Source: an uncultured Kordiimonas sp. (GTDB lineage Bacteria; Pseudomonadota; Alphaproteobacteria; Sphingomonadales; Kordiimonadaceae). From it: a stretch of DNA of 64,000 nt. The first letter of the stretch is position 1; each line of letters starts with the position of its first letter. Below, one piece after another: positions 1-64,000 of the stretch. The DNA lies in the NCBI GenBank assembly GCA_947492375.1, contig CANLMI010000001.1:248001-312000 (forward strand), given 5' to 3'. The notes under the pieces are model-generated. The model did not search any database and was not told the origin of the DNA. It worked only from the letters and a program-made list of their open reading frames with translations. The position numbers and the translations under genes are program-made.

Positions 1-2
1 AT

Positions 3-134
3 GTTGCTAATGATTTAGGGAAATTTTTGGCGCTTGTTCCACCGGTACTACTTGCTATATCATCGTTGGTAATTATACATTTGCCCCTTAATAAGGGCAT
101 CCACGCGAAGATAGTTGACCAATTATCACGGTGA
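3..134 (+). CDS. C-terminal end of an MFS sugar permease (5' end outside window)
   Basis: The third frame is open from the window edge to the TGA at 132-134 and encodes 43 residues. They form a hydrophobic helix (LVPPVLLAISSLVIIHLP) followed by the basic tail LNKGIHAKIVDQLSR. This ending is typical of glycoside-pentoside-hexuronide (MelB-like) MFS permeases, where the last helix is followed by a short amphipathic cytoplasmic tail. It lies on the same strand and 37 bases ahead of the LacI gene, so it probably belongs to the same sugar locus. The family call rests on a short fragment; that it is the end of a membrane transporter is more secure. Confidence 0.6.
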   Translation, partial: VANDLGKFLALVPPVLLAISSLVIIHLPLNKGIHAKIVDQLSR

Positions 135-171
135 TTAGCCGATCAATTTTTACAGGGAATTAGGGGGATAT

Positions 172-1200
172 ATGTCAAAAATGAAAGATGTGGCCGAGCT
201 TGCTGGCGTATCAATTAAGACGGTTTCCCGTGTTTTGAATAACGAGCCACATGTTCAGGAACGTATGAGAGATCGTGTACGTGATGCTGTTAAAAAACTT
301 AATTATGTTCCCAGTAATTCCGCGCGTAGTTTAAGGGGGAACAGGTCTTATACTATCAACTTGATTTGCAACTCGCATCGAGGCAACTATGTAAACACGA
401 TCCAGTTTGGCGCTGTTATGGGGTGTCAGGCCAGAGGCTATCAACTTTCGATTACCCTTATTGAATCTGAAGACCGTCAAAAAATATTAGAAACGTTAGA
501 AAATAGACTTACGTCGCACGCAAAACCGGATGGTGTTCTGTTGGTCGCGCCGCTTGCAAGTGATTTTGGTGTTGATAAGCTTTTACGTGAGCATAAAATA
601 CCTATTGCACGTGTTGGCTCTTCCCCAATCGTTGACGGTGATGGGGTCGGTGTCGAAATTGACGATATGGCAGCCGCACGAGAAATGACTGAGTATTTAT
701 TATCACTCGGTCATCAACGGATAGCGTTTGTGCGAGGGAAAGAAGGGCATATTGCCACCCAACAGCGTTTTCAGGGCTATGAAGCAGCATTGGCCAGCAA
801 GAATATTAAAGTTGACCCTGACTTGGTTTACAAAGGTGAATTTGATTTTAAGTCAGGTTTGGTCGCAGGTGAAAAGTTCCTGTCATTAAGTAACCCACCA
901 ACCGCTGCATTTGCTGCAAATGATGATATGGCGGCTGGAATTTTGATGGCCGCAAAGCAAAAGGGGATTAAGGTTCCTGAAGAGCTATCAGTTGCAGGGT
1001 TTGATGATTCAGAAATAGCGGAGAAAATCTGGCCAGCTCTGACAACAGTGCATCAACCACTGCTAAAATTAGGGGAAGGTGCTATTTCTAAACTTATCTC
1101 TGTTCTTGGCAGAACGGATACCGAAGAACAGCATCCTACAATATTAGCGCATGAATTAATTGTTCGGCAATCGACCAGTAAAATAAAAGGCAATCTATAA
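172..1200 (+). CDS. LacI family transcriptional regulator
   Basis: A 342-aa protein of normal LacI/GalR length. Residues 4-50 form the DNA-binding domain: the helix-turn-helix KDVAELAGVSIKTVSRVLN followed by the hinge-helix region (NYVPSNSARSLRG). The remainder is a periplasmic-binding-protein-like effector domain, with the usual C-terminal segment VPEELSVAGFDDSEIA. A strong ribosome site (AGGGGG) precedes the ATG. It is followed by a Na+/sugar symporter gene on the same strand and faces the leftward sugar-oxidation operon, so a repressor responding to a sugar or keto-sugar is likely. Its targets may be the TTGACAACG-like sites listed separately (inference). The effector cannot be told from sequence. 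Confidence 0.93.
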   Translation: MSKMKDVAELAGVSIKTVSRVLNNEPHVQERMRDRVRDAVKKLNYVPSNSARSLRGNRSYTINLICNSHRGNYVNTIQFGAVMGCQARGYQLSITLIESEDRQKILETLENRLTSHAKPDGVLLVAPLASDFGVDKLLREHKIPIARVGSSPIVDGDGVGVEIDDMAAAREMTEYLLSLGHQRIAFVRGKEGHIATQQRFQGYEAALASKNIKVDPDLVYKGEFDFKSGLVAGEKFLSLSNPPTAAFAANDDMAAGILMAAKQKGIKVPEELSVAGFDDSEIAEKIWPALTTVHQPLLKLGEGAISKLISVLGRTDTEEQHPTILAHELIVRQSTSKIKGNL

Positions 1201-1358
1201 TCTAACGTGTTTCGTTTTATATAGCTCTTAGCGTCTATTGGGGAAAGTTTAAGAGGCAAGGTAAGGGCAAATGAAAAGTTGTTGCGTAATCATAAACTCC
1301 AGAAGTGATCACTTTCAAAAACTGTGAGTGTGAACGGGGTAGTAAAGGGGAGAAAACT

Positions 1359-2993
1359 ATGAGACTGGAATCAGTCGACCTAATTGTACTTGGGGTATAT
1401 GCAATTGGCTTATTAGCGTTAGCGCTATGGGTCTCTCGTGAACCTGCGGGTGAAACAAAAGATACCGGTGATTATTTTTTGGCGGGTAAATCTTTGCCTT
1501 GGTGGGCAATCGGGGCGTCTCTTATCGCTGCAAATATCTCTGCCGAGCAATTAATCGGGCAGTCAGGACAAGGGTTTGTTGTCGGGCTTGCGATTGCTGC
1601 TTATGAATGGCAGGCTGCGATCGTACTTTTATTCGTTGCAACATTCTTCCTGCCGATATTTCTCAAGCGCGGCGTTTATACAATGCCTCAATTCCTTGAC
1701 CAACGTTATGGTGGCGGGGTTAAAAATTTGATGTCGGTGTATTGGATTGCGCTCTATACACTTGTTAATTTGACAACAGTTTTGTGGCTTGGTGGCTTGG
1801 CTGTTCAATCATTAACCGGACTTGATATTTTCTGGACAATGCTATGCCTTGCAAGTTTTGCTGCGCTGTATTCCCTATACGGAGGCCTTAAAGCTGTTGC
1901 TCTGACTGATATTATTCAGGTGGTTATCCTCATTATAGGGGGCTTTGCAATTACATGGATTTCTCTGGACCTTGTCGGAGGGCAAGAAGGCGCTCTGGAG
2001 GGATTGTCGCGGATGTATGATGAAGTGCCTGGTCACTTTAAGATGATCTTGGCAGATGATCATCCGAGCTATAATGATCTACCCGGTATATGGACGCTTT
2101 TGGGCGGCCTTTGGGTTTTGCATTTTAGTTATTGGGGCTTCAATCAATATATTATTCAACGTGCGTTAGGGGCTGAGAGTTTGCCGGAGGCTCAAAAAGG
2201 TTTGGCGTTCGCGGCACTCTTAAAGTTTTTGGTTCCGATCATTGTTGTTATTCCCGGTATTGCGGCTCTATTACTTACGACTGATGCATTCGGTAATCAG
2301 TTGGACGCAAGTTTGTTAGATCCGGCAATGTGTGCGGGAGCGGGTAATGAGGTGTCATGCGGTAAACCTGACAGGACATATGGCGAGTTGATGAATTTAA
2401 TGCCCGCAGGTCTGCGCGGCCTTGTTTTTGCGGCATTAATCGCGGCTATTGTTTCATCGTTGGCATCAATGATGAACTCGATTTCTACAATTTTTACGAT
2501 GGATTTATATAAAAGTTTCCGCGATGGAAAGTCACAAGAGCATTATGTAACAGTTGGACGAATAACCGCTTTTGTTGCTATGATTATTGCTCTTTTTGCC
2601 GCTCAGCCGTTTCAACAGGGGTTTGAAAGTGGTTTCCAGACCGTGCAAGAATATACTGGTTTTATTGCGCCGGGAGTTGTCGGGGTCTTTTTACTAGGGT
2701 TTTTCTGGAAGCGTGCAAACATGCAGGGTGCGTTTGCGATTCTTATCGGCTCAATCTTGATGAATGTATTCCTCAAGATTACAGCAGCCGATATGCCGTT
2801 TGTTATTCGGGTATGGATTGTCTTTCTTGCTTGTATGGTGCTTGGGTTTATTGTCTCTAAGTTTACATCGCCTCCGAAAGAAGGGCAGGCGGTTAGCCTT
2901 GATGATATAGACTTTTCTACATCCGGTATTTTTAAAGTCGCTTCTCCGGTTATCGCAGTGATATTTGTGATGATTTACGTGGTGTTCTGGTAA
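1359..2993 (+). CDS. Sodium/sugar symporter, vSGLT-like (SSS family)
   Basis: A 544-aa inner-membrane protein of the solute:sodium symporter family with about 14 hydrophobic segments. It matches the Vibrio SGLT pattern: AANISAEQ and AIAAYEW in the early helices, FNQYIIQR, a Lys in the following helix, and QEYTGFIAPG near helix 10. These carry the Gln, Glu, Asn, Lys and Gln that contact galactose in vSGLT, so glucose- or galactose-type monosaccharide uptake driven by Na+ is likely. The start at 1359 is chosen over the upstream ATG at 1305 because AAAGGGGAG lies just before it and homology begins there. It is followed by a strong terminator. Substrate identity is inferred. Confidence 0.9.
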   Translation: MRLESVDLIVLGVYAIGLLALALWVSREPAGETKDTGDYFLAGKSLPWWAIGASLIAANISAEQLIGQSGQGFVVGLAIAAYEWQAAIVLLFVATFFLPIFLKRGVYTMPQFLDQRYGGGVKNLMSVYWIALYTLVNLTTVLWLGGLAVQSLTGLDIFWTMLCLASFAALYSLYGGLKAVALTDIIQVVILIIGGFAITWISLDLVGGQEGALEGLSRMYDEVPGHFKMILADDHPSYNDLPGIWTLLGGLWVLHFSYWGFNQYIIQRALGAESLPEAQKGLAFAALLKFLVPIIVVIPGIAALLLTTDAFGNQLDASLLDPAMCAGAGNEVSCGKPDRTYGELMNLMPAGLRGLVFAALIAAIVSSLASMMNSISTIFTMDLYKSFRDGKSQEHYVTVGRITAFVAMIIALFAAQPFQQGFESGFQTVQEYTGFIAPGVVGVFLLGFFWKRANMQGAFAILIGSILMNVFLKITAADMPFVIRVWIVFLACMVLGFIVSKFTSPPKEGQAVSLDDIDFSTSGIFKVASPVIAVIFVMIYVVFW

Positions 2994-3000
2994 GATAAAA

Positions 3001-3034
3001 AAAGCCTCCCGATTGATATTAATCGGGAGGCTTT
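3001..3034. terminator. Bidirectional intrinsic terminator
   Basis: A perfect 14-bp stem (AAAGCCTCCCGATT and its complement) with a 6-base loop lies between the convergent symporter and sugar-isomerase genes. A-rich sequence on the left and T-rich sequence on the right give U-tracts for both directions. Confidence 0.9.
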
Positions 3035-3062
3035 AGATTTTGCTAACGAAGCTATTTAATAG

Positions 3063-3887
3063 TTACGCCATAAGATATTCAAAGCTTCGTTTTACCGATG
3101 TAACTGGATTTTCAGGGTTATCATGCTCTACATAAAAGCGTTTAAGGCCTGCTTTTTTTGCATGTTTGAAAATACGATTGAAATCAATATTCCCGTCTCC
3201 AACAGCTACCATTTTACCATCTTTGGTTCGGTCTTTCACATGGCATGATATAAAACGGCCAGGCGCTTTGTTAAAATATGCAACAGGGTCTACGCCAGCT
3301 TCATCACACCAGAATAAATCAATTTCCAACGCAACAGTGTCTGGGTCTGTACGTTCGAGAAGAAGGTCATAAGGTACAATACCTTCAACTGTTGCAAATT
3401 CAAATTCGTGATTGTGATAGGCAAGAGTGAAACCGGCAGCCTTGGCCTTTTCCCCGCGTGTATTAAGAAGGTCTGCTAGTGATTTATAGCCATCTAATGT
3501 GCGGCGCTCGGGCGCAAGCCAAGGGATAATAAGGTTGGTTTGCTCCATGACTGAGGCGATTTCCATGACATTATCAAAATTATTTTCAACATCAGCTAAT
3601 TGAATATGGCTGGAGTTGCTTGATAAGCCAATATCATTCATAAATCCCTTGATAGCGCGTGGGTCGTGTTTGAAATAACCTCCAAATTCAACATCTTTGT
3701 AGCCAATTTCTGCAACACGTTGCAGTGTACCTTGATAGTCGTGCTCAAACAGACTTCTAAGGGTATAGAGTTGAACACCAAGTTCGGTGTAAGGGCGCTC
3801 TGTTTGCGGTTTCGCCCATAAACTATTACCGATGGCAAGGGCAGCAATTGACGCGGAACTATTTCGAATAAATTGACGGCGGTTCAT
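3063..3887 (-). CDS. Exported sugar phosphate isomerase/epimerase-like TIM barrel protein
   Basis: A 274-aa protein of the xylose-isomerase-like TIM barrel superfamily (AP endonuclease 2 fold), as in IolE/IolI. The N-terminus MNRRQFIRNSSASIAALAIGNSLWA is a Tat-type signal peptide, so the enzyme probably works in the periplasm. Metal-site motifs typical of the family are present: YHNHEFEF, EIDLFWCD, SCHVKDRT and a final YVEHD. It is the last gene of the leftward operon, just after the FAD dehydrogenase. Relatives act on keto-sugars or inositol derivatives, and isomerisation or cleavage of a 3-keto-sugar made by the dehydrogenase is a reasonable guess. The start at 3887 is preferred over longer in-frame starts because AAGGGAAGA precedes it and the signal peptide begins there. 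Confidence 0.85.
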   Translation of the reverse strand: MNRRQFIRNSSASIAALAIGNSLWAKPQTERPYTELGVQLYTLRSLFEHDYQGTLQRVAEIGYKDVEFGGYFKHDPRAIKGFMNDIGLSSNSSHIQLADVENNFDNVMEIASVMEQTNLIIPWLAPERRTLDGYKSLADLLNTRGEKAKAAGFTLAYHNHEFEFATVEGIVPYDLLLERTDPDTVALEIDLFWCDEAGVDPVAYFNKAPGRFISCHVKDRTKDGKMVAVGDGNIDFNRIFKHAKKAGLKRFYVEHDNPENPVTSVKRSFEYLMA

Positions 3888-3904
3888 AATATCTTCCCTT
3901 TTCT

Positions 3905-5608
3905 CTATAATTTGCCTTGTTGCATCTGTGTAGCCGCATAATCTACGGCACGTGCCGTTAGGGCCATGAATGTAAGTGATGGGTTCTGACACGCTGTAGA
4001 AGCAAATGCTGCCCCATCAGTAACAAAAACATTGTCGACATCATGACATTGATTATGAGCATTAAGAACAGATGTTTTCGGGTCACGCCCCATTCGTGCG
4101 CCACCCATTTCATGAATAGCAAGGCCTGGCGTTGGCTCTTTGTTGAAAGGTTGAATATCCTGACATCCTGCTTGTTCTAGCATTTCTATTGCTGTTTTCT
4201 GGATATCTTTACGCATTCTGCGTTCATTGTCAGACCATGACATATTCAAATGTACTTGTGGGATGCCATAGCTATCAGTTTTATTCGGATGAAGGGTTAT
4301 GGTGTTTTCTGCACGTGGCAGCATTTCACCAAAGCCACCAAAATACATATACCAGCCGCCTGGTTCCCTGAGTGAATGTTTGAAATCCGCACCATATCCT
4401 TTTTGGTCCATTCCTCGAGGCCATGATGGACGGGCCGCTTCGCCCTGAAAACCGTAGCCCCTGAGGAAATCGCCGTCTTTGGTATTCACATTGCGGAACC
4501 TTGGCATATAAAAGCCAGTTGGGCGTCGGCCGAAATAGTATTTATCCATAAAGCCGGGATACTGGCCTCTTGCCCCTACCTGATGGTGGTGGTCCATGAA
4601 ATATTTACCAAGAACACCGCTGGAATTTGCAAAACCATTTTGGAAGGTTTCAGATGTTGAATTCAATAGTATTTGGTTCGATGCAATCGTTGAAGCACAG
4701 AGGAAGACAACTTTCGCCGTGAAATCTTTTTTCTCACCGGTTTTGCGGTTGATTGTGCGTACGCCTGTTGCTTTTTTCGTTCCGGGGTCATATAGAACGC
4801 GCTCTACAACAGTGTCAGATACCAGTGTCATATTACCAGTATTGCTTGCTGCTGGAAGAGTAGCTGATACTGCGGAGAAATAAGCCCCAAATGAACACCC
4901 TCGTTGGCATTGGTTGCGGAACTGGCAGGAACCACGGCCCAGTTTAAGCTGTTCTTCTGTTGGCTTTGTTAAATGAGCAATCCGTCCGATGATCAGTTTT
5001 CTGTCATCATGTAGTGCTTCCAGCTTTGCTTTGGCATCCAACTCGACAGAATTTAATTCTATTGCGGGCTGGAAAATACTATCTGGCAATTGAGGTATGC
5101 CTTCTTCAGAGCCAGAAATGCCGACAAATTTTTCAACATATTCGTACCATGGTTTTACATCCGCATACCGGATTGGCCAATCGGTGCCGTATCCATCTTT
5201 TGCATTAGCGCCGAAGTCAAGGTCGCTCCAGCGATAGCTATGGCGTGCCCAAAGAATTGACTTTCCGCCGACCTGGTCACCGCGAATCCATGAAAACTTT
5301 TTTCCATCTTCAACAGAGTAAGGGTTTTCACGGTCATTAATGAAGAAGTTACGATCAGACTCTCGGAATGCATAACACTCACTTTGAATCGGATAATCAT
5401 TTTTCATCAGTTTTGGGTCAACACGGTCACGAAACTCCATATCCCACGGAGCTTTATTCTCGCCGACATAATCAACACCAGCCTCAACATCTCTGCCGCG
5501 TTCAAGCACGAGTGTTTTCATGCCTTTTTCACAAAATTCTTTTGCAGCCCAGCCACCAGACATGCCAGACCCGACAATAATTACATCAAATTGGACATCT
5601 TCAGTCAT
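3905..5608 (-). CDS. GMC-family FAD dehydrogenase large subunit (sugar 3-dehydrogenase-like)
   Basis: A 567-aa flavoprotein of the gluconate/fructose/glucose dehydrogenase branch of GMC oxidoreductases. The N-terminal Rossmann motif is VIIVGSGMSGGWAAKEF; the catalytic end has HEMGGARMG and TACQNPSLTFMAL, giving the conserved His and Asn. Residues 228, 234 and 238 are Cys in the spacing C-x5-C-x3-C, the arrangement that binds the 3Fe-4S cluster in Burkholderia FAD-glucose dehydrogenase. It has no signal peptide, as expected if it is carried through Tat by its small partner encoded just upstream. Caulobacter LacA/LacC and glycoside-3-dehydrogenases have the same two-subunit layout. No cytochrome c subunit gene is adjacent. 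Oxidation of a sugar C3 hydroxyl is inferred. Confidence 0.88.
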   Translation of the reverse strand: MTEDVQFDVIIVGSGMSGGWAAKEFCEKGMKTLVLERGRDVEAGVDYVGENKAPWDMEFRDRVDPKLMKNDYPIQSECYAFRESDRNFFINDRENPYSVEDGKKFSWIRGDQVGGKSILWARHSYRWSDLDFGANAKDGYGTDWPIRYADVKPWYEYVEKFVGISGSEEGIPQLPDSIFQPAIELNSVELDAKAKLEALHDDRKLIIGRIAHLTKPTEEQLKLGRGSCQFRNQCQRGCSFGAYFSAVSATLPAASNTGNMTLVSDTVVERVLYDPGTKKATGVRTINRKTGEKKDFTAKVVFLCASTIASNQILLNSTSETFQNGFANSSGVLGKYFMDHHHQVGARGQYPGFMDKYYFGRRPTGFYMPRFRNVNTKDGDFLRGYGFQGEAARPSWPRGMDQKGYGADFKHSLREPGGWYMYFGGFGEMLPRAENTITLHPNKTDSYGIPQVHLNMSWSDNERRMRKDIQKTAIEMLEQAGCQDIQPFNKEPTPGLAIHEMGGARMGRDPKTSVLNAHNQCHDVDNVFVTDGAAFASTACQNPSLTFMALTARAVDYAATQMQQGKL

Positions 5609-5624
5609 ATTTTTTCTCACTTTC

Positions 5625-6191
5625 TTAGATGCCACGGATCATCCAGGCGCGACCGATTTCTGAAAAATCAACATTACCGTCATATTTGCCAGGAACGGCT
5701 TCATATAAAACATCTTCGCTTGCTGCTTCTGATGTATAGTAGCCAAAAATAACCATTGAACGAATTTCACGCCAGATTGCATGTCCTTTAGTGGACGGGC
5801 CTTGGTTATCAAGCGCACTCAGGATTTTATGCTTCACATCTGCGGAGGCGCTGACAAAAGATTCCACGTTTTCAGCATGTGCCATTTCGTCAAAAATGGT
5901 GAGGCTTTCGATAAAACGTGTGCGTTCGGTTTCGGTATAATGCGATCCAATAACAGCTTGAATATATGCCGGTACACCTGCGCTTTTAGCGCCTGGTGTA
6001 TCGGTTTCAGGGATGATTAATTCACTGATTTCTTCGATAAGTGCCATGTAGGGGCTAAGCTGTTTTTCTACTTCCGGTGTGCAGGCACCAAGTGTGCTCA
6101 TCAGAGGCAGGGTAGCAGCGACACCAGTTGTTTTTAAAATGCGCCGTAAAGCATCGCGGCGAGTGACTATAGTGTTTTTATGATGATCCAT
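5625..6191 (-). CDS. Gluconate 2-dehydrogenase subunit 3-like small subunit, Tat-exported
   Basis: A 188-aa protein of the gluconate 2-dehydrogenase subunit 3 family, the small hitch-hiker partner of FAD sugar dehydrogenases. The N-terminus has the twin-arginine region TRRDALRRILK followed by a hydrophobic stretch and LGAC, which could also serve as a lipobox. Export of the folded flavin subunit as a complex is the known role of this family. It lies 16 bases before the large-subunit ATG and is co-transcribed with it. The central part contains the family's ISELIIPETDTPGA segment. It has no catalytic site of its own. Confidence 0.88.
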   Translation of the reverse strand: MDHHKNTIVTRRDALRRILKTTGVAATLPLMSTLGACTPEVEKQLSPYMALIEEISELIIPETDTPGAKSAGVPAYIQAVIGSHYTETERTRFIESLTIFDEMAHAENVESFVSASADVKHKILSALDNQGPSTKGHAIWREIRSMVIFGYYTSEAASEDVLYEAVPGKYDGNVDFSEIGRAWMIRGI

Positions 6192-6203
6192 TGTCCGCCT
6201 CTC

Positions 6204-7538
6204 TTACTCGGTTGTTTTAGATGCGTGGGTATTTTGGGAACGACGGCGATCAAGTAACCAGATAGAACCAAAAAGAACCAACAGAATTATAGGGAGCAAA
6301 GCAACTTGCTCAAAGGCCTCCGGCGCGGCCTGCGCTTCAAGTTCGCTTAGTTTTAAAATCGCTTCTGAACTGCCAGCCCCCACGTTTTCTTTGAGTGTGC
6401 CGAGGGCGTCTGCACCGCCGGCATACTTTGCCATCGAGGCATCGTACATGCGCCCAAAAACAGGAAGGACGAAATATATAGCAAGTGCGCCAGCCGAACC
6501 GATAAGGCCAATGAACCAGCTACCACCGCGCGCATAGCGCTCGGCAACAGAGGCCATCATCGTTGGCCACATGAAACAAACCCCGGTTCCCCAGAATGTT
6601 GCTGCTAGAAGTACCGTTACAGGGCCATCAGCTTGCGCCATGAGATAAAGCCCAATCATCGCCAAGAGACTAGATACCCATAAGAGGCCGGGGTTTGACA
6701 AGCGGTGGGCTAGCGGGCCAGCAAAGTGCCGCATAACAAACATGAGGGCCGATACATAAACAAGGACAAGGACAGCATTGAAACCAACTTTGGCAGATAG
6801 TGCTGCGTTCACCCATTGCCCCGGAGCAAGCTCAACCGTTGCTGTTAAGAACATGGCGCCAAACCAGATCAGAAAACTCGGAGCCCGAAAGACTTCAAGT
6901 AACATATCTTTCACTGAAATGCCGTCGGCGGCACGTTCGGTTTGTGGGAAGCGAACACCTAATGAGAGGACAATAACGCCAATTGCTGGAATAAGCGCTG
7001 TAGCCATTGCATATTCCCATGCGATAGAAAACTGACCAACCAAAAAGCCTGAAAGCCCGCCAACGATAATACCACCAGGCCACCAGGCATGCAGGACATT
7101 CAAACGGTGTGTCCGGTCTTCTGGGTAGAGGGATGTTGTCATTGGATTGATTGCAGCTTCCTGAGAGCCCCAACCAATGCCTTGAAGCAATAACCCAGTC
7201 CAGAACAAACTTTTTACCGTTTCAATATCAGCGGTGAAGCTTGCGCCAATTGTCAAGGAAACACCGATAATAAAACATAGGGCAGAGCCACGTAGAACGT
7301 TGCCAATGCCTATTTTGTCAAGCGCAGGACTTACAAAAAACAGGCTAAAGGCGTTGCCAAGGAATGCTGCGCCGAAAGCTCCTCCAATCAGTTCGCCTGC
7401 ATTGGCAAGGCCGCTGAATAAGTCATCGCGCATGGCGGTTAACAGCCCAGCGCGCAGACCAAAACACATCGCTGCCGTGAATAGCGCTAATACGCCAATC
7501 CAAAACAGACGAGTCCGATTATACTCGATTGATTCCAT
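6204..7538 (-). CDS. MFS transporter
   Basis: A 444-aa inner-membrane protein with about 12 hydrophobic segments and the layout of a sugar-type major facilitator. A polar central loop of the kind joining the two halves contains RFPQTERAADGISVKDMLLE. It sits between the small dehydrogenase subunit and an isomerase-like gene, so import of the oxidised sugar or its breakdown product from the periplasm is the simplest role. The start at 7538 is used because GGGGAGAG lies eight bases ahead. The C-terminal loop after the last helix pair is rich in Ala and Glu. The substrate is not known. Confidence 0.85.
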   Translation of the reverse strand: MESIEYNRTRLFWIGVLALFTAAMCFGLRAGLLTAMRDDLFSGLANAGELIGGAFGAAFLGNAFSLFFVSPALDKIGIGNVLRGSALCFIIGVSLTIGASFTADIETVKSLFWTGLLLQGIGWGSQEAAINPMTTSLYPEDRTHRLNVLHAWWPGGIIVGGLSGFLVGQFSIAWEYAMATALIPAIGVIVLSLGVRFPQTERAADGISVKDMLLEVFRAPSFLIWFGAMFLTATVELAPGQWVNAALSAKVGFNAVLVLVYVSALMFVMRHFAGPLAHRLSNPGLLWVSSLLAMIGLYLMAQADGPVTVLLAATFWGTGVCFMWPTMMASVAERYARGGSWFIGLIGSAGALAIYFVLPVFGRMYDASMAKYAGGADALGTLKENVGAGSSEAILKLSELEAQAAPEAFEQVALLPIILLVLFGSIWLLDRRRSQNTHASKTTE

Positions 7539-7610
7539 TATTCTCTCCCCTCCATACAATCGAAAAAGCCCGATTGTCCGGTATCCCCATACCGTTTTTG
7601 ATATTTTTAA

Positions 7611-8672
7611 TTAGCTTCTTTTTATGCCTAAAATCTGTAAATTCTTATCTGCATCAGCCTCGCCACCTGCAAAGTCATCAAAGGCATATTCAGCAGGTCT
7701 TATAATGTGGTCTGTGATAAAGGGGGCGCCTTCTGCTGCCCCCTGCTCAGGGTGTTTAAAACAGCATTCCCATTCAAGAACAGCCCAGCCGTCAAAGCCA
7801 TATTTCGTCAACTTGGTAAAAATCTGTTTGAAGTCGATCATACCGTCACCAAGAGAGCGAAAACGGCCAGCGCGGTCCTGCCAGTTTTCGTATCCACCGT
7901 AGACACCAGTGCGGGCGTCAGGCCTGAATTCCGCATCCTTGACGTGAAACGCTTTTATCCGGGAATGGTAGCGATCAATGAAACCTAGATAATCAAGTTG
8001 CTGGAGCATGAAATGGCTTGGATCATACAAGATATTTGCCCGTTTGTGCCCTTTAACAGCGTCAAGGAAACGTTCGAACGTTGCCCCGTCATGAAGGTCT
8101 TCGCCCGGATGGATTTCATAGCAAACATCGACACCATTTTCCTCGAATGTATTGAGGATTGGCACCCATAACTTTGCCAGCTCTTTAAAGCCTTCTTCTA
8201 CCAATCCTGCTGGTCGTTGAGGCCATGGATATGCCAGATGCCACATTAGGGATCCAGAAAAAGAGGCGCAGGATTTCAGGCCAAGCCTTCTGGATGCAAC
8301 AGCGGCCTTTTTCATCTGGTCAGTTGCCCATTCCTGGCGAGCTGATGAATTACCGTGGACAGCCTCTGGCGCAAACGCATCAAAAAGTTGGTCATATGCT
8401 GGATGAACAGCAACAAGTTGGCCTTGAAGGTGAGTTGATAGTTCAGTGATTTCAATGCCGTGCTCTGCACATCGTCCTTTTAGGTCATCACAGTAATCCT
8501 GACTTTCAGCCGCCAGATCCAAATCCATACACCGTATATCATTTGACGGAATTTGAACGCCTTTATACCCAAGAGAGGCAACCCATTCGACTATAGTGTC
8601 CAGTGTGTTGTAGGGAGCTTTATCGCCCATGAATTGGGCCAATAATATCCCGGGCCCTTTAATCTGTTTCAT
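7611..8672 (-). CDS. Sugar phosphate isomerase/epimerase-like TIM barrel protein (cytoplasmic)
   Basis: A 353-aa xylose-isomerase-like TIM barrel protein without a signal peptide. Family motifs are visible: CYEIHPGEDLHDG, NILYDPSHFMLQQLDY, AFHVKDAEF and VLEWECCF, giving the expected metal-binding Glu, Asp, His and Glu. Proteins of this type are often paired with Gfo/Idh/MocA oxidoreductases in inositol and keto-sugar pathways. Its ATG overlaps the stop of the upstream oxidoreductase gene by four bases (ATGA), which points to translational coupling. It is distinct from the exported TIM barrel at the end of the same operon, so one pathway may use one enzyme on each side of the membrane. Confidence 0.87.
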   Translation of the reverse strand: MKQIKGPGILLAQFMGDKAPYNTLDTIVEWVASLGYKGVQIPSNDIRCMDLDLAAESQDYCDDLKGRCAEHGIEITELSTHLQGQLVAVHPAYDQLFDAFAPEAVHGNSSARQEWATDQMKKAAVASRRLGLKSCASFSGSLMWHLAYPWPQRPAGLVEEGFKELAKLWVPILNTFEENGVDVCYEIHPGEDLHDGATFERFLDAVKGHKRANILYDPSHFMLQQLDYLGFIDRYHSRIKAFHVKDAEFRPDARTGVYGGYENWQDRAGRFRSLGDGMIDFKQIFTKLTKYGFDGWAVLEWECCFKHPEQGAAEGAPFITDHIIRPAEYAFDDFAGGEADADKNLQILGIKRS

Positions 8673-9844
8673 CGACTTTCCCCGTGTATATGATGTTCAA
8701 TTTCTGTCATGCTGGTGTTGGTTTCATTACTTTTCACAATAGCTTCCAGAAAAGCCATGCCGGCCAGTGCCTCTGTAATACCCGGTACCCCTTCAGCAGG
8801 TGCGGATTGGCCACTTCGTACAGCGGCTGCAAAGTTTTTATATAGATTTGCAAATGCTTCCAGATAGCCTTCGGGGTGCCCTGAAGGCAGGCGACAACGC
8901 GCGAGCGCCTCAGCACAAAGAGGTTTATCAATACCTGCCCGGTGAAGTATTATTACACCGTCTGTTCGGCGTTCTGTCAGGGTGTTGGGCTCCATCTGAT
9001 GCCATTCAAGGCTTGCCTTTTCCCCGTAAATACGAATTTTTAGAGAATTCTCTTCTCCTGTGCAGACCTGACTGGCTGTAAGAACACCCGTTGCACCGCC
9101 CGACAGGCCAAAGGATACTTCACCGTCGTCATCTAATTGGCGACCGGGAATATGGGTGCGTAACCGCGAACTGACCTCAGTCATTTGCTGCGCTGTAATA
9201 AATTCCACGAGGCTATGGGCATGCGATCCGATGTCGCCCATACATCCAGCTATGCCCGCGCGTTTGGGGTCGGTTCGCCACTCGGCTTGCTTACTACCGG
9301 TTTCTTCGGCATTAGAGCCCAGCCACCCTTGTGGGTATTCTACATAAATTCGTCTGATGGCACCGAAAGTTGATGCAGATGCAATATGTCTGGCTTGCCA
9401 AACCATTGGATAGCCAAGGTATGTATGAGTAAGGCCATACAAAACATTCGTGTCTGAGATAACGTCGGCTAAATTTTTAACTTCTTCACTGGATATGCCG
9501 GCTGGTTTGTCACACATTATATGAAAACCATTTTGCGCAGCGACAATTGAAATTGGCACATGCAGGTGATTGGGGGTAACGATACAGACGAATTCCATTC
9601 GCTGATCTTCAGGAAGTTTTTTTTCCGCCTCAAACATTTGTTCGTAATTTTTATATAGGCGGTCATCTGTCAGGCCAAGTGCGCGACCTGTCAGAAGTGT
9701 ATTTTCATGATTTTGGCTGAAAGCGCCACATACAAGTTCGATTTGACCATCGAGAGCCGCAGCCATTCGGTGTACAGCCCCTATGAAGGCGCCTTGACCG
9801 CCTCCAATCATTCCCATTCTAACTCGTTTATACATACTGTCCAT
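8669..9844 (-). CDS. Gfo/Idh/MocA family NAD(P)-dependent oxidoreductase
   Basis: A 391-aa cytoplasmic dehydrogenase. The N-terminal Rossmann domain has GMIGGGQGAFIGAVHR, and the family motif CDKPAG (EKPxx in most members) follows at about residue 112-117. The C-terminal alpha/beta domain has the catalytic-type segment GCMGDIGSHAHSLVEF. This family oxidises or reduces sugars and inositols; in keto-sugar pathways it can interconvert 3-keto-sugars with the parent sugar. It is the first gene of the six-gene leftward operon. The 126 bases upstream contain a TTGACAACG-like element. The start could also be the ATG three codons in. Confidence 0.88.
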   Translation of the reverse strand: MDSMYKRVRMGMIGGGQGAFIGAVHRMAAALDGQIELVCGAFSQNHENTLLTGRALGLTDDRLYKNYEQMFEAEKKLPEDQRMEFVCIVTPNHLHVPISIVAAQNGFHIMCDKPAGISSEEVKNLADVISDTNVLYGLTHTYLGYPMVWQARHIASASTFGAIRRIYVEYPQGWLGSNAEETGSKQAEWRTDPKRAGIAGCMGDIGSHAHSLVEFITAQQMTEVSSRLRTHIPGRQLDDDGEVSFGLSGGATGVLTASQVCTGEENSLKIRIYGEKASLEWHQMEPNTLTERRTDGVIILHRAGIDKPLCAEALARCRLPSGHPEGYLEAFANLYKNFAAAVRSGQSAPAEGVPGITEALAGMAFLEAIVKSNETNTSMTEIEHHIHGESR

Positions 9845-9862
9845 TTAGCATTTTTGATAAAA

Positions 9863-9879
9863 TTGTCTTACGTTGTCAA
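9863..9879 (-). promoter_or_regulatory. Candidate operator ahead of the sugar-oxidation operon
   Basis: On the minus strand the sequence is TTGACAACGTAAGACAA. Its outer parts are symmetrical (TTGnC and GnCAA) and its left part matches the elements ahead of the halogenase genes and the TBDR. TTGACA alone could be a -35 box, so the operator reading depends on the shared CG-centred extension. Confidence 0.4.
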
Positions 9880-9970
9880 TTACCATAACTCTATATCCCA
9901 ATTCGCGTCAAGCCCTGTATGAATCCCGTATGGAAATGTGTAATCAAAGGATAAAGCGGACGAAGCAATG

Positions 9971-10657
9971 CTATGAAAGGCCCACAAGAAAACTGTTTAT
10001 TGTGACGCGGCCTTTAACGGGGTCCGTTGTTGGTATAAATGTTTTTCTTATGCTGCCTGAGTGTAAGGTTCGCCCGCGATAGATGATAAGCCGGTCAGGT
10101 TTGGCATCGATATCTCCAATCATTTCAAAACGCTCACTATCGCCGTAAATATACCTTTGGTCTGGCATTCCATAGGTTGCATCATCTTTGCGCATGGCTG
10201 AGCGGTAGGCTGTTACGCGTTCTGGTGTGATAGTTTCAAAGCCTGTGCTTTTATGGCGGTAAAAAGAAGTGCCGCCTGTTTCCTCGTCGCAGAGATAGTG
10301 CATAGCGGCAAGCAGGTTGGGGCTTGTGTCATCATAATGTGGAATGCACTGGGCGGGCCTTAATTTGTTCTGTGGGGTGCTAACGATAGAGAAAGAACTG
10401 CTTTCGATCGAGGCATCGCCGTTGAAGCCAAAAGCATCGCGCATTGCATCGCTTAATAGTCTTCCTTTATCCATTAGATAACGTGTATCGGCAGGGGCGC
10501 GGAGGCCGGGATATCCGGGGCCTGCGCTGTGATATTTGATCGAGGTGGAGGCACCGCGTAAATATTCAAGTTGCCCGCTAAAGTTTTCGATGATCACAAT
10601 AGGTTCTTTTTCTCTGCCGAAATGCTGGATTACATATTCTAAAGAAGGTTGGGGCAT
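9971..10657 (-). CDS. DUF6445 family protein (2OG-Fe dioxygenase-like)
   Basis: A 228-aa protein that I place in the DUF6445 family, commonly found beside tryptophan-halogenase-like genes in alphaproteobacterial TBDR loci. Visible motifs are PHYDD at the centre (an HxD-like metal pair) and RGRTLHSG near the C-terminus (a second His), the arrangement of a cupin-like Fe(II)/2-oxoglutarate oxygenase. Activity has not been shown to my knowledge. It faces away from the halogenase cluster across a 136-base divergent promoter region. A role in the same process as the halogenases is suggested by context only. Confidence 0.72.
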   Translation of the reverse strand: MPQPSLEYVIQHFGREKEPIVIIENFSGQLEYLRGASTSIKYHSAGPGYPGLRAPADTRYLMDKGRLLSDAMRDAFGFNGDASIESSSFSIVSTPQNKLRPAQCIPHYDDTSPNLLAAMHYLCDEETGGTSFYRHKSTGFETITPERVTAYRSAMRKDDATYGMPDQRYIYGDSERFEMIGDIDAKPDRLIIYRGRTLHSGSIRKTFIPTTDPVKGRVTINSFLVGLS

Positions 10658-10729
10658 GAGTGATCTTTCGTGACGTAAATAATATTATAGTGTGTGCCTG
10701 AGTTACTGAAAATGGCAGTAGTTTCATAT

Positions 10730-10743
10730 TGACAACGATAACA
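10730..10743 (+). promoter_or_regulatory. Candidate operator between DUF6445 and the halogenase genes
   Basis: TGACAACGATAACA lies in the divergent promoter region 51 bases before the GTG start of the first halogenase gene. Its first ten bases are identical to those of the element before the TBDR (16731). With the preceding T it also makes a perfect TTGACA -35 box, so a bound repressor would block the rightward promoter. Confidence 0.45.
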
Positions 10744-10793
10744 TATGACTCTTAGGCTGATAATAGGGGATGAGTCAAAGGTAGGATTTTGGG

Positions 10794-12302
10794 GTGACCA
10801 ATAAGCCGGGGAAAATAGTGATTGTCGGTGGCGGCACCGCAGGCTGGATGACTGCGGCTGGGCTGGCAAGCATGCTGGGAAAAACAGGTCTTTCGATCAC
10901 ATTGGTCGAATCTGCTGCAATTGGTATTGTCGGTGTTGGCGAGGCAACTTTGCCTCATATTCGCTTTTTTAACGAGACAATAGGCGTTGATGAAGCAGAA
11001 TTTATGGCAGCAACATCTGCTACCTTCAAACTTGGTATTGAATTCGTTAATTGGGGCAAGCTCGGCGATAGTTACATTCACCCCTTTGGTGAATACGGGC
11101 TTGCCAATGCAGGGGTGCCGTTTCATCATTATTGGTTGAAAATGCGCGATCATCCTATGGTGGCTTCGCTCGATGAATATTCATTGCCTATTGTGGCGTG
11201 CCGAGAGGCTAAATTTCAGCCGCCTTCCAGAGACCCGAGATCTGTTTCTTCAACCTATCGGTATGCATATCAATTTGATGCACTTAAATATGCACCTTTC
11301 ATGCGCAAACATGCCGAAGAAAGAGGGGTAACACGTGTTGAAGGTAAGGTTGTTGATGTTGCGCTCGACGGGGATAGTGGCAACATTACATCGCTTAAGA
11401 TGGAATCAGGCGATACAATCGAAGGTGATTTCTTTATTGATTGCTCCGGTTTTATTGGCCTGTTGATCGAGAAGGCGCTTCAAACAGGATATGACACTTG
11501 GTCAAATTGGTTGCCGTGTGACAGGGCTGTTGCCGCTCCTTGTGAAAGCGCTGGTCCTTTGCTTCCCTATACCCGTGCAACTGCGGATAGTGCGGGGTGG
11601 CGCTGGCGCATACCGCTGCAACACCGCACAGGTAATGGCCATGTTTATGCCAGTGGGTTTACGTCAGATGAAACGGCGGAACGTGCGTTGGTGGATAACC
11701 TTGAAGGAGAGTTGATCGCTGATCCTCGCTTCTTGCGCTTTACAACGGGTAAGCGCAGAAAACTATGGAATAAAAATTGTGTTGCTATTGGTCTTTCAGG
11801 TGGCTTTCTGGAGCCATTAGAGTCAACCAGTATCTATCTGATTCAGGAGGGGATTACAAAGCTTATTGAATGTTTTCCTCAGAGTGAAAATTATGAAACA
11901 GATAGCACAGAATATAATAGTCAGATGGACCTTGAGTATGAGCGCATAAGAGATTTTCTTGTGTTGCATTATCATGCCACCGAGCGCGATGATTCTGAGT
12001 TCTGGAATTATATGCGAACAATGGAAATACCAACCTCACTGGCTGACAAGCTTGACCTGTTTCGAACACGCGGACGAGTGGCGGCCTATGATCATGGCCT
12101 GTTTCTTACACCGAGTTGGGTTGCAGTATATCTGGGACAAGGAATTATCCCGCGGGCATATGATAATCGTGCTGATGTTGTGGATGAAAGCGACACCCTG
12201 AAACACCTTAATGGGCTACGTCAACTAATGACATCGACAGTTGCAGGTATGACTGATCATTCGGACTATATCAAAACGAACAATATGGGGCTTGTAAGGT
12301 GA
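10794..12302 (+). CDS. Flavin-dependent tryptophan-halogenase-like protein (copy 1)
   Basis: A 502-aa flavoprotein of the tryptophan halogenase family. All hallmarks are present: the FAD motif GGGTAGW at 12-18, the lysine in TFKLGI at residue 79 (same number as catalytic Lys79 of PrnA), WRWRIP at 269-274 (the WxWxIP signature that blocks monooxygenase activity) and EPLESTS with Glu343 matching PrnA Glu346. Relatives beside TBDRs, such as BrvH of Brevundimonas and Xanthomonas enzymes, brominate indole in vitro, but their natural substrate is unknown. It starts with GTG after a weak ribosome site and overlaps the next gene by four bases. It is probably an active halogenase; a free L-tryptophan substrate is not implied. 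Confidence 0.9.
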   Translation: MTNKPGKIVIVGGGTAGWMTAAGLASMLGKTGLSITLVESAAIGIVGVGEATLPHIRFFNETIGVDEAEFMAATSATFKLGIEFVNWGKLGDSYIHPFGEYGLANAGVPFHHYWLKMRDHPMVASLDEYSLPIVACREAKFQPPSRDPRSVSSTYRYAYQFDALKYAPFMRKHAEERGVTRVEGKVVDVALDGDSGNITSLKMESGDTIEGDFFIDCSGFIGLLIEKALQTGYDTWSNWLPCDRAVAAPCESAGPLLPYTRATADSAGWRWRIPLQHRTGNGHVYASGFTSDETAERALVDNLEGELIADPRFLRFTTGKRRKLWNKNCVAIGLSGGFLEPLESTSIYLIQEGITKLIECFPQSENYETDSTEYNSQMDLEYERIRDFLVLHYHATERDDSEFWNYMRTMEIPTSLADKLDLFRTRGRVAAYDHGLFLTPSWVAVYLGQGIIPRAYDNRADVVDESDTLKHLNGLRQLMTSTVAGMTDHSDYIKTNNMGLVR

Positions 12303-13504
12303 CAACACAAAACGAGCCGATCCGCAAGATTATAGTTGTTGGGCAAGGCCTCAGGGTTTGGCTGGTTGCAAGCTATTTATCCGCAAGGTTTCCTGCACCA
12401 AGATATACCATTAAAGTAATATCCGAAAAAAATAAATCGGATATGGCTGAAGAAATAGCTGGCGATGATATTGTACATACGCGTCCGAATATTCGCCGCT
12501 TGCATCAACTTTTACAAATTACCGAGCGTGAACTTCAAATGGAAGCCAAAGCTCGGCCTGTATTCGGTGTTGAGGCTGTTAAGGCTGATGGGGCAAGGGT
12601 ATTATTGCCATACGGCGGCTATGGTCTTGATCAGGCAGGGGCAGAGTTTTTTCAGTATTGGCGGCGTGCAGATATAGAAGGCATGGCATTGCCGCTGAAA
12701 CGGTTTAATTTAGCGATTAGATTACATGAAGAAGGCAAATTTATTAATAAAGCGCCAGCAGGGTTTCCGCCGGTTGATTATGGTTATCAGTTTTCCAGAC
12801 CGGGATACAGCGGCCTGTTAAAACGATATGCCATCAATAATGGTGTTGAATATCTCGGTGCTTTTGAGAGTGTCAATACGCGCCAAGATAATCTTCTTGT
12901 AAGTCAGGTTCTTGCGGAAGGTAATATATTTGATTGTGATATGGTGATTGACGTGACAACCACTTTGAATATCGCAGAGGGGTCAAATCGCAGCGGTCAG
13001 ACTGGTTGGGTAGGCAATTGCCTGTCAATCGGGAGAGGGCCTTGTATTCCAGAAGTTCTTGGTATTCCCGAAGTTCCTGACATTCTTGGCGTTCCGGATA
13101 TTCCTGGCGTTGAGGTTTATATGTTACAGTCAGCGATGGATCGATTTGTTGCCCTGTTGCCAGATATGAATTTTCACGCCTGTGAAATCAATGAATATAA
13201 TCGCTTGGCAGATGCTGAATTGGCGCGCATTGAGGATATGGCTGATTTGCTTGCCTCGAATATTAAGGGAAAGGCCTTGCAAAGAAAGGTCGATGTTTTT
13301 CAGGCGCGTGGGCGTATTGTAAGCGAAGACTATGAAGTTTTTAGTAAGGCAGAGTGGCTGGCAGCTTTTATGGATGCAGGTATTTTACCTGAATATTATG
13401 ACAGGCTTGTCGACCGCGCTGATACAACTGAATTACAGGCATGGTTAAAACAGTTTGATAGCGCGCTTTGTCGTTTTGTTGAAAATAGTAGCGTATCGGG
13501 TTAG
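12299..13504 (+). CDS. Degenerate halogenase-like protein (copy 2), probably without FAD and catalysis
   Basis: A 401-aa paralogue of its neighbours, about 100 residues shorter. The fold is recognisable from segments such as YGGYGLDQAGAEFFQYW, YGYQFSRPGYSGLLKRYA, KVDVFQARGRIV and SKAEWLAAFMDAG. The glycine motif has become GQGLRVW, the TFKLGI lysine region is replaced, and the stretch holding DCSGF, WxWxIP and EPLEST is missing. In its place, residues 250-273 form four six-residue repeats of the type IPEVLG. The frame is intact and translationally coupled (GTGA overlap) to copy 1. This argues for a kept, non-enzymatic partner rather than fresh decay, though decay cannot be excluded. Confidence 0.78.
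   Translation: MTTQNEPIRKIIVVGQGLRVWLVASYLSARFPAPRYTIKVISEKNKSDMAEEIAGDDIVHTRPNIRRLHQLLQITERELQMEAKARPVFGVEAVKADGARVLLPYGGYGLDQAGAEFFQYWRRADIEGMALPLKRFNLAIRLHEEGKFINKAPAGFPPVDYGYQFSRPGYSGLLKRYAINNGVEYLGAFESVNTRQDNLLVSQVLAEGNIFDCDMVIDVTTTLNIAEGSNRSGQTGWVGNCLSIGRGPCIPEVLGIPEVPDILGVPDIPGVEVYMLQSAMDRFVALLPDMNFHACEINEYNRLADAELARIEDMADLLASNIKGKALQRKVDVFQARGRIVSEDYEVFSKAEWLAAFMDAGILPEYYDRLVDRADTTELQAWLKQFDSALCRFVENSSVSG
13046..13117 (+). repeat. Four 18-bp coding repeats (I-P-x-V hexapeptides)
   Basis: Four imperfect 18-base units encode IPEVLG, IPEVPD, ILGVPD and IPGVEV within copy 2. They occupy the place where the active halogenases carry the WxWxIP to EPLEST region. Slippage expansion is the likely origin. 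Confidence 0.8.
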
Positions 13505-13511
13505 GTGTCGG

Positions 13512-15035
13512 ATGAGTGAACTCATAGAAAATATTATTATTGTTGGTGGTGGCTCTGCGGGCTGGATGACAGCGGCAGCACTATCGAAACTGACAGGCAA
13601 AGCGGACGTATCTATTACTTTAATCGAGTCTGAAGATATTGGTACTGTTGGAGTTGGTGAAGCCACGATCCCCCATATTGCGCAATTTAATCAGTTTCTG
13701 GGTATCGACGAGGATCAATTTGTTCGAGAGACGCAGGCGACCTTCAAGCTTGGTATTGATTTTATCGACTGGGGGCAAAAGGGGGAAAAGTATTTCCATC
13801 CATTTGGGACGCATGGTTTCGATTTGGAGGGGATTAGTTTCCATCATTATTGGGCGAAATTAAACGAGCTCGGTGAAAAATCTCGTCTTGATGATTACTC
13901 ATTGAATGCGCTTGCTGCACATGCGGGTAAATTTATCCGGCCAAAACCAGAGCATGGCAGTGTTTTAAACAAGCTGGCTTATGCATTTCATTTCGACGCT
14001 GTCCTTTATGCACGGTTTTTACGAAAATATGCCGAAGCGCGCGGGGTGAAACGTATCGAGGGGCTTGTTCAGGATGTTAAACTGAACGCTGAGACAGGCT
14101 TTATTGAAGAACTACATGTGAATGAAGACAGGAAGTTGGCAGGTGATTTGTTCATTGACTGTTCGGGTTTTCGCGGTGTTCTAATAGAGCAGGCATTGAA
14201 GGCAGGGTATGATGACTGGAGCCACTATTTGCCTGTTGATCGTGCGGTTGCGGTTACAACTGAACGTATGGGGCCACTTATGCCGTATACACAGTCAACA
14301 GCCCGTGAGGCTGGATGGCAGTGGAAGATTCCATTACAGCACCGAACTGGAAATGGTTATGTTTATTCAAGTAAATTCATTGATAGTGAACAGGCTGAAA
14401 CGGATTTTAGGTCGGCACTTGATGGTAAATTACTGAAAGAGCCCAAGCATCTTCGGTTTGTAACGGGGCGTCGGCGAAAGTTTTGGGATAAAAATTGCGT
14501 GGCGATTGGTTTGTCTGCCGGTTTCATGGAGCCATTAGAATCCACCAGCCTTCATCTTATCCAAACGGGCATATCCAAGCTTATCGCGTTATTTCCTGAT
14601 AAAACGATGCCTAAGGTAGAGCGCGATGAATATAACCGATTGCTGAGCGATGACTATTTGCATATTCGTGATTTTCTTATCTTACATTATAAAGTGACCC
14701 GCCGAAATGATACGGCTTTCTGGGATTATGTTCGGGAAATGGATGTTCCTGACAGTTTTGTAAGAAAGCTGGAGCTTCTTAACTCACGCGGGCGCTTTTT
14801 TAAATATGATGCAGAACTTTTTGATCTGGTTAGCTGGTTAGCTGTTGCGGTGGGGCAGGGTGCTGAACTTGGAGGCTATAATCCAATGGTTGAGGGCTTG
14901 AGTGATGCCAATATACAGAAAAGCCTGTTGAATATGCGAAACCTGTTAAGCAAAACGGTTGCAGTAATGCCTGAGCACCAAGCATTTATTGATAAATTTT
15001 GTCGGGCTGATATTGCCCCGCATCAAGAGGCATAA
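13512..15035 (+). CDS. Flavin-dependent tryptophan-halogenase-like protein (copy 3)
   Basis: A 507-aa member of the tryptophan halogenase family with a complete motif set: GGGSAGW at 12-18, TFKLGI with Lys79, WQWKIP and MEPLESTS. It is similar to copies 1 and 4 over its whole length, so the cluster arose by tandem duplication followed by divergence. The start at 13512 is chosen because alignment with the other copies begins there and it lies eight bases after the copy 2 stop; an upstream in-frame ATG at 13455 would overlap copy 2. No flavin reductase gene is adjacent, though such enzymes need reduced FAD; a flavin reductase-like gene lies 40 kb away at 53179. The substrate is unknown. Confidence 0.9.
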   Translation: MSELIENIIIVGGGSAGWMTAAALSKLTGKADVSITLIESEDIGTVGVGEATIPHIAQFNQFLGIDEDQFVRETQATFKLGIDFIDWGQKGEKYFHPFGTHGFDLEGISFHHYWAKLNELGEKSRLDDYSLNALAAHAGKFIRPKPEHGSVLNKLAYAFHFDAVLYARFLRKYAEARGVKRIEGLVQDVKLNAETGFIEELHVNEDRKLAGDLFIDCSGFRGVLIEQALKAGYDDWSHYLPVDRAVAVTTERMGPLMPYTQSTAREAGWQWKIPLQHRTGNGYVYSSKFIDSEQAETDFRSALDGKLLKEPKHLRFVTGRRRKFWDKNCVAIGLSAGFMEPLESTSLHLIQTGISKLIALFPDKTMPKVERDEYNRLLSDDYLHIRDFLILHYKVTRRNDTAFWDYVREMDVPDSFVRKLELLNSRGRFFKYDAELFDLVSWLAVAVGQGAELGGYNPMVEGLSDANIQKSLLNMRNLLSKTVAVMPEHQAFIDKFCRADIAPHQEA

Positions 15036-15039
15036 GCTG

Positions 15040-16545
15040 ATGACACAAAAGATAGAAAAGATCGTAATTGTTGGTGGTGGAACAGCGGGCTGGATGGCTG
15101 CTGCTACTTTAGGGTCCTTGCTCAAGGGAACACAAACCAAAATCCAACTGATCGAATCAGAAGCCATAGGCACTGTTGGTGTTGGTGAGGCAACTATTCC
15201 ACCGATTATTATGTTTAATGATATGCTCGGGTTTGATGAAGATACTTTTGTCAAGGAAACTCAAGCGACCTTTAAGCTAGGCATTGAATTTAATAATTGG
15301 GGTAAATTGGGGGATAGCTATATTCACCCGTTTGGCGACTTTGGTATCGAGTTTGATGCAGTGCCTTTTTATCATTACTGGCTAAATCAGTCTTTTAATT
15401 CTGATGTGGGTGACCTGTTTGATTATTCGTTGATGGTTCAGGCTTGCCAGCACAATAAATTTATGCGCCCGCTTCGAGACAGGCCGCAGTCTGCCTTGGC
15501 CGGTATTAATTATGCCTTTCAGTTTGATGCAGGGCTTTATGCTGCTTATTTGCGTAAATATTCTGAAAGTCATGGGGTTGAACGTATTGAAGGGAAAGTC
15601 ATTGATGTTGAACTGGCTGATGAAACGGGGTTTGTTACTAAAGTTAGATTAGATGATGGAAACTTATATGATGCTGATTTCTTTATCGATTGTTCTGGCT
15701 TTCGAGGCTTGTTGATAGAGGGCGCACTAGAAACGGGATACGAAGACTGGCGACGTTGGTTGCCATGTGACCGGGCTGTCGCTATGGGGTGCGAAAAGGT
15801 AGGCCCGCCTATTCCTTACACGCGTGCCACAGCCAGAAGTGCAGGGTGGCAGTGGCGAATTCCTTTGCAACATCGTACTGGAAATGGGCACGTTTATTGT
15901 AGTGAATTTATCAGCGATGACGAGGCTTGTGAGGTTTTATCGTCTAATCTGGATGGTGCCCCGATTTCAGAACCGAATCAGCTCCGTTTTATGACAGGGC
16001 GCCGCCGGAAGTTTTGGAATAAAAATGTATTGGCTCTAGGGTTGGCTGCTGGATTTATGGAACCTCTGGAATCAACGAGTATCCATCTGATTCAAACCAG
16101 CCTTGCGCGTTTGTTAACTCATTTCCCGGATAAACGGTTTGTTCAAGCAGATATCGATGCGTTTAACGATAAAACGGTTTTAGAATACGAGCGAGTGCGA
16201 GATTTTCTTGTGCTTCATTATACGGCAACTGAGCGCGATGATACAGAATTCTGGCGTCATTGTCAGGCATTAGAGCGACCAGCTTCATTGATAAGAAAAC
16301 TGGAGCAGTTCGAGAGCGCCGGACGAATTTTTGAAGAGGCAAGTGATCCGTTTGGTGTCGCAAGTTGGCTGGCAGTTATGTATGGGCAAGGTATAAAACC
16401 TAAGGCTTATAATCCGATGACAGATAAGATGAGTCAGCAAAAAATTGCTTCTGTAATCAATCAGATAAAGGCAGCGATTGATAATTCGGTTGATGTAATG
16501 CCACAACATGACGAATTTATTCGTGAGAACTGTTCGGCCGGTTAA
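15040..16545 (+). CDS. Flavin-dependent tryptophan-halogenase-like protein (copy 4)
   Basis: A 501-aa halogenase-family flavoprotein with GGGTAGW at 12-18, Lys79 in TFKLGI, WQWRIP and MEPLESTS. It starts four bases after the stop of copy 3, continuing the tight operon. The start at 15040 fits the alignment with copies 1 and 3. Like them it keeps the Lys/Glu pair needed to make and place hypohalous acid, so it is predicted to be active. It is followed by a 314-base gap and a TBDR on the same strand. This pairing is known from carbohydrate-linked TBDR loci in Caulobacterales and Sphingomonadales, where the halogenase role is unexplained. Confidence 0.9.
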   Translation: MTQKIEKIVIVGGGTAGWMAAATLGSLLKGTQTKIQLIESEAIGTVGVGEATIPPIIMFNDMLGFDEDTFVKETQATFKLGIEFNNWGKLGDSYIHPFGDFGIEFDAVPFYHYWLNQSFNSDVGDLFDYSLMVQACQHNKFMRPLRDRPQSALAGINYAFQFDAGLYAAYLRKYSESHGVERIEGKVIDVELADETGFVTKVRLDDGNLYDADFFIDCSGFRGLLIEGALETGYEDWRRWLPCDRAVAMGCEKVGPPIPYTRATARSAGWQWRIPLQHRTGNGHVYCSEFISDDEACEVLSSNLDGAPISEPNQLRFMTGRRRKFWNKNVLALGLAAGFMEPLESTSIHLIQTSLARLLTHFPDKRFVQADIDAFNDKTVLEYERVRDFLVLHYTATERDDTEFWRHCQALERPASLIRKLEQFESAGRIFEEASDPFGVASWLAVMYGQGIKPKAYNPMTDKMSQQKIASVINQIKAAIDNSVDVMPQHDEFIRENCSAG

Positions 16546-16698
16546 AATTTATGAAATCATTATATTTCATATGGTTACCTGATAAAATTAAAAGGTTTTA
16601 TCAGTATTTTCAGGTTGTATTTTTTGCAACTGATGCATCCAGATAACACTAACCTCCCAATAATGTAATAAGTTGTGAGAAATGATTGAGATTAGGTA

Positions 16699-16728
16699 TT
16701 GACTAATTCTATAAACTCATTTTATGGT
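16699..16728 (+). promoter_or_regulatory. Candidate sigma-70 promoter for the TBDR
   Basis: TTGACT at 16699-16704 and TATGGT at 16723-16728 are 18 bases apart in the 314-base gap (16546-16859) before the TBDR. The candidate operator begins three bases downstream, where it would cover the start site. Nothing else was recognised in this gap apart from a second ATGACAAT at 16750. Confidence 0.4.
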
Positions 16729-16730
16729 TA

Positions 16731-16744
16731 TGACAACGATGTCA
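16731..16744 (+). promoter_or_regulatory. Candidate LacI-type operator before the TBDR
   Basis: TGACAACGATGTCA is a 14-base near-perfect palindrome centred on CG (12 of 14 positions symmetrical), the shape expected for a LacI-family site. It shares TGACAACGAT with the site at 10730. The LacI gene at 172 is the only LacI member in the window. Confidence 0.5.
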
Positions 16745-16859
16745 TTTGAATGACAATTATGAATTAAATTCATTTGTATGTCGGATCAAAATTTATAGCC
16801 ATATCTGTGAGAATGTCTGGGAGGGCTACTCATTTGAGAGTGACAAGGGGAAGTTGGCA

Positions 16860-19800
16860 ATGAACTTATCTGAAGAACTTGGTGTTCACAAACGCTCCAG
16901 GCGGCTTTTGCTGGCTGGTGTATCTGCTGTGGCATTGTCCGCAGCATCAAACATGGTTTACGCACAGGATCAATCTACTGATACTGATGACGACGAAGAC
17001 GAAGATGTTGCGGTCGAAGAGATCGTTATAACAGGTATTCGTCAGTCAATCGCGACTGCACAGGCACTGAAGCGTGACGCTGATACATTTGTTGATGCGA
17101 TTACAGCATCCGACATTGGCGCGCTTCCAGATCGCTCTGTATCGGAAGCATTACAGCGTGTGCCTGGGGTAAACGTGTTAAGATTCGCAGGGCCAAACGA
17201 CCCTGACCATTTCGCTGTAGAGGGTGCGGGTGTTGTTGTCCGTGGTTTGCCTTTTGTACGGTCTGAACTGAATGGTCGGGATGTTTTCGGCGCTAACTCT
17301 GGTGGTGTACTAGGATTTGAAGATGTATCTCCTGAATTGCTGGGAAGTATACGCGTTTTCAAAAACCAATCAGCTGATTTGATTGAAGGTGGTATTGCCG
17401 GTTCAATTGATTTGCGGACCCGGTTGCCATTTGATCAGGATGGGCAACTAATATCTTTCTCTCTTGAAGGAAATTACGGCGACCTATCTGAGGAATTTGC
17501 CCCAACTGGCTCAGTATTATACTCAAACAGCTGGGAAACATCTGCGGGTAAGTTTGGTTTTTTGGCTAACGCATCATATACTCAGTTAGAATCACGTGCT
17601 GAAGCAGTTCAAATCGGTAACTTTGTTGAAATTGATAGCGGTCAGTTCGTTCCAACTGGTGGTGGTGTGCGCGGCCAAGATTTTGACCGGCAGCGTGAGT
17701 CATATGCCGCTGCTGCACAGTGGGAAAGTAATGATAAGCGCTCGCTTGCGACATTCCAGTTCTTGCGGTCAGATTCCACTCTTCTCTGGGGTGAAAATGT
17801 CGTAGAAACTGCGACTGATGGCTCTGGCGATGCTAACGGATTTGACGCGACTGATTTTGTTTTTGACGATGACGGCGTTCTTGAAAGCGGAACGATTACA
17901 GATAACAGTCAGTGGCGCGGGCCGAATGCAACGGCTGCGTTGCTTCCATCAACCGGTGGGCAGCAACTTATAACCACGAGAGAGCGTTTTGAAGAAGATA
18001 TCACCAATGATTTTGGCTTCAACTTCAAGCATGCGGTTTCTGATCGGTTAAGGTTTAATTTCGATGCTCAGTATATTACGTCTGATGCGGAAATAACAGA
18101 CCTGTCTGTTACTTCATCATTCTTCTCTCCGGTCAGTATTGATCGTAGCGGTAGCGGAGTTCCTGAGTTTAGCTTTATTGTTCCAGAAGGCGAAGACCCT
18201 GGCTTCTTCTCTGACTTAAGTAATCATTTCCTTCGTTCGTTCCTTGATCACCGCACATCTAATGAGGCTGATGAGATCGCATTTAGAGGTGATGTGGAAT
18301 ATGACTTCTCTGGTGATGGATTTATCAAATCCGTAAGAGGCGGTGTTCGCTATGCCGATCAAGATATCGATCTGCGCGAGTCTGATTTTAACTGGGGTAA
18401 TATTTCAGAAGTTTGGACAGGACGGGATATCAACGGTAACTCTGGTGGTGATTTCAATGCTATCGAATCGATACTGCTCCTTCAGGGTAATTCAAACCCG
18501 GCTTTAGATACTCTTGTCGATGGTTTGTTTGAGTTAACAACGCTTGATGATTTTCAGCGCGGTAACGAAGCGTCAACAGGCCTTGCTGGTGGGTTCCCTG
18601 TGTTTGTAGGGCCACTAACGCAAGACTTTGAAGCAAATCAAGCTTTGCGGGATGCGATTATTGAGGGATTAGGCGGAGCGACAGGTAATGCTGGCTTCTG
18701 TGGATCTCCTTATTCTTCACTACTTACTCGTGAGTGTACAAATGGCGATTCTTTAATTGAAGGAACACCGTTTACTCTAGGTGAGCTCGGTAGTGTGAGC
18801 CGCGAAACAATTTCAGGATATGTTCGATTTGACTTTGGCACTGACAGTATAGGTGATAGCGGGATCGCGCTTGATGGTAACATTGGCCTTCGTTATGTTA
18901 ACACAGACCGTACGGTTACATCAGTGCAAGTCTTACCCAGCTTTGCTAGCCAATTCCCAACGGCTAATCAATGTACACCAGAGTTCCAGGCTGCAAACCC
19001 TGATAATCCCACACCGGGGTTCTGTAACCTGGACCTGGCTACTTTGGAATCTGTTTTTGGTGACGGCGGGGTGACGGTTGTTCCTGTTGATACAAGCTAT
19101 GATGAATGGTTGCCAAGCTTGAACCTGAAATTTAGCTTAAATGATGAGCATATCATCAGGTTTGCGGTTTCTCGTACATTATCAAGGCCAGAAGTAACAG
19201 ACATAAACCAGCGTCCAATTGTAACCACTTTACCGGATATTGTTGGTACTGACCCTGTAACAGGTGAAGAGGTTAACTCCTTTGCTGGTTTTGTTGGTAG
19301 TGCATCTGGTAACGCTCAATTACTGCCTCAAACAGCGGTGAGTTTTGATCTATCCTGGGAATGGTATTTTGCCCCAACGGGTTCATTCACTGTTACTGCT
19401 TTCAACAAGAATATTAATAACTTTATCACAACGGCTTCAGCAAATGTTCTTGGGCCAGATGGTAATGCAATTCTTGTTGACGGTGAACCAGTTCAGTTTA
19501 ATACGCAAATTAACAGTAGTGAAAATGCGATTATTCGCGGATTTGAAGTTGCATATCAGCAATTCTATGATTTCTTACCAGCGCCGTTTGATGGTTTAGG
19601 CATTCAAGCGACATATACATACATTGATGAAAATGGTGTGCCGTTTGAAGCTGATCCATCGTTGTTTGTAAGTGGTGGTAACGACAACCCATCACTGCCA
19701 CGCTTTGACGTTGATACAGGAATTATTCCACGTATTTCTGAGCATACAATCAACTTGGCAGGGCTATATGAAAAAGGCCCTTGGCAGGCACGGATTGCAT

Positions 19801-20063
19801 GGAACTGGCGTTCTGAGTTCCAGGTTACTCCAAGAGACGTAATCTTCCCATTTGCCTCGATTTATCAGCCGGCAACAGGGCAGGTCGATTTCTCAGCTTT
19901 CTATAATATAAATGAAAATTGGAAAGTTGGTGTGCAGGGTGTGAATGTTCTTGATGATATTACTGAGACTACTCAGTCTATCAATGAAGACGGTTTGCGG
20001 GCCCCCCGTTCATTCTTCCGGAATGATCGCCGGTTTACCTTCATTGTTAGAGCAACATTCTAA
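16860..20063 (+). CDS. TonB-dependent receptor, Caulobacter/Xanthomonas type
   Basis: A 1067-aa outer-membrane receptor. The N-terminus has a signal peptide (LLLAGVSAVALSAASNMVYAQD), then an acidic stretch and the TonB-box-like EEIVITGIR. A plug domain follows (SVSEALQRVPGVNV, GLPFVRSELNGRDVF) and then a large 22-strand barrel ending in FRNDRRFTFIVRATF with the expected terminal Phe. The length and ITGIRQSI motif match the TonB-Xanth-Caul group, many of which take up oligosaccharides. The start at 16860 is chosen because AAGGGGAAG precedes it and the signal peptide begins close by; the longer frame from 16746 would read through the operator. Sugar uptake is inferred from the locus. Confidence 0.93.
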   Translation: MNLSEELGVHKRSRRLLLAGVSAVALSAASNMVYAQDQSTDTDDDEDEDVAVEEIVITGIRQSIATAQALKRDADTFVDAITASDIGALPDRSVSEALQRVPGVNVLRFAGPNDPDHFAVEGAGVVVRGLPFVRSELNGRDVFGANSGGVLGFEDVSPELLGSIRVFKNQSADLIEGGIAGSIDLRTRLPFDQDGQLISFSLEGNYGDLSEEFAPTGSVLYSNSWETSAGKFGFLANASYTQLESRAEAVQIGNFVEIDSGQFVPTGGGVRGQDFDRQRESYAAAAQWESNDKRSLATFQFLRSDSTLLWGENVVETATDGSGDANGFDATDFVFDDDGVLESGTITDNSQWRGPNATAALLPSTGGQQLITTRERFEEDITNDFGFNFKHAVSDRLRFNFDAQYITSDAEITDLSVTSSFFSPVSIDRSGSGVPEFSFIVPEGEDPGFFSDLSNHFLRSFLDHRTSNEADEIAFRGDVEYDFSGDGFIKSVRGGVRYADQDIDLRESDFNWGNISEVWTGRDINGNSGGDFNAIESILLLQGNSNPALDTLVDGLFELTTLDDFQRGNEASTGLAGGFPVFVGPLTQDFEANQALRDAIIEGLGGATGNAGFCGSPYSSLLTRECTNGDSLIEGTPFTLGELGSVSRETISGYVRFDFGTDSIGDSGIALDGNIGLRYVNTDRTVTSVQVLPSFASQFPTANQCTPEFQAANPDNPTPGFCNLDLATLESVFGDGGVTVVPVDTSYDEWLPSLNLKFSLNDEHIIRFAVSRTLSRPEVTDINQRPIVTTLPDIVGTDPVTGEEVNSFAGFVGSASGNAQLLPQTAVSFDLSWEWYFAPTGSFTVTAFNKNINNFITTASANVLGPDGNAILVDGEPVQFNTQINSSENAIIRGFEVAYQQFYDFLPAPFDGLGIQATYTYIDENGVPFEADPSLFVSGGNDNPSLPRFDVDTGIIPRISEHTINLAGLYEKGPWQARIAWNWRSEFQVTPRDVIFPFASIYQPATGQVDFSAFYNINENWKVGVQGVNVLDDITETTQSINEDGLRAPRSFFRNDRRFTFIVRATF

Positions 20064-20087
20064 GGTAAGTATTGAGTAACAAAAATA

Positions 20088-20123
20088 AACGCCACCAGGA
20101 TATTTGTTCTGGTGGCGTTTTTT
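20088..20123 (+). terminator. Intrinsic terminator after the TBDR
   Basis: An 11-bp stem (AACGCCACCAG with CTGGTGGCGTT) and 10-base loop are followed by a T run, 25 bases after the TBDR stop. Confidence 0.88.
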
Positions 20124-20222
20124 ATGTATTGCTGAATGTGTCTTGTGTTCAAAGTTATTGGTTGTGAACAATCATGCACGCAGGCCCGTTTGCTTCAAGC
20201 AGGGCAGAACTGTGCCAAGGTT

Positions 20223-22391
20223 TTAGTGGGCTTTGGCTTCCAGGCGGCGTTTATGTAATAATGGCTCGGTGTAACCGCTTGGCTGTTCTCGTCCTAAAAA
20301 TATCAAATCGCAAGCAGCTTGAAACGCCACACTATTTTCAAAACTTCTGGCCATGGGTTCATAAGTGGGATCATTGCTGTTTTGCTGATCTACAATAGTT
20401 GCCATTCGTTTAAGGGTCTCGCTAACTTGTTCCTTGGTGCAAATGCCGTGATGGAGCCAGTTTGCAATATGTTGACTCGAAATTCGCAGAGTTGCCCGAT
20501 CTTCCATCAAGCCAGTGTTATGAATGTCCGGTACTTTGGAACAACCCACGCCTTGGTCAATCCAGCGGACAACATACCCAAGGATACCTTGGGCGTTATT
20601 ATCAAGTTCATTCTGTATCGTTTCAGGTGTAAGGTTTATCTTCTTCATCAAAGGCACAGTCAAAATATCATCCAAGCTCGCGCGGGGCATGGCCATCAAC
20701 TGTGCCTGTTGGTCAGCGACAGAAACCTTGTGGTAATGTATTGCATGTAATGTGGCGGCTGTTGGAGATGGTACCCAGGCGCAATTGGCCCCTGCTTGAG
20801 GGTGGCTGATTTTTGCTTCCATCATCTTGGCCATTTCATCAGGCATGGCCCACATACCCTTGCCGATTTGTGCAATACCTTTTAGGCCGCATTCCAGCCC
20901 GATGTTTACATTCCAGTCTTCATAGGCCTTGATCCATGGTTGGGCCTTGATCTCATCTTTTGGAAGAAAGGGGCCTGCTTCCATGCTTGTATGGATTTCA
21001 TCGCCTGTTCTATCGAGAAAGCCTGTGTTGATAAAGACTAAGCGGTCTTTTACTGCGCGAATACATTCTTTCAGGTTTACAGTTGTTCTGCGTTCTTCAT
21101 CCATGACGCCGACCTTTAGGGTGAAGCGGTCAAGGCCAAGAATGTCTTCTACGCGGCTAAAAATATCGTTGGTTAGTTTGACTTCGTCTGGTCCGTGCAT
21201 TTTGGGTTTAACGATATAAATACTGCCGTTTCTGCTGTTGGCATTTTCGCCGTTTTTGTGCAGATCGTGGATTGCACATAGGCTTGTAACCAGAGCGTCG
21301 AGCAAGCCTTCGGAAATTTCATTACCATCCTGATCAAGGATAGCTGGTGTAGTCATTAAATGACCGACATTACGAACAAGAAGTAAGCTGCGACCTGGTA
21401 GCATAAGCGGTGTGCCGTCGGCGCCAATATATTTACGGTCTTGCCGCAAGCTTCGGGTCATCTCCTGATCGCCCTTCATAAAGCTTTCAGTAAGGTCACC
21501 TTTCATCAAACCAAGCCAGTTTCGGTAAACGACAGTTTTATCACTGCCGTCAACGGCGGCAACAGAATCTTCGCAATCTTGAATGGTGGAGATGGCAGCT
21601 TCTAAAATAACATCTTTCATTCCGGACGGTGTTTGGCTTCCAACAGGATGGTTTCGGTCAATCTGGATATCGATATGAAGATCATTATGACTGAGTAATA
21701 AGGATGATGGGTTATCTGTGGAACCTTGATAACCAACGAACTGCCCAGCTGTTTTTAAGGGGGATTGAACACCTGAAGCATTACGCGCGATCAATGTGTT
21801 ATTCTGGACTGAATATTCGGTAACATCATTATGACTGAAGCTGTCAAGTGGTACGATATCATCAAGAAAGGAAATCGCTTTTGCGACAACCATATCGCCG
21901 CGTTTTTTATTATACTTGCCAGTTTTCTCTAAACCCGCAGTTTCTTCGATAATATCGGTTCCGTAAAACGCGTCAAACAAGCTACCCCATCTTGCATTTG
22001 CAGCATTCAGGGCAAAACGAGCATTCATTACCGGAACGACTAGTTGTGGCCCGGCAATAGATGAAATTTCAGGATCAACATTTTTTGTTTGAATGTTAAA
22101 GCTGGAGCCTTCCTCTACGATATAATTAATCGTCTTTAAAAATTCTTTGTATGCATCTTGATCGTAATCTGGGCCTTTATGAGTGCTGTGCCATTCGTCT
22201 ATTTTAGATTGAATGCTTTCTCTGTAGGCTAAGGCACCGCGAATTTTGGGGCCAAACTCTGATACGAGATCTGCAAGGCCTGACCAAAACTGTTGGCTTT
22301 CAATACCAGAACCTGATAGCGCCTCATTTTCAATGAAGCTAGCAAGCTCTGTTTGAACCATCAGGCCATTTTGATTTATTCGCTGCGCCAT
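20223..22391 (-). CDS. glcB: Malate synthase G
   Basis: A 722-aa cytoplasmic enzyme of the monomeric malate synthase G type (family length about 720-730). It condenses glyoxylate with acetyl-CoA to malate, the second step of the glyoxylate shunt. Recognisable regions are [43 protein letters not shown] and the C-terminal [31 protein letters not shown]. It is downstream of isocitrate lyase on the same strand, separated by 128 bases that include a terminator, so it probably has its own promoter or depends on read-through. The 100 bases after its stop up to the terminator at 20123 hold nothing recognised. Confidence 0.97.
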
Positions 22392-22469
22392 TAGCTTGTC
22401 CCTTTTATTACTCTGATACTGATAGATATGAAAATTGTTAGGCGATAATCAACATTTTTATTAACATAA

Positions 22470-22508
22470 AAATACCGCCCCTCCAGATTACCCGGAGAGG
22501 CGGTATTT
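22470..22508 (-). terminator. Intrinsic terminator after isocitrate lyase
   Basis: A 15-base stem with one mismatch (AAATACCGCCCCTCC against GGAGAGGCGGTATTT) and a 9-base loop lies just past the aceA stop, with T-rich sequence following on the minus strand. Confidence 0.82.
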
Positions 22509-22519
22509 ATTTGCTGAAA

Positions 22520-24157
22520 TTAACCGAATTGGTTCATTGTATTATCTTCGCCCGCAGCTTTTAGGGCAGCGTCGCCAGCAAAATACTCTTTGTGATCATC
22601 ACCAACATCAGAACCAGCCATATTTTGATGTTTCACACACGCGATAGATTGGCGAATTTCTTCACGTTGAACCTGTTTTACATATCCGAGCATCGCTTCT
22701 TCACCGAAATACCGCTTGGCGAGATTATCCGTTGAAAGCGCTGTTGTATGATATGTTGGCAGCGTGATCAGATGATGGAAAATGCCAGCGCGCTTAGAAC
22801 CGTCCCGCTGGAAAGTGCGGATTTTTTCATCAGCTTTTTGTGCAAGGTCAGTTTCATCATATTCAACACTCATTAAATTATCGCGGTTGTAGGCCGAAAG
22901 GTCTTTACCTTCTTCTTGCCACGCATCAAATACTTGCTGGCGGAAATTTAGCGTCCAGTTGAATGACGGCGAGTTATTATAAACAAGCTTGGCATTTGGA
23001 ACGACTTCACGGATGCGGTCAACCATGCCAGCAATTTGGTCAACATGAGGCTTTTCGGTCTCGATCCACAGTAGGTCAGCACCGTTTTGTAGCGATGTGA
23101 TACAATCAAGAACGCAGCGATCTTCACCAGTGCCGGGCTTGAACTGGAATAAATTTGACGGTAAGCGTTTTGGGCGCATCAATTGGCCGTCGCGTTTGAT
23201 TACGACATCACTTGGTGCGAGATCATCCATTGTTACTTCTTCACAGTCCAGGAAGGCATTATATTGATCACCGATGTCGCCGGCTTCTTTTGAAAAGGCG
23301 ATCTGTTTTGTCAAACCAGCCCCGAGGCTGTCTGTCCGTGTAACAATGATACCATCTTCAACGCCCATTTCGAGGAATGCATAACGGCATGCCCGAACCT
23401 TCGCCAGAAAATCTTCATGGGGAACAGTAACCTTGCCGTCCTGGTGGCCGCATTGCTTTTCGTCCGATACTTGATTTTCAATCTGGAGCGCACAGGCGCC
23501 AGCTTCAATCATCTTTTTAGCGAGCAAATATGTTGCTTCTGCGTTACCGAAACCTGCATCAATATCAGCGATGATCGGTACGACATGCGTTTCAAAACTA
23601 TTGATTTTATGCATGATTTCCTGCTCTTTTACAGGGTCGTTTGCTGAACGCGCAGCGTCAAGGGCGCGGAATAACATACCAAGTTCACGCGCGTCCGCTT
23701 GTTTCAGAAATGTATAAAGTTCTTCAATCAAGGCCGGTACAGATGTTTTTTCATGCATGGACTGGTCAGGTAGCGGCCCGAATTCAGAACGCAGGGCGGC
23801 AACCATCCAGCCAGATAAATAGAGATAGCGGCCTTTCAATGTTTCAAAATGTTTTTTGATTGAAATCATTTTTTGTTGGCCGATAAAGCCATGCCAGCAA
23901 CCAAGTGACTGTGTATAGTTAGTTGGGTCCGCGTCATAAGCAGCCATATCTTCACGCATGATTTTTGCTGTATAGCGAGCAATATCAAGGCCGGTATGAA
24001 AGCGGTTTTGTGCGCGCATACGTGCAACAGCTTCTGCGTCGATACCATCCCAAGTACCAGAAAACCCTTTGATTAATTCTTGGGTTGCCAGAATTTGGCT
24101 TTGATAATCCATCGTATTAGGCTCATTTGTATCAGTGAAAATCTTATCGTAGGCCAT
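22520..24157 (-). CDS. aceA: Isocitrate lyase (long form)
   Basis: A 545-aa cytoplasmic enzyme that splits isocitrate to succinate and glyoxylate, the first step of the glyoxylate shunt. The catalytic signature is EKQCGHQDGK, with Cys236 and His238, in the form seen in the long Pseudomonas/Acinetobacter-type enzymes rather than KKCGH of the E. coli type (434 aa). Other conserved parts are SFETHVVPIIADIDAGFGN and LVYNNSPSFNWTLNF. The ATG has GAGGAG ahead of it. It is transcribed away from the ScfR-like regulator across a 194-base region with two clear palindromes, and growth on acetate, fatty acids or other C2 sources is the expected inducing condition. Confidence 0.97.
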   Translation of the reverse strand: MAYDKIFTDTNEPNTMDYQSQILATQELIKGFSGTWDGIDAEAVARMRAQNRFHTGLDIARYTAKIMREDMAAYDADPTNYTQSLGCWHGFIGQQKMISIKKHFETLKGRYLYLSGWMVAALRSEFGPLPDQSMHEKTSVPALIEELYTFLKQADARELGMLFRALDAARSANDPVKEQEIMHKINSFETHVVPIIADIDAGFGNAEATYLLAKKMIEAGACALQIENQVSDEKQCGHQDGKVTVPHEDFLAKVRACRYAFLEMGVEDGIIVTRTDSLGAGLTKQIAFSKEAGDIGDQYNAFLDCEEVTMDDLAPSDVVIKRDGQLMRPKRLPSNLFQFKPGTGEDRCVLDCITSLQNGADLLWIETEKPHVDQIAGMVDRIREVVPNAKLVYNNSPSFNWTLNFRQQVFDAWQEEGKDLSAYNRDNLMSVEYDETDLAQKADEKIRTFQRDGSKRAGIFHHLITLPTYHTTALSTDNLAKRYFGEEAMLGYVKQVQREEIRQSIACVKHQNMAGSDVGDDHKEYFAGDAALKAAGEDNTMNQFG

Positions 24158-24259
24158 CGAACTACTCCTCTAGGCAATTGACTGAATATCGGTACCGATA
24201 TGTTTTGCCGATATGCTTTGATCGGCTTCGTGAACAAGATTTATGGAGTTTTTAAAAGA

Positions 24260-24273
24260 TTTGCACTGGCAAA
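24260..24273. promoter_or_regulatory. Palindrome TTTGC-N4-GCAAA, candidate regulator site
   Basis: TTTGCACTGGCAAA is a perfect inverted repeat with 5-base arms in the divergent aceA/regulator spacer. TTTGC/GCAAA half-sites resemble those described for RamB-type regulators of acetate metabolism. Confidence 0.5.
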
Positions 24274-24282
24274 AGAGTAAGC

Positions 24283-24298
24283 TTGTAAATTCTTACAA
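24283..24298. promoter_or_regulatory. Palindrome TTGTAA-N4-TTACAA, second candidate regulator site
   Basis: TTGTAAATTCTTACAA has perfect 6-base arms. Two further TTGTAA copies follow directly at 24313 and 24322, so this part of the spacer holds four TTGTAA-type half-sites within 45 bases. Confidence 0.5.
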
Positions 24299-24351
24299 AA
24301 TATTGTGTAATGTTGTAAAGTTTGTAATATTTATTATGTAAGTGAAATACT

Positions 24352-25743
24352 ATGGCAAATGAACGTAGCATATTTATGGGGCCAAGAATGCGTCGGTTAC
24401 GCCGTGAGCTTGGCCTAACGCAAGCTGTAATGGCTGAGGATTTGAATGTTTCACCCTCTTATATCGCTTTAATTGAAACCAATCAGCGACCGGTTACAGC
24501 CTCCATGCTTTTAAAGCTGGCGGAGATTTACCGAATTGATATTGGCTCGCTTGCCAGAGGGGCAGGCGATGATTTTACAGCCCAAATGTCTGCTGCCTTT
24601 AAAGATTCGCTTTTTGCTGATCTGGATTTGTCGCCGCTGGAAATACAAGACTTTGGCAGCACATTCCCTGCAACCGCCGAGGCTGTTATGCGCCTATATA
24701 CTGCATACCAAGAAGGCCAGTTGGCTTTGGCGGACCAGGGTGGTGGGGAGACTGTTGGCCCCGACCCGGTTGGTGAGGCCCGACGGTTTTTAGCCGCCCG
24801 TAAAAACTATTTTTCAGATATTGATAGTCGGGCAGAGCAATTATCAATTGAAATCACAAGGGTTGGTGGTTTTGAAAAGTATTTTCAAGACCAGCGCCTT
24901 AGGGTGCGTCATGTGCCTTCAGAGTTAATGACAGGCTTTTTAAGGCGATTTGAGCCCCATCGTAGAGAGATTTTATTGGATGAAACGCTTGATAGTGCTG
25001 GGGCTAATTTTCAATTAGCGCTCCAGACAATCTATATGGAAATGATAGATATTATAACGGATCAGTTAAACACTGGCAGTTTTGAAACTGGCGCAGGTGA
25101 AAAATTGACCCGTCGTGCGCTTGCAAACTATGCAGCAGGTGCCATTTTGATGCCGTATCAGGCTTTTGCGCGAGCGGCAGAAAATAAATATTATGATATT
25201 GAAGTTCTTGCACGGCAATTTGGTGTTAGTTTCGAGCAGGTTGCCCACCGATTGACCACCCTTCAAAAACCCGGTGAGGCAGGGGTTCCTTTCTTTTTTA
25301 TCCGTCTTGACGCGGCAGGCAATGTATCAAAACGGTTAGACGGTGCCGGTTTTCCATTCGCTCGTCATGGTGGTTCTTGTCCTTTATGGGTCCTTCATAA
25401 GGCCTTTAGTCAACCACGGCAGGTCTTAACGCAGTGGGTTGAATTGCCTGACGGCGAACGCTTTTTTTCAATTGTACGTTCGGTTACCGCTGGTGGAGGA
25501 GGGTATGACCGCCCAAGTGTTGAGCGGGCTATTGCGCTTTGTTGTAGTTCTCAACATGCTCATAAGCTTATTTATGCGAAGGATAGTAACATCGCTGCTG
25601 TTGAACCGACGCCTATCGGCGTGACATGCAGATTGTGCCACCGGGCAGATTGTCTTGCGCGTGCAGAACCACCAATTGGGCGTTCGCTTTTGACTGAGGA
25701 TTATCGCAGGCCCGCAACCCCGTTTGGCCTTGCAGACACATAA
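24352..25743 (+). CDS. ScfR/RamB-like XRE family regulator of short-chain fatty acid metabolism
   Basis: A 463-aa regulator. Residues 9-65 are an XRE helix-turn-helix (MRRLRRELGLTQAVMAEDLNVSPSYIALIE). The middle corresponds to the ImmA/IrrE-like region, but FQLALQTIYMEM has no HExxH, so it is not a protease. The C-terminus has the DUF2083 cysteine pattern CCSSQH and CRLCHRADCLARAEPP. Proteins of this layout (RamB, ScfR, PccR) control isocitrate lyase, acyl-CoA or propionyl-CoA genes and may sense acyl-CoA. Its position divergent to aceA fits this role exactly. Autoregulation through the two spacer palindromes is likely. Confidence 0.9.
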   Translation: MANERSIFMGPRMRRLRRELGLTQAVMAEDLNVSPSYIALIETNQRPVTASMLLKLAEIYRIDIGSLARGAGDDFTAQMSAAFKDSLFADLDLSPLEIQDFGSTFPATAEAVMRLYTAYQEGQLALADQGGGETVGPDPVGEARRFLAARKNYFSDIDSRAEQLSIEITRVGGFEKYFQDQRLRVRHVPSELMTGFLRRFEPHRREILLDETLDSAGANFQLALQTIYMEMIDIITDQLNTGSFETGAGEKLTRRALANYAAGAILMPYQAFARAAENKYYDIEVLARQFGVSFEQVAHRLTTLQKPGEAGVPFFFIRLDAAGNVSKRLDGAGFPFARHGGSCPLWVLHKAFSQPRQVLTQWVELPDGERFFSIVRSVTAGGGGYDRPSVERAIALCCSSQHAHKLIYAKDSNIAAVEPTPIGVTCRLCHRADCLARAEPPIGRSLLTEDYRRPATPFGLADT

Positions 25744-25811
25744 TATCTGATCCTTGAATTTAAATTTCTATATTCAGCAATCACATCCGCACTAAGTAAG
25801 TGGAGATATTT

Positions 25812-26927
25812 TTAATGGGTGAGTTTTTGATGAATTATATCGCCCACCTTACGGGCTTCGTCTTCTGTATTATATATATGAAAGGATAGCCGAAGGGTAT
25901 TGTTACGGCGGTCAAACTGTACATTATGATTCTTCAGGGCAGTTTCAATTGAATTTACCGTTGTGCTTGATCTTGTCAGGCAGATGGTGCCACCAACATG
26001 TTGACTGGTATATTCATCATATTCCAGAATGGTTTGGTGGGCGAAGGCGGCTTTTAAGGTTTGATTGTGTTTAAAAATTGCCTCAGCCCCTATTTCGTGG
26101 ATAACATCAAGGCCGGCAAGTGCTGTTATAAAAGGGAGCACAGAGGGAGTGCCGCCCCAGAACCGATTAGCTGAACCAGCGTATTCGAAATGCTTTATCT
26201 CAAATTCAAATGGGTTTTGATGTGAAAACCATCCGACCATTTGAGGCTTTAGGGTTGGTAGTATATCAGGATCGATACACATGAAGCCTGCGCCAGAGCC
26301 ACCACATAGCCATTTAAGGCACGAACCGATAATCGCACTTGAGTTCCAAAGGTGTGTGTCGATAGGCAGAATTCCAATGGATTGGGCAACATCTATAATG
26401 GAATACACATTCCGCTCGTTGCATAGGGCTGTGATTGGAGGAATATCTGTGCATACCCCCGTGTTTGAATAAACATGGGTAATGAGCGCAGCAAGGATAT
26501 CATCGGATATATGGTCTCGCCAGACACTCGGGTCGTGCGCTGGGTATTTTGCATCAATAAATTTAAGATTGAAGCCGCTGTTTTTTAAAGCGTGAGCAAC
26601 AAACCCCATAGAGGGAAACGCATGCTCGTGCATCAGGATTGTACGTTTGTTTTCTTTATAGGGCAGTGCTGTTAGAAATTTATAGAAGCCTTCGCTAACG
26701 TTATTCACAGGGCAGATATTCTGTGCCGCAGAATTTATGGTTGCGCTGATCGCTTCTTTAAAGTCTTGAATAACGCCTAGCCAATTATGCCAGCATTCAC
26801 CGGTTTGTTGCCAAGGCTCCAATATTTTTTGCTGAATATATTGTTGTGTATGCCTAGGCTGACAGCCCGCTGAATGGCTCAGAAGATAGATACCTTCTGG
26901 CATATGAAAATGATCAGCAAAGTTCAT
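25812..26927 (-). CDS. kynU: Kynureninase-like PLP enzyme (class V aminotransferase fold)
   Basis: A 371-aa fold-type I PLP enzyme. The Schiff-base lysine is in SCLKWLCGGSGAGFM and the PLP-holding Asp in IIDVAQSIG. GWFSHQNPFEF corresponds to the GWFGHxxPF segment typical of kynureninases, and the N-terminus YLLSHSAG to their YLxGNSLG. Kynureninase makes anthranilate (or 3-hydroxyanthranilate) and alanine. Its ATG is one base from the kynA stop, so the two are co-transcribed, which supports the call. It is slightly shorter than the usual 400-420 aa. A related class V enzyme cannot be wholly excluded. Confidence 0.8.
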   Translation of the reverse strand: MNFADHFHMPEGIYLLSHSAGCQPRHTQQYIQQKILEPWQQTGECWHNWLGVIQDFKEAISATINSAAQNICPVNNVSEGFYKFLTALPYKENKRTILMHEHAFPSMGFVAHALKNSGFNLKFIDAKYPAHDPSVWRDHISDDILAALITHVYSNTGVCTDIPPITALCNERNVYSIIDVAQSIGILPIDTHLWNSSAIIGSCLKWLCGGSGAGFMCIDPDILPTLKPQMVGWFSHQNPFEFEIKHFEYAGSANRFWGGTPSVLPFITALAGLDVIHEIGAEAIFKHNQTLKAAFAHQTILEYDEYTSQHVGGTICLTRSSTTVNSIETALKNHNVQFDRRNNTLRLSFHIYNTEDEARKVGDIIHQKLTH

Positions 26928-26928
26928 A

Positions 26929-27675
26929 TTAAGCGGACTTCTTGTCGTGAATGGTATCGCGTACTGTGCCGTATGAACCGCCCCAACGGTCAGTCATATC
27001 AGAGCGAACCTGCCAAAGTTCAGGAAAAAAGCTCTGTTTTGTGCCGTTTTGCAAGAGGTCAACAGAGCGGCCTTTCAGTGATTTGGATGCAATGCCGATG
27101 GAGCGCTTGATCAGGAAAAGATGATGCCAGCGGAATTTTTGAAACAGTTCATCAAATTCGATAAGCGCTTCGGCGATCATATAGGCGTCGCTATGATCAT
27201 ATTCACTGTCATAAATCGCTTCAACTGTCAGTTCGTTATCGTCCAAATATGTTTTTTTAAACACATTCCAAAGATCACTCGGCATTTTCAATAGGGTGCG
27301 AAACCCCGGCGACTCTTGCCCGCTACCGTTGCCAAGTTGCAACCGAACTGTCTGGTAATCCTTAGGTGACATGCTTTCCAGAAGGGCGAGTTGATTGATC
27401 ATAAGGTGCATGATCTGGTGACAGCGGTTAAACAAAGTCAGGCTTCGGTTTGTTTTACCTTCTTTCATGTATTCGAGAATATCAACAAGCGTGTATCCCA
27501 TTAATTTCATCCACAACTCTTCCACCTGATGAACAATCTGGAATTGAAGCTCTTCACCGTTGCACAAATCATCAAGATCAGTTTGGCATCCCAAAAGCTT
27601 GTCGCATTTCAGATAAACTCCGTAATCGAGCATTTCTGGTTTCTCGATCATTCGATAATATTTTTCACGGTACAT
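26929..27675 (-). CDS. kynA: Tryptophan 2,3-dioxygenase
   Basis: A 248-aa haem enzyme that opens the indole ring of L-tryptophan to N-formylkynurenine. FQIVHQVEELWMKL carries the distal His, and FRWHHLFLIKRSIG corresponds to the WRxxH segment with the proximal haem ligand. It is about 30 residues shorter than the Xanthomonas or Ralstonia enzymes, and the GTGGS loop region is replaced by SKSLKGRSVD, so it is a divergent member. It heads a two-gene unit with kynU. The formamidase gene of the pathway is not present in the window. Expression is probably controlled by the divergent Lrp-type regulator. Confidence 0.88.
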   Translation of the reverse strand: MYREKYYRMIEKPEMLDYGVYLKCDKLLGCQTDLDDLCNGEELQFQIVHQVEELWMKLMGYTLVDILEYMKEGKTNRSLTLFNRCHQIMHLMINQLALLESMSPKDYQTVRLQLGNGSGQESPGFRTLLKMPSDLWNVFKKTYLDDNELTVEAIYDSEYDHSDAYMIAEALIEFDELFQKFRWHHLFLIKRSIGIASKSLKGRSVDLLQNGTKQSFFPELWQVRSDMTDRWGGSYGTVRDTIHDKKSA

Positions 27676-27787
27676 GCTGAGCCTCCTGACACTGTATTCG
27701 TGAATATAGCCTTTGGAGATGCGAACATTATACTTTATTTACTGGAAATATTGGAAATATAAGAATTTTGTTCTATATATTTATATT

Positions 27788-28252
27788 ATGACAAAACAAA
27801 ATTTTGATAAGGTTGACCTTAAGATACTATCCTTACTTGAAAAGGATGGTCGTATATCGTTTGCTGCCCTTGGTGAGAAAACCGGGCTTAGTAAAACACC
27901 GTGCTGGTCGCGGGTGAAGGATCTGGAAGAGCGAAAGGTTATTGATCGCTACAGCGCGGTCATATCACCAGTGTCGCTTGGCCTGTCGGTGAGTGCGCTT
28001 GTGCATGTTGTTGTTGCTTTTGAGGCATATCAGGCATTTGAAGCTGCTATTCAGGCGCATCCTTCAATTTATAGCTGCCATGCGGTAACTGGCGAGTTTG
28101 ATTATGTTTTGGAAGTTTACGCAGTGGATATGGAAGCACTTGATATATTGCTGCGGACTGACCTTCGGTGCCTGCCGGGTGTCGAGCGGTTCAGTACCAG
28201 TATTTCGATGCGCCGAATTAAAAGTTCGGCACCTTTTTCTGGTATGTTATAG
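27788..28252 (+). CDS. Lrp/AsnC family regulator, probably of kynurenine genes
   Basis: A 154-aa protein with an N-terminal winged helix-turn-helix (DLKILSLLEKDGRISFAALGEKTGLSKTPCWSRVKDLEERKVI) and a C-terminal RAM ligand-binding domain (YSCHAVTGEFDYVLEVYAVD). It is transcribed away from kynA across 112 bases. The same arrangement exists in Pseudomonas, where the Lrp-type KynR responds to kynurenine, so the same role is likely here. The start at 27788 is chosen because the family alignment begins at DKVDLKIL; the longer frame adds an implausible aromatic-rich N-terminus. Confidence 0.9.
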   Translation: MTKQNFDKVDLKILSLLEKDGRISFAALGEKTGLSKTPCWSRVKDLEERKVIDRYSAVISPVSLGLSVSALVHVVVAFEAYQAFEAAIQAHPSIYSCHAVTGEFDYVLEVYAVDMEALDILLRTDLRCLPGVERFSTSISMRRIKSSAPFSGML

Positions 28253-28296
28253 AAAACCTTCCTACAAATATTATTAAAGCAGACCGGGGTGAGATT

Positions 28297-28740
28297 ATGT
28301 TTGTACAATTGGTAATTGGCTCGATATTGATTGCCGTTACGGTAATTATACAAGCGTTCTTTTTCTATATTGCAGAGGTTGTTCTTGATAAAACGAGTGG
28401 TTGGATTCACAATAGAAAGCGGCACTTAAAGGCAGCTTTTTCATTAACAGTCGCAACACTATGGGTTATGGCAGCGCACAGTATTGGGGTGTGGATATGG
28501 GCCTTTGCTTTTCTGCAAATTGGTGTGTTTACGACACTTGAACCATCGCTGTATTTTTCTGTCGTGAGTTTCACAACACTTGGTTTTGGCGACGTGCTTT
28601 TGCCGACAGAATGGCGGTTGCTCGCAGGGCTGTGTGCTGCCAACGGTTTGTTGATTTTTGGTCTAAGCACTGCGTTTTTAGTTGAGTTTCTCAGAAACTT
28701 CTCGCAGGCAAGATACCAAACATTGGACGATGCAGATTAA
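28297..28740 (+). CDS. Small two-helix potassium channel-like protein
   Basis: A 147-aa inner-membrane protein with three to four hydrophobic segments. SFTTLGFGD is the pore loop and selectivity filter of two-TM ion channels (Ion_trans_2 type, usual TVGYGD or TxGFGD), lying between helices at about residues 88-96. The N-terminal helix is followed by a basic loop (HNRKRHLKAAF). No cytoplasmic ligand-binding domain is present, so it is a bare pore module. It begins 44 bases after the Lrp gene and may be co-transcribed, but no functional link is evident. Its stop is two bases from the convergent ArsR stop. Confidence 0.75.
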   Translation: MFVQLVIGSILIAVTVIIQAFFFYIAEVVLDKTSGWIHNRKRHLKAAFSLTVATLWVMAAHSIGVWIWAFAFLQIGVFTTLEPSLYFSVVSFTTLGFGDVLLPTEWRLLAGLCAANGLLIFGLSTAFLVEFLRNFSQARYQTLDDAD

Positions 28741-28742
28741 TT

Positions 28743-29063
28743 TTATGCTGCTATTCTTAAGGTGGATTTCTGTAGCATATTCGCTGTAATGAAACTATTG
28801 GCACCGTTCACCCATTCAATGAGGCAAGGATTGAAAAGCGAATAATATCGTTTTCTACCATGCTGCGTACAAACCAAAAGTCCGGCATAGCTGAGTTGTT
28901 TCAAAAGGTTTGAGGTTTTTGCTTCGCTTAATTCTGTGGCTTTGGAAATACGGCCAACATTTAATGGTCCGTTTTCAAGGGCTTTCAGGATTTTTAGGCG
29001 TCCGGGGTTGGACAGAGCCTGAAATAATTGTGCCTTTAAATCGATATGTTCAAGTGTATCCAT
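28743..29063 (-). CDS. ArsR family winged-helix regulator
   Basis: A 106-aa ArsR-type regulator. The DNA-binding part is LFQALSNPGRLKILKALENGPLNVGRISKATELSEAKTSNLLKQLSYAGLLVCTQHGRKRYYSL, a complete helix-turn-helix and beta-wing. There is a single Cys in the wing and no CxC metal site, so it is probably not a metal sensor of the ArsR/SmtB kind. The start at 29063 is chosen because GGAG precedes it; the frame runs further upstream only through the structured spacer. It follows the ICDH gene on the same strand after 216 bases. The target is unknown. Confidence 0.82.
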   Translation of the reverse strand: MDTLEHIDLKAQLFQALSNPGRLKILKALENGPLNVGRISKATELSEAKTSNLLKQLSYAGLLVCTQHGRKRYYSLFNPCLIEWVNGANSFITANMLQKSTLRIAA

Positions 29064-29089
29064 TCTAACTCTCCACTGCGATATTGTTA

Positions 29090-29254
29090 CCACCTCACCC
29101 CGGATGGAACATGATCCGAGACATGTAGAAGCCTCGAGCCGGAGGTGAGGTGGCAGTCCAGCCTTGAAAAGGCCAGATAAGTGGCTGCCATACTTGCAAT
29201 GATATCGCTCAGGGAAGGTTTGAGATATCACTGTATGCGTAATGCATGGCAGCC
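29090..29254 (-). other. Highly structured leader between ICDH and the ArsR gene
   Basis: The spacer holds several inverted repeats. CCACCTCACC (29090-29099) pairs with GGTGAGGTGG (29144-29153), extended by CCGG on each side, and encloses ACATG/CATGT. GCCTT/AAGGC forms a small hairpin at 29161-29173. GGCTGCCAT (29183-29191) pairs with ATGGCAGCC (29246-29254) and encloses TGATATC/GATATCA. Read on the minus strand this would be a leader of about 165 nt ahead of the ArsR ATG. It has no U-tract, so it is not a plain terminator, and it matches no riboswitch class I can recognise. A small RNA on either strand is also possible. Confidence 0.5.
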
Positions 29255-29279
29255 TGGGGTGTTCTTGTCGTCAGGGCTA

Positions 29280-30779
29280 TCATTGACCTTGTGCGAGCGA
29301 ATAGCCCGGGATGCCATCAAAATTGTATAGATTCTCTGTTTTGATAACATCGACCTCTTCAGCCAGTAGAGTAGCCATTAATTGAGGTATACATCTGGGG
29401 TCGATGGACCTGTCATTGCTGCCCATAAAGCGGCAACGCCAGTGATCTGAGCAAAGCGTAGATGCCTCACCGTTAGGCCAAACCTTGACCCCTCGGTTTG
29501 ATATCATTTTTAATGTTACTTCACCTGAACAGGCTCGGTTTAAACGATCTGCCAAATTAGTAACGTGCCCCGCGTGATGCACAAAAATATCGACGCCGTG
29601 AAGTGTTTTACTGTCACTTTTTTTGTCAGGGTATGCCACAAGCGGCAGGTGTGTTTGCGTACGTTTTGGTTCTATAGTTTTAAAGCCACGTGGCTCTTCT
29701 CCCAAACGCTTTATAACAGCGTCGGCAAATTCAGCGGTGCCAACGACACGCTCATTTAAATGGCTAACCTTTAGATCTGGCGTATGGATGCCATCATCTA
29801 ATGTTTTGAGCCAGGCATTGTGCACTTTTGCTGCAACGTCATGCTGCCCGATATGATCCATCATCATGACACCAGCCAGAAGCAAGCCTGATGGGTTAGC
29901 AAGGTTCTTCCCTGCAATATCTGGGGCAGAGCCGTGGACAGCCTCGAACATAGCGCAGTCGTACCCTTTATTATAGGATGCGCCGATGCCAACCGAACCG
30001 CTTATTTCTGAGGCTATATCTGAGAGGATATCACCGTATAAGTTACCAGTAACAATGACGTCGAAATCGCCCGGGCGCGCTGCCAGCCTTGCGGTTCCAA
30101 TATCGATGATCCAATGATCGCTATTTATCTCTGGATAGTCGCTTTTAACTTCATCGAATACTTTATGAAAAATACCATCTGTCAGCTTCATGATATTATC
30201 TTTGGAAAAACAACTGACTTTTTTCCGGCCGTGTGCGCGTGCATATTCAAATGCATATCTGATGATGCGCTCACAACCGCTTCTACTGACAAGTTTAAGG
30301 CATTGATACACTTCATCAGTTTGACGGTGTTCGATGCCGGCATAGAGGTCTTCTTCGTTTTCGCGTATTATTACCACATCCATATTTTGGTGAACGGATG
30401 GAACGATCGGAGAAAGCGAGTAGGAAGGGCGAACATTTGCAAACATGCTGAATGTTTTGCGCAAGGTTACGTTTAAACTTTTGTAACCGCCACCCTGCGG
30501 GGTTGTGATCGGGGCTTTGTACAACAAGCCTGTTGAGCGCACTATATTCATAGCGTCATTTGTAATGCCAGACGTAATACCTTTATGATATTCCTGCTCG
30601 CCAATCGCTATACGCCTGATTTCCAGTTTTGCACCTGCTGCCTCAAGTATACGAAGGCATGCATTCATTATTTCGGGGCCGATACCGTCACCCTCTGCAA
30701 CGACAACAGGTGTTGGGTTACCATCATTCACAATGAGCCGCAGGTTCGAGAGGTCTTTTGGGTTCAGTTGTACATTCAT
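29280..30779 (-). CDS. icd: Isocitrate dehydrogenase, long alphaproteobacterial/Thermus type, predicted NAD-dependent
   Basis: A 499-aa enzyme of the beta-decarboxylating dehydrogenase family with a C-terminal extension of about 150 residues, the layout of the Thermus and Rickettsia-type isocitrate dehydrogenases. The substrate loop is SLNVTLRK, which has the Ser and Asn expected for isocitrate rather than isopropylmalate; the metal site is NLYGDILSD. The cofactor loop reads HGSAPDIAGKN: Asp-Ile here is the NAD-type pair, whereas NADP enzymes have Lys-Tyr. It makes 2-oxoglutarate and CO2 in the TCA cycle and competes with isocitrate lyase for isocitrate. It is divergent from a LysR gene. The start has AATGAATG duplication and no strong ribosome site. 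Confidence 0.88.
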   Translation of the reverse strand: MNVQLNPKDLSNLRLIVNDGNPTPVVVAEGDGIGPEIMNACLRILEAAGAKLEIRRIAIGEQEYHKGITSGITNDAMNIVRSTGLLYKAPITTPQGGGYKSLNVTLRKTFSMFANVRPSYSLSPIVPSVHQNMDVVIIRENEEDLYAGIEHRQTDEVYQCLKLVSRSGCERIIRYAFEYARAHGRKKVSCFSKDNIMKLTDGIFHKVFDEVKSDYPEINSDHWIIDIGTARLAARPGDFDVIVTGNLYGDILSDIASEISGSVGIGASYNKGYDCAMFEAVHGSAPDIAGKNLANPSGLLLAGVMMMDHIGQHDVAAKVHNAWLKTLDDGIHTPDLKVSHLNERVVGTAEFADAVIKRLGEEPRGFKTIEPKRTQTHLPLVAYPDKKSDSKTLHGVDIFVHHAGHVTNLADRLNRACSGEVTLKMISNRGVKVWPNGEASTLCSDHWRCRFMGSNDRSIDPRCIPQLMATLLAEEVDVIKTENLYNFDGIPGYSLAQGQ

Positions 30780-30881
30780 TTTTTACTCCGATTCCAATTC
30801 GAAATTGGTCTAACAGGTAATGATTGATTTTTAAAATTGAAAATAGTATGAAAAAACATCAAAAAAATTGATGGATAAGTT

Positions 30882-31742
30882 ATGAAGGTAAATCTCTCGC
30901 TGGAATTGGTGCGAACGTTTGTAACAGTTGTGGACTGTGGCAATATTACGAAGGCCTCAAAGCTTCTATTGCGGGGGCAATCAGCCATTTCAATGCAAAT
31001 TAAACGGCTTGAAGAACTGCTGGATAAAAAACTGCTCACACGCTCAAAGATTGGTGTTGTAATGACGGGAGAGGGGGAGCGGTTTTTGCCAGATGCCCGT
31101 GAATTACTGCAGTTGAATGATAAAATTTACATGAAATACATGGATGACAGAGTAGCAGGAACAGTGCGGATCGGGGCGCCTGAGGATTTTGCCACTAGTC
31201 ATTTACCCCGAATACTTTCCAATTTTTCAAATGCATATCCAAATGTTGCGTTGGAAGTCACATGTGAACTAACGATGCAGCTATTGGATGATTTTGATGC
31301 AGGTAAGCTTGATTTGGCGCTTGTTAAGCAAGATCCTGATGGTTCCCCGCTTGGAATGCAGGTATGGCGTGAACCTTTGGTATGGGTGTCGTCTGATAGT
31401 ATGTCTATCGCTGGTATGTCGGTGGTGCCGCTTGCTTGTGCCCCTAACCCTTGTGTGTACAGAGAACGGGCAATTACCGGGCTTAAAAAGCTGGGCAGAG
31501 AATGGCGCGAAGCCTATATTTGTACATCACTTGCGGGTATTCATGCGGCTGTTCGTGCGGGATTGGGGGTAGGGGTTTTACCAAAGGAAATGGTGCCTGC
31601 TGATTTAAGGATCGTAAATACGGAAAAGGCTCAGTTACCCAGATTGAGGGCAACTGAAATGGGGTTGATCGAGTCAAAAGGCCTAAGTAAAGCAGCCGAA
31701 AGGTTACGAGAATATATTATCCAGGAACTCGAGCATAAGTAA
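30882..31742 (+). CDS. LysR family regulator, divergent from icd
   Basis: A 286-aa LysR-type regulator: N-terminal winged helix-turn-helix at residues 5-64 (LELVRTFVTVVDCGNITKA, then SAISMQIKRLEELL) and a C-terminal substrate-binding domain (YPNVALEVTCELTMQLLDDF). The divergent placement 102 bases from the ICDH gene suggests control of that gene, the usual LysR layout. The spacer contains CCGATTCCAATTCGAAATTGG, where CCAATTTCGAATTGG-type symmetry (ATTCCAATTCGAAATTGGTCT) could serve as a site. The effector cannot be told. Confidence 0.9.
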   Translation: MKVNLSLELVRTFVTVVDCGNITKASKLLLRGQSAISMQIKRLEELLDKKLLTRSKIGVVMTGEGERFLPDARELLQLNDKIYMKYMDDRVAGTVRIGAPEDFATSHLPRILSNFSNAYPNVALEVTCELTMQLLDDFDAGKLDLALVKQDPDGSPLGMQVWREPLVWVSSDSMSIAGMSVVPLACAPNPCVYRERAITGLKKLGREWREAYICTSLAGIHAAVRAGLGVGVLPKEMVPADLRIVNTEKAQLPRLRATEMGLIESKGLSKAAERLREYIIQELEHK

Positions 31743-32033
31743 TAATAAACTATGCATTCGCTGAACGCTTATTGGGCGTAACGTAATAAAATTACTCAAT
31801 TTATGGTTAATTTATGCCGTTCATAACTTATTAACTTTTTTTCTTTTCATAAATAACATCTTTGGTTGACCTTGAAGAGAAAAACGGGTCAATATAAATC
31901 ACCCAATCATCAACTATTGTTATAACTATGTGGCTTTTGTTTCAGGTGGGAAAGAGCGAAACAAAAAATACGTACCACAAGTATACAATAGCGCGATGAG
32001 TATTTGTATTGGGATTAAGGGAGAAGTAAAAGT

Positions 32034-33680
32034 ATGAAAAAGTTAAAATTCCTATTAGCGTCAAGCATCCTCGCAGCAAGTGCTGCAACTAGTAATGTAA
32101 TTGCTCAAAACCCCGATGATTTAATTACAAGCTATCGTATTGAAACGAATGACTGCCTTGGTGGTGGTTGTGAAGATGTCAATTTGATGGACCGACAACA
32201 GTTGTTAAATTTTTTAGCTCAAGCAGCTAAAAGTGATGGCAACACGGCGGGCGAGACAGGCATCGTAGCTGGATCAACTAGCCGTAATGGTGTTGTTGGT
32301 GCACGTGTAGCACGCAGAGGCACACAGGTTATTTATTTAGATTTTACACCTGGGCCAGCAGTTGAAACACTTAATAATGCCGATGGCACAGTATTCTTTG
32401 CATTCAATTCACATAATTACACTCAGGAAGAACGAGATACAATTCAGGCTAATCTTGAACAAGATTATGCTGAGTTTAATTTCTCCTTCACACAGTCAGA
32501 GCCAACAGAAGGTGAATTTACTTCCTTGTTGATGCGTTGTAATTTGTTCGATACAGACCCGGATTTTCCGATTCCGACTGATCGTACAGCTTGCTTACAG
32601 TTGTCGGCTGCAGGTGGCCTTTCAACACTGTTTGGACAGGCAGAAGATATCGATTTCCGTAATCAAAACATGTCTGATAACGCATTCGTAGACGGTAATG
32701 TTTGGGAGTTTTTGATACAGTTTGATCCAGACGGTAGCCTGTTCACTGCATTCAGTGGTGTACCATTACCGACTGAAGTTGACGAAGCTGGTAACACTGT
32801 AGTCACTGCTGAAGCTATTGAAATCGTTAACCAAATTGTAGTCAATCAAGTTTCCAATACTGCTGCCCATGAGTTGGGCCATATTCTTGGCTTTAGACAT
32901 CATGACAGCTTTGGTGCTCTCGGTGATGGTATTCCAACGTCAGGTAACCCAGAAGTTGGTAATTTCATTCCGGTATTTGACGGGCCAATTAATGCAACTG
33001 AGACATTTAATCATACAATGGCTTCTGGTGCGAGTACTGGTATTACTTTCCCATTAATTGCCCAAGGCGATCGTTTCCTTTCTGAACGTTCTGCTATTAA
33101 ATTGTCTGTTGCAGAGCGTGGCCGCGTTGTTAATGAAACAGATTTGGATGAAGACCGTAAATTTGCTTTGAGAGGTTTGCGTGTTCCAAATACTATTTTG
33201 GTTGGTGAAAATGCTGACGCTAGTCGTATTGCAAACAGATCTACTGTGATTGCAGGCCGTATCGACGAGTTGGATGAAGTTGACCGCTATTTCTTTAACG
33301 CACCACGTGGTTTAACATTCATGAATGTTGATTTCACGTCGTTTGGTACTAACCGAATTGCTGATACCATGATCGGTGAGATGAGATTGTTCTTCGTAGA
33401 GGGCAATGGAAATCTTACTGAGATTGCTTTCAATGACCAAAATTTTGAAGGGTTCAACTCTTACCTCTTCGACATACAACTTCCTGAGCGTGGAACATAT
33501 ATGATCGAAGTGACAGGAACTGAAGAGGTTGTTGCTAACTTTGATCCTTCTACACCAGAACTGGAAACAATTTTCCTAACTGGTGTGAACGAAGGATTTA
33601 GAACAGGCGATTATGAGCTAATGGTTTACGTTGCTGGTGGTGCATTAGCAGCTCCAGTCGTAACGGCCTCAGCAGAGTAA
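32034..33680 (+). CDS. Secreted metzincin-like zinc metalloprotease
   Basis: A 548-aa protein with a Sec signal peptide (KFLLASSILAASAATSNVIAQ). HELGHILGFRH at 279-289 is a full metzincin zinc site (HExxHxxGxxH), and Met329 in HTMASG fits the Met-turn that follows it. The region from about 400 (RSTVIAGRIDELDEVDRYFFNAPRG) resembles a bacterial pre-peptidase C-terminal-type beta domain ending in GDYELMVYVAGG. The T2SS operon lies convergently just downstream, so export by that system is plausible. A 291-base gap lies before it, in which I see only an AGGGAGAAG ribosome site. The substrate is unknown. Confidence 0.85.
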   Translation: MKKLKFLLASSILAASAATSNVIAQNPDDLITSYRIETNDCLGGGCEDVNLMDRQQLLNFLAQAAKSDGNTAGETGIVAGSTSRNGVVGARVARRGTQVIYLDFTPGPAVETLNNADGTVFFAFNSHNYTQEERDTIQANLEQDYAEFNFSFTQSEPTEGEFTSLLMRCNLFDTDPDFPIPTDRTACLQLSAAGGLSTLFGQAEDIDFRNQNMSDNAFVDGNVWEFLIQFDPDGSLFTAFSGVPLPTEVDEAGNTVVTAEAIEIVNQIVVNQVSNTAAHELGHILGFRHHDSFGALGDGIPTSGNPEVGNFIPVFDGPINATETFNHTMASGASTGITFPLIAQGDRFLSERSAIKLSVAERGRVVNETDLDEDRKFALRGLRVPNTILVGENADASRIANRSTVIAGRIDELDEVDRYFFNAPRGLTFMNVDFTSFGTNRIADTMIGEMRLFFVEGNGNLTEIAFNDQNFEGFNSYLFDIQLPERGTYMIEVTGTEEVVANFDPSTPELETIFLTGVNEGFRTGDYELMVYVAGGALAAPVVTASAE

Positions 33681-33703
33681 AATCTTCTGTTATAATTGAT
33701 TTG

Positions 33704-33736
33704 AATACCCCGGTTTTGCCGGGGTATTTTTTTTGC
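33704..33736 (+). terminator. Intrinsic terminator after the metalloprotease
   Basis: A 10-bp perfect stem (AATACCCCGG / CCGGGGTATT) with a 5-base loop is followed by a long T run, 24 bases after the stop. Confidence 0.92.
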
Positions 33737-33851
33737 CTGTTTTTTATTATTTGGGCCATATTTGAAAAAGGAAACTGGTTGCTTTGATCTGTAGCTTAGA
33801 TCAAAAAAGATGGCTAGATTAACGCATATTGATGCAGGCGCGGAGAGCGTT

Positions 33852-34421
33852 TTAGATATTATTGCAACCAATAAGGCCGGCAACAGGCATGATGATTTCC
33901 CAGCCCTCGTTATCACGCATCCGTAGCGTAGCTTGCTTCACAACAGCACCGCCTGAAAACCCTTTAGTTTGCTCAGCAATGAATGTTAATCGCATCTCCA
34001 GATTAGGGCCCGCGAAAGACTGTTCGCCTGCAATCCCAAGGTAAGATAGACCAGCAGCATTTGTGCGTGTCAATTTGGTCTGTGAACTGTCAAGGTTCAT
34101 CAATGCATTTGATGTTTCGGTATCTGTATAGAAAACCAGTGTTCGTTCAGGCAGGCTAGCCCAAAGGAATAAAGCGCACCCTTTTTTAATAAGCGGTTGG
34201 GCAGGAAGCTCTCCAATACGACTGAATAATTCTAAATCAGCAGAAGTTGTCGGGGCTTTGGGCGCGTTTTTAGCTAACTCGTTTGATGTAACAGGGGTGT
34301 TAGTTGGCTGATTAGCTGGGGTTTGATTTAGGTTTGTACAAGCACTGGTTAAAACCGTAGTGGCAATCAACAGCTTTAGTATGTTGCGCTGCTTGGGTTT
34401 ATGGAGATCACCTGTTTTCAT
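33852..34421 (-). CDS. Unrecognised lipoprotein at the end of the T2SS operon
   Basis: A 189-aa protein I do not recognise. It has a basic start, a hydrophobic segment and a lipobox-like LTSAC with Cys28, followed by a Thr/Pro/Asn-rich linker to about residue 60 and a compact domain with two cysteines (KKGCALFLWA and GLIGCNNI) that could form a disulfide. Residue +2 is Thr, which fits the outer membrane. Its ATG overlaps the gspN stop by four bases, like most genes of this operon, so it is made with the T2SS. A pilotin-like or secretin-assisting role is a guess from position and type. A GTG six bases upstream is an alternative start. Confidence 0.75.
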   Translation of the reverse strand: MKTGDLHKPKQRNILKLLIATTVLTSACTNLNQTPANQPTNTPVTSNELAKNAPKAPTTSADLELFSRIGELPAQPLIKKGCALFLWASLPERTLVFYTDTETSNALMNLDSSQTKLTRTNAAGLSYLGIAGEQSFAGPNLEMRLTFIAEQTKGFSGGAVVKQATLRMRDNEGWEIIMPVAGLIGCNNI

Positions 34422-35125
34422 TGCCACTTTCCGTTTTTCTGAAGTGTATATTTGGCACCATTTTTTTCAAAGCCTTGATACACTAACGCCAAGCTAAGAA
34501 TTGGGTTTTCACTTTCGACTGTAATAGTGTTTGAATAAATCCCGTTTGGATACAGTGTATTTATAACAGAAACCTGATCGCCGTTTTCTTCACCTTTTAG
34601 GGTTATAATGAAATTGTTGTCTATACATTCGAGAGGGCCTTCAAGAGTGGGGCCTCGCCATTTTAAACTATCTTGTGATCTGACGAGTGCATCAGTGTGT
34701 GCTGTGCCGTCTACTGAAATACAAGCGCCTTCTTTTGTTAGTTCAAGGCGGTTTATATTCATTGAAAGAGTACCGATAATAGGTTCTGAAGGGTTCAATG
34801 CAGCTATGTTTATATCAACAAGGCTATCTGAAAAAACAGGGTTGGAAAATATACTAACGGCTGTATCCCCGCGGGCTTCTATTGCACGTGAGGTTAATGA
34901 CCATTTGCCTGAGACTGAAAGTGCGGCAAGCGATAAGGGGTTAGCCTGAAAGCGAATAGAAGCCGCGCCAAAGGCAGTGGAAACATTTTCAGTATAGCCT
35001 TTCCAAACTGAGCCTTTAAAAGTTGCATTGCTATTTGATGGTTTAAGAATTGAGAATGGTAGTTTAACAAGAGTGAATACCAAAAAACACACAATAAACA
35101 ATAGAGCTAAGCGCTTGAAAGTCAT
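34418..35125 (-). CDS. gspN: Type II secretion protein N
   Basis: A 235-aa protein with one N-terminal membrane segment (LALLFIVCFLVFTLVKLPFSIL) and a beta-rich periplasmic domain with the GspN pattern GSVWKGYT followed by repeated strands. GspN is present only in some T2SS operons, and its exact role is not settled. It overlaps gspM by four bases and the lipoprotein gene by four bases. Identification rests on membrane topology, the GxVWxG motif and operon position after gspM. Confidence 0.82.
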   Translation of the reverse strand: MTFKRLALLFIVCFLVFTLVKLPFSILKPSNSNATFKGSVWKGYTENVSTAFGAASIRFQANPLSLAALSVSGKWSLTSRAIEARGDTAVSIFSNPVFSDSLVDINIAALNPSEPIIGTLSMNINRLELTKEGACISVDGTAHTDALVRSQDSLKWRGPTLEGPLECIDNNFIITLKGEENGDQVSVINTLYPNGIYSNTITVESENPILSLALVYQGFEKNGAKYTLQKNGKWQ

Positions 35126-35613
35126 GCGTTTGCTCCGCTCTTGAGCAAAAGTTGCACCCGGATCAGGCCATTATTATCATTGTTCAGTGATGCTCTCGCA
35201 ACGTAGATGCCATTTTGGTTCTGTAGCTCGATAATCCATGTATAAAATACTGGTGCCTCAACGCTATCAACCCATACATTCAGCCCGCTTGTTTGATCCG
35301 GTTGAAGCCGTGTAAGTGTTAACCCTAACTTTTGGGCGCTTCGGCTTATGACCTGTCTCATATCGACATCGGCAGTAAGGGGTTGGCGCGTGTCATTTTC
35401 TTTGATTTTTGTCGCTTCCAGCAGGGCGCTGTTTATTATTTGTGCGTCACTTATGGCCGCCTGATACTGATAATGCAGGTCGGTACGTTGTTGTTTTAGT
35501 GGCAGGTATAAAATAAAATATAAAAGAAACAAAAGTAACATGAGGCACATTACAGAAAGAAGCAAGCGTTCGCGCTCATCGCGGTCAAACCACCATTTTA
35601 TGATATTGTTCAT
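35122..35613 (-). CDS. gspM: Type II secretion protein M
   Basis: A 163-aa bitopic inner-membrane protein: a short charged cytoplasmic end (WWFDRDERERLLL), one helix (LMLLLFLLYFILYL) and a periplasmic ferredoxin-like domain. GspM partners GspL in the inner-membrane platform that ties the ATPase to the pseudopilus. The sequence is weakly conserved as usual for GspM; the RDERERLL start and position between gspL and gspN make the call. Both ends overlap neighbours by four bases. Confidence 0.88.
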   Translation of the reverse strand: MNNIIKWWFDRDERERLLLSVMCLMLLLFLLYFILYLPLKQQRTDLHYQYQAAISDAQIINSALLEATKIKENDTRQPLTADVDMRQVISRSAQKLGLTLTRLQPDQTSGLNVWVDSVEAPVFYTWIIELQNQNGIYVARASLNNDNNGLIRVQLLLKSGANA

Positions 35614-36809
35614 GATACGCGCTCCCTCACGGTAACATCGGCGACTATTCTGCCATCGATTTGCCGTGAGGCCCCTTCTGTTAGGCCAGCACCTCGGCGA
35701 ACCATTGAATTTTTCAAGGTCTCTACATCACCGAACGATCCGGTATTAAGGCTGACGGATAATTCTCCTCGGCTCTCGTCATACCGCGTACTGATAATTG
35801 AGATGTCTTCATTTTCTTGAACGCTGTCGAACAGTATAGCGGAAAGTAAAATGAATCGATCCGTCGCATTTGTTTGGCTCGAGCGGATACGGGTGCGCAC
35901 CTGATTAATACTGCTAACACCAGGAAACTCGCGCTTCATAGTTGCTTCTGTCTCTTGATCCAATCGAGCAATTGTCTGTGACAGTTGCCATGACTCGGTT
36001 GCATAATAGCCGATGAAGGCAAGAACTAGGGCGCTGAAAAATATTGCAGGCCTTTTCCATGTTAGCCAGATTTCCTGCATTGATTTGCGGCTGATGAAAG
36101 TACCCTGAAGCAGGTTGACTGGTTTGCCTGACGTGATGGCAGTACTATAACATAAGAAGAAATCAACAATCGATAGCGGGTCATGTTGCTCTGGCGTTTG
36201 TTCATTTGCCAGTGCAGGTTTCGTGCGGGCATAAATAGGTATTGGCCCGTTAATGTTTTTGAAAAAATCAGGGGCAATTAAATCAAACATATCCGCTTCA
36301 ACGGAGGCAGCCATGCCTTCGTTTGAGATGATGATAAAGTTTCCGTCTGGCTTTTCATAGACCGTGGCTGTCTTGTTTTCGCGTAAGCAATCGATGTCAA
36401 CGAAAGCACCAGATAAACTCATTTCGCTATCATTGATGGTGGATATCCAGCTATTCATAATATCTTGCGCAATAATAAAAACTGGGCGGGTATTGTTCTC
36501 GATTGCAGGACCTATTGCAAAATGAAGTGTTTCTGGTGGTGCGGATAAATCATCTTCAAAGATAAAAGGTGCTGCTGCCCGGGCTTGCGTTTCGGTTTTC
36601 GCTGGAATATCCGCATATTTTAGAGGGGCATCAAACCCGGAAAAAATGAGATAAAGGTCGATATTTATATAGGTTTTATAATGATCCAGAATTTCATTAA
36701 CAGGTGAACAGTTATTATCGATAACTTGCTGGGCGACTGGGTCAATCAACGCCCAATTCACAACAAATGTTTCGTCATTGTCAGCAAAGATGATCAATTG
36801 TTTGTTCAA
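35610..36809 (-). CDS. gspL: Type II secretion protein L
   Basis: A 399-aa protein with the three GspL parts: a cytoplasmic actin-like domain (to about residue 245), a single helix (PAIFFSALVLAFIGYYATESW) and a periplasmic ferredoxin-like domain (about 310-399). GspL recruits the GspE ATPase to the membrane and binds GspM. It has the typical early segment ALIDP and EDDLSAPPETLHFAIGP. It overlaps gspK by four bases. No unusual feature was seen. Confidence 0.88.
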   Translation of the reverse strand: MNKQLIIFADNDETFVVNWALIDPVAQQVIDNNCSPVNEILDHYKTYINIDLYLIFSGFDAPLKYADIPAKTETQARAAAPFIFEDDLSAPPETLHFAIGPAIENNTRPVFIIAQDIMNSWISTINDSEMSLSGAFVDIDCLRENKTATVYEKPDGNFIIISNEGMAASVEADMFDLIAPDFFKNINGPIPIYARTKPALANEQTPEQHDPLSIVDFFLCYSTAITSGKPVNLLQGTFISRKSMQEIWLTWKRPAIFFSALVLAFIGYYATESWQLSQTIARLDQETEATMKREFPGVSSINQVRTRIRSSQTNATDRFILLSAILFDSVQENEDISIISTRYDESRGELSVSLNTGSFGDVETLKNSMVRRGAGLTEGASRQIDGRIVADVTVRERVS

Positions 36810-37825
36810 ATCTCTTCTCCAAACTGACGCGAAACAACATATATCTTATCGTTTTTGCTCGCATCTATCAATGATGTCATTGTAACATAGGCATCGCCGT
36901 AATTAACGGTTGTTGTCAAGTTAAAGAAAGTGGTTTTTTCCTTAACCTGATCACGGGCACCCTGTTCGATTTCGATATCTTCAAATTCTTTTGTAGACCA
37001 GAATACTTCCATAGATTCAAACCCTTCAATCGGCCTGTTGTTTAATACTTCGGAAGCAGTTTTAGCTTTGAGAGCTGTGCCTACGAGCATTGATAGGAGA
37101 GGGGCTTGATCAGGCCTTAGAGTATTTATGTTTATCTCTGATAATGCAACCGCAGGCAGGGCACATACCCAAGGCTTTAAGGTTAGGTATGTCTCTAAGT
37201 CTATACCTTTGATAGACCGAAGTTCGCTGACATCTGCAATGAGAGTGTTTGGCGTGCGATATGCCGGTTCGCCGGCCGTGTATTCAAAATCTTCCGCGCC
37301 TCTTGAAACGGGGCGGCTATCGCTATCAATCCAGTCAGTAATGGCACCTATGATGGCTTCACTATTACCTTGCGCTATACCAGTAACCTCTAACAGTGTG
37401 CGTAGCTGTTTTTGTGCCTCAGTGTTTGCTTCATACTCAGAGTTGTCGTTTTTTTCAACCAAGCTATTGATGTTAAAACAATTTGATCCATCAGATAGTT
37501 GTGTAGCTATTGAGCCATTTTCGATCGGGAATACGCCGCCATTTGCTGCCCAGGGCTGTGCAAGCGTTGTTTTCTCTGGTGAAAGTTGCCGCGATTGTCC
37601 AATAACCCCAATAGCGAGTGTTTCTGCGCCCAATGCATACCAATTTGCCTGTGAAGTTAAAGAAACATTCGAGGCGCGTCTGATACCAAAGCGGATATCG
37701 TCAATCAATGAGACTGCTACAGCAGCCATAACAGCAACGATCAGTAATACTGTTATTAAAACTGCGCCGCGATCTTTGCTCTCTGTATTTTGTTGCATAG
37801 AGGGCGGTTTTTTGAATGGGCTCAT
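36806..37825 (-). CDS. gspK: Type II secretion minor pseudopilin K
   Basis: A 339-aa minor pseudopilin. The prepilin-type start is DRGAVLITVLLIVAVMAAVAVSL, with cleavage after Gly; GspK lacks the usual Glu5, as here. The large inserted alpha domain and the Cys pair (NCFNIN, WVCALP) are typical, as is WIDSDSRPVSRGAEDFEYT, which contributes to its calcium site. GspK caps the pseudopilus tip with GspI and GspJ. It overlaps gspJ by four bases. Confidence 0.93.
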   Translation of the reverse strand: MSPFKKPPSMQQNTESKDRGAVLITVLLIVAVMAAVAVSLIDDIRFGIRRASNVSLTSQANWYALGAETLAIGVIGQSRQLSPEKTTLAQPWAANGGVFPIENGSIATQLSDGSNCFNINSLVEKNDNSEYEANTEAQKQLRTLLEVTGIAQGNSEAIIGAITDWIDSDSRPVSRGAEDFEYTAGEPAYRTPNTLIADVSELRSIKGIDLETYLTLKPWVCALPAVALSEININTLRPDQAPLLSMLVGTALKAKTASEVLNNRPIEGFESMEVFWSTKEFEDIEIEQGARDQVKEKTTFFNLTTTVNYGDAYVTMTSLIDASKNDKIYVVSRQFGEEI

Positions 37826-38457
37826 GGTTTACCTCCTCCAACGATGAAAAGCTGACGGATAATCCCAAATTCTTCGCTGTTTAATGTTAAGGCGATTGCA
37901 GTTGGCAGGCGGGTATCATCGAATGCATCACCAAACCATTGGTTCTGCCATACGCCGTCCACTAGAAATTCAACATTCACTCCAATAATACCTGTCAATA
38001 AAACACGTTCATTGCTTGGGGTTTGTTCTGTTGGGTCGGGGCGTAATAAGGTTCTGCGAACAAGGTTTGAACCCGCCAGATAATATTCAACAGCCTGAAG
38101 GTTTGACCGGGCGCTAATACCTGCCGGGTTTAACCAGCCACGCTTTACAAATTTAAGAAAAGGTTCCTCAGGGAAATTTTGTATGCCGTTAAAGCCAATA
38201 TTATCATAGGTGCCAAAAGCATCCCGGGTTGGCCTAATAACGCTTTGAAGAAGGTCTAATTTAAGTGTTGCTCTTGCAAGGTGGAGCGATGTTAAAATTT
38301 CTGAGCGCTCTTCTATCGCTTCTTTACTTTGAAGGGTGCTCGACAAGGCTACTGTACTTGCGCTTGCAATTATCGCAAAAATAAAAAGGGCGACAAGGAC
38401 TTCAACAAGTGTGAAGCCTGCGGCAGAATAGTTATTTTTTTTTGATACAACAGCCAT
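37822..38457 (-). CDS. gspJ: Type II secretion minor pseudopilin J
   Basis: A 211-aa minor pseudopilin with the prepilin motif AAGFTLVEVLVALFIFAIIAS, cleavage after Gly and Glu5 present. The later part has the GspJ segments VEYYLAGSNLVRRTLLRPDPT and VNVEFLVDGVWQNQWF. It works at the pseudopilus tip with GspI and GspK. Start and stop each overlap neighbours (TAATG and ATGA). Confidence 0.93.
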   Translation of the reverse strand: MAVVSKKNNYSAAGFTLVEVLVALFIFAIIASASTVALSSTLQSKEAIEERSEILTSLHLARATLKLDLLQSVIRPTRDAFGTYDNIGFNGIQNFPEEPFLKFVKRGWLNPAGISARSNLQAVEYYLAGSNLVRRTLLRPDPTEQTPSNERVLLTGIIGVNVEFLVDGVWQNQWFGDAFDDTRLPTAIALTLNSEEFGIIRQLFIVGGGKP

Positions 38458-38876
38458 TAATTTGCTTTCCTGAGGGCTGTAAAGCTTTGTAATGCCTGCT
38501 CACCATTTCTGATATAGATATTAACGGTGACACGGTGAATGTTCGGGCTGGTTGTTTCTATGATTTGACGGCGCCAGTCAAACTCGCGGCCAGCAAAGCT
38601 TAATTGCCCGCTTGTAAAGCCAACAGCTATATTTGTAGGCGAGGTAATGGTTTCAACAAGAATATTCTCTGCGGCTATTTCGGCAATTGCCCGCTCTTCC
38701 AATATGGTTATGGTTCGAATATTCTCATTTTGTGCCGTTATAAGAGCAACGACAGCAATTGAAAAAATGGCGAGCGCCACCATAACTTCAATCAGTGTAA
38801 AGCCTGCATCATTATTTGTCGGCTTGCGTGTACGAAGCCCTGTAAAGTTTTGTATATTTTTTGAACTTACTTTCAT
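38457..38876 (-). CDS. gspI: Type II secretion minor pseudopilin I
   Basis: A 139-aa minor pseudopilin with the prepilin motif DAGFTLIEVMVALAIFSIAVVAL and the GspI-type helix ERAIAEIAAENILVE. GspI starts tip assembly by binding GspJ and GspK. The leader before the cleavage site is long (24 residues) for this group. It shares a TAATG junction with gspH. Confidence 0.92.
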   Translation of the reverse strand: MKVSSKNIQNFTGLRTRKPTNNDAGFTLIEVMVALAIFSIAVVALITAQNENIRTITILEERAIAEIAAENILVETITSPTNIAVGFTSGQLSFAGREFDWRRQIIETTSPNIHRVTVNIYIRNGEQALQSFTALRKAN

Positions 38877-39442
38877 TAAAATTTGGCTCCGCTGGCCCGT
38901 GAAATATGGCCGTTTGCTTGCACCAGAATGGTTTGTTCTGATCGCGGGCTGCTGAAAGTAAGGTTGAAATTTTGTGTTTCGCCGCTTGGCAGAAAAAAGA
39001 CGCTGGGAATGATTTGGCCTTCGGACGTAACATTACGTCTCGGGAGCGCTACTTTTTCACCTTCATATCGGAAGTTTAATTTACTGCTGTCCGGCCATTG
39101 TAACTTATCTGATAAGCCTGCCGGGGCATAGGGTGCCCATTGTTGGTTAATACGGCGAATGAAGGCATATCCATCTTGGTCAAATGACAGGCCAATAACA
39201 CTGCCAGTTAAAATAGCTTCTTGGGCGGCCAATTGAAATCTGGCTGCGATGATATCAGTTTCGTCACTGAGTGATTTACTATTTGGCGGTAAATTAAGCG
39301 CAACAACGCTAGCCATCAATCCAATGATAACAATAACAACCAACAGCTCAATCAGGGTAAAACCAGCATCATACCAGTTTTTCCCCAGAGCATTTTGGTT
39401 GCATGAGCCGTTATTGTGTTTGCCAGTTACCCACATCGGCAT
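38876..39442 (-). CDS. gspH: Type II secretion pseudopilin H
   Basis: A 188-aa pseudopilin with the motif DAGFTLIELLVVIVIIGLMAS after a leader of 27 residues. GspH is thought to join the tip complex to the GspG shaft. The C-terminus has the family segment VFFLPSGETQNFNLTF. The ATG at 39442 lies inside the end of gspG, with GAAGGG at the right distance; the overlap is 32 bases, longer than elsewhere in the operon. Confidence 0.92.
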   Translation of the reverse strand: MPMWVTGKHNNGSCNQNALGKNWYDAGFTLIELLVVIVIIGLMASVVALNLPPNSKSLSDETDIIAARFQLAAQEAILTGSVIGLSFDQDGYAFIRRINQQWAPYAPAGLSDKLQWPDSSKLNFRYEGEKVALPRRNVTSEGQIIPSVFFLPSGETQNFNLTFSSPRSEQTILVQANGHISRASGAKF

Positions 39443-39899
39443 TCAGCCCTTCACCGCCTAATCTGCCATCAGCACCGAGTGAGAAAATATCAAATGTGCT
39501 GTTCTCGCCTGGATAACTATATTGATACGGGTTGCCCCAAGGGTCTGGTGGCAAGCGGCGGATATATCCGTCTGGGCGGTAGCGTTCTGGTCTTGTCAGG
39601 CCATCGGGTCTGGTGACAAGCGCTTCTAGGCCTTGATCGGTGCTTGGATAAACCAGATTGTCGAGTTTATAGAGATCAATAGCTTGTTCAAGCGTTGCGA
39701 TGTCGCCGCGCGCTTTGGTAATGCTGGCTGTGTCCGTACTTGGCAGTACATTGATAACGACAACTGTTGCCAATAAGCCAATAATGACAATAACAACCAT
39801 CAGTTCCACAAGGGTAAAGCCGTCTTCATTTCGTGCATCCATTTCAAATGCAGCGAGGCTGGCTGGCTTTTTAATTCTTTTTTTCAACCTTTTGATCAT
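39411..39899 (-). CDS. gspG: Type II secretion major pseudopilin G
   Basis: The main shaft pseudopilin, 162 aa. The prepilin peptidase site is in EDGFTLVELMVVIVIIGLLATVVV. The rest is strongly conserved: TDQGLEALVTRPDG, GYIRRLPPDPWGNPYQY and SLGADGRLGGEGLNADVGNW, which includes the calcium-binding aspartates of GspG. The start at 39899 has AAGGAG nine bases away; ATG at 39905 is the alternative. It is matured by GspO, encoded 12 kb away in the same region. Confidence 0.96.
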   Translation of the reverse strand: MIKRLKKRIKKPASLAAFEMDARNEDGFTLVELMVVIVIIGLLATVVVINVLPSTDTASITKARGDIATLEQAIDLYKLDNLVYPSTDQGLEALVTRPDGLTRPERYRPDGYIRRLPPDPWGNPYQYSYPGENSTFDIFSLGADGRLGGEGLNADVGNWQTQ

Positions 39900-39964
39900 A
39901 ACCATATACTCCTTGGTTGATATCATTCCCAGTTATCCAACAATTATCAACCTATAAACCTAAT

Positions 39965-41191
39965 TTATAAACCTGCAAGTGTATTAAGCTGTAAGATCGG
40001 TAAAAGTATCGACAAAACGATCACTGCTACAATGCCACCCATCATAATGATGATCATTGGCTCAAGCAAGGAGAGTGCTGCCGATGTGAAACTCTCAAAT
40101 TCATTTTCCAGATAGTCCGCAGATTTACCGAGTAACTCTTCCAGTTTGCCGCTGTTTTCACCTGCTGCTGCCATATAGGCAACCATTGGGGGAAAACCTG
40201 TTGTTCTTTTAAGTGCCGCTGACAAGCTCGCGCCTTCTTCGACCATTATAATGACTTTATCAATAGCATCCTGTAATACCGTGTTGCTAACTGTTTTTTG
40301 TGCCGCCCGAAGGCCGCTTAAAACAGGAACACCGCTTGATATAAGGGTGCTTAGGGTACGGGCAAGCCGTGCAGCATTTAACCCGCGCACAAGTTTGCCA
40401 ATGATTGGTAACCCCAAAATAAACTGATCGACTTTCTTTCTAAAGGATCGTGTTTTCAAGGCACGAATGAACGCAATGATCCCAAAAATTATACCAATCA
40501 GAATAAACAAGCCAAAATTTTGAATGAATTCAGAAATACTGATCATGGCACGTGTTAGAAATGGCAAGGCGCGCCCCATACTGTCAAACTGTTCGACAAC
40601 TTTTGGAACAACAAATGTCATTAGGGCGATAATAACCCCAACGGCAACCAACGATAGTGCCGCTGGATAGATAAGAGCTGTTTGGACTTTGGCGCGAACA
40701 GCTTGGGCACGTTCCATATGATCAGCAAGGCGATTAAGTACCGCTGACAAGCTACCTGAGTTTTCACCGGCGGCCACCATTGCACAGTATAACTGATCAA
40801 AGCTTTTATTATGCTGCGCCATAGCTTCTGACAATTTATGCCCTTCAATAATGTTAGAGCGAACCGCAAGAATAATACGCTTTAATGCTGGCTTTTCTGC
40901 TTGCAGGGCGATCGTGTTAAGCGCTTCTTCGATCGGGGCACTAGCGCCAACCATTGTGGCGAGTTGGCGCGTAAATAATGTTACATCCTTGTGGGATAGT
41001 TTACCATTATTACCACCACCAAAACTGATGTCTCTGGAAAGTCCTTTTTTTTCCGCGGCTAATTCCAGACGGGTAGGGACCAGGTTTTTCGCTCTTAAAT
41101 CCTTGCGTGCGTTACGCGCATTTTCGGATGAGATTGTCCCTTTTTGGGTGCGCCCGTTTGTATCCAGTGCTTCATATTCAAATGCTGGCAT
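39965..41191 (-). CDS. gspF: Type II secretion inner-membrane platform protein F
   Basis: A 408-aa polytopic protein with two T2SF repeats (about residues 70-195 and 275-400) and three to four helices. It starts with MPAFEYEALDTNGRTQKGTI, typical of GspF, and each repeat contains the GENSG-type segment (MVAAGENSGSLSAVL, MAAAGENSGKLEELL). It joins the GspE ATPase to pseudopilus assembly. The start overlaps gspE by 14 bases, and the longer in-frame start is rejected because the family begins at MPAFEYEA. Confidence 0.95.
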   Translation of the reverse strand: MPAFEYEALDTNGRTQKGTISSENARNARKDLRAKNLVPTRLELAAEKKGLSRDISFGGGNNGKLSHKDVTLFTRQLATMVGASAPIEEALNTIALQAEKPALKRIILAVRSNIIEGHKLSEAMAQHNKSFDQLYCAMVAAGENSGSLSAVLNRLADHMERAQAVRAKVQTALIYPAALSLVAVGVIIALMTFVVPKVVEQFDSMGRALPFLTRAMISISEFIQNFGLFILIGIIFGIIAFIRALKTRSFRKKVDQFILGLPIIGKLVRGLNAARLARTLSTLISSGVPVLSGLRAAQKTVSNTVLQDAIDKVIIMVEEGASLSAALKRTTGFPPMVAYMAAAGENSGKLEELLGKSADYLENEFESFTSAALSLLEPMIIIMMGGIVAVIVLSILLPILQLNTLAGL

Positions 41192-42716
41192 AGTCTTCTC
41201 GCTCAGCTTTACAAACGCGCAGCACTTCTTCAACGGTTGTTGTGCCAAGAAGAACCTGAGAGAAGCCGTTTTCGGCTAATGTATCTGCTGACTTAAAGGC
41301 ATGATCTGCAATCACTTGTTCGCGTGCATCATCATGGATTAACTCTTGCAGCGGGCCATCAACAACGATCAACTCGTATAACCCCACACGCCCTTGATAA
41401 CCTGTATTGTTGCAGTGTTCGCAGCCATTAGCTTTATGAATGGTCAAAGGAGCATCAGTCTTTTGCCCTAAAAGCTTTCGTGTGCCTGTATCTGCTTCAA
41501 TGGGCGTTTTACAGTGGGTACAAAGCCTGCGAACCAGGCGCTGTGCTAAAATAGCTTTAACAGTGCTTGCAAGCAGGAATGGCTCCACCCCCATATCGCG
41601 TAGCCGTGTTATCGCACTGACCGCACTGTTTGTGTGAACCGTAGATAGAACGAGGTGGCCAGTTAAGCTGGCTTGAACAGCAATTTCGGCTGTTTCAACA
41701 TCTCGTATTTCACCAACCATCACAACGTCCGGGTCTTGACGCAGCATCGCTCGCAAGCCTGCGGCGAATGTCATTCCAACTTTGGCATTTACCTGTGTTT
41801 GACCAACCCCTTCAAGGGCGTATTCTACAGGGTCTTCTACTGTTAAGATGTTGCGGGTTTTGTCATTTAACAGCGACAGGCCAGCATAAAGTGTCGTTGT
41901 TTTACCAGAGCCGGTAGGGCCGGTTACGAGAATGATACCGTTTGGCTCTTTAATGACTTCTTCAAACCGGGCACGGGTTTTCTTTTCCATGCCTAAGTCT
42001 GAAATATCAAAATGAGCCTGATCACGGTCTAAAAGGCGGAGCACAACCCTTTCCCCATGTCTGGAAGGCAAGGTTGAAACCCTTACATCGATAGCTTTGC
42101 CGCCAATTGTTAGAGAAATCCGGCCATCTTGTGGGATACGTTTCTCGGCAATATCAAGCCGGGCCATCACTTTTATGCGTGAAACCAGTAAAGGGGCTAA
42201 CTTCACAGGAAGGCTTAAGGTTTCTTTTAAAACTCCGTCGATCCTAAGTCGCACAGATAATCCGGTTTCATATGGTTCGACATGGATATCAGACCCCCGG
42301 TTTTTTACTGCTTCTGCGATTAAGCCGTTGATTAGCTTAATTACCGGGGCATCGTCGTCGCTATCAAGCAAGTCTGCGGTTTGGGGAATGTCATCAACAA
42401 GGCTGTCGAGGTTTTCTGATTGCCCTAGATCATCCGCAAGTTTTCCAGAAGCAATACCATCAACAGCATAAATGCTTGAAAGCTGTTTATCAAATTCCGT
42501 ATCGTTAAGGTGCTGAATTTTAAAAGGTGCGCGGGTCGCACGTCTGACTTCGATTAATAAGTCTGGGTTAATATCACCTTTTGAAGCGACTATCACACCA
42601 GTTTCTTCCCGAATGGCAATAAAACCGTGGGCCTTGGCAAAACTATAGCTCAAAATCGGCAAGTTTGTCGCTTGTGTTTCGGTATCAGGTGTTTGAATGT
42701 TATCACTTTCTGGCAT
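41178..42716 (-). CDS. gspE: Type II secretion ATPase E
   Basis: A 512-aa cytoplasmic ATPase driving pseudopilus assembly. It has an N-terminal GspE domain, Walker A (GPTGSGKTTT), the Asp box, Walker B region (DPDVVMVGEIRD) and His box (GHLVLSTVHTNSA), and a zinc-binding CTHC...CEHC knuckle. The start at 42716 lies seven bases after the gspD stop; longer in-frame starts would extend far into gspD. Confidence 0.97.
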   Translation of the reverse strand: MPESDNIQTPDTETQATNLPILSYSFAKAHGFIAIREETGVIVASKGDINPDLLIEVRRATRAPFKIQHLNDTEFDKQLSSIYAVDGIASGKLADDLGQSENLDSLVDDIPQTADLLDSDDDAPVIKLINGLIAEAVKNRGSDIHVEPYETGLSVRLRIDGVLKETLSLPVKLAPLLVSRIKVMARLDIAEKRIPQDGRISLTIGGKAIDVRVSTLPSRHGERVVLRLLDRDQAHFDISDLGMEKKTRARFEEVIKEPNGIILVTGPTGSGKTTTLYAGLSLLNDKTRNILTVEDPVEYALEGVGQTQVNAKVGMTFAAGLRAMLRQDPDVVMVGEIRDVETAEIAVQASLTGHLVLSTVHTNSAVSAITRLRDMGVEPFLLASTVKAILAQRLVRRLCTHCKTPIEADTGTRKLLGQKTDAPLTIHKANGCEHCNNTGYQGRVGLYELIVVDGPLQELIHDDAREQVIADHAFKSADTLAENGFSQVLLGTTTVEEVLRVCKAEREDYASI

Positions 42717-42723
42717 GGCTTGC

Positions 42724-44790
42724 TTATTGATTATTATTGTCGAGTTGGTTGTTGTTCTCTTGTGGGATTTCACCGCCAATAACATCCCGGACGATAACGT
42801 CAATGCTGGCCTCTCCATCTTCGTCGTCTGCCCATTCGAGTTGCTGCTGGCGAGTATATAGATATTTACGACGGGTTGCATCTCTGGCGTCTGATCCATC
42901 TCTTAAAATAGTTGGCCGGATGAATACCATCAGATTGGTTTTGTCTACAGTTCTTCGTTCGCTTTTAAACAGATTGCCGAGGATAGGGATGTCGCCCAAC
43001 AGAGGAATTTTACTTAAAGTAATATTTTCATCTTGTTGAATAAGTCCTCCTAATACAATAATTTCTCCGTCTTCTGCTAATACCGTTGTTTGAATTTGGC
43101 TTTTATTTGTAATGAAGTCTGAACCACCTGGGCCGACAGTATCGTCAACGCTTGATACTTCTTGATTGATTTGCAAGCGAATTTGGTCACCCACATTAAT
43201 CTGCGGAGTAATATCAAGCTGTATGCCAACTTCTTGCCTGTTAACTGTTCTGAACGGGTTTGAGTTATTATCGCCGAGAACTTCACCGCTGGTCACAGGG
43301 ATTTCTTGCCCAACTATTAAGCTAGCAGGCTGATTATTCAGTGTTGTCAGAAAGGGCGTTGATAGAATGTTTGAACTTATATCTTGTTGTAGAGCGTTTA
43401 AAATAACCCCAAAGATAGTGCCGCCTGACTCTCCGGCAAACCCACCGGCAAACCCATTTAACCCTACGATAGAATTAATCGCCGATGCTGCCAGACCTCC
43501 GGCCTGTTCAGCAAATGGACTATCATCATCAATAAGGAGCGCACCGGTTGTTGCTAAAATATTTGGTGCGGTTGTTGAAAAATTAGTCGCGCTAAAAGGT
43601 ATGTTGCTGCCGTCGCCGCCAGAAAGTACATATTGTACGCCTAGTTCTTTCGCAGCCTCATCCGAAATATCAACAATGATTGCTTCGATAATTACCTGTG
43701 ACCGTTGAACATCCAGTTTTCGGATGACATCAGCTAATGATTTTTGCATATCAGGGCTTGCGCTGATGATAAGGGCATTTGTGCCTTTATCAAATGATAT
43801 AGTCGCCTTTGATGGACCGCCGCCGCCTGCAAGTGCCGGTGTGAGGCCACCAGCATCTTGAGATGCCCCTATACCCGCAGAACCGCCTGAGCCAGACGAA
43901 GACCCCGATATTGAGCGACTGATTTGTTCTAGTGTTGGTACGATTTCTTCAACATCAGCATGTTTTAAGTATATAACCTCTATATTACCTTTGGTGGCGC
44001 TTCTGCTATCCAAATCTGCAATTATCGGCACCAGGCCATCGATGACATCCTGATCACCTTTTAAGATGAGGGTGTTGCTGCTAAGAACAGGAATAATTTT
44101 GAGTGAGGTATTGCTGGTTTCTTCACTAACACCGGATGAACGAAGAGCTGCTATCGTTTCCGACATTTCTTCTGTTGAAGTGTTTACAAGCGAAATAAGT
44201 TTGGTTGTTGCCGTATCTTTGTCGATAGATTTAATTAGCTTTCTAATTCGTTCCATGTTTCCGGCATAATCAACGACAACAAGAAAATTATTGGAACGAT
44301 GGGCAATTGCACGGCCTAATCTATGAATAATAGGCTTTACAGTATTTAATGCCGTAATCGCATCAACATTATTTATTCTGAAAACTTCGGTAACAAGCTG
44401 ATCATCGGGTAAATTAGTGCCGAAGGCTGTGCGGTCTGTAATCGCTGCTTCGTCAGGAACAATTTTATAAGCCCCCCCTTTAGTCGGTACAGCGCTAAAG
44501 CCGTATACTCTAAGGGCAGAGAGGAACATATCAAAGATATCAGCCGATGGAATAGGTTCTCTCGATATGATCGTAATCTTCCCTTGTACGCGAGGGTCAA
44601 GGATAAATGTTTTTCCTGTCATCATCGATATATCATCGATCATTGCACGAATATTAGCATCTCGGAAATTTAGAATCTGATCTTGTGCGACGGCGTTTTC
44701 TATGAACGAAACTCGGTTATAATTCGGCGTTGCAGCAATAACTCCTGCAAGGGCGATGGCAGATAAACTATATTTGAGCATTTGTTTCAT
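42724..44790 (-). CDS. gspD: Type II secretion secretin D
   Basis: A 688-aa outer-membrane secretin. A signal peptide ends near ENAVAQD, followed by the N0 domain (LNFRDANIRAMIDDISMMTGKTFILDPRVQG), N1-N3 ring-building domains and the C-terminal secretin domain with the signature VPLLGDIPILGNLFKSERR near residue 610. The N3 domain contains a Gly/Ser-rich insert (SGSSSGSGGSAGIGASQ). The protein continues with an acidic tail ending in Asn/Gln repeats. The tail could be the pilotin-binding part, but this is a guess. It lies 13 bases after gspC. Confidence 0.97.
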   Translation of the reverse strand: MKQMLKYSLSAIALAGVIAATPNYNRVSFIENAVAQDQILNFRDANIRAMIDDISMMTGKTFILDPRVQGKITIISREPIPSADIFDMFLSALRVYGFSAVPTKGGAYKIVPDEAAITDRTAFGTNLPDDQLVTEVFRINNVDAITALNTVKPIIHRLGRAIAHRSNNFLVVVDYAGNMERIRKLIKSIDKDTATTKLISLVNTSTEEMSETIAALRSSGVSEETSNTSLKIIPVLSSNTLILKGDQDVIDGLVPIIADLDSRSATKGNIEVIYLKHADVEEIVPTLEQISRSISGSSSGSGGSAGIGASQDAGGLTPALAGGGGPSKATISFDKGTNALIISASPDMQKSLADVIRKLDVQRSQVIIEAIIVDISDEAAKELGVQYVLSGGDGSNIPFSATNFSTTAPNILATTGALLIDDDSPFAEQAGGLAASAINSIVGLNGFAGGFAGESGGTIFGVILNALQQDISSNILSTPFLTTLNNQPASLIVGQEIPVTSGEVLGDNNSNPFRTVNRQEVGIQLDITPQINVGDQIRLQINQEVSSVDDTVGPGGSDFITNKSQIQTTVLAEDGEIIVLGGLIQQDENITLSKIPLLGDIPILGNLFKSERRTVDKTNLMVFIRPTILRDGSDARDATRRKYLYTRQQQLEWADDEDGEASIDVIVRDVIGGEIPQENNNQLDNNNQ

Positions 44791-44803
44791 GGAAGATTAC
44801 TTC

Positions 44804-45691
44804 TCATTGTGTCGCCAGGTAATCAAAGGTTAATTCCTTGAGTTTACCATCTCGTTCTATTCGAATTTTGAAATTACTTGAATTGCCAATTTCTTCGACT
44901 AATTCGGCCATTGTTTCCAGTGTTCTGAACGGTGTGTTGTTTATAGACAGGAATACATCATTGGGTTTCAAACCTAGAGCAAGCAGGTCCACTTGGTTAC
45001 TATCTGCACTAATGATCCAACCATCAATAAGCCGACCCCGTTTTCTGGGTTGCATTCTTGCTGAAGCAACAAATGCTTCAATTTGACTTTTACGTACGCT
45101 GCCACCATTTTCCTTCGCGAGAGTAGGTAACGTATTTTGTGAACTATGGGATGCCGCGCTTCGTAAGCTGGACTGAACAGTTTCAGGGTCAACGCCGTCT
45201 AAATATAGACTTTCACGTAAACCGGCTCTCATAATTTCAACATGGGTCGCATAAATGGCAGTTAACTCTACTCCGTCAATAATTTCATCATTAATAGTGA
45301 AAACATATTCTTTCTGATCTGGCGTTCGAATAATTGCGCTTCCGTTTGTTTTATTATCCAAACTATGGCGTACACCAAATAATTTCAGATCCAGGCTGGT
45401 TTCCGGAGCCAACGTTTGCTCGACGGCGACTGGAGCACTATTAATAGTTCTATTGAAGGGGTCAAACTGAGTAAGAATATCAAAATTATCATTAAGGCTG
45501 CGGGCTGTTTGTGTTTTTGCAGCTAATGTGTTTGTCGGAGTTTCCGGTAAAGGGATATCGCCGAGAAATAATAACCAAAAGAAAGATGCGGCAAACCATG
45601 CAAGGGCTATAACAAGTATGGTTTCAATAAGTGCAACCATAAGCTTTAGCGGGGCAGTTGGTTTTAACGATGTTAAACTAAAGCTTTGCAT
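44804..45691 (-). CDS. gspC: Type II secretion protein C
   Basis: A 295-aa bitopic inner-membrane protein and first gene of the T2SS operon. A helix near residues 20-45 is followed by the homology region (LKLFGVRHSLDNKTNGSAIIRTPDQKE), which binds the secretin N0 domain, and a C-terminal PDZ-like domain (LGLKPNDVFLSINNTPFRTLETMAELVEEI). Its promoter should lie in the 222-base gap after it in coordinates (45692-45913), where I see no clear consensus. Confidence 0.93.
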   Translation of the reverse strand: MQSFSLTSLKPTAPLKLMVALIETILVIALAWFAASFFWLLFLGDIPLPETPTNTLAAKTQTARSLNDNFDILTQFDPFNRTINSAPVAVEQTLAPETSLDLKLFGVRHSLDNKTNGSAIIRTPDQKEYVFTINDEIIDGVELTAIYATHVEIMRAGLRESLYLDGVDPETVQSSLRSAASHSSQNTLPTLAKENGGSVRKSQIEAFVASARMQPRKRGRLIDGWIISADSNQVDLLALGLKPNDVFLSINNTPFRTLETMAELVEEIGNSSNFKIRIERDGKLKELTFDYLATQ

Positions 45692-45863
45692 CTAATCATT
45701 TTCTTCCATTGAGCGAGGCACCTACATCAATGTAATATCATATTGCTTGCTCAATACTCTATACAAACCAAACACTTGTTATTCGGCTAAAATACCCTTT
45801 TGTCAAGAAGCAGACGCTTTTAAGATGTGGTTTTTGAAGTGTTAGGGCTTTCTCCTGTTATCG

Positions 45864-45897
45864 AAAAAGAGGGGTTGCATTGTTGCAGCGCCCCTCT
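45864..45897 (-). terminator. Intrinsic terminator after the second TBDR
   Basis: On the minus strand AGAGGGG and CCCCTCT pair across a 16-base loop and are followed by five T residues, just past the TBDR stop at 45914. It separates this unit from the T2SS operon. Confidence 0.82.
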
Positions 45898-45913
45898 ATC
45901 AAAAGATTATTTC

Positions 45914-48538
45914 CTAGAATGAATATTTGAAACCAAGTTGAAAACTGCGACCAATGTCATATTGAAGGGATGTAAATTCTGCATCGGACTGCGTATCTTC
46001 AACCGTTAGTAGGAAGTCATCATTCAGGAGGTTACTTGCAGTGAAAGTTACTTCAAGAATATTTCCTCCGACTTCAAATTCCCGACCATAGATGAAGCGA
46101 AGATCGTAAAAGTCGTCCTCGATCACATCGGGAACGCCCGCAAGGCCAACATCAAAGATGCGGTTCCCTGTAAAATTGAAGAATAACCCTGCTTTTTCGC
46201 CATTTTCAAAGTCTTCAAAACCAAATTGAATGTTTGCAAGAAAGTCTGATTGCCCCTGAAGTCGTCGGGTACTGTTGGTTAACTGATCGCTATTGTTCGG
46301 ATCGATTGTGATTTCAGAATCAATATAAGTTGCGTTGGCTTTAAAGAAAAAATCACGTTCACCGAGCCAGTTCCAGCCAAACCAATCCTGAAGAAATAAA
46401 TCTTTCTCAAATTCGCCTTCGATACCCAAAACCTGAGCCGAGTCAGCATTGACGAAAGAACGTAGAGGTGTGTTACCAATTAGAGTGAATGACCGTTCAA
46501 TCGGGTTGGAAAGCTCTTTGTAGAACACACCGAGTGTTGCGCTTTCGCCGCTTTCGAAATAATGCTCGATCCGGGCGTCAAAGTTATCGATCGACGTCGG
46601 TACAAGGTCTTGGTTACCAACAGTTTGGAGGCCTGTGATGGTATCAATAAAGTTAGCGGTTGAAAGCTCGCGCAGGTCAGGGCGCGCCAATGTGCGTGAA
46701 TAGGCAAGACGCAATTGGTAGTTTTCAACGAATTCCCACGTTGCCGTTGCTGACGGTAAGAAACGATTGATATTTTGCTCGACAACAACAGGTTCACCGC
46801 TGATGCGGGTAAAAGATGATGTCAACTGATCAGAACTTTCATAGCGTGTACCAAACGCAAGGCGCAGGGTAGGGCTAATTTCAACATCAAACTGTATATA
46901 GGCTTGAATATTATCAAACTCTGCTGAAAAGTTATCAGAGGGGTCGGTAAATTCTTCGAGTTCAAATTGCCCCGGGCCAACATTTGCCGGGCCAAAAATA
47001 ATTTCTGGAATAAACGCCAGTAACTCTTGATTTACACCGGCTGGTGCATCGAACTGGAAACGCAGAAACTGGGAATCACGCGAGCGATCAAGATATGTGA
47101 AACCAGCTTTTATATCAACGGCTCTTTCGCCGAGCAAAATAGGTTGAACGATATCAAAACCGACTTCATACGTTTGGTCATCGAGTTCACCGAAAGATGT
47201 TAAGTTACTATCAGGCCCTGTTGAAAGTTCGAATGCCTGGGCGATGTTTTCATCAAAATCAAATGTTGTTTCGTTCCGAAGTGGGGCATCACGGTCTGCT
47301 CGCTTATAAGAAAGGCGCCAGTTGATTTCAGCCGGTTGGTTATCGCCGCCCAAAATGCCAATAATATGTTCGCCGGATAGCTGATTTGACCAGATTTGGC
47401 TTTCTACAAAGTCAAGGCGCGTAAAGGTACTGAGCGTGCCGGGGTCAGCACGAAATGACCCTGTTTCGATCAATACTTCTTTCACCGACTTTCTAAGAAG
47501 GATCGATGTTGCTTTGATCGAATTATCGGGGTCAAACTCGATACCACCAGAGAGAATGGCATTTAGATCAACAGTAAATTCTGTATTACGCCGACCACAA
47601 GTTTCCGCGACAGAGTCAAAATCGCTGGATGTCTGGCAGAATTCAGGTGCGATTTGGCCATCAATATTGATACCTGCATTTGTGACAGTAAATTCGTTTC
47701 TAACACCGTCTTTATTGGCGAAGTCAGTATCGTAATCGAGGGCAAAGATAAACCCGGCGTCAAAACTATCAAATTCATAACGGTTACCGAAGGCGAAATT
47801 AACACCAACATTTGGCCCGTTTGGCTCAAGGTCTGCTGAGTAAACCAAGGGCAGGCTCTCACCCGCTGCTTCAAGTTGATCCGGCGATAGGCCTTCAAGA
47901 AGAGGATTGGCTGCAAGAATATCAGGTAACTGGCGGAAACCGCCGGGAAACCCGAAAGCTTCACCGAAGTTACCATCATAACTCAAGCCGTCTTCAAAGG
48001 TACTAACGGTATTATATTCCGCTGACACACCTATGTTGAAGAATGGTTCGTCAGGGACGGCTTTTGAGCGAAGGTCAATGACACCGCCTGCAAACTCACC
48101 AGGATATTGTGGTGAATATGTTTTTTGTACCAAGACACTTTCGATAATGGCGGTTGGAAACAGGTCCAATGGAACCGCGCGGCGAAGAGGGTCTGGACTT
48201 GGAAGCTGTGAACCGTCCAATAGTGTACTTGAATAACGCTCATTCAAACCACGGACAAAAGGTATACCTTCGTTTCCGAGTGAAATGCCTGGAAGACGAG
48301 TTAAGGCAACTGCTATGTTACTGTCGCCAGTGCGCTGGAATTCTGTTGCATCCAGCACATTTGCGATTTCAGATGTTGACCGTTTCTCATCCGGTATAAA
48401 TTGACCAAGGACCTGGATTTCTTCAATGGGTCCGTCGTCTTCCTGGGTATCATCTTCTTGTGCAAAAACTTGTGCAGGAAGCACAAGTACAGTGGAGGCA
48501 AGAAGCATGCTTTTGAATGATAGATTTGTGGGTTTCAT
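45914..48538 (-). CDS. TonB-dependent receptor linked to the T2SS region
   Basis: An 874-aa outer-membrane receptor with a signal peptide (MLLASTVLVLPAQVFAQ), the TonB-box-like region IEEIQVLGQF, a plug (NIAVALTRLPGISLGNEGIPFVRGLNERYSS) and a barrel ending GRSFQLGFKYSF. It has no N-terminal secretin/STN signalling domain, so it is not tied to an anti-sigma system. It is the second gene of a unit with the duplicated lipoprotein, 81 bases downstream of it. The pairing resembles SusC/SusD-like receptor-lipoprotein pairs in layout, though the lipoprotein is unrelated to SusD. The ligand is unknown. The start at 48538 (ATG) is preferred over the GTG at 48547. Confidence 0.92.
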   Translation of the reverse strand: MKPTNLSFKSMLLASTVLVLPAQVFAQEDDTQEDDGPIEEIQVLGQFIPDEKRSTSEIANVLDATEFQRTGDSNIAVALTRLPGISLGNEGIPFVRGLNERYSSTLLDGSQLPSPDPLRRAVPLDLFPTAIIESVLVQKTYSPQYPGEFAGGVIDLRSKAVPDEPFFNIGVSAEYNTVSTFEDGLSYDGNFGEAFGFPGGFRQLPDILAANPLLEGLSPDQLEAAGESLPLVYSADLEPNGPNVGVNFAFGNRYEFDSFDAGFIFALDYDTDFANKDGVRNEFTVTNAGINIDGQIAPEFCQTSSDFDSVAETCGRRNTEFTVDLNAILSGGIEFDPDNSIKATSILLRKSVKEVLIETGSFRADPGTLSTFTRLDFVESQIWSNQLSGEHIIGILGGDNQPAEINWRLSYKRADRDAPLRNETTFDFDENIAQAFELSTGPDSNLTSFGELDDQTYEVGFDIVQPILLGERAVDIKAGFTYLDRSRDSQFLRFQFDAPAGVNQELLAFIPEIIFGPANVGPGQFELEEFTDPSDNFSAEFDNIQAYIQFDVEISPTLRLAFGTRYESSDQLTSSFTRISGEPVVVEQNINRFLPSATATWEFVENYQLRLAYSRTLARPDLRELSTANFIDTITGLQTVGNQDLVPTSIDNFDARIEHYFESGESATLGVFYKELSNPIERSFTLIGNTPLRSFVNADSAQVLGIEGEFEKDLFLQDWFGWNWLGERDFFFKANATYIDSEITIDPNNSDQLTNSTRRLQGQSDFLANIQFGFEDFENGEKAGLFFNFTGNRIFDVGLAGVPDVIEDDFYDLRFIYGREFEVGGNILEVTFTASNLLNDDFLLTVEDTQSDAEFTSLQYDIGRSFQLGFKYSF

Positions 48539-48618
48539 AGGAACCACCGTTGTTATTGTAAATTGATATGGTAGCGCCGCGATGAGTAATAAACTTATCG
48601 CGGCGAATTTTAATGGTC

Positions 48619-51423
48619 TTAGTTACCCAAGAAGATTGTCCAACCTGCTGTCCAATCGAGTGCACCGTCACCAGGTACAGCACCGATTGATGTTACAGGA
48701 TCAAAGAAGCTGTCGATTGCGTTTACGTTAACGACAGATACTGCGTTTTCGTTTGCGCCATTGATGAAAGAAACGCCGCCAGTTGCACGGGCAACCAGAG
48801 ATGTTGGGCCAGCATTGTTGTTTGGTTGATTATCAAAGAATACCTGAGTGTCAAACGGATCACCGTCCTCTACTTCGATCGGATCTGCGCAACCAAATAG
48901 TGTTGATTCGATTGTTAGATCGCCTGAAAGATTGTCAGGTGTTCCGGCAACTGCGAATGTTGTAGCACTATCAATATCATAACAAGCGTCAGGCCAGTTG
49001 GTTGCAACTGTGTTCCAGAGGCGAAGGCCTGTGCCGCGGCGTGGCAGAACTGCCGTGTCGCCAACACTTGCGCCAATCAGGGTCACATTTGAGACTTGTG
49101 GCAGCGCGCGCGGTGTCGCGTCTTCTGCGCCTTCACGGTTGTCACCTTCAAACCCGCGGTCTGAGTTAGACTGGTTTTCGTTCTGAACGATAAGAAGGTG
49201 TTGCACTCTCCCGCGCCAACCAAATGTCCAATCCATACTGTCATCGTCAGCGCCTGTAATCACAACATGTTTGGCGTCAACTGTACCGCCAAAGAACTCG
49301 ATACCATCATCAGCACCGTTATGAATTTGAAGGAAGTCAACTTCAGTGCCACGACCAACGCCCTGGAATGCGATACCATTCAATTCGTCAGTCGAGGTGA
49401 GAGGGTTTCCTGCAAATTCCACACGTGTGAAGAATAGTTGGCCACTGTCGTCATTATCATCGTTACCGCCGTACAGACCACTGTCGCCTTCGCCTTCTGC
49501 TTCACAGACACCACTATCACACGTGTTTATTGTTGCACGGCCGTTGATTACAAGGCCGCCCCACAAGGATGTATCTGTCGCAACATTTCTTGTTTCAGGG
49601 TCGAGCGCGGTGAATACAACGGGTGCTGTATTTGTACCGTTAGTGCGAAGCTGAGAACCACGGCTTACGATAAGAAGTGATTGCTGAGTTTCGCCTTGAA
49701 CGGTAACGCCAGAGTCGATTGTAAGTGTTGCTGTTTCTGCACTTGCGATAGGATTAGCTGCATCTGGGCCAGCGTCTTCACCAATCACGACTGCACCGCG
49801 AAGGAAATACTCAAGCCCGGCAACAAGGCGTGTGTCTTCAGTGATTGTGCCTTCAAGCACACAACCATCAGCTATGGGCGTTGTTGTAGACGGACATACC
49901 GGTGTGGAATTAAGGCCAAATGACCAGCCAAGTGTCCAGTTGTCGGATGGGTCATCGCTTGGAATAGCGCCTATATGATCAACACTATCGAAGAAACTAT
50001 TGATCGTGCTCACATCAACGGCTGGAACGGCGGCTTCTGCTGTACCGTTTATGAAGTTTGCAAGGGTAGACGGTCCAAAAACATTGTTGCTCTGATTTTG
50101 AATGAATGTTTCAAGAAGGAATGGGTCGCCGTCTTCGTCATCGGTTGGATCATTACAGTCAAACAACGTCGATTGTACGGTAAGGTCACCAGAGAGGTTG
50201 TCGGGTGTTCCTGCAACAGCGAATGTACTATTGCTATCAATATCAAAACATGCGTCAGGAAAGCCGGTTACAACAGCGTTAAAGATATTTGCTCCTGTAC
50301 CACGGCGTAGCAAGATACCTGTGTCACCAACGTCTGTTCCAACAAAGGTTAAGTTGGATAAGACGGGCTGTGCACGTGGTGTACTGTCTTCAGCGCCTTC
50401 GCGGTTGTCAGCTTCGATGCCGCGGTCAGAATTTGATTGATTTGGGTTTTGAACGACAAGAGCGAATTGAAGATTACCGCGCCACCCGAACGTCCAGTCG
50501 ATGCTGTCATCATCAGAACCTGTGATAATAAGGTGACGAACATTCACTGTGCCGCCGAAGAATTCAACGCCGTCGTCTGCGCCGTTGTGGACTTGAAGAA
50601 AATCAACAAGTGTTCCACTGCCAACGCCTTGAAACGCGATGCCATTTAATTCGTCTGTTGATGTAATCGGATTGCCCGCAAAAAGCACACGAACATATTC
50701 AAGAACGCCGCTGCTGTCCGCATCGTTGTTACCGCCGTACTGGCCACTATCGCCTTCACCCTCTGCTTCACAGATACCACTGTCACATGTGTTTAGTGTT
50801 GCCTGACCATTGATAATCAAGCCACCCCATTCGGATGTGAAGGGTTGCTCAAGGATCGGACCGTCAAATGCCGGGCGCGAGTTCAGCCCTAAATCTGCAC
50901 CAAAGCCAAGATCGAGTGCAGATGTAAAGGTTATTGGGTTGTTTACATCACCATCAGCAATCAGTTGTGAACCTCTGGCAACAATCAGGACGTCTTGTGC
51001 GGTAGCGCCGTAGATTGTTACACCGGGTTCAATTGTAAGTATTGCTGGATCAGCACCGGGGGCATTACCCTCAGGGCCTGCGTCTATCCCGATGCGTACA
51101 CTACCGTTCAATTGATATGTAATACCAGCAGTTAATGTTATGTTTTCTGTAATTGTACCGGATAGTTGGCATTGTTCATTTGTGCCAACCGTGATTGCGG
51201 TTGTGCCGGTCGGGCATGTAACGCTCGTTCCTCCGCCGCCACCTGTTCCGCCGCCTGTACCCCCACCTGTACTGCCGCCGCCAGTGCCGCCACCTGTACC
51301 AGTGCCCGGGTTAGGGCCTGTTGTGCCTGGTGATGCGATTTCAGTAGAACTGTCACCGCACGCAACAAGTGCAAGCGCTGTTGTTGCTGCAAGCAATGTG
51401 GTTTTGAAAGAATTAAAGGTCAT
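48619..51423 (-). CDS. Large internally duplicated beta-helix-like surface lipoprotein
   Basis: A 934-aa lipoprotein: lipobox LVAC with Cys22, a Gly/Thr linker at 32-66 and two homologous halves of about 430 residues. Each half begins with Cys-containing CP-x-GT and carries ITYQLNGSV-type strands, EWGGLIINGQA or LWGGLVINGRA, CDSGxCEAEGEGDSG, STDELNGIAFQGVG, HNGADDGxEFFGGTV, DDDSxDWTFGWRG and GTPDNLSGDL. Similar WGGLxxxG repeats occur in surface proteins paired with TBDRs in Bacteroidetes. The fold is probably a right-handed beta-helix (inference). The Asp-rich loops could bind calcium. It precedes a TBDR and lies between gspC and gspO, so it may reach the cell surface through the T2SS. Confidence 0.8.
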   Translation of the reverse strand: MTFNSFKTTLLAATTALALVACGDSSTEIASPGTTGPNPGTGTGGGTGGGSTGGGTGGGTGGGGGTSVTCPTGTTAITVGTNEQCQLSGTITENITLTAGITYQLNGSVRIGIDAGPEGNAPGADPAILTIEPGVTIYGATAQDVLIVARGSQLIADGDVNNPITFTSALDLGFGADLGLNSRPAFDGPILEQPFTSEWGGLIINGQATLNTCDSGICEAEGEGDSGQYGGNNDADSSGVLEYVRVLFAGNPITSTDELNGIAFQGVGSGTLVDFLQVHNGADDGVEFFGGTVNVRHLIITGSDDDSIDWTFGWRGNLQFALVVQNPNQSNSDRGIEADNREGAEDSTPRAQPVLSNLTFVGTDVGDTGILLRRGTGANIFNAVVTGFPDACFDIDSNSTFAVAGTPDNLSGDLTVQSTLFDCNDPTDDEDGDPFLLETFIQNQSNNVFGPSTLANFINGTAEAAVPAVDVSTINSFFDSVDHIGAIPSDDPSDNWTLGWSFGLNSTPVCPSTTTPIADGCVLEGTITEDTRLVAGLEYFLRGAVVIGEDAGPDAANPIASAETATLTIDSGVTVQGETQQSLLIVSRGSQLRTNGTNTAPVVFTALDPETRNVATDTSLWGGLVINGRATINTCDSGVCEAEGEGDSGLYGGNDDNDDSGQLFFTRVEFAGNPLTSTDELNGIAFQGVGRGTEVDFLQIHNGADDGIEFFGGTVDAKHVVITGADDDSMDWTFGWRGRVQHLLIVQNENQSNSDRGFEGDNREGAEDATPRALPQVSNVTLIGASVGDTAVLPRRGTGLRLWNTVATNWPDACYDIDSATTFAVAGTPDNLSGDLTIESTLFGCADPIEVEDGDPFDTQVFFDNQPNNNAGPTSLVARATGGVSFINGANENAVSVVNVNAIDSFFDPVTSIGAVPGDGALDWTAGWTIFLGN
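48622..49911 (-). repeat. Second half of the lipoprotein duplication
   Basis: Residues from about 505 to 933 repeat the first half domain by domain. DNA identity is still visible, for example in the stretches encoding AVAGTPDNLSGDLT (48921-48962 against 50181-50222), but the copies have diverged clearly. Confidence 0.85.
49912..51228 (-). repeat. First half of the lipoprotein duplication
   Basis: Residues about 66 to 504, the N-terminal copy. It contains an extra segment (LDLGFGADLGLNSRPAFDG) before EWGGLIINGQA that the second copy lacks. Confidence 0.85.
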
Positions 51424-51469
51424 AACATTCCCCGAATAAAGAGTATAAGATTTATTCTTTAACTTCGTG

Positions 51470-51537
51470 CTGGATAATTACCCCGGATAATTACCCCCGG
51501 ACAATTACCTTAGATAATTATACTGGATAGTTACCTC
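51470..51537. repeat. Five 13-14 bp tandem repeats upstream of the lipoprotein gene
   Basis: Units resembling GGATAATTACCCC start at 51472, 51485, 51499, 51512 and 51525. The array ends about 50 bases ahead of the lipoprotein ATG, on the promoter side. The unit is shorter than one and a half helical turns and not self-complementary as a whole, although TAATTA inside is. Confidence 0.85.
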
Positions 51538-51672
51538 AGCATTTGAGACATGCTGTTAGGCAAGAAATGTTACAGTTTTTTAATATTGGTTGCTGGTAAT
51601 TTATGTTTAAAGAAAATGTCACATAACTGTAATCGTTAACAGCCTTTAACCTTATTTTATTTCAATAATGAC

Positions 51673-52215
51673 TTAAAATGCGACATATTTGCTTGACCAA
51701 ACAGTCCAGAATCCAATGCAGAGATAGGGGCCGAAGGGAATAGCTGTCCTTGAGTCGAGTTTTTTGCCGAAAAATGATTGAATTGTTACAATGAGAAGCG
51801 CTGAAACTGATGCGGTTAGCAAGACGAACGGCAATCCTTGCCAGCCAAGCCATGCGCCTGCTGCCGCTAAAAATTTAGCATCGCCTAATCCGATAGCTTC
51901 AATATTTCGGCGCTTTAGGTAATAAGCTCTTAATACCCAAATTACGGCATATCCGACTATTGCACCGTAAATATAGTCAAAAGGCGCGATAGTGCGGGCG
52001 ATGACGAGATGCCATAGCAGCCCTGCTGCCATTAAGGGCAAGGTTGCATGGTTTGGCAGGCGAAACATTTGAAGGTCGATCAGTGTTAGGTATGTCAAAA
52101 CATAAAGAATGAAAATACTAACGATAATTATAGGAAACGGGGCAGACAGGAAAATGGGCACTAATAATAGGGTGGCTATTATTGTTCCCCAAATACCGTG
52201 CTTCAATGTTGGCAT
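51673..52215 (-). CDS. gspO: Prepilin peptidase (A24 family, catalytic domain only)
   Basis: A 180-aa polytopic inner-membrane aspartic protease that cleaves the leader of the pseudopilins. The two catalytic Asp are in LTLIDLQMFRLPN (Asp47) and GLGDAKF (Asp112). The N-terminal methyltransferase domain and zinc CxxC pairs of full-length PilD/GspO are absent, so N-methylation must be done otherwise or not at all. It lies upstream of the lipoprotein and TBDR on the same strand, with 249 bases between, and apart from the main gspC-N operon. Confidence 0.9.
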   Translation of the reverse strand: MPTLKHGIWGTIIATLLLVPIFLSAPFPIIIVSIFILYVLTYLTLIDLQMFRLPNHATLPLMAAGLLWHLVIARTIAPFDYIYGAIVGYAVIWVLRAYYLKRRNIEAIGLGDAKFLAAAGAWLGWQGLPFVLLTASVSALLIVTIQSFFGKKLDSRTAIPFGPYLCIGFWTVWSSKYVAF

Positions 52216-52238
52216 TGGCTTTGCCCCTTTATCTTTCG

Positions 52239-52302
52239 CTGAATGTTATAGGCCCTGAATATTACGGGCCCTGAATATTACAGGTCCTGAATGCAACAGG
52301 CG
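52239..52302. repeat. Four 16 bp tandem repeats upstream of gspO
   Basis: CTGAAT starts recur at 52239, 52255, 52271 and 52287 with exact 16-base spacing; the unit is about CCTGAATATTACAGGC. The array begins 24 bases ahead of the gspO ATG and sits in the divergent spacer shared with the MBL hydrolase gene. Confidence 0.85.
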
Positions 52303-52409
52303 ATGTTCATTATGTCATTCGAACGACTTGTAACACTTGCACCAATTAAGCGGCAAGGTTAGGTTGCTATATATGTATATATTTGCTTGCATTTGAATTG
52401 GAGATCACC

Positions 52410-53063
52410 GTGCTGAAAGCGCAAATTGTTCCCGTGACCAGTTTTTCACAAAATTGTAGTATTATTTGGTGTAGTGAAACCATGGAAGCAGCCTTTGTTG
52501 ATCCGGGCGGCGATGTGAATAAATTACTGGAAACTAGCGAAAAGCTGGGTGTGAATATCATCAAAATTTTCCTGACACATGGGCACCTTGATCATGCCGG
52601 CGGGGCTGCTGACCTGAAGGAGAAATTTGATTTGCCAATCATTGGGCCGCATGTTGATGATCTTTTCTGGTTGGACGGTATTGAAGAGCAGGCGGCGCAG
52701 TATGGGATGTCTGGCCTTCGGTGCTGTGTGCCTGATGAATGGCTGAATGACGGTGACACGGTAACGCTGGGTAATTTATCGCTTGATGTTATTCATTGCC
52801 CTGGCCACACGCCCGGTCATGTTGTTTTTTATGAGAAGAATACCAATGTCGCTTTTGTTGGTGATGTATTGTTCAAAGGATCGATCGGCAGAACTGATTT
52901 TCCTAAAGGGAATTTCAATGACCTTGTTAGTGCGATCACCAAGAAACTCTGGCCGCTTGGTAATGAAGTTACTTTCGTGCCAGGTCATGGCCCGCTTTCT
53001 ACATTTGGGGCGGAACGTGAAAGCAACCCATTTGTGGGTGATCAAGTGCTTGCAAAGGCTTAA
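52410..53063 (+). CDS. MBL-fold metallo-hydrolase (glyoxalase II-like, YcbL type)
   Basis: A 217-aa zinc hydrolase. The metal site is THGHLDH (HxHxDH, residues 57-62), with further His in CPGHTPGH, Asp in VGDVLF and His in PGHGP. The small size and SIGRTDFPKGN segment match the YcbL-type glyoxalase II-like group, which hydrolyses thioesters such as S-lactoylglutathione. The start is GTG at 52410, with GGAG ahead of it; an upstream TTG in the same frame at 52383 is less likely. No operon partner is evident. Confidence 0.88.
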   Translation: MLKAQIVPVTSFSQNCSIIWCSETMEAAFVDPGGDVNKLLETSEKLGVNIIKIFLTHGHLDHAGGAADLKEKFDLPIIGPHVDDLFWLDGIEEQAAQYGMSGLRCCVPDEWLNDGDTVTLGNLSLDVIHCPGHTPGHVVFYEKNTNVAFVGDVLFKGSIGRTDFPKGNFNDLVSAITKKLWPLGNEVTFVPGHGPLSTFGAERESNPFVGDQVLAKA

Positions 53064-53178
53064 ATTATTATCGAACTGTGGCTGGTTTAAGGGTTACTGC
53101 AATGCCTTAAGGTGTTTCTAACTTTAGGCTATGTCACTTCTTTTGTTATTCATACTCATACTCATAAAAGTCTAAATC

Positions 53179-53784
53179 ATGCATTTTTCTACATCGGATA
53201 TTCCGGCGTCCACAGCCTATAGGTTATTAACGTCATCAATAGTTCCCCGACCGATTGCCTTTGTCACATCGATAAGCGCAGATGGTATTGTTAATGCAGC
53301 ACCATTCAGTTTTTTCAACGCAATGGGTAGTGAGCCACCAGTCGTTGCTTTGGGTTTTGAGCCAAAGGCTGATGGTGGTGTGAAAGATACACCCCGCAAT
53401 ATAATGGAAATGCAGGAATTTGTTGTCAATATCGTAGATGAGCCGCTTTCCGGTCAGATGAATATTTCTGCTGGCGCGTTTCATGAAGGTCAGAGCGAAA
53501 TAGAAATAGCAAAACTTGAAACTGTTGGTTCCTTAGCGGTAAAGCCACCTCGGCTAGTTGCTTCCCCGGTTAGTATGGAGTGCACATTATTTCAGCAAAT
53601 CCCTCTAAGCGGTGGCGGGGTGATTATTATAGGCGAGGTCGTTTATTTTCATGTTCGTGATGATATCATTCAAGAAACGGAACCGCTTCGGATAGATGTT
53701 AACAAACTAGGGGCAATAGCGAGATTAGCAGGGCCGGATTATGCAAGGATTACCGACCAGTTTCAGATCAAGCGTCCTGAATAA
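53179..53784 (+). CDS. Flavin reductase-like FMN-binding split-barrel protein
   Basis: A 201-aa protein of the flavin reductase/flavoredoxin group. The FMN-binding start is STAYRLLTSSIVPRPIAFVTSISADGIVNAAPFSFFNAMGSEPPVVALGF, followed by KDTPRNIMEMQEFVVNIV and a C-terminal GGGVIIIGEVVYFHV. These proteins bind FMN and reduce flavin with NAD(P)H. It is the only gene of this kind in the window; a role as reductase for the distant halogenases is conceivable but not supported by position. Confidence 0.88.
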   Translation: MHFSTSDIPASTAYRLLTSSIVPRPIAFVTSISADGIVNAAPFSFFNAMGSEPPVVALGFEPKADGGVKDTPRNIMEMQEFVVNIVDEPLSGQMNISAGAFHEGQSEIEIAKLETVGSLAVKPPRLVASPVSMECTLFQQIPLSGGGVIIIGEVVYFHVRDDIIQETEPLRIDVNKLGAIARLAGPDYARITDQFQIKRPE

Positions 53785-53893
53785 TTGTTTGTTTTCGCAC
53801 AGAGATTAAAAGCAGCATATAAAGCAAAGGGTTAGTGACTGGAAATACGCAGAAAGCTGTAGTATATAAGATTATATGCTAGGGGGCTTTGTA

Positions 53894-55633
53894 ATGAAAC
53901 GTTTCATAATAAATATGCTGGAACGGCTTCGGGTTAAAAAAACCGAACGTGAAAATGTTGATGTTGCGCTAACAGTTGCGAGCGACACCACTGAAGACGC
54001 CAGTTTCAGTGAAGACACCACTGTTAACACTTCGCAGAGTAAAGGCGATGATGTCAAACTATCGTTGCCGCGTTCGTGCATGAACTGCGAAGAAGTGCTT
54101 ACTGGCCCTTACTGTTTTTCCTGTGGGCAGAAAGAAGGCGATATCCGGCGGCCCATATGGTCTTTGCTTGGGGAGTTACTCGATAATGTTGTGGCACCCG
54201 ATAGCAAACTTTTTAAGACGCTATTGCTGCTTTTGTTTATGCCAGGCAAATTAACTGGAGATTATAATAGGGGACGACGCGCCCGCTTTATTCCACCGCT
54301 TCGGCTTTATATCACCATTACCTTTGCATTTTTTGCTCTTTTATTGATTACCGATGTCTTGATACTGGATATTAGCTTTACTAAAAAAGAAGATAGTATC
54401 AATCAAGACCGGGTTTCAGAAATTGTCGATGATGCGCTGAGTGATATCATATTAGAGCCATCTGGTTCATTTGGTGTTGATGTTGAGAAAATTCGACAAA
54501 ACGATACTCAGCAAGTGATTAATGATTTCATAAAAGAAGCGCAGAATGGCAAAGAAAATAGCGTTGAAGATACTCAGTTACAGAATCTGTTACAAACTCA
54601 AATATCAGAGCAAGAGCGAGAGAGATTAAAGGGGCAAGCAGAAGCACGGTCGTTGGTTCAATCACAGAAAGACCGTGCAAACGAAGTAGCGACAATTGAT
54701 GAGGAAAACGCTGCCTTAAAATCATTATTTTCTGATGACTGGGTTGATGAACTAGAAGACCAAATTGAAGATTTGACAGAATTTGAAGATAGTTTACCTG
54801 CACTCGCTACACAGTTACGCGACCAGTTTGGTGACAGGTTACAGTCTGCTGATACTGAATTGACAGTCTCAGACCGGGAAGATATCGCAACTTTTCTAAC
54901 AGCAGAAATGACTGGTATTCCAGAAGCTGCAAAATCTGCCGTGGTTAAGGCAGTTATAAGTGGCCGTGCTGATGATAATATAAAATATATGCTGAGCGGT
55001 GGGAAACCTAAAGCTAGTTTACGTATTAACGGAGATAATATTGGTATTAGCTCTGGTGAATTCCCTTATAATGTTTCGTTTGGTATGTTTGTCAAACGTA
55101 GCGATGAAGAGCGTGACACGGTTGATGCTGAGGATTTAAAAAAATGGGTAACAAGCGACGATAGCCCTGAAGAAGCTGAAAACCTGGTCAATAATTTCGC
55201 CGATGCAATGAAAGATCCTAGAAAGTTTAATGAGCTTTTTAATGACTGGCTCCCGCAGACATTGTTTGTAATGGTGCCATTTTTTGCTTTGATCTTGCGG
55301 TTGTTTCATTGGGGTAAGAAAAGATTTTATTTCAACCAGTTAATTTTTTCGCTTCATTTTCATAGTTTTCTATTCCTTATCTTTATCGGGTTCATCTTTA
55401 TTATTCCAATAACCGGGGCTGAACTTGCTGGCCCAATTTTTTGGATACTTTCCTCGCTTTATATAATTGTTGCTCTCAAATACGGGCAAGAGCAGGGCTG
55501 GATAAAGGCGTTTCTCAAAGCTGGTTTTGTATGGGTAAGCTATGCGTTTATTTTGACGAGTACATTATTTGCAGCGGTAATGTTTGGCCTTTCAGGTGGT
55601 AGTTTTGGTGATCTGATAGCTGTAATATTTTAG
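53894..55633 (+). CDS. DUF3667 membrane protein with zinc ribbon
   Basis: A 579-aa protein of the DUF3667 type. After an acidic N-terminal stretch comes a zinc ribbon (CMNCEEVLTGPYCFSCGQ), then the conserved segment GELLDNVVAPDSKLFKTLLLLLFMPGKL and RRARFIPPLRLYITITFAFF leading into the first helix. A long, charged, helix-rich region (about 170-450) separates it from four C-terminal helices. This middle part is far longer than in most DUF3667 proteins (about 250-400 aa). The function of the family is unknown. The start at 53894 has AGGGGG ahead of it. Confidence 0.85.
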   Translation: MKRFIINMLERLRVKKTERENVDVALTVASDTTEDASFSEDTTVNTSQSKGDDVKLSLPRSCMNCEEVLTGPYCFSCGQKEGDIRRPIWSLLGELLDNVVAPDSKLFKTLLLLLFMPGKLTGDYNRGRRARFIPPLRLYITITFAFFALLLITDVLILDISFTKKEDSINQDRVSEIVDDALSDIILEPSGSFGVDVEKIRQNDTQQVINDFIKEAQNGKENSVEDTQLQNLLQTQISEQERERLKGQAEARSLVQSQKDRANEVATIDEENAALKSLFSDDWVDELEDQIEDLTEFEDSLPALATQLRDQFGDRLQSADTELTVSDREDIATFLTAEMTGIPEAAKSAVVKAVISGRADDNIKYMLSGGKPKASLRINGDNIGISSGEFPYNVSFGMFVKRSDEERDTVDAEDLKKWVTSDDSPEEAENLVNNFADAMKDPRKFNELFNDWLPQTLFVMVPFFALILRLFHWGKKRFYFNQLIFSLHFHSFLFLIFIGFIFIIPITGAELAGPIFWILSSLYIIVALKYGQEQGWIKAFLKAGFVWVSYAFILTSTLFAAVMFGLSGGSFGDLIAVIF

Positions 55634-55647
55634 AACGCTATCAGTAA

Positions 55648-55767
55648 CCTGTTTGTTCCAAATACCGTGATGGTGGCCACGGCTTGCGAACTTTCGATTA
55701 TGATATTGTAAAAGACAAGTTGGGTCTTGCAGAATGCCTGATGGATGCTTTTTCACGAAATAATTAA
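55648..55767 (+). pseudogene. Remnant of the C-terminal end of an alpha/beta hydrolase-like gene
   Basis: A start-less frame of 39 codons ends at TAA 55765. Its translation includes YRDGGHGLRTFDYDIVKDK and LGLAECLMDAF. The GGHG with following aromatic positions looks like the catalytic His region and last helix of an alpha/beta hydrolase. An in-frame TAA lies just upstream (55645) and no start codon with ribosome site precedes it, so it looks like the tail of a lost gene. Confidence 0.4.
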
Positions 55768-55782
55768 AGGGAGTTTTGGCTT

Positions 55783-56601
55783 ATGACACGCAAGGTAGCG
55801 TTTTTAACGATTCATGGGATGGGAGACACTGATGAGTATTACTATAAGCCACTTAAAAAGCGATTGGTAAAATCATTAGGTGATAATTGGGATAAGGTTT
55901 CGTTTCAGTCAATATATTATCAACCGCTTGTTCAGGATAATCAGGAAGCTTATTTTAACCGGGTGTGTAAAAAGCTTGATTGGTTAAAGATGCGTAAGTT
56001 TGTTCTATATGGCTTTTCTGATGCTGGAGGATTGGAATATTCACGTAACATACCAGGTAGCGTTTACACAAAAGTGCAAGAGACTATTTTTGAAGCTTTA
56101 GGTAAAGCCTATAATGACGTTGGCCCTGATGGTGAAGTGGTGTTGATCGCTCAGTCACTTGGGTGTCAGGTTTTGTCTAATTATATTTGGGATGCAGCAA
56201 AACCTGAAAGTCAGAATATAACGCACGGCGTTTGGGGTAGCGATCTCTGGCGCGAGTTGGATCAGGATGAATTGAATTTTCGCCGCTTGAAGAGTTTAAA
56301 GGTTCTCATTACGACGGGCTGTAATATTCCTATCTTTGTAGCAGGCTTGAACCGAGAGAATATTACGCCAATCGCAGCCCCTAATACGCAATTTATTTGG
56401 GAAAATTATTATGATGATGACGATGTTTTGGGCTGGCCCCTTTCTGAATTAAGCGAAGCTTACAGTGATATTGTTGAAGATAAAGAAATTAATGCCGGTG
56501 GTGTTTTTTCTCGCTGGACGCCCTTTAGTCATACAAAATATTGGACTGATAGTGATGTTATTGATCCGGTTAGTGCACATGTAAAGCGCTTATTGGCTTA
56601 A
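55783..56601 (+). CDS. Alpha/beta hydrolase-like protein of unknown function
   Basis: A 272-aa cytoplasmic protein with the shape of an alpha/beta hydrolase: oxyanion-type HGMGD at 11-15, nucleophile elbow LIAQSLGCQ with Ser125, and a late His250 in FSHTKYW. Asp residues at 211-214 could supply the acid. The elbow is AxSxG rather than GxSxG, seen in some esterases and phospholipase-like proteins. It has no signal peptide. It follows a decayed fragment that itself looks like the tail of a hydrolase, so the pair may have arisen by duplication or replacement. The substrate is unknown. Confidence 0.7.
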   Translation: MTRKVAFLTIHGMGDTDEYYYKPLKKRLVKSLGDNWDKVSFQSIYYQPLVQDNQEAYFNRVCKKLDWLKMRKFVLYGFSDAGGLEYSRNIPGSVYTKVQETIFEALGKAYNDVGPDGEVVLIAQSLGCQVLSNYIWDAAKPESQNITHGVWGSDLWRELDQDELNFRRLKSLKVLITTGCNIPIFVAGLNRENITPIAAPNTQFIWENYYDDDDVLGWPLSELSEAYSDIVEDKEINAGGVFSRWTPFSHTKYWTDSDVIDPVSAHVKRLLA

Positions 56602-56682
56602 TATGGGATGATCAGTCATGTCATAATTTAGGGTATCTGAATTATCGACCAGCTTAACTTTTGATATTTTACTGCGCAGAAC

Positions 56683-56823
56683 TTAGAGTGACTTGGGTAA
56701 TTCAATTGCTTTTTCCCCATTGTTCCATTCTTCCTCCGGCGTGAAGTTGGCTGTAATCCAATCACTGTCAATGAGAGATAGTTTCTTTGATATATCTTTG
56801 TGGTTTATCAGGAAGGCAGTTCC
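56683..56823 (-). pseudogene. Short coding remnant of unknown origin
   Basis: The minus strand holds a 46-codon frame ending at TAA, preceded by an in-frame stop and lacking any usual start codon. Its end reads DSDWITANFTPEEEWNNGEK then AIELPKSL, which looks protein-like. I do not recognise it. The rest of the 56602-56961 gap holds nothing I can identify. Confidence 0.3.
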
Positions 56824-56961
56824 TTAAAAATATAGCGTTTAGGTTTTTGTCGTTGAATTAGTGTCGTTCAGGCAGGTTTTCATGCGAAGAATGTTTTTGC
56901 CTGTTTGTGTCATGATTAGGTCTTTCGTTGGTAAGAATTCATGACAAAGATATAAGGCACT

Positions 56962-56985
56962 AAAAAAGGGGCATGTAGCCCCTTT
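56962..56985 (-). terminator. Intrinsic terminator after msrB
   Basis: An 8-bp perfect stem (AAAGGGGC / GCCCCTTT) with a 5-base loop is followed on the minus strand by a T run, just beyond the msrB stop. Confidence 0.88.
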
Positions 56986-57016
56986 AAATTGAATACTGTG
57001 TTGCAGGTGCCGAAAC

Positions 57017-57412
57017 TCAGGCCTTTTCTTTTAGATCAAGTGATGCAGAATTAATGCAATACCGCATGCCTGTTGGCTTCGGGCCATCAGGAAATAAATG
57101 CCCTAGATGACTGTTACATTTCGCACAGACCACTTCAGTACGGACCATCCCGTAGGATGTATCTCGGTGTTCTGTGATCGCCTGATCTGATATAGCCGCC
57201 CAGAAACTTGGCCAGCCAGAGCCGGAATCATACTTTGCCTCGCTATCAAATAAGTCGGCCCCGCAACCGATACAAACGTAGGTTCCGGGTGTTTTGCAGT
57301 CCCAGTATTTTCCGGTGAATGCCCGTTCAGTGCCGCCGCACCGGGCTACTTCATACTGCTCTGGTGTCAGGCTGTCACGCCATTCACTATCGCTTTTTTC
57401 AATATTGGTCAT
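57017..57412 (-). CDS. msrB: Peptide-methionine (R)-S-oxide reductase
   Basis: A 131-aa enzyme that repairs R-methionine sulfoxide in proteins. The catalytic Cys is in RYCINSASL. Two CxxC pairs (CIGCGADLF and [16 protein letters not shown]) bind structural zinc, and SGSGWPSF is the conserved loop. There is no signal peptide, so it acts in the cytoplasm. It starts two bases after the sppA stop and is co-transcribed with it, and it is followed by a terminator. Confidence 0.97.
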
Positions 57413-57414
57413 TG

Positions 57415-59241
57415 TTACTTTACCTTACATTCAAGGCATAAAATATAGCGGTTCATCGGGTCATTAATTTCCAATAAATCTTGTACTTCACTTTCAAGTT
57501 CCAATGCTGTTTGCAAGAGAGGGGAAAGCCGCTGTGAAGGTAAGAAGTTGTTTATTTCATCACCAACCGCTTTGGAGTTCATTATTTGATTAAGGAACAC
57601 TTCATATTGCTTTGGTTGCTCGCGGTAAAATACAGGTTTATAGTTTTCTATCTCCGCGATGCGCGCAGCAGCGGCTACTGCATCCCCAAAGCTACCTAAA
57701 TGGTCAACCAGGCCCAACTCTTTTGCTTTGGCTCCTATCCAGACACGGCCCTGCGCAATTTTATCAACATCTTCTACGCTCATGTTGCGACCTGTGGATA
57801 CCAAATTAAGGAAATCGCTGTATCCATTTTCTATGGATAACTGGAGGATATTCTTTGCAGTATCATTCAGGCCGCTTAACGGATTGAAAGCACCTGCGAT
57901 TGGCGTTGTACCAACACCGTCTGAGTGTACACCAACTTTTTCCAGAGTTTTCTCGAAGGTGGGAACCACGGCAAATATACCGATTGAGCCGGTAATAGTG
58001 GTCGGTGATGCCCAGATTTCATCAGCAGTTGCTGAAATCCAATATCCGCCAGAGGCAGCAACCGGTCCCATCGAAGCAACAACCGGAATGCCTGCGTCCT
58101 GGGCAGCAACCAGTTCTTCACGAATAAGTTCTGATGCAAATGCTGATCCACCAGGGCTGTCGACACGAAGTACAATTGCAGCCGTGTTTTTATTATTTCT
58201 GGCGCGGCGTATGTGCCCAATGATGGTTTCGGCAGCAGCAACGGTAACAGGGCCATTTCCTGGTACAATGGCGCCTTGGGCTGTAACTACAGCAATTTGG
58301 TTTGGTGCCTGGTTCTCTCCGGCAATGGCAGCCAGATAAGTTTCGTGATCGATTTGTTTGAAACTTGTACGATCGTTATTGGTGCCGTATTCGTTCATTA
58401 AATGCTGGCGCCATTCATTTCTTGGCGTCAGTTCGTCAATCAGCCCCATAGCTACGGCAAGTTCGCCAAAATCACCAGAGACTTTAGCCATTTCACGCGG
58501 TAAATTATTGATTTGGTCTAAAAGAAGTTCCCGGTCGAGATCGCGCGCATCAACAATCCGGTCTAAATATTGATCCCAAAGCGAGTTTAGGAAGGCAAGG
58601 TTTGCTTCCTTCGCTGCGTCAGACATGTTATCGCGAATGCTGGGTTCTACAGCAGATTTATATGTGCCAACCTTGAAAACATTTACCGTTGCTTCAATTT
58701 TATCATAGAGGCTTTTGTAGTATAGAGGGTAGCTGCCGTACCCATCTAAAAGTAATATGCCTTCACCGTTCATATAGATTTTGTCGGCTTCAGCGGCTAA
58801 TAAATAATCCGATTGGCTATAGCTCGTTGAAATAGCGTAAACTTTTTTGCCTGTGCTTTTAAAGTCTCGAATACTGTTTGCTATATCGTGAAGGTGGCTC
58901 GGGGCAGCGCCTAACATGCTATCGGTAACGATGGCAAGGGCGGCAATTCTGTTATCATCCTTGGCTTTGTTTAGCGCATGAATAATCCCGTGAAAGCTTG
59001 TCTCTGGCGTGGCGCGGTCAAATGCCGCTGCAAATGCGTCAGGAAAGTCCTTTTGCTCAACCACAGCACCTGTTGGCCATAGAACAAGTACAGAGCCATT
59101 TTCTACGGTTGGTTTCTTGGGGCCACCTGAGGCACCAACAATAGCAACCAGAAGAATAATCACCAATACTCCAAGGAAACCAGTACCAATTCCTTGAATG
59201 AATTTAATTAAAGAGTTTAAAATTTTCCAAACGCCTTTCAT
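57415..59241 (-). CDS. sppA: Signal peptide peptidase A (67K type)
   Basis: A 608-aa inner-membrane Ser/Lys protease that degrades cleaved signal peptides. One N-terminal helix ([18 protein letters not shown]) anchors it. It has two ClpP-like halves: the general-base Lys is in [11 protein letters not shown] in the first half and the nucleophile Ser in TITGSIGIF in the second, as in E. coli SppA. The start at 59241 is chosen because GGAG precedes it and the family begins there; the longer frame adds an unrelated 25-residue N-terminus. Confidence 0.95.
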
Positions 59242-59332
59242 TTGGCGATACTCCACATCTTGTATTTGATCAAAAATTACTTTGTTAAGTAGAATAAGTG
59301 CTGCCTTAGAAGCCATTCGTCAAGGCTATAGG

Positions 59333-59363
59333 TATCAAGAATATGAGATTATCCCATATTGAT
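59333..59363. promoter_or_regulatory. Inverted repeat between the divergent sppA and AIM24 genes
   Basis: TATCA-(AG)-AATATG and CATATT-GATA form a hairpin-like inverted repeat (59333-59345 and 59354-59363) in the 206-base divergent spacer. With no adjacent T run it fits an operator better than a terminator. Confidence 0.35.
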
Positions 59364-59447
59364 ACATAAGCTTTGAAGAGCTAAAATAGGCAACAACAGT
59401 TTCAATAGAATGGTTTTACACCATAATTCTAAAGTGGAGGTAAATTT

Positions 59448-60296
59448 ATGTCAGCGAGTGTTCCATCAGTTTCAGGCCGTAAACATATCAGAAATCAAGG
59501 CATTGCAGATGATATTGATTATGAAATTAAAGGGGCGGAAATGCAATTCGTTGAAATTGAATTGGACCCCGGAGAATCTGCCATCGCTGAAGCTGGTGCA
59601 ATGATGTTTAAAGGCCGGGATATCACCATGAATGCTGTCTTTGGTGACGGATCCGGGCAAGATGGCGGCTTTATGGGAAAGCTTCTTGGGGCTGGTAAAC
59701 GTTTGATAACTGGTGAAAGTCTTTTCACCACTGTTTTTACTCATGAAGGGCACGGTAAAGAACGTGTGGCGTTTGCAGCGCCGTACCCGGGGAATATTTT
59801 GCCAGTTAAACTTGATGATTATAATGGACGGATCATTTGCCAAAAAGATAGCTTTCTTGCAGCGGCACGTGGGGTACAGATTGGTATTCACTTTCAACAA
59901 AAAATAATGACAGGGCTTTTTGGCGGTGAAGGTTTTATTATGCAATGCCTTGATGGCGATGGGTGGGCTTTTATTCACATAGGCGGCTCGGTTGTTGAAA
60001 AGGAACTTAAGCACGGCGAGGTACTGCATGTTGATACTGGTTGTTTGGCAGCAATGACAGCAGATGTTGATATGGACATCGAGCGTGTTGGCGGCGTCAA
60101 ATCTATGATATTTGGCGGGGAAGGGGTTTTCTTTGCGCGCTTAACGGGGCCTGGAAAGGTATGGCTTCAGAGCCTGCCTTTTAGTCGGTTGGCAGGGCGT
60201 ATGCTGGCTGCATCACCTATTGGAACCGGTTCTAAAAAGGGCGAAGGCTCAGTTCTGGGGGGACTTGGAAATATGCTTGATGGTGATGGGTTTTAG
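59448..60296 (+). CDS. AIM24/TIGR00266 family protein
   Basis: A 282-aa protein of the AIM24 (TIGR00266) family, a beta-rich fold of tryptophan RNA-binding attenuator-like type. Conserved parts are VEIELDPGESAIAEAGAMMFK, the glycine-rich GDGSGQDGGFMGKLLGAGKRLITGESLFTT, and HIGGSVVEKELKHGEVLHVDTGCLAAM. The C-terminal part has GPGKVWLQSLPFSRLAGRM. Function in bacteria is not known; the mitochondrial relative is needed for respiratory complex and membrane organisation. It has a GGAGG ribosome site ahead. Confidence 0.93.
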   Translation: MSASVPSVSGRKHIRNQGIADDIDYEIKGAEMQFVEIELDPGESAIAEAGAMMFKGRDITMNAVFGDGSGQDGGFMGKLLGAGKRLITGESLFTTVFTHEGHGKERVAFAAPYPGNILPVKLDDYNGRIICQKDSFLAAARGVQIGIHFQQKIMTGLFGGEGFIMQCLDGDGWAFIHIGGSVVEKELKHGEVLHVDTGCLAAMTADVDMDIERVGGVKSMIFGGEGVFFARLTGPGKVWLQSLPFSRLAGRMLAASPIGTGSKKGEGSVLGGLGNMLDGDGF

Positions 60297-60415
60297 GAAT
60301 GTTTGATAATAATCACATTGATTAATTTGGAATCGCTGTCATAAAGGCTGCGAATAGAATATTAATTGTATATTTATTGGCGTGTTTTTTAACATGAAGA
60401 AAGTTGATAGTTTAA

Positions 60416-60835
60416 ATGGCTGTGGAACTACCTGAAGGCTATGAATTGTGGAGTGATATGGGGCATGACCCCTTTGAAGATATTGTAGGCCCATTTTATC
60501 TCAAACCCCAAGCAGATGGAACACATAAAAGCGCCTTTATTTCTGAAGCAAAGCATTCAAATATGGGGGGTATGCTTCATGGCGGTTTGTTAATGACTTT
60601 CGCTGATTATGCTCTTTTTGCGATTGCGCGTAATTATTTAAGCGAAACTGGCGGTGTGACTTTATCGTTTACCAGCGAGTTTATTGCTGCTGGTCCGATT
60701 GGCGCTTTGATCGAAGCTGAGGGTGAGATTTCAAAAGTGACTGGCTCTATGATTTTTATTCGGGGTAAAATCTTTTCCGGAGAGCGAACAATCATGACAT
60801 TTTCCGGCATTATTAAAAAGATCAGAGCGCGCTAG
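60416..60835 (+). CDS. PaaI-type hotdog thioesterase
   Basis: A 139-aa hotdog-fold protein. The characteristic segment is HSNMGGMLHGGLLMTFADYALFAIA, which carries HGG and the acidic residue on the central helix used by acyl-CoA thioesterases of the PaaI group. It probably hydrolyses an acyl- or phenylacyl-CoA in the cytoplasm. No partner gene shows the substrate. It stands 119 bases after the AIM24 gene. Confidence 0.88.
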   Translation: MAVELPEGYELWSDMGHDPFEDIVGPFYLKPQADGTHKSAFISEAKHSNMGGMLHGGLLMTFADYALFAIARNYLSETGGVTLSFTSEFIAAGPIGALIEAEGEISKVTGSMIFIRGKIFSGERTIMTFSGIIKKIRAR

Positions 60836-60972
60836 GTAGTTTTCCCCGTTAGATATGATGTTTGTATCCGAAAGTTTGCGATAAAATGAATATAAAACGC
60901 GGCGCTTGATAGGGGTTTGTTAACTGTCTTTGGTGTATAATCTCGCCGGGGTACGATTGAGTCGAGATTTAC

Positions 60973-61578
60973 ATGTTTGAAAGTTATTTGATATCAGGTA
61001 GCGCTTCGGTGCAACAGCTATATGATGATGTATGCAAAATTGGTACTTTGCATGAATTTGCTGTGCATTGTTCAGATATTTATCAACTAAATGATCGTGG
61101 TGACCTCAGGAAATCAGACTTTTCCCCTCGTAATATTGTTTATGTGCTTCCCTTTATCGTAATCAGCGAGGTTTTGGAAAATGATGTGGTATTTCGGCTT
61201 GCAGGTACTTTAGTCGAACCGATTTTTGATAGCCATCCTGTTTCCGGCAAAAGCGTGAAGGACTTTGTACCCCACAAAAGTAGAGATGTTGTTCAGGAAT
61301 TCTTCCAGTTTGGAAACGAGCGAAACCTGATAAGTTTACAAGAGGAAGATCTGGAACTCGCGAGCGGTGATATCATATCATGCACAACATTGGGTTTTCC
61401 ATTCGCGGATGCGTCAGGGAAAAAACGGTACAGAGTGTCCGCTAGTCATTATACACATCAAGAGCATAATCTTATTATCCAAAATGCCTTTAATGTGAGC
61501 CATTCAAAGGTGCACAATATCAGATTTGCCCCCCTTGATGAATTCATGAAAATCACACTTGAGAATTCGCGCGTATAA
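60973..61578 (+). CDS. PAS-domain protein (PAS_5/DUF1488-like alphaproteobacterial type)
   Basis: A 201-aa soluble protein with one PAS-like domain of the kind common in alphaproteobacteria (PAS_5). Visible parts are RNIVYVLPFIVISEVLENDVVFRLAGTLVEPIFD, GKSVKDFV and TLGFPFADASGKKRYRVSASH. It has no kinase, cyclase or DNA-binding domain, so it is a stand-alone sensor or partner. It ends 132 bases before the FNR gene. The signal is unknown. Confidence 0.75.
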   Translation: MFESYLISGSASVQQLYDDVCKIGTLHEFAVHCSDIYQLNDRGDLRKSDFSPRNIVYVLPFIVISEVLENDVVFRLAGTLVEPIFDSHPVSGKSVKDFVPHKSRDVVQEFFQFGNERNLISLQEEDLELASGDIISCTTLGFPFADASGKKRYRVSASHYTHQEHNLIIQNAFNVSHSKVHNIRFAPLDEFMKITLENSRV

Positions 61579-61710
61579 ATGTTGTAGTTTACTCTCGTAC
61601 TGATCGTGGAATATTGACATATATTTTGCGCTTGCGTGGCTGTAAAAAATGACCCACTCTTGACTGTATATAGCGTTATCTGTGCAATGCAGAAGAGGGA
61701 GGGCGTGTTT

Positions 61711-63045
61711 ATGACTGACGGTCAGAGCGAGAAGTCGGTGGATAAAATTCTTTGGGTTGCTGTGATCGGGGCCGGACCTGCTGGCTATTATACGGCTGAA
61801 GCGTTAACCACTGGCCGTGATGACGTAAGAGTTGATATAATTGACCGCTTGCCCACGCCCTTTGGGCTTATCAGGGCCGGGGTTGCCCCGGATCACCAAT
61901 CAATCAAAAATGTTGCCAAACGATATAGTGCTACAAACGACCGGGATAATGTTCGTTTTGTCGGTAATCTCTCGCTTGGTCGTGATATTACGCTTAAGGA
62001 ATTGCAAAAGCTTTATGATGTTGTGGTGCTGGCGACCGGTGCTGCGAAAGACCGTGAGTTGGGGGTGGACGGTGAAAACCTGCCAGGCGTTATTGGCTCC
62101 AGCGCTTTCGTTAGCTGGTATAACAGTCACCCTGATTTCCGTGAATTAGCCCCGGATCTGGAGGTTGCAAGCGTTGCTGTTATTGGAAACGGAAATGTTG
62201 CTATTGATGTTGCAAGGGTGCTTGCAAAAACGGCTGATGAGATGACAAGTTCTGACCTTGCGCCGCACGCAGCAGATCAAATTCATGGTGCTCCGATAAA
62301 GGATATCTATGTTTTTGGTCGCCGTGGGCCGTTGGAAGCAAGCTTTACTCCCAAAGAGATGGGAGAATTAAATGAGCTTGATAACTGCGTTGCCTTAGTG
62401 GATGCATGCCAACTTCCTGATCCGTTAGGCGATGAAACGCTTACCGGCGCGCAGAAGAAGAACATGATTGCGCTTAGAAAAATGGCACAGAATGACGCAA
62501 ATTCGAAGAATATCAGATTGCATTTAATGTTTTACAGGCGCCCAATGGCTGTTTTAGGCGATGAGCGTGTTTGTGGCCTACGGCTTGAAAAAACAAAGCT
62601 GGAAGCTGACGGTAGCTGTGTTGGTACTGGTGAAACCGAGACTTTGCCTGTTGGGCTTGTTGTTCCTTGTATTGGTTATCGCTCTGCGCCAATTACGGAT
62701 GTGCCTTATAATGAACGCCGTGGCCGATTTGAAAATCAGGATGGCTTCATCGCAGACCGATTATATTGTGTTGGTTGGGCACGGCGGGGGCCTACTGGTA
62801 CTATCGGCACAAACAAGCCAGACGGTGTTAGTATGGCCAAAAAAATCCTTGAAGAAGTAAAACCCGATAATCGGGCAGGGCGGGCAGGCCTCAATAAAAT
62901 AGTTCAGGAGCGCGATTTGAAAATCGTTACGTTTGCTGATTGGAAAAAAATCGATGAAGCTGAAACCGAGGCTGCAGCAAATGGTGCCCCACGCGTTAAG
63001 TTTGCAAGCGTTGATGAAATGGTAAAAATTATCGAAGGTGAGTGA
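61711..63045 (+). CDS. Ferredoxin-NADP reductase, adrenodoxin reductase type
   Basis: A 444-aa FAD enzyme. The FAD site is AVIGAGPAGYYTAEAL and the NADP site VAVIGNGNVAIDVARVLAK. RLPTPFGLIRAGVAPDHQSIKNV is diagnostic of the adrenodoxin reductase/FprA group, as is WARRGPTGTIGTNKPDG near the C-terminus. It passes electrons between NADPH and ferredoxin. The start at 61711 has GGAGGG seven bases ahead. It is much larger than the plant-type Fpr and belongs to a different fold family. Confidence 0.95.
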   Translation: MTDGQSEKSVDKILWVAVIGAGPAGYYTAEALTTGRDDVRVDIIDRLPTPFGLIRAGVAPDHQSIKNVAKRYSATNDRDNVRFVGNLSLGRDITLKELQKLYDVVVLATGAAKDRELGVDGENLPGVIGSSAFVSWYNSHPDFRELAPDLEVASVAVIGNGNVAIDVARVLAKTADEMTSSDLAPHAADQIHGAPIKDIYVFGRRGPLEASFTPKEMGELNELDNCVALVDACQLPDPLGDETLTGAQKKNMIALRKMAQNDANSKNIRLHLMFYRRPMAVLGDERVCGLRLEKTKLEADGSCVGTGETETLPVGLVVPCIGYRSAPITDVPYNERRGRFENQDGFIADRLYCVGWARRGPTGTIGTNKPDGVSMAKKILEEVKPDNRAGRAGLNKIVQERDLKIVTFADWKKIDEAETEAAANGAPRVKFASVDEMVKIIEGE

Positions 63046-63135
63046 GGGTGTTTACTATAGTGTCGTCACTTAAAGGTTGATATGGATTTAGAAGATCCAC
63101 CTGCAATAATTATAAAAGCACTTAGGGGTGAGAGT

Positions 63136-63576
63136 ATGAAAAGTCTTCGATTGGTACAAAAAAAGGATCATAATCGTCTGTTTGATGTCTGGCAGACGGC
63201 TGTTGCTGCAACGCATCATTTTTTAAGCGAAAATGATGCGAGCGAAATTGCTGACATGGTAAAAAACCAATATATTCCCCACGCAGAACTATTAGTGACT
63301 GTTAACGATAATGATACGCCAACAGCCTTCATCGGGATGACGGATAATACGATTGATGCTCTTTTCGTGCATGATGACAATCGTGGTCAGGGAATTGGTG
63401 GTAATATTATCAGGCATATGCAAAACCAGTTTGAGAGACTTATGCTTGATGTTAACGAAGGAAACCCTGGTGCACGGGCTTTTTATGAAAAGCACGGTTT
63501 TAAAATGACAGGGCGTTCGGAAATGGATGATCAGGGCAGGCCGTATCCGCTAATTCATATGGCATGGGAGCGATAA
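63136..63576 (+). CDS. GNAT family N-acetyltransferase
   Basis: A 146-aa acetyltransferase. The acetyl-CoA loop is DDNRGQGIGGNIIRHM, and the last part is LDVNEGNPGARAFYEKHGFKMTGRSE, typical of the GNAT fold; the length matches single-domain GNATs such as YjaB. The N-terminal segment with VWQTAVAATHHFLSENDASEI resembles that subgroup. The start at 63136 has GGGGTGAGAG ahead. The substrate is unknown. Confidence 0.9.
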   Translation: MKSLRLVQKKDHNRLFDVWQTAVAATHHFLSENDASEIADMVKNQYIPHAELLVTVNDNDTPTAFIGMTDNTIDALFVHDDNRGQGIGGNIIRHMQNQFERLMLDVNEGNPGARAFYEKHGFKMTGRSEMDDQGRPYPLIHMAWER

Positions 63577-63598
63577 TTCTTGGGGCTATACTCAGTGA

Positions 63599-64000
63599 TT
63601 ATTCAGGCGCTATATGCATCCGGGTTAGCGCCCAGACCCAATATTGGGTATAGCTGTCGTCTAATTCGCCAATGCCGTCACGGTTAAATACAATGAACAG
63701 TGGTGCATATTCATCTGGTAGGGGGGTGCCATCCATTTTTGTTGCAATGATGGGGTTGAAGCGCTCAAAAACGCCTGAAACCGGAATGCGGATATCATAA
63801 TCATCGCCTGCGGCTGCGATTACAGCTTTCTTTGACCAAAAAGATATTTCCTCACTATGTCGGGTTTTATTTTGAATGTCTGCACTGTATGCGTTTAAAA
63901 TATCCATCACTCTGGGGCCCGTGAATGTATGGATTTCATTACCTGTGAAATAGGTGCGGGTGGTGATGGTTATTTGATCAAAGTTGTTTTCGAGTTCTTT
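63599..64000 (-). CDS. Molybdopterin-binding-like (SUOX fold) protein, 5' end outside window
   Basis: The minus-strand frame stays open from the TAA at 63599 to the window edge, so this is the last ~133 residues of a longer gene rather than the 103-aa piece beginning at an internal ATG. Segments TFTGPRVMDILNAY, DYDIRIPVSGVFER, PIIATKMDGTPLPDEYAPLFIVFNRD and YWVWALTRM follow the pattern of small oxidoreductase molybdopterin-binding domain proteins (TGPxxxDLL, APLxIVFP, YWxWxL). Whether the cofactor Cys is present cannot be seen here. Such proteins are usually exported. Confidence 0.7.
   Translation of the reverse strand, partial: KELENNFDQITITTRTYFTGNEIHTFTGPRVMDILNAYSADIQNKTRHSEEISFWSKKAVIAAAGDDYDIRIPVSGVFERFNPIIATKMDGTPLPDEYAPLFIVFNRDGIGELDDSYTQYWVWALTRMHIAPE

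Follow-up and report, generated by a model that had tools for sequence, protein, structure and literature searches.

A conserved pseudo-halogenase and its candidate partner enzyme in halogenase arrays beside a TonB-dependent receptor

Introduction

Why would a bacterium keep a halogenase gene in an intact reading frame, in the middle of a row of active-type paralogues, when the residues that mark the enzyme as a halogenase have gone? The question is raised by the second gene (copy 2) of a four-gene array in the window, our term for the whole 64,000-nucleotide stretch of DNA analysed here, which comes from an uncultured Kordiimonas sp. The initial annotation had proposed that copy 2 is a pseudo-enzyme, retained because it forms a heteromer with the active copies or binds substrate. 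The tryptophan halogenases PrnA, RebH, PyrH and Thal act on the free amino acid, and we know of no native substrate for halogenases of the BrvH type. The activity of BrvH on indole is low, and indole may not be the substrate that it meets in nature, according to the excerpted text of PMC5945002. No description of a catalytically dead flavin-dependent halogenase, or of operons such as these, was found in the literature searched, which lay mostly outside subscription papers.

Results and discussion

The array and its neighbours

The four genes lie on the forward strand. Copies 1 (position 1; 10794–12302), 3 (13512–15035) and 4 (15040–16545, from the ATG that we chose as start within a longer listed ORF) match the halogenase profile PF04820 over its full length at 632–639 bits, and a motif scan found all halogenase motifs in each. 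Profile matches place a TonB-dependent receptor (TIGR01782; 16746–20063, forward strand, with a true start that may be downstream) after the array and, divergent from it on the reverse strand, a DUF6445 (PF20043) protein (9971–10657) and a block of five genes (3905–9844): a Gfo/Idh/MocA dehydrogenase (8669–9844), a sugar isomerase-like TIM barrel (7611–8672), a transporter (6204–7559), a gluconate-2-dehydrogenase subunit-3-like protein (5625–6191) and a GMC oxidoreductase (3905–5635). The five genes of this block we take to suggest oxidative glycoside breakdown, and the imported substrate may for that reason be an aromatic glycoside, which is a guess on our part.

Copy 2 keeps its frame and lacks the catalytic residues

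Copy 2 (12299–13504, forward strand) begins with GTG and runs for 401 amino acids with no internal stop. Its start overlaps the TGA of copy 1 in the four bases GTGA (12299–12302), and the ATG of copy 3 begins 7 bases past its stop, bearing out the full frame and tight coupling described in the initial annotation. PF04820 is the sole Pfam family that it matches (130.5 bits against a cut-off of 21), in two stretches that cover profile positions 1–211 and 337–457 in the genome search, so that the middle of the family profile is missing. Its family behaves alike: each of the 15 short sequences aligned matches PF04820, and none matches a second Pfam family.

Alignment with the active copies places GQGLRVW (residues 15–21; 12341–12361) at the site of the GxGxxG FAD motif, which has the form GGGxAGW in active copies. 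Val88 (12560–12562) occupies the site of the catalytic lysine (Lys79 of copy 3, K83 of BrvH), and Pro269-Gly270 (13103–13108) aligns with the catalytic Glu343-Ser344 of copy 3, Pro269 standing where EPLEST has its glutamate; copy 2 reads DIPGVEV where active copies have EPLEST. The WxWxIP motif falls inside a stretch that is mostly deleted, not just mutated, corresponding to copy-3 positions 218–315, and the FAD 'box' is shorter by about 100 residues. We take the catalytic lysine to be K79 in PrnA and the EPLEST glutamate to be E346 in PrnA and E349 in BrvH. The lysine is needed in BrvH, where the K83A variant is inactive (PMC5945002, in the excerpted text). Each of the losses listed in the initial annotation (FAD motif, lysine, WxWxIP and EPLEST) holds in the alignment, which adds the deletion that it had missed.

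Judged from its sequence, copy 2 is a PF04820 halogenase homologue that fails every residue test that we made for an active halogenase. It is without the residues, and without much of the domain, for binding FAD and for making or using hypohalous acid, and the known halogenase chemistry presumably cannot run in it. A heteromer with active copies, or binding of substrate, would fit this anatomy.

The site of the lost halide loop has a further peculiarity in the window, where an 18-base imperfect tandem repeat (13046–13111, forward strand) replaces the EPLEST loop and encodes a proline-rich IPEV/VPDI stretch, modelled with low pLDDT at residues 248–265. The insertion was seen in the window's copy 2 only, one of 15 aligned members.

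Predicted fold and uneven conservation

Of all PDB entries, BrvH (6frl) scored highest against an AlphaFold2 model of copy 2 built on an alignment of 15 sequences (pLDDT 83.5, pTM 0.85), at Z 31.1, 24% identity and an rmsd of 2.6 over 368 residues, with Xcc4156 (6y1w) at Z 30.4; structure prediction shows copy 2 to have the BrvH-type halogenase fold. For the active copies too, the closest relatives of solved structure are these two and 9luq, but copy 2 differs from BrvH and Xcc4156 in being without the FAD motif, lysine, WxWxIP, Glu/Ser pair and about 100 box residues. With PrnA, RebH, PyrH and Thal it shares the fold at Z of about 25–27, but it retains none of their catalytic set. Since all 15 family members match PF04820 and BrvH is the top match of the model, the halogenase homology of copy 2 is above chance.

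The limits of box and pyramid were taken from BrvH (excerpted text of PMC5945002) and carried from BrvH to copy 3 by an offset that is good to a few residues. On these limits, themselves good to a few residues, copy 2 retains a first pyramid segment at about residues 104–160 (12608–12778) and a second at about residues 322–398 (13262–13492), which shows the highest conservation in the family and bears the signature RK...GRI..EDYE.F...EW. Across 15 loci, position occupancy in copy 2 is 0.97 in the pyramid and 0.61 in the box, and mean column identity is 0.448 and 0.308, respectively, the reverse of copies 1, 3 and 4, where the box is better conserved (pyramid/box ratios of 0.85, 0.93 and 0.88). 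For copy 2, dN in the box exceeded that in the pyramid in 6 of 6 close pairs; dN/dS showed the contrast clearly in the Erythrobacter trio (0.15–0.22 for box versus 0.06–0.08 for pyramid), and in the Sphingorhabdus trio it was mixed and once reversed. In the longer stripped copies of other clusters, described below, it is almost absent (column identity 0.268 for pyramid vs 0.255 for box). By these measures the pyramid, as the putative docking and groove surface, is the part of copy 2 that selection appears to have preserved best.

Within the second segment, Glu352 (13352–13354) is near-invariant in copy 2, at a site with serine in 45 of 45 active copies from these loci; by offset it corresponds to S447 of BrvH, a contact to the indole ring in the excerpted text of PMC5945002. 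Glu or Asp occupies this site in 27 of 42 stripped copies of all kinds, and Ser in 42 of 43 position-1 genes. R62, E343, E346, E352, R369 and W382 of copy 2 are likewise near-invariant, and are absent or only partly shared in active copies. Such a set would suit a protein that has gained a new, FAD-independent catalytic activity, but no cluster of catalytic residues was recognised in copy 2 and the Pfam matches of the 15 short members begin and end with PF04820, leaving a new activity quite improbable.

Orthologues of the short form and selection

Among 396 genomes of the order, seven further genomes carry relatives of copy 2, at 36–42% identity over the full length or in pieces at 31–44%, and in all seven the array reads active–short–active–active, followed by the TonB receptor; the relative in an eighth genome (G374) is solitary. 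Orthologues of copy 1 at 70% identity or more were found in 8 of the 396 genomes, the very 8 that have a full copy 2; outside them the best match reached 60%. A scan of one genome per species, covering 84,980 species, gave 16 loci of this short form, with titles naming Sphingorhabdus, Erythrobacter, Pontixanthobacter, Altererythrobacter, Aurantiacibacter and uncultured Sphingomonadaceae. The four-gene order is present in 14 of the 16; L091 is cut by a contig end after the first gene, and L094 (Aurantiacibacter sp. D1-12, the G374 locus) has the short gene alone with no halogenase nearby. The TonB receptor follows the array in 11 of the 14 four-gene loci, the other three ending soon after the array. 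A class-wide search with a short-family profile (E of 1e-25 or better) gave a full-length match in the window's genome only, among 385, and the named short-form loci are all Sphingomonadales, which suggests that the short form is confined to that order.

The neighbourhood is more variable than the array. All five genes of the divergent block adjoin it in 10 of the 16 short-form loci, and the block is partial in L080 and in L091 (the latter at its contig end). It was not seen near the array in L079 and L081, where the DUF6445 gene is directly upstream instead; L080 has the DUF6445 gene as well as its part of the block, and neither was seen in L092. The transporters of L082–L084, L086 and L090 match that of the window at about 600–660 bits; those of L085, L087, L088, L089, L091 and L093 do so at only about 144–157 bits, and their slot seems to be taken by a different transporter.

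In a tree of the array genes, copies 1, 2, 3 and 4 form one clade each (support 100/100, 100/100, 100/99 and 100/100), and orthologues with the same losses as copy 2 sit in the same operon slot. Six close pairs with usable dS gave dN/dS of 0.135–0.184 for copy 2 and 0.025–0.076 for copies 1, 3 and 4, showing copy 2 to be constrained, yet more loosely than the active enzymes. We left out pairs whose dS exceeded about 1.4 or was saturated in copy 2, and comparisons with the copy 2 of L093 (0.20–0.54) were set aside as unsure because a 121-base gap before that gene suggests a frame error in the draft genome. All complete orthologues of copy 2 have intact frames.

The outcome that the initial annotation linked to recent decay, namely no orthologues and neutral dN/dS, did not occur, and recent decay was rejected given intact orthologues in one clade under purifying selection. 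A dN/dS several times that of the neighbouring copies, and large deletions, are what a decaying remnant might display, but intact frames in all complete orthologues, a single old origin and ratios far below 1 contradict decay for the close pairs tested, and we regard it as extremely improbable. Catalytic residues have been lost from copy 2 while its frame and its predicted fold are conserved under selection, and copy 2 is almost certainly a pseudo-enzyme that selection maintains.

One stripped copy, in second place, across halogenase arrays

The survey covered 136 sources, with catalytic positions scored by profile (A for the presence of Lys and Glu, d for loss of both, p for loss of Lys with Glu retained); active-type genes have the lysine by definition (226 of 226). 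Loci L066–L077 and L079–L094 were picked via matches to copy 2 and L114–L123 via copy-1-like genes. A further 100 regions (L124–L223) were taken around active copy-3 matches in 376 genomes of the class and 388 of the phylum and were not selected for stripped copies; the copy-3 place in G854 was left out and regions already in the sample were not added again. Duplicates (L081, L082, L083 and L088) were removed before distinct counts, and the array scan ran without L079, which duplicates L066, without L091, which a contig end truncates, and without L094, whose gene is that of L073, a scanned locus.

Exactly one stripped copy, always the second gene, was found in 38 of 38 arrays of at least three genes (34 of 34 distinct), comprising 28 AdAA, 5 AdA, 4 ApA and 1 ApAA. 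Two-gene arrays scored as 14 AA, 8 Ad and 1 Ap. The Ap pair in L077 (9331–12101) was rejected as a stripped copy, being a frame-broken pair of ordinary copies, and is out of the stripped counts. In the 100 unselected regions, a stripped copy was present in 6 of 6 arrays of at least three genes and in 7 two-gene arrays (Ad), alongside 14 two-gene arrays with two active-type copies. The ten clusters picked via copy-1-like genes (57–60% identity) each have one longer stripped copy in second place, and this longer form is present in other parts of the class and phylum as well (L124–L126, L158, L182, L208 and L209). The catalytic lysine is present in none of 42 stripped copies (10 of them unaligned at the site), and 5 of 42 retain the EPLEST glutamate; GxGxxG persists in some of the longer stripped copies from other clusters. 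A 117-row tree separated 28 stripped copies from all active copies at a branch with SH-aLRT of 100, long branches in the tree making the order within the stripped side unsure and possibly adding to the grouping. On this split, independent losses in each genome were rejected. Trees and substitution ratios together show copy 2 to descend from one old stripped lineage and to be under purifying selection. Its relatives make up a pseudo-enzyme family inside a well-studied enzyme class, and the rule of one stripped copy in second place can be checked in other genomes.

A tie to the position-1 halogenase

In gene order and phylogeny, the stripped gene is shown to be genetically tied to one clade of active halogenases, that of the gene just before it. 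A FastTree phylogeny of the 226 active-type genes recovered a clade of 43 (support 0.875) made up of all 42 genes with a stripped copy directly behind them and a single further gene; none of the other 183 precedes a stripped copy. The 43rd member, L076_8504, is followed by a frame that has Ser for Lys, no EPLEST and an end cut by the contig. Support for the position-1 clade was modest (54/99) in a 64-row tree that placed 22 position-1 rows on one side of the branch, and five long-branch rows sit inside the clade in the 117-row tree. In arrays that are split over two strands (L077, L132, L136 and L142), position 1 and the stripped gene stay together, the other two genes forming a second pair (frame-broken in L077). 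The start of the stripped gene overlaps the position-1 stop by four bases in 26 of 42 arrays. The association with a specific active paralogue is constant with one orphan exception, the lone short gene of L094.

The retention of copy 2 as a pseudo-enzyme, as first suggested, has held up and is a general rule in the survey, but the partner is narrower than the initial annotation had it: the data point to copy 1 as the candidate, rather than to copies 1, 3 and 4 alike.

The orphan bears on a second reading, in which copy 2, by itself or as a homomer, serves to bind or carry the imported substrate or the halogenated product and hands it over with no stable complex. A lineage that keeps the gene with no halogenase nearby is what a carrier would allow, as are a near-invariant Glu352 at a known substrate-contact site and a pyramid segment conserved better than the rest of the protein. 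A free carrier would not need to be tied so strictly to a single halogenase clade and to the place just after it, and we consider this reading unlikely.

The four-base overlap would favour assembly during translation, which also suits a copy 2 that regulates the position-1 enzyme or helps it to fold, by activation, release of inhibition or chaperoning. The trypanosome AdoMetDC prozyme offers a precedent: a dead paralogue beside an active one, which forms a heterodimer with AdoMetDC and activates it (PMC5201418, in the excerpted text). The enzyme is unrelated, and a heterodimer is in the case of copy 2 a hypothesis. A regulator or chaperone is hard to tell from a heteromer by sequence, and we rate it as rather improbable.

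Two observations concern the position-1 genes and the solitary gene themselves. Tyr, Gly and Arg stand at copy-3 positions 432, 435 and 459 in 98%, 98% and 88% of the position-1 clade, compared with 20%, 1% and 2% of non-position-1 genes, close to the loop that in copy 2 carries an EDYE signature of its own. The solitary pseudo-halogenase of L094 (9410–10399, the same as L073:9619–10608) has a long branch, and a new role or a late stage of loss are both possible for it.

A putative two-part halogenase

The best explanation, to which we lean without pressing it far, is that the pseudo-halogenase forms a pair with the position-1 enzyme and has a part in holding a large substrate. The conserved pseudo-halogenase would dock its pyramid on that of the position-1 halogenase, much as two identical pyramids meet in halogenase homodimers, to give a heteromer of one active and one dead protomer. 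Pairing through the pyramids is suggested because the pyramid is the best kept part of copy 2 and the known chemistry appears impossible in it. In known halogenases two pyramids nest to form the dimer (excerpted text of PMC11840605), and BrvH is a dimer of this type (PMC5945002, likewise in excerpt). The dead protomer would stabilise or activate position 1 and might also offer a remodelled groove, with an acidic residue at the site of the substrate-contact serine, that helps to hold a large substrate delivered by the TonB receptor. Of these parts, physical partnership with position 1 is somewhat favoured, and a substrate-holding role is put forward more tentatively.

Several points count against the heteromer. 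Genes of one operon are co-inherited whether or not their products touch; L094 is an orphan; the Sphingorhabdus dN/dS is mixed and the longer stripped copies show a weak contrast; support for the position-1 clade is modest; and the pyramid shows no clear enrichment of position-1-specific residues (5 of 138 vs 6 of 354).

It is conceivable, at a strength short of an even chance, that multi-halogenase TonB operons encode a two-part halogenase, made of an active position-1 enzyme and an obligate, fast-evolving dead subunit, with the heteromer as the natural unit that sets the substrate. If so, a position-1 enzyme assayed alone would lack its partner, and halogenases encoded in arrays beside an outer-membrane importer may work with a dead partner. 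A dead partner tied to one halogenase clade would offer a concrete and testable way in to the native substrates.

Other halogenase-like frames were met along the way. The window's own genome has a further weak PF04820 match (G000:C2:535488–536603) in a 585-aa open frame. L075:8898–10145 is a 415-aa halogenase frame without the N-terminal FAD motif and lysine part, which keeps WxWxIP and the glutamate and is perhaps a frame break. Two more halogenase-like open frames, one of 1028 aa at G128:C1:2251780 and one of 764 aa at G349:C7:310439, may be fusions.

Follow-up and report, generated by a model that had tools for sequence, protein, structure and literature searches.

A two-domain ElpS-type lipoprotein and its neighbouring TonB-dependent receptor at a type II secretion locus of Kordiimonas: a probable uptake pair of the phosphate-starvation response

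Why would the genes of a large lipoprotein and a TonB-dependent receptor (TBDR) lie packed together with those of a type II secretion system (T2SS)? The question is raised by a stretch of 64,000 nucleotides from an uncultured Kordiimonas sp. (contig CANLMI010000001.1, positions 248,001 to 312,000), here called the window. Its minus strand holds, between 33852 and 52215, gspO, the gene of a 934-aa lipoprotein, a TBDR gene and gspC to gspN. An earlier note on this DNA proposed that the lipoprotein is brought to the cell surface by the T2SS and there captures a ligand for the TBDR. Any explanation should account for the gene order, for the duplication inside the lipoprotein, and for the fate of the same arrangement in genomes with and without a T2SS.

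The gene assignments of that note stand, with open reading frames and Pfam matches in agreement, all on the minus strand. The gspO gene (51673..52215; PF01478, 1e-20) encodes a short prepilin peptidase of 180 aa that consists of the peptidase part only. It is followed by the lipoprotein gene (48619..51423), assigned to the ElpS family from its reading frame and its relatives, and by the TBDR gene (45914..48547), which encodes 877 aa with a plug and a barrel (PF07715, 8.3e-12; PF00593, 2.3e-28). Then come gspC (44804..45691; PF11356, 1.9e-23), the secretin gene gspD (42724..44790; TIGR02517, 2.3e-164) and the ATPase gene gspE, whose best match is the annotated gspE of relatives and whose real start probably lies further inside the open reading frame 41178..42899. 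The genes gspF (39965..41248) and gspG, for the major pseudopilin (39411..39926), also match their annotated counterparts in relatives; gspH, gspI, gspJ and gspK (36806..39442; PF12019, PF02501, PF11612, PF21687), gspL with gspM (35122..36809; PF05134/PF12693 and PF04612) and gspN (34418..35125; PF01203, 8e-12) complete the set. Right after gspN, at 33852-34427, lies a small putative lipoprotein gene without a Pfam match, which could encode a pilotin or an accessory protein. Within the window gspO is indeed the only gene for a prepilin peptidase, but in the genome it is not: contig 3 carries a second PF01478 gene near a second secretin.

Judged by sequence and gene order, this arrangement is the already known ElpS locus in a two-domain version. 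Le Blastier et al. (2010) described a Caulobacter locus in which cc0170 (ElpS) and cc0171 (a TBDR) immediately precede gspC-N, and they showed this tandem also for Xanthomonas campestris, Sphingomonas alaskensis and Hyphomonas neptunium (Figure 1 of PMC2996285). The Caulobacter crescentus locus resembles the window in the order and orientation of lipoprotein, TBDR and gspC-N and in the lipobox. It differs in that ElpS, of about 50 kDa, has one domain whereas the window lipoprotein has two in tandem, and in that gspO lies downstream of gspN, not upstream of the lipoprotein. The upstream position, on the same strand, is found in most Kordiimonadaceae relatives. Since C. crescentus ElpS is absent from the 80 best loci, the comparison runs via relatives from other Caulobacteraceae, Hyphomonas, Xanthomonas and Sphingopyxis that share the gene order. 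Each domain of the window lipoprotein is 40-45% identical to relatives of the Phenylobacterium, Brevundimonas and Sphingomonas type with the same gene order. The relatives include Phenylobacterium, Brevundimonas, Asticcacaulis, Hyphomonas, Xanthomonas, Sphingomonas, Maricaulis and Kordiimonas; most of them, but not the Asticcacaulis locus, have the TBDR and then the gsp genes downstream in order. The Xanthomonas lipoprotein groups with that of Phenylobacterium (L144, L092; 99/95), which suggests transfer of the cluster between classes.

The lipobox and the flexible glycine linker that had been noted are indeed visible in the sequence. The signal peptide and the lipobox LVAC with the lipid-modified Cys22 (51358..51423, minus strand), a lipobox conserved among relatives, are followed by a Gly-rich tether (51220..51357, minus strand) that is disordered in the AlphaFold2 model. 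This tether contains the conserved motif EIASPG, 7-12 residues past the lipid cysteine. A motif with SPG at its end (window 51323-51357) is shared by alphaproteobacterial and Xanthomonas relatives, with a T2SS present or absent, while Alteromonadales relatives have CGGDIN instead. One relative, from Sphingomonas parapaucimobilis (L036:14737-16365), looks rearranged: it has a C-terminal-like stretch ahead of the point where the domain starts, and it lacks the C-terminal end. No Pfam or NCBIfam model matches the lipoprotein, a sequence search of the structure database returned matches only between its Gly linker and antibodies, and neither the lipoprotein profile nor the TBDR had a significant match among solved structures.

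The fold was approached by prediction. An AlphaFold2 model built from 25 relatives (mean pLDDT 86) has two right-handed beta-helix domains, the first comprising residues about 69-505 (49909..51219, minus strand) and the second residues about 508-934 (48622..49902, minus strand). Aligned over 443 columns, the halves show 59% identity, and both carry a WGG motif that is invariant or nearly so (columns 199-201 and 621-623 of the 25-sequence alignment), as the observation of two WGGLxxxG halves had implied. Each half matches pectin-lyase-type beta-helices with Z about 18-22.6, so that the prediction confirms the cautious term "beta-helix-like". The matches comprise alginate epimerases, alginate lyases, polygalacturonases, pectate lyases and phage tailspikes or depolymerases; resting on a model, they reveal the fold of the lipoprotein and no function.

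It is tempting to read such matches as a sign of catalysis. In that case the lipoprotein would be a polysaccharide lyase or hydrolase of beta-helix fold, cleaving a polymer at the surface, the TBDR would import the product and the T2SS would release the enzyme. The nearest solved folds, alginate lyases and epimerases along with polygalacturonases and phage depolymerases, fit this proposal, as do the many invariant Asp and Glu residues on consecutive rungs, including the motifs DDGxExFGG and DDDSxD. However, many beta-helices are binding proteins and not enzymes, the lipoprotein matches none of the PL or GH family models, and its conserved columns contain no invariant Lys. An enzymatic role is possible but doubtful.

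The duplication, together with the glycine tether, might also suggest a protein of the TbpB type. TbpB consists of two specialised lobes, whereas the two domains of the window lipoprotein are nearly equivalent; the candidate was rejected on fold, the domains being beta-helices and not of the TbpB type. A search for the Slam translocon (PF04575) gave no match in the genome, nor did it in the control genomes. In a tree of 65 single domains, both domains of one genome or genus are neighbours in almost all lineages, among them Maricaulis, Kordiimonas, and the window with its genus mate. Because the tandem layout is common to the lineages, gene conversion is the favoured explanation of this pattern and repeated independent duplication the less likely one. 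If the domains are kept alike within genomes in this way, both probably do the same job.

The partnership of lipoprotein and TBDR shows in the gene order. Of the named loci whose downstream sequence extends to 2.5 kb or more, 78/78 have a TBDR gene immediately after the lipoprotein gene and on its strand, whether a T2SS is nearby or not. This invariance means that the gene order is not due to chance, and it makes a functional pair well supported on genomic grounds. The partnership postulated in the earlier note thus gains from the adjacency and from lipoprotein/TBDT pairs induced by phosphate starvation in Flavobacterium; physical contact between the partners would be expected. In Flavobacterium johnsoniae, PUSIII and PUSIV (FI/FII) likewise have an ElpS-related lipoprotein beside a TBDT, although this is another phylum and the described cluster lacks a T2SS; the lipoproteins FI, FII and FIII are reported to be 31-36% identical to Caulobacter ElpS (PMC8115612). 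SusCD and PusCD follow the same logic of a surface lipoprotein with a TBDR. Yet SusD has an unrelated fold, its Pfam models PF07980 and PF14322 do not match the window lipoprotein, which is modelled as a beta-helix, and of the SusC-type extra domains none was found in the window TBDR, only plug and barrel, with TIGR01782 below its cut-off. The earlier description as a SusCD-like arrangement built from unrelated parts is therefore apt as an analogy and not beyond it.

The surroundings of the pair in more distant bacteria indicate what it may transport. An Alteromonas plasmid has the order phoB-phoR-pstS-2OG oxygenase-lipoprotein-TBDR-DUF3450-exbB-exbB-exbD-tonB, with no T2SS gene in this locus. 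Pseudoalteromonas has the same TonB cluster, there upstream. Together with Flavobacterium, these surroundings speak for a role in taking up phosphorus. The Alteromonas lipoprotein (L038:6462-10532), between phoBR-pstS and the TonB/ExbB/ExbD cluster, has three domains. A Parabacteroides plasmid also carries the lipoprotein-TBDR pair, and a T2SS gene is absent among the genes annotated in 17 kb. Next to the pair there is often a gene for a 2OG-Fe(II) oxygenase (PF13640, prolyl-hydroxylase-like), chiefly in loci whose lipoprotein has a proline-rich tether: 15/39 Pro-rich tethers against 4/66 others (Fisher p 1e-4, relatedness ignored; loci L038, L046, L048, L049, L056, L093, L094, L099, L103, L105, L106, L107, L110, L115, L123, L136, L144, L161 and L167). 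This oxygenase may hydroxylate the tether.

Expression data from relatives agree with a role in phosphate starvation. Caulobacter ElpS is produced under phosphate starvation (PMC2996285), the Caulobacter PhoB regulon includes T2SS genes and several TBDRs, and in F. johnsoniae FI, FII and FIII are strongly induced by phosphate depletion, FI and FII adjoining low-phosphate-induced TBDTs and FII lying in a phoBR cluster (PMC8115612). Against such a role, the Caulobacter receptor cc0171 is reported as constitutive, and its deletion left ElpS production unaltered with no detected change in phosphate uptake; a 2026 paper in EMBO J. that names CCNA_00171 employed it solely as a control TBDR. An examination of 116 non-redundant 300-bp upstream regions of the lipoprotein family, scored for two Pho-box half-sites at 13 bits, gave half-sites at spacer 4 in 38 regions, with at most 11 for other spacers and a frequency of about 1% in 2,320 control windows. 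As a sequence signal, this enrichment carries the expression findings from Caulobacter and Flavobacterium over to the whole family. The best Pho-box-like site of the window, ATGTCACATAACTGTAAT (51616..51633, plus strand; 16.8 bits), lies upstream of the lipoprotein gene but is reversed relative to it. The genus mate retains it with a score of 13.0 bits, and a forward-facing site before the window gene is weak (7.6 bits). As a regulatory site in this unusual orientation it is suggestive only.

The relation of the pair to the T2SS is less straightforward. Among 101 genomes of the order, the lipoprotein occurs in 53, gspC in 48 and both in 44, and in 39 of these 44 the two are adjacent, at a distance of about 2.9-4 kb. 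The association is strong within the order (Fisher p 6.6e-15) and the class (8.9e-9), relatedness being ignored in both values. On the other hand, six complete genomes of the order (G012, G019, G025, G050, G068 and G077) have lipoprotein and TBDR side by side and no GspC or GspD above the curated cut-off. Co-occurrence with gsp genes, which the earlier note had put forward as a check, is thus strong, yet pairs apart from a T2SS, which it had named, if frequent, as the contrary outcome, occur as well, in these six genomes and on the Parabacteroides plasmid stretch. The T2SS linkage is strong yet optional.

One could argue that the neighbourhood is historical, with the pair and the T2SS sharing phosphate regulation without working together. 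The occurrence of the pair without a T2SS would fit, as would some Sphingomonadaceae that have both but keep them far apart. Against this, adjacency and nearly fixed spacing are maintained in Kordiimonadaceae, Sphingomonadaceae, Caulobacteraceae, Maricaulaceae, Hyphomonas and Xanthomonas, and release of Caulobacter ElpS requires the T2SS. We regard a merely historical association as quite unlikely.

The opposite proposal, that the T2SS, via GspN, carries the lipoprotein to the surface so that it can feed the TBDR, meets a direct objection in Caulobacter. After deletion of gspC-N, ElpS stays accessible to proteinase K and only its release is lost, probably for want of a T2SS-secreted protease. 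PulA and InvL, surface lipoproteins that also have a lipobox and a T2SS with GspN nearby, are T2SS-dependent (PMC12802150), in contrast to the surface exposure of Caulobacter ElpS. The placing of the lipoprotein by the T2SS, as the earlier note had it, conflicts with this ortholog and with the pairs that lack a T2SS, so of its overall interpretation the TBDR partnership is well supported and the export step as worded is not. The residues after Cys22, GDSSTEI (P2'-P8'), include G, D, S and S, four of seven in keeping with a G/S/N/D-rich sorting motif and near the described hybrid Gly/Asp motif, but similar residues, with the SPG-ending motif, persist in relatives without a T2SS. By eye these residues do not cleanly split T2SS-linked from unlinked lipoproteins, and the exchange of D for E in an Erythrobacter-like clade is probably a matter of descent. 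GspN, however, has recently proved essential for the surface lipoproteins of the T2SS in Acinetobacter, and pullulanase in Klebsiella requires it as well; gspN, present in the window operon, exceeds the cut-off in 42/100 genomes of the order, broadly the same set as gspC. Because of the work of Roberts et al., the gspN of the window and the C-GDSSTEI start, T2SS export of the window lipoprotein is not flatly rejected. It is possible but not favoured: the idea is weakly supported, is contradicted in the one ortholog tested, and as a full account of the locus appears unlikely. The T2SS is probably a helper, not what brings the lipoprotein to the cell surface.

In view of the above, we consider it reasonably probable that the locus encodes an ElpS-type capture and TBDR uptake pair of the phosphate-starvation response, with a surface route for which the T2SS is not strictly required. 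A flexible tether would hold two nearly equivalent beta-helix domains at the outward-facing side of the outer membrane, which they would reach by that route. When phosphate is scarce, the lipoprotein would work with the TBDR in capturing and importing a ligand, in all likelihood a compound of phosphorus. The adjacent T2SS with its GspN would aid this response in two ways, through the secretion of enzymes and by letting the lipoprotein leave the surface. Gene order, conservation, the fold model, the optional T2SS linkage and the Pho-box enrichment upstream of the family come from the present analysis; surface exposure, induction by phosphate starvation and T2SS-dependent release were established by others in relatives. 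Contact with the TBDR, the class of ligand and the validity of the whole scheme in this species are what we infer. A more specific version, in which the domains form a bivalent trap for one phosphorus ligand, kept alike by concerted evolution, while the SPG motif marks a T2SS-independent route or a TBDR-docking peptide, seems improbable to us as a whole.

The window locus, with its two tandem domains, adds some new detail to the known ElpS arrangement. The Caulobacter result, set against the new GspN findings, raises the question of whether GspN acts on ElpS-type lipoproteins or another surface-export route exists in Alphaproteobacteria. If the capture and uptake scheme is true, a pair of lipoprotein and TBDR that scavenges phosphorus and has no relation to SusCD would span Alphaproteobacteria, Xanthomonas, Alteromonadales and Bacteroidota, and its link to the T2SS would be a regional add-on.
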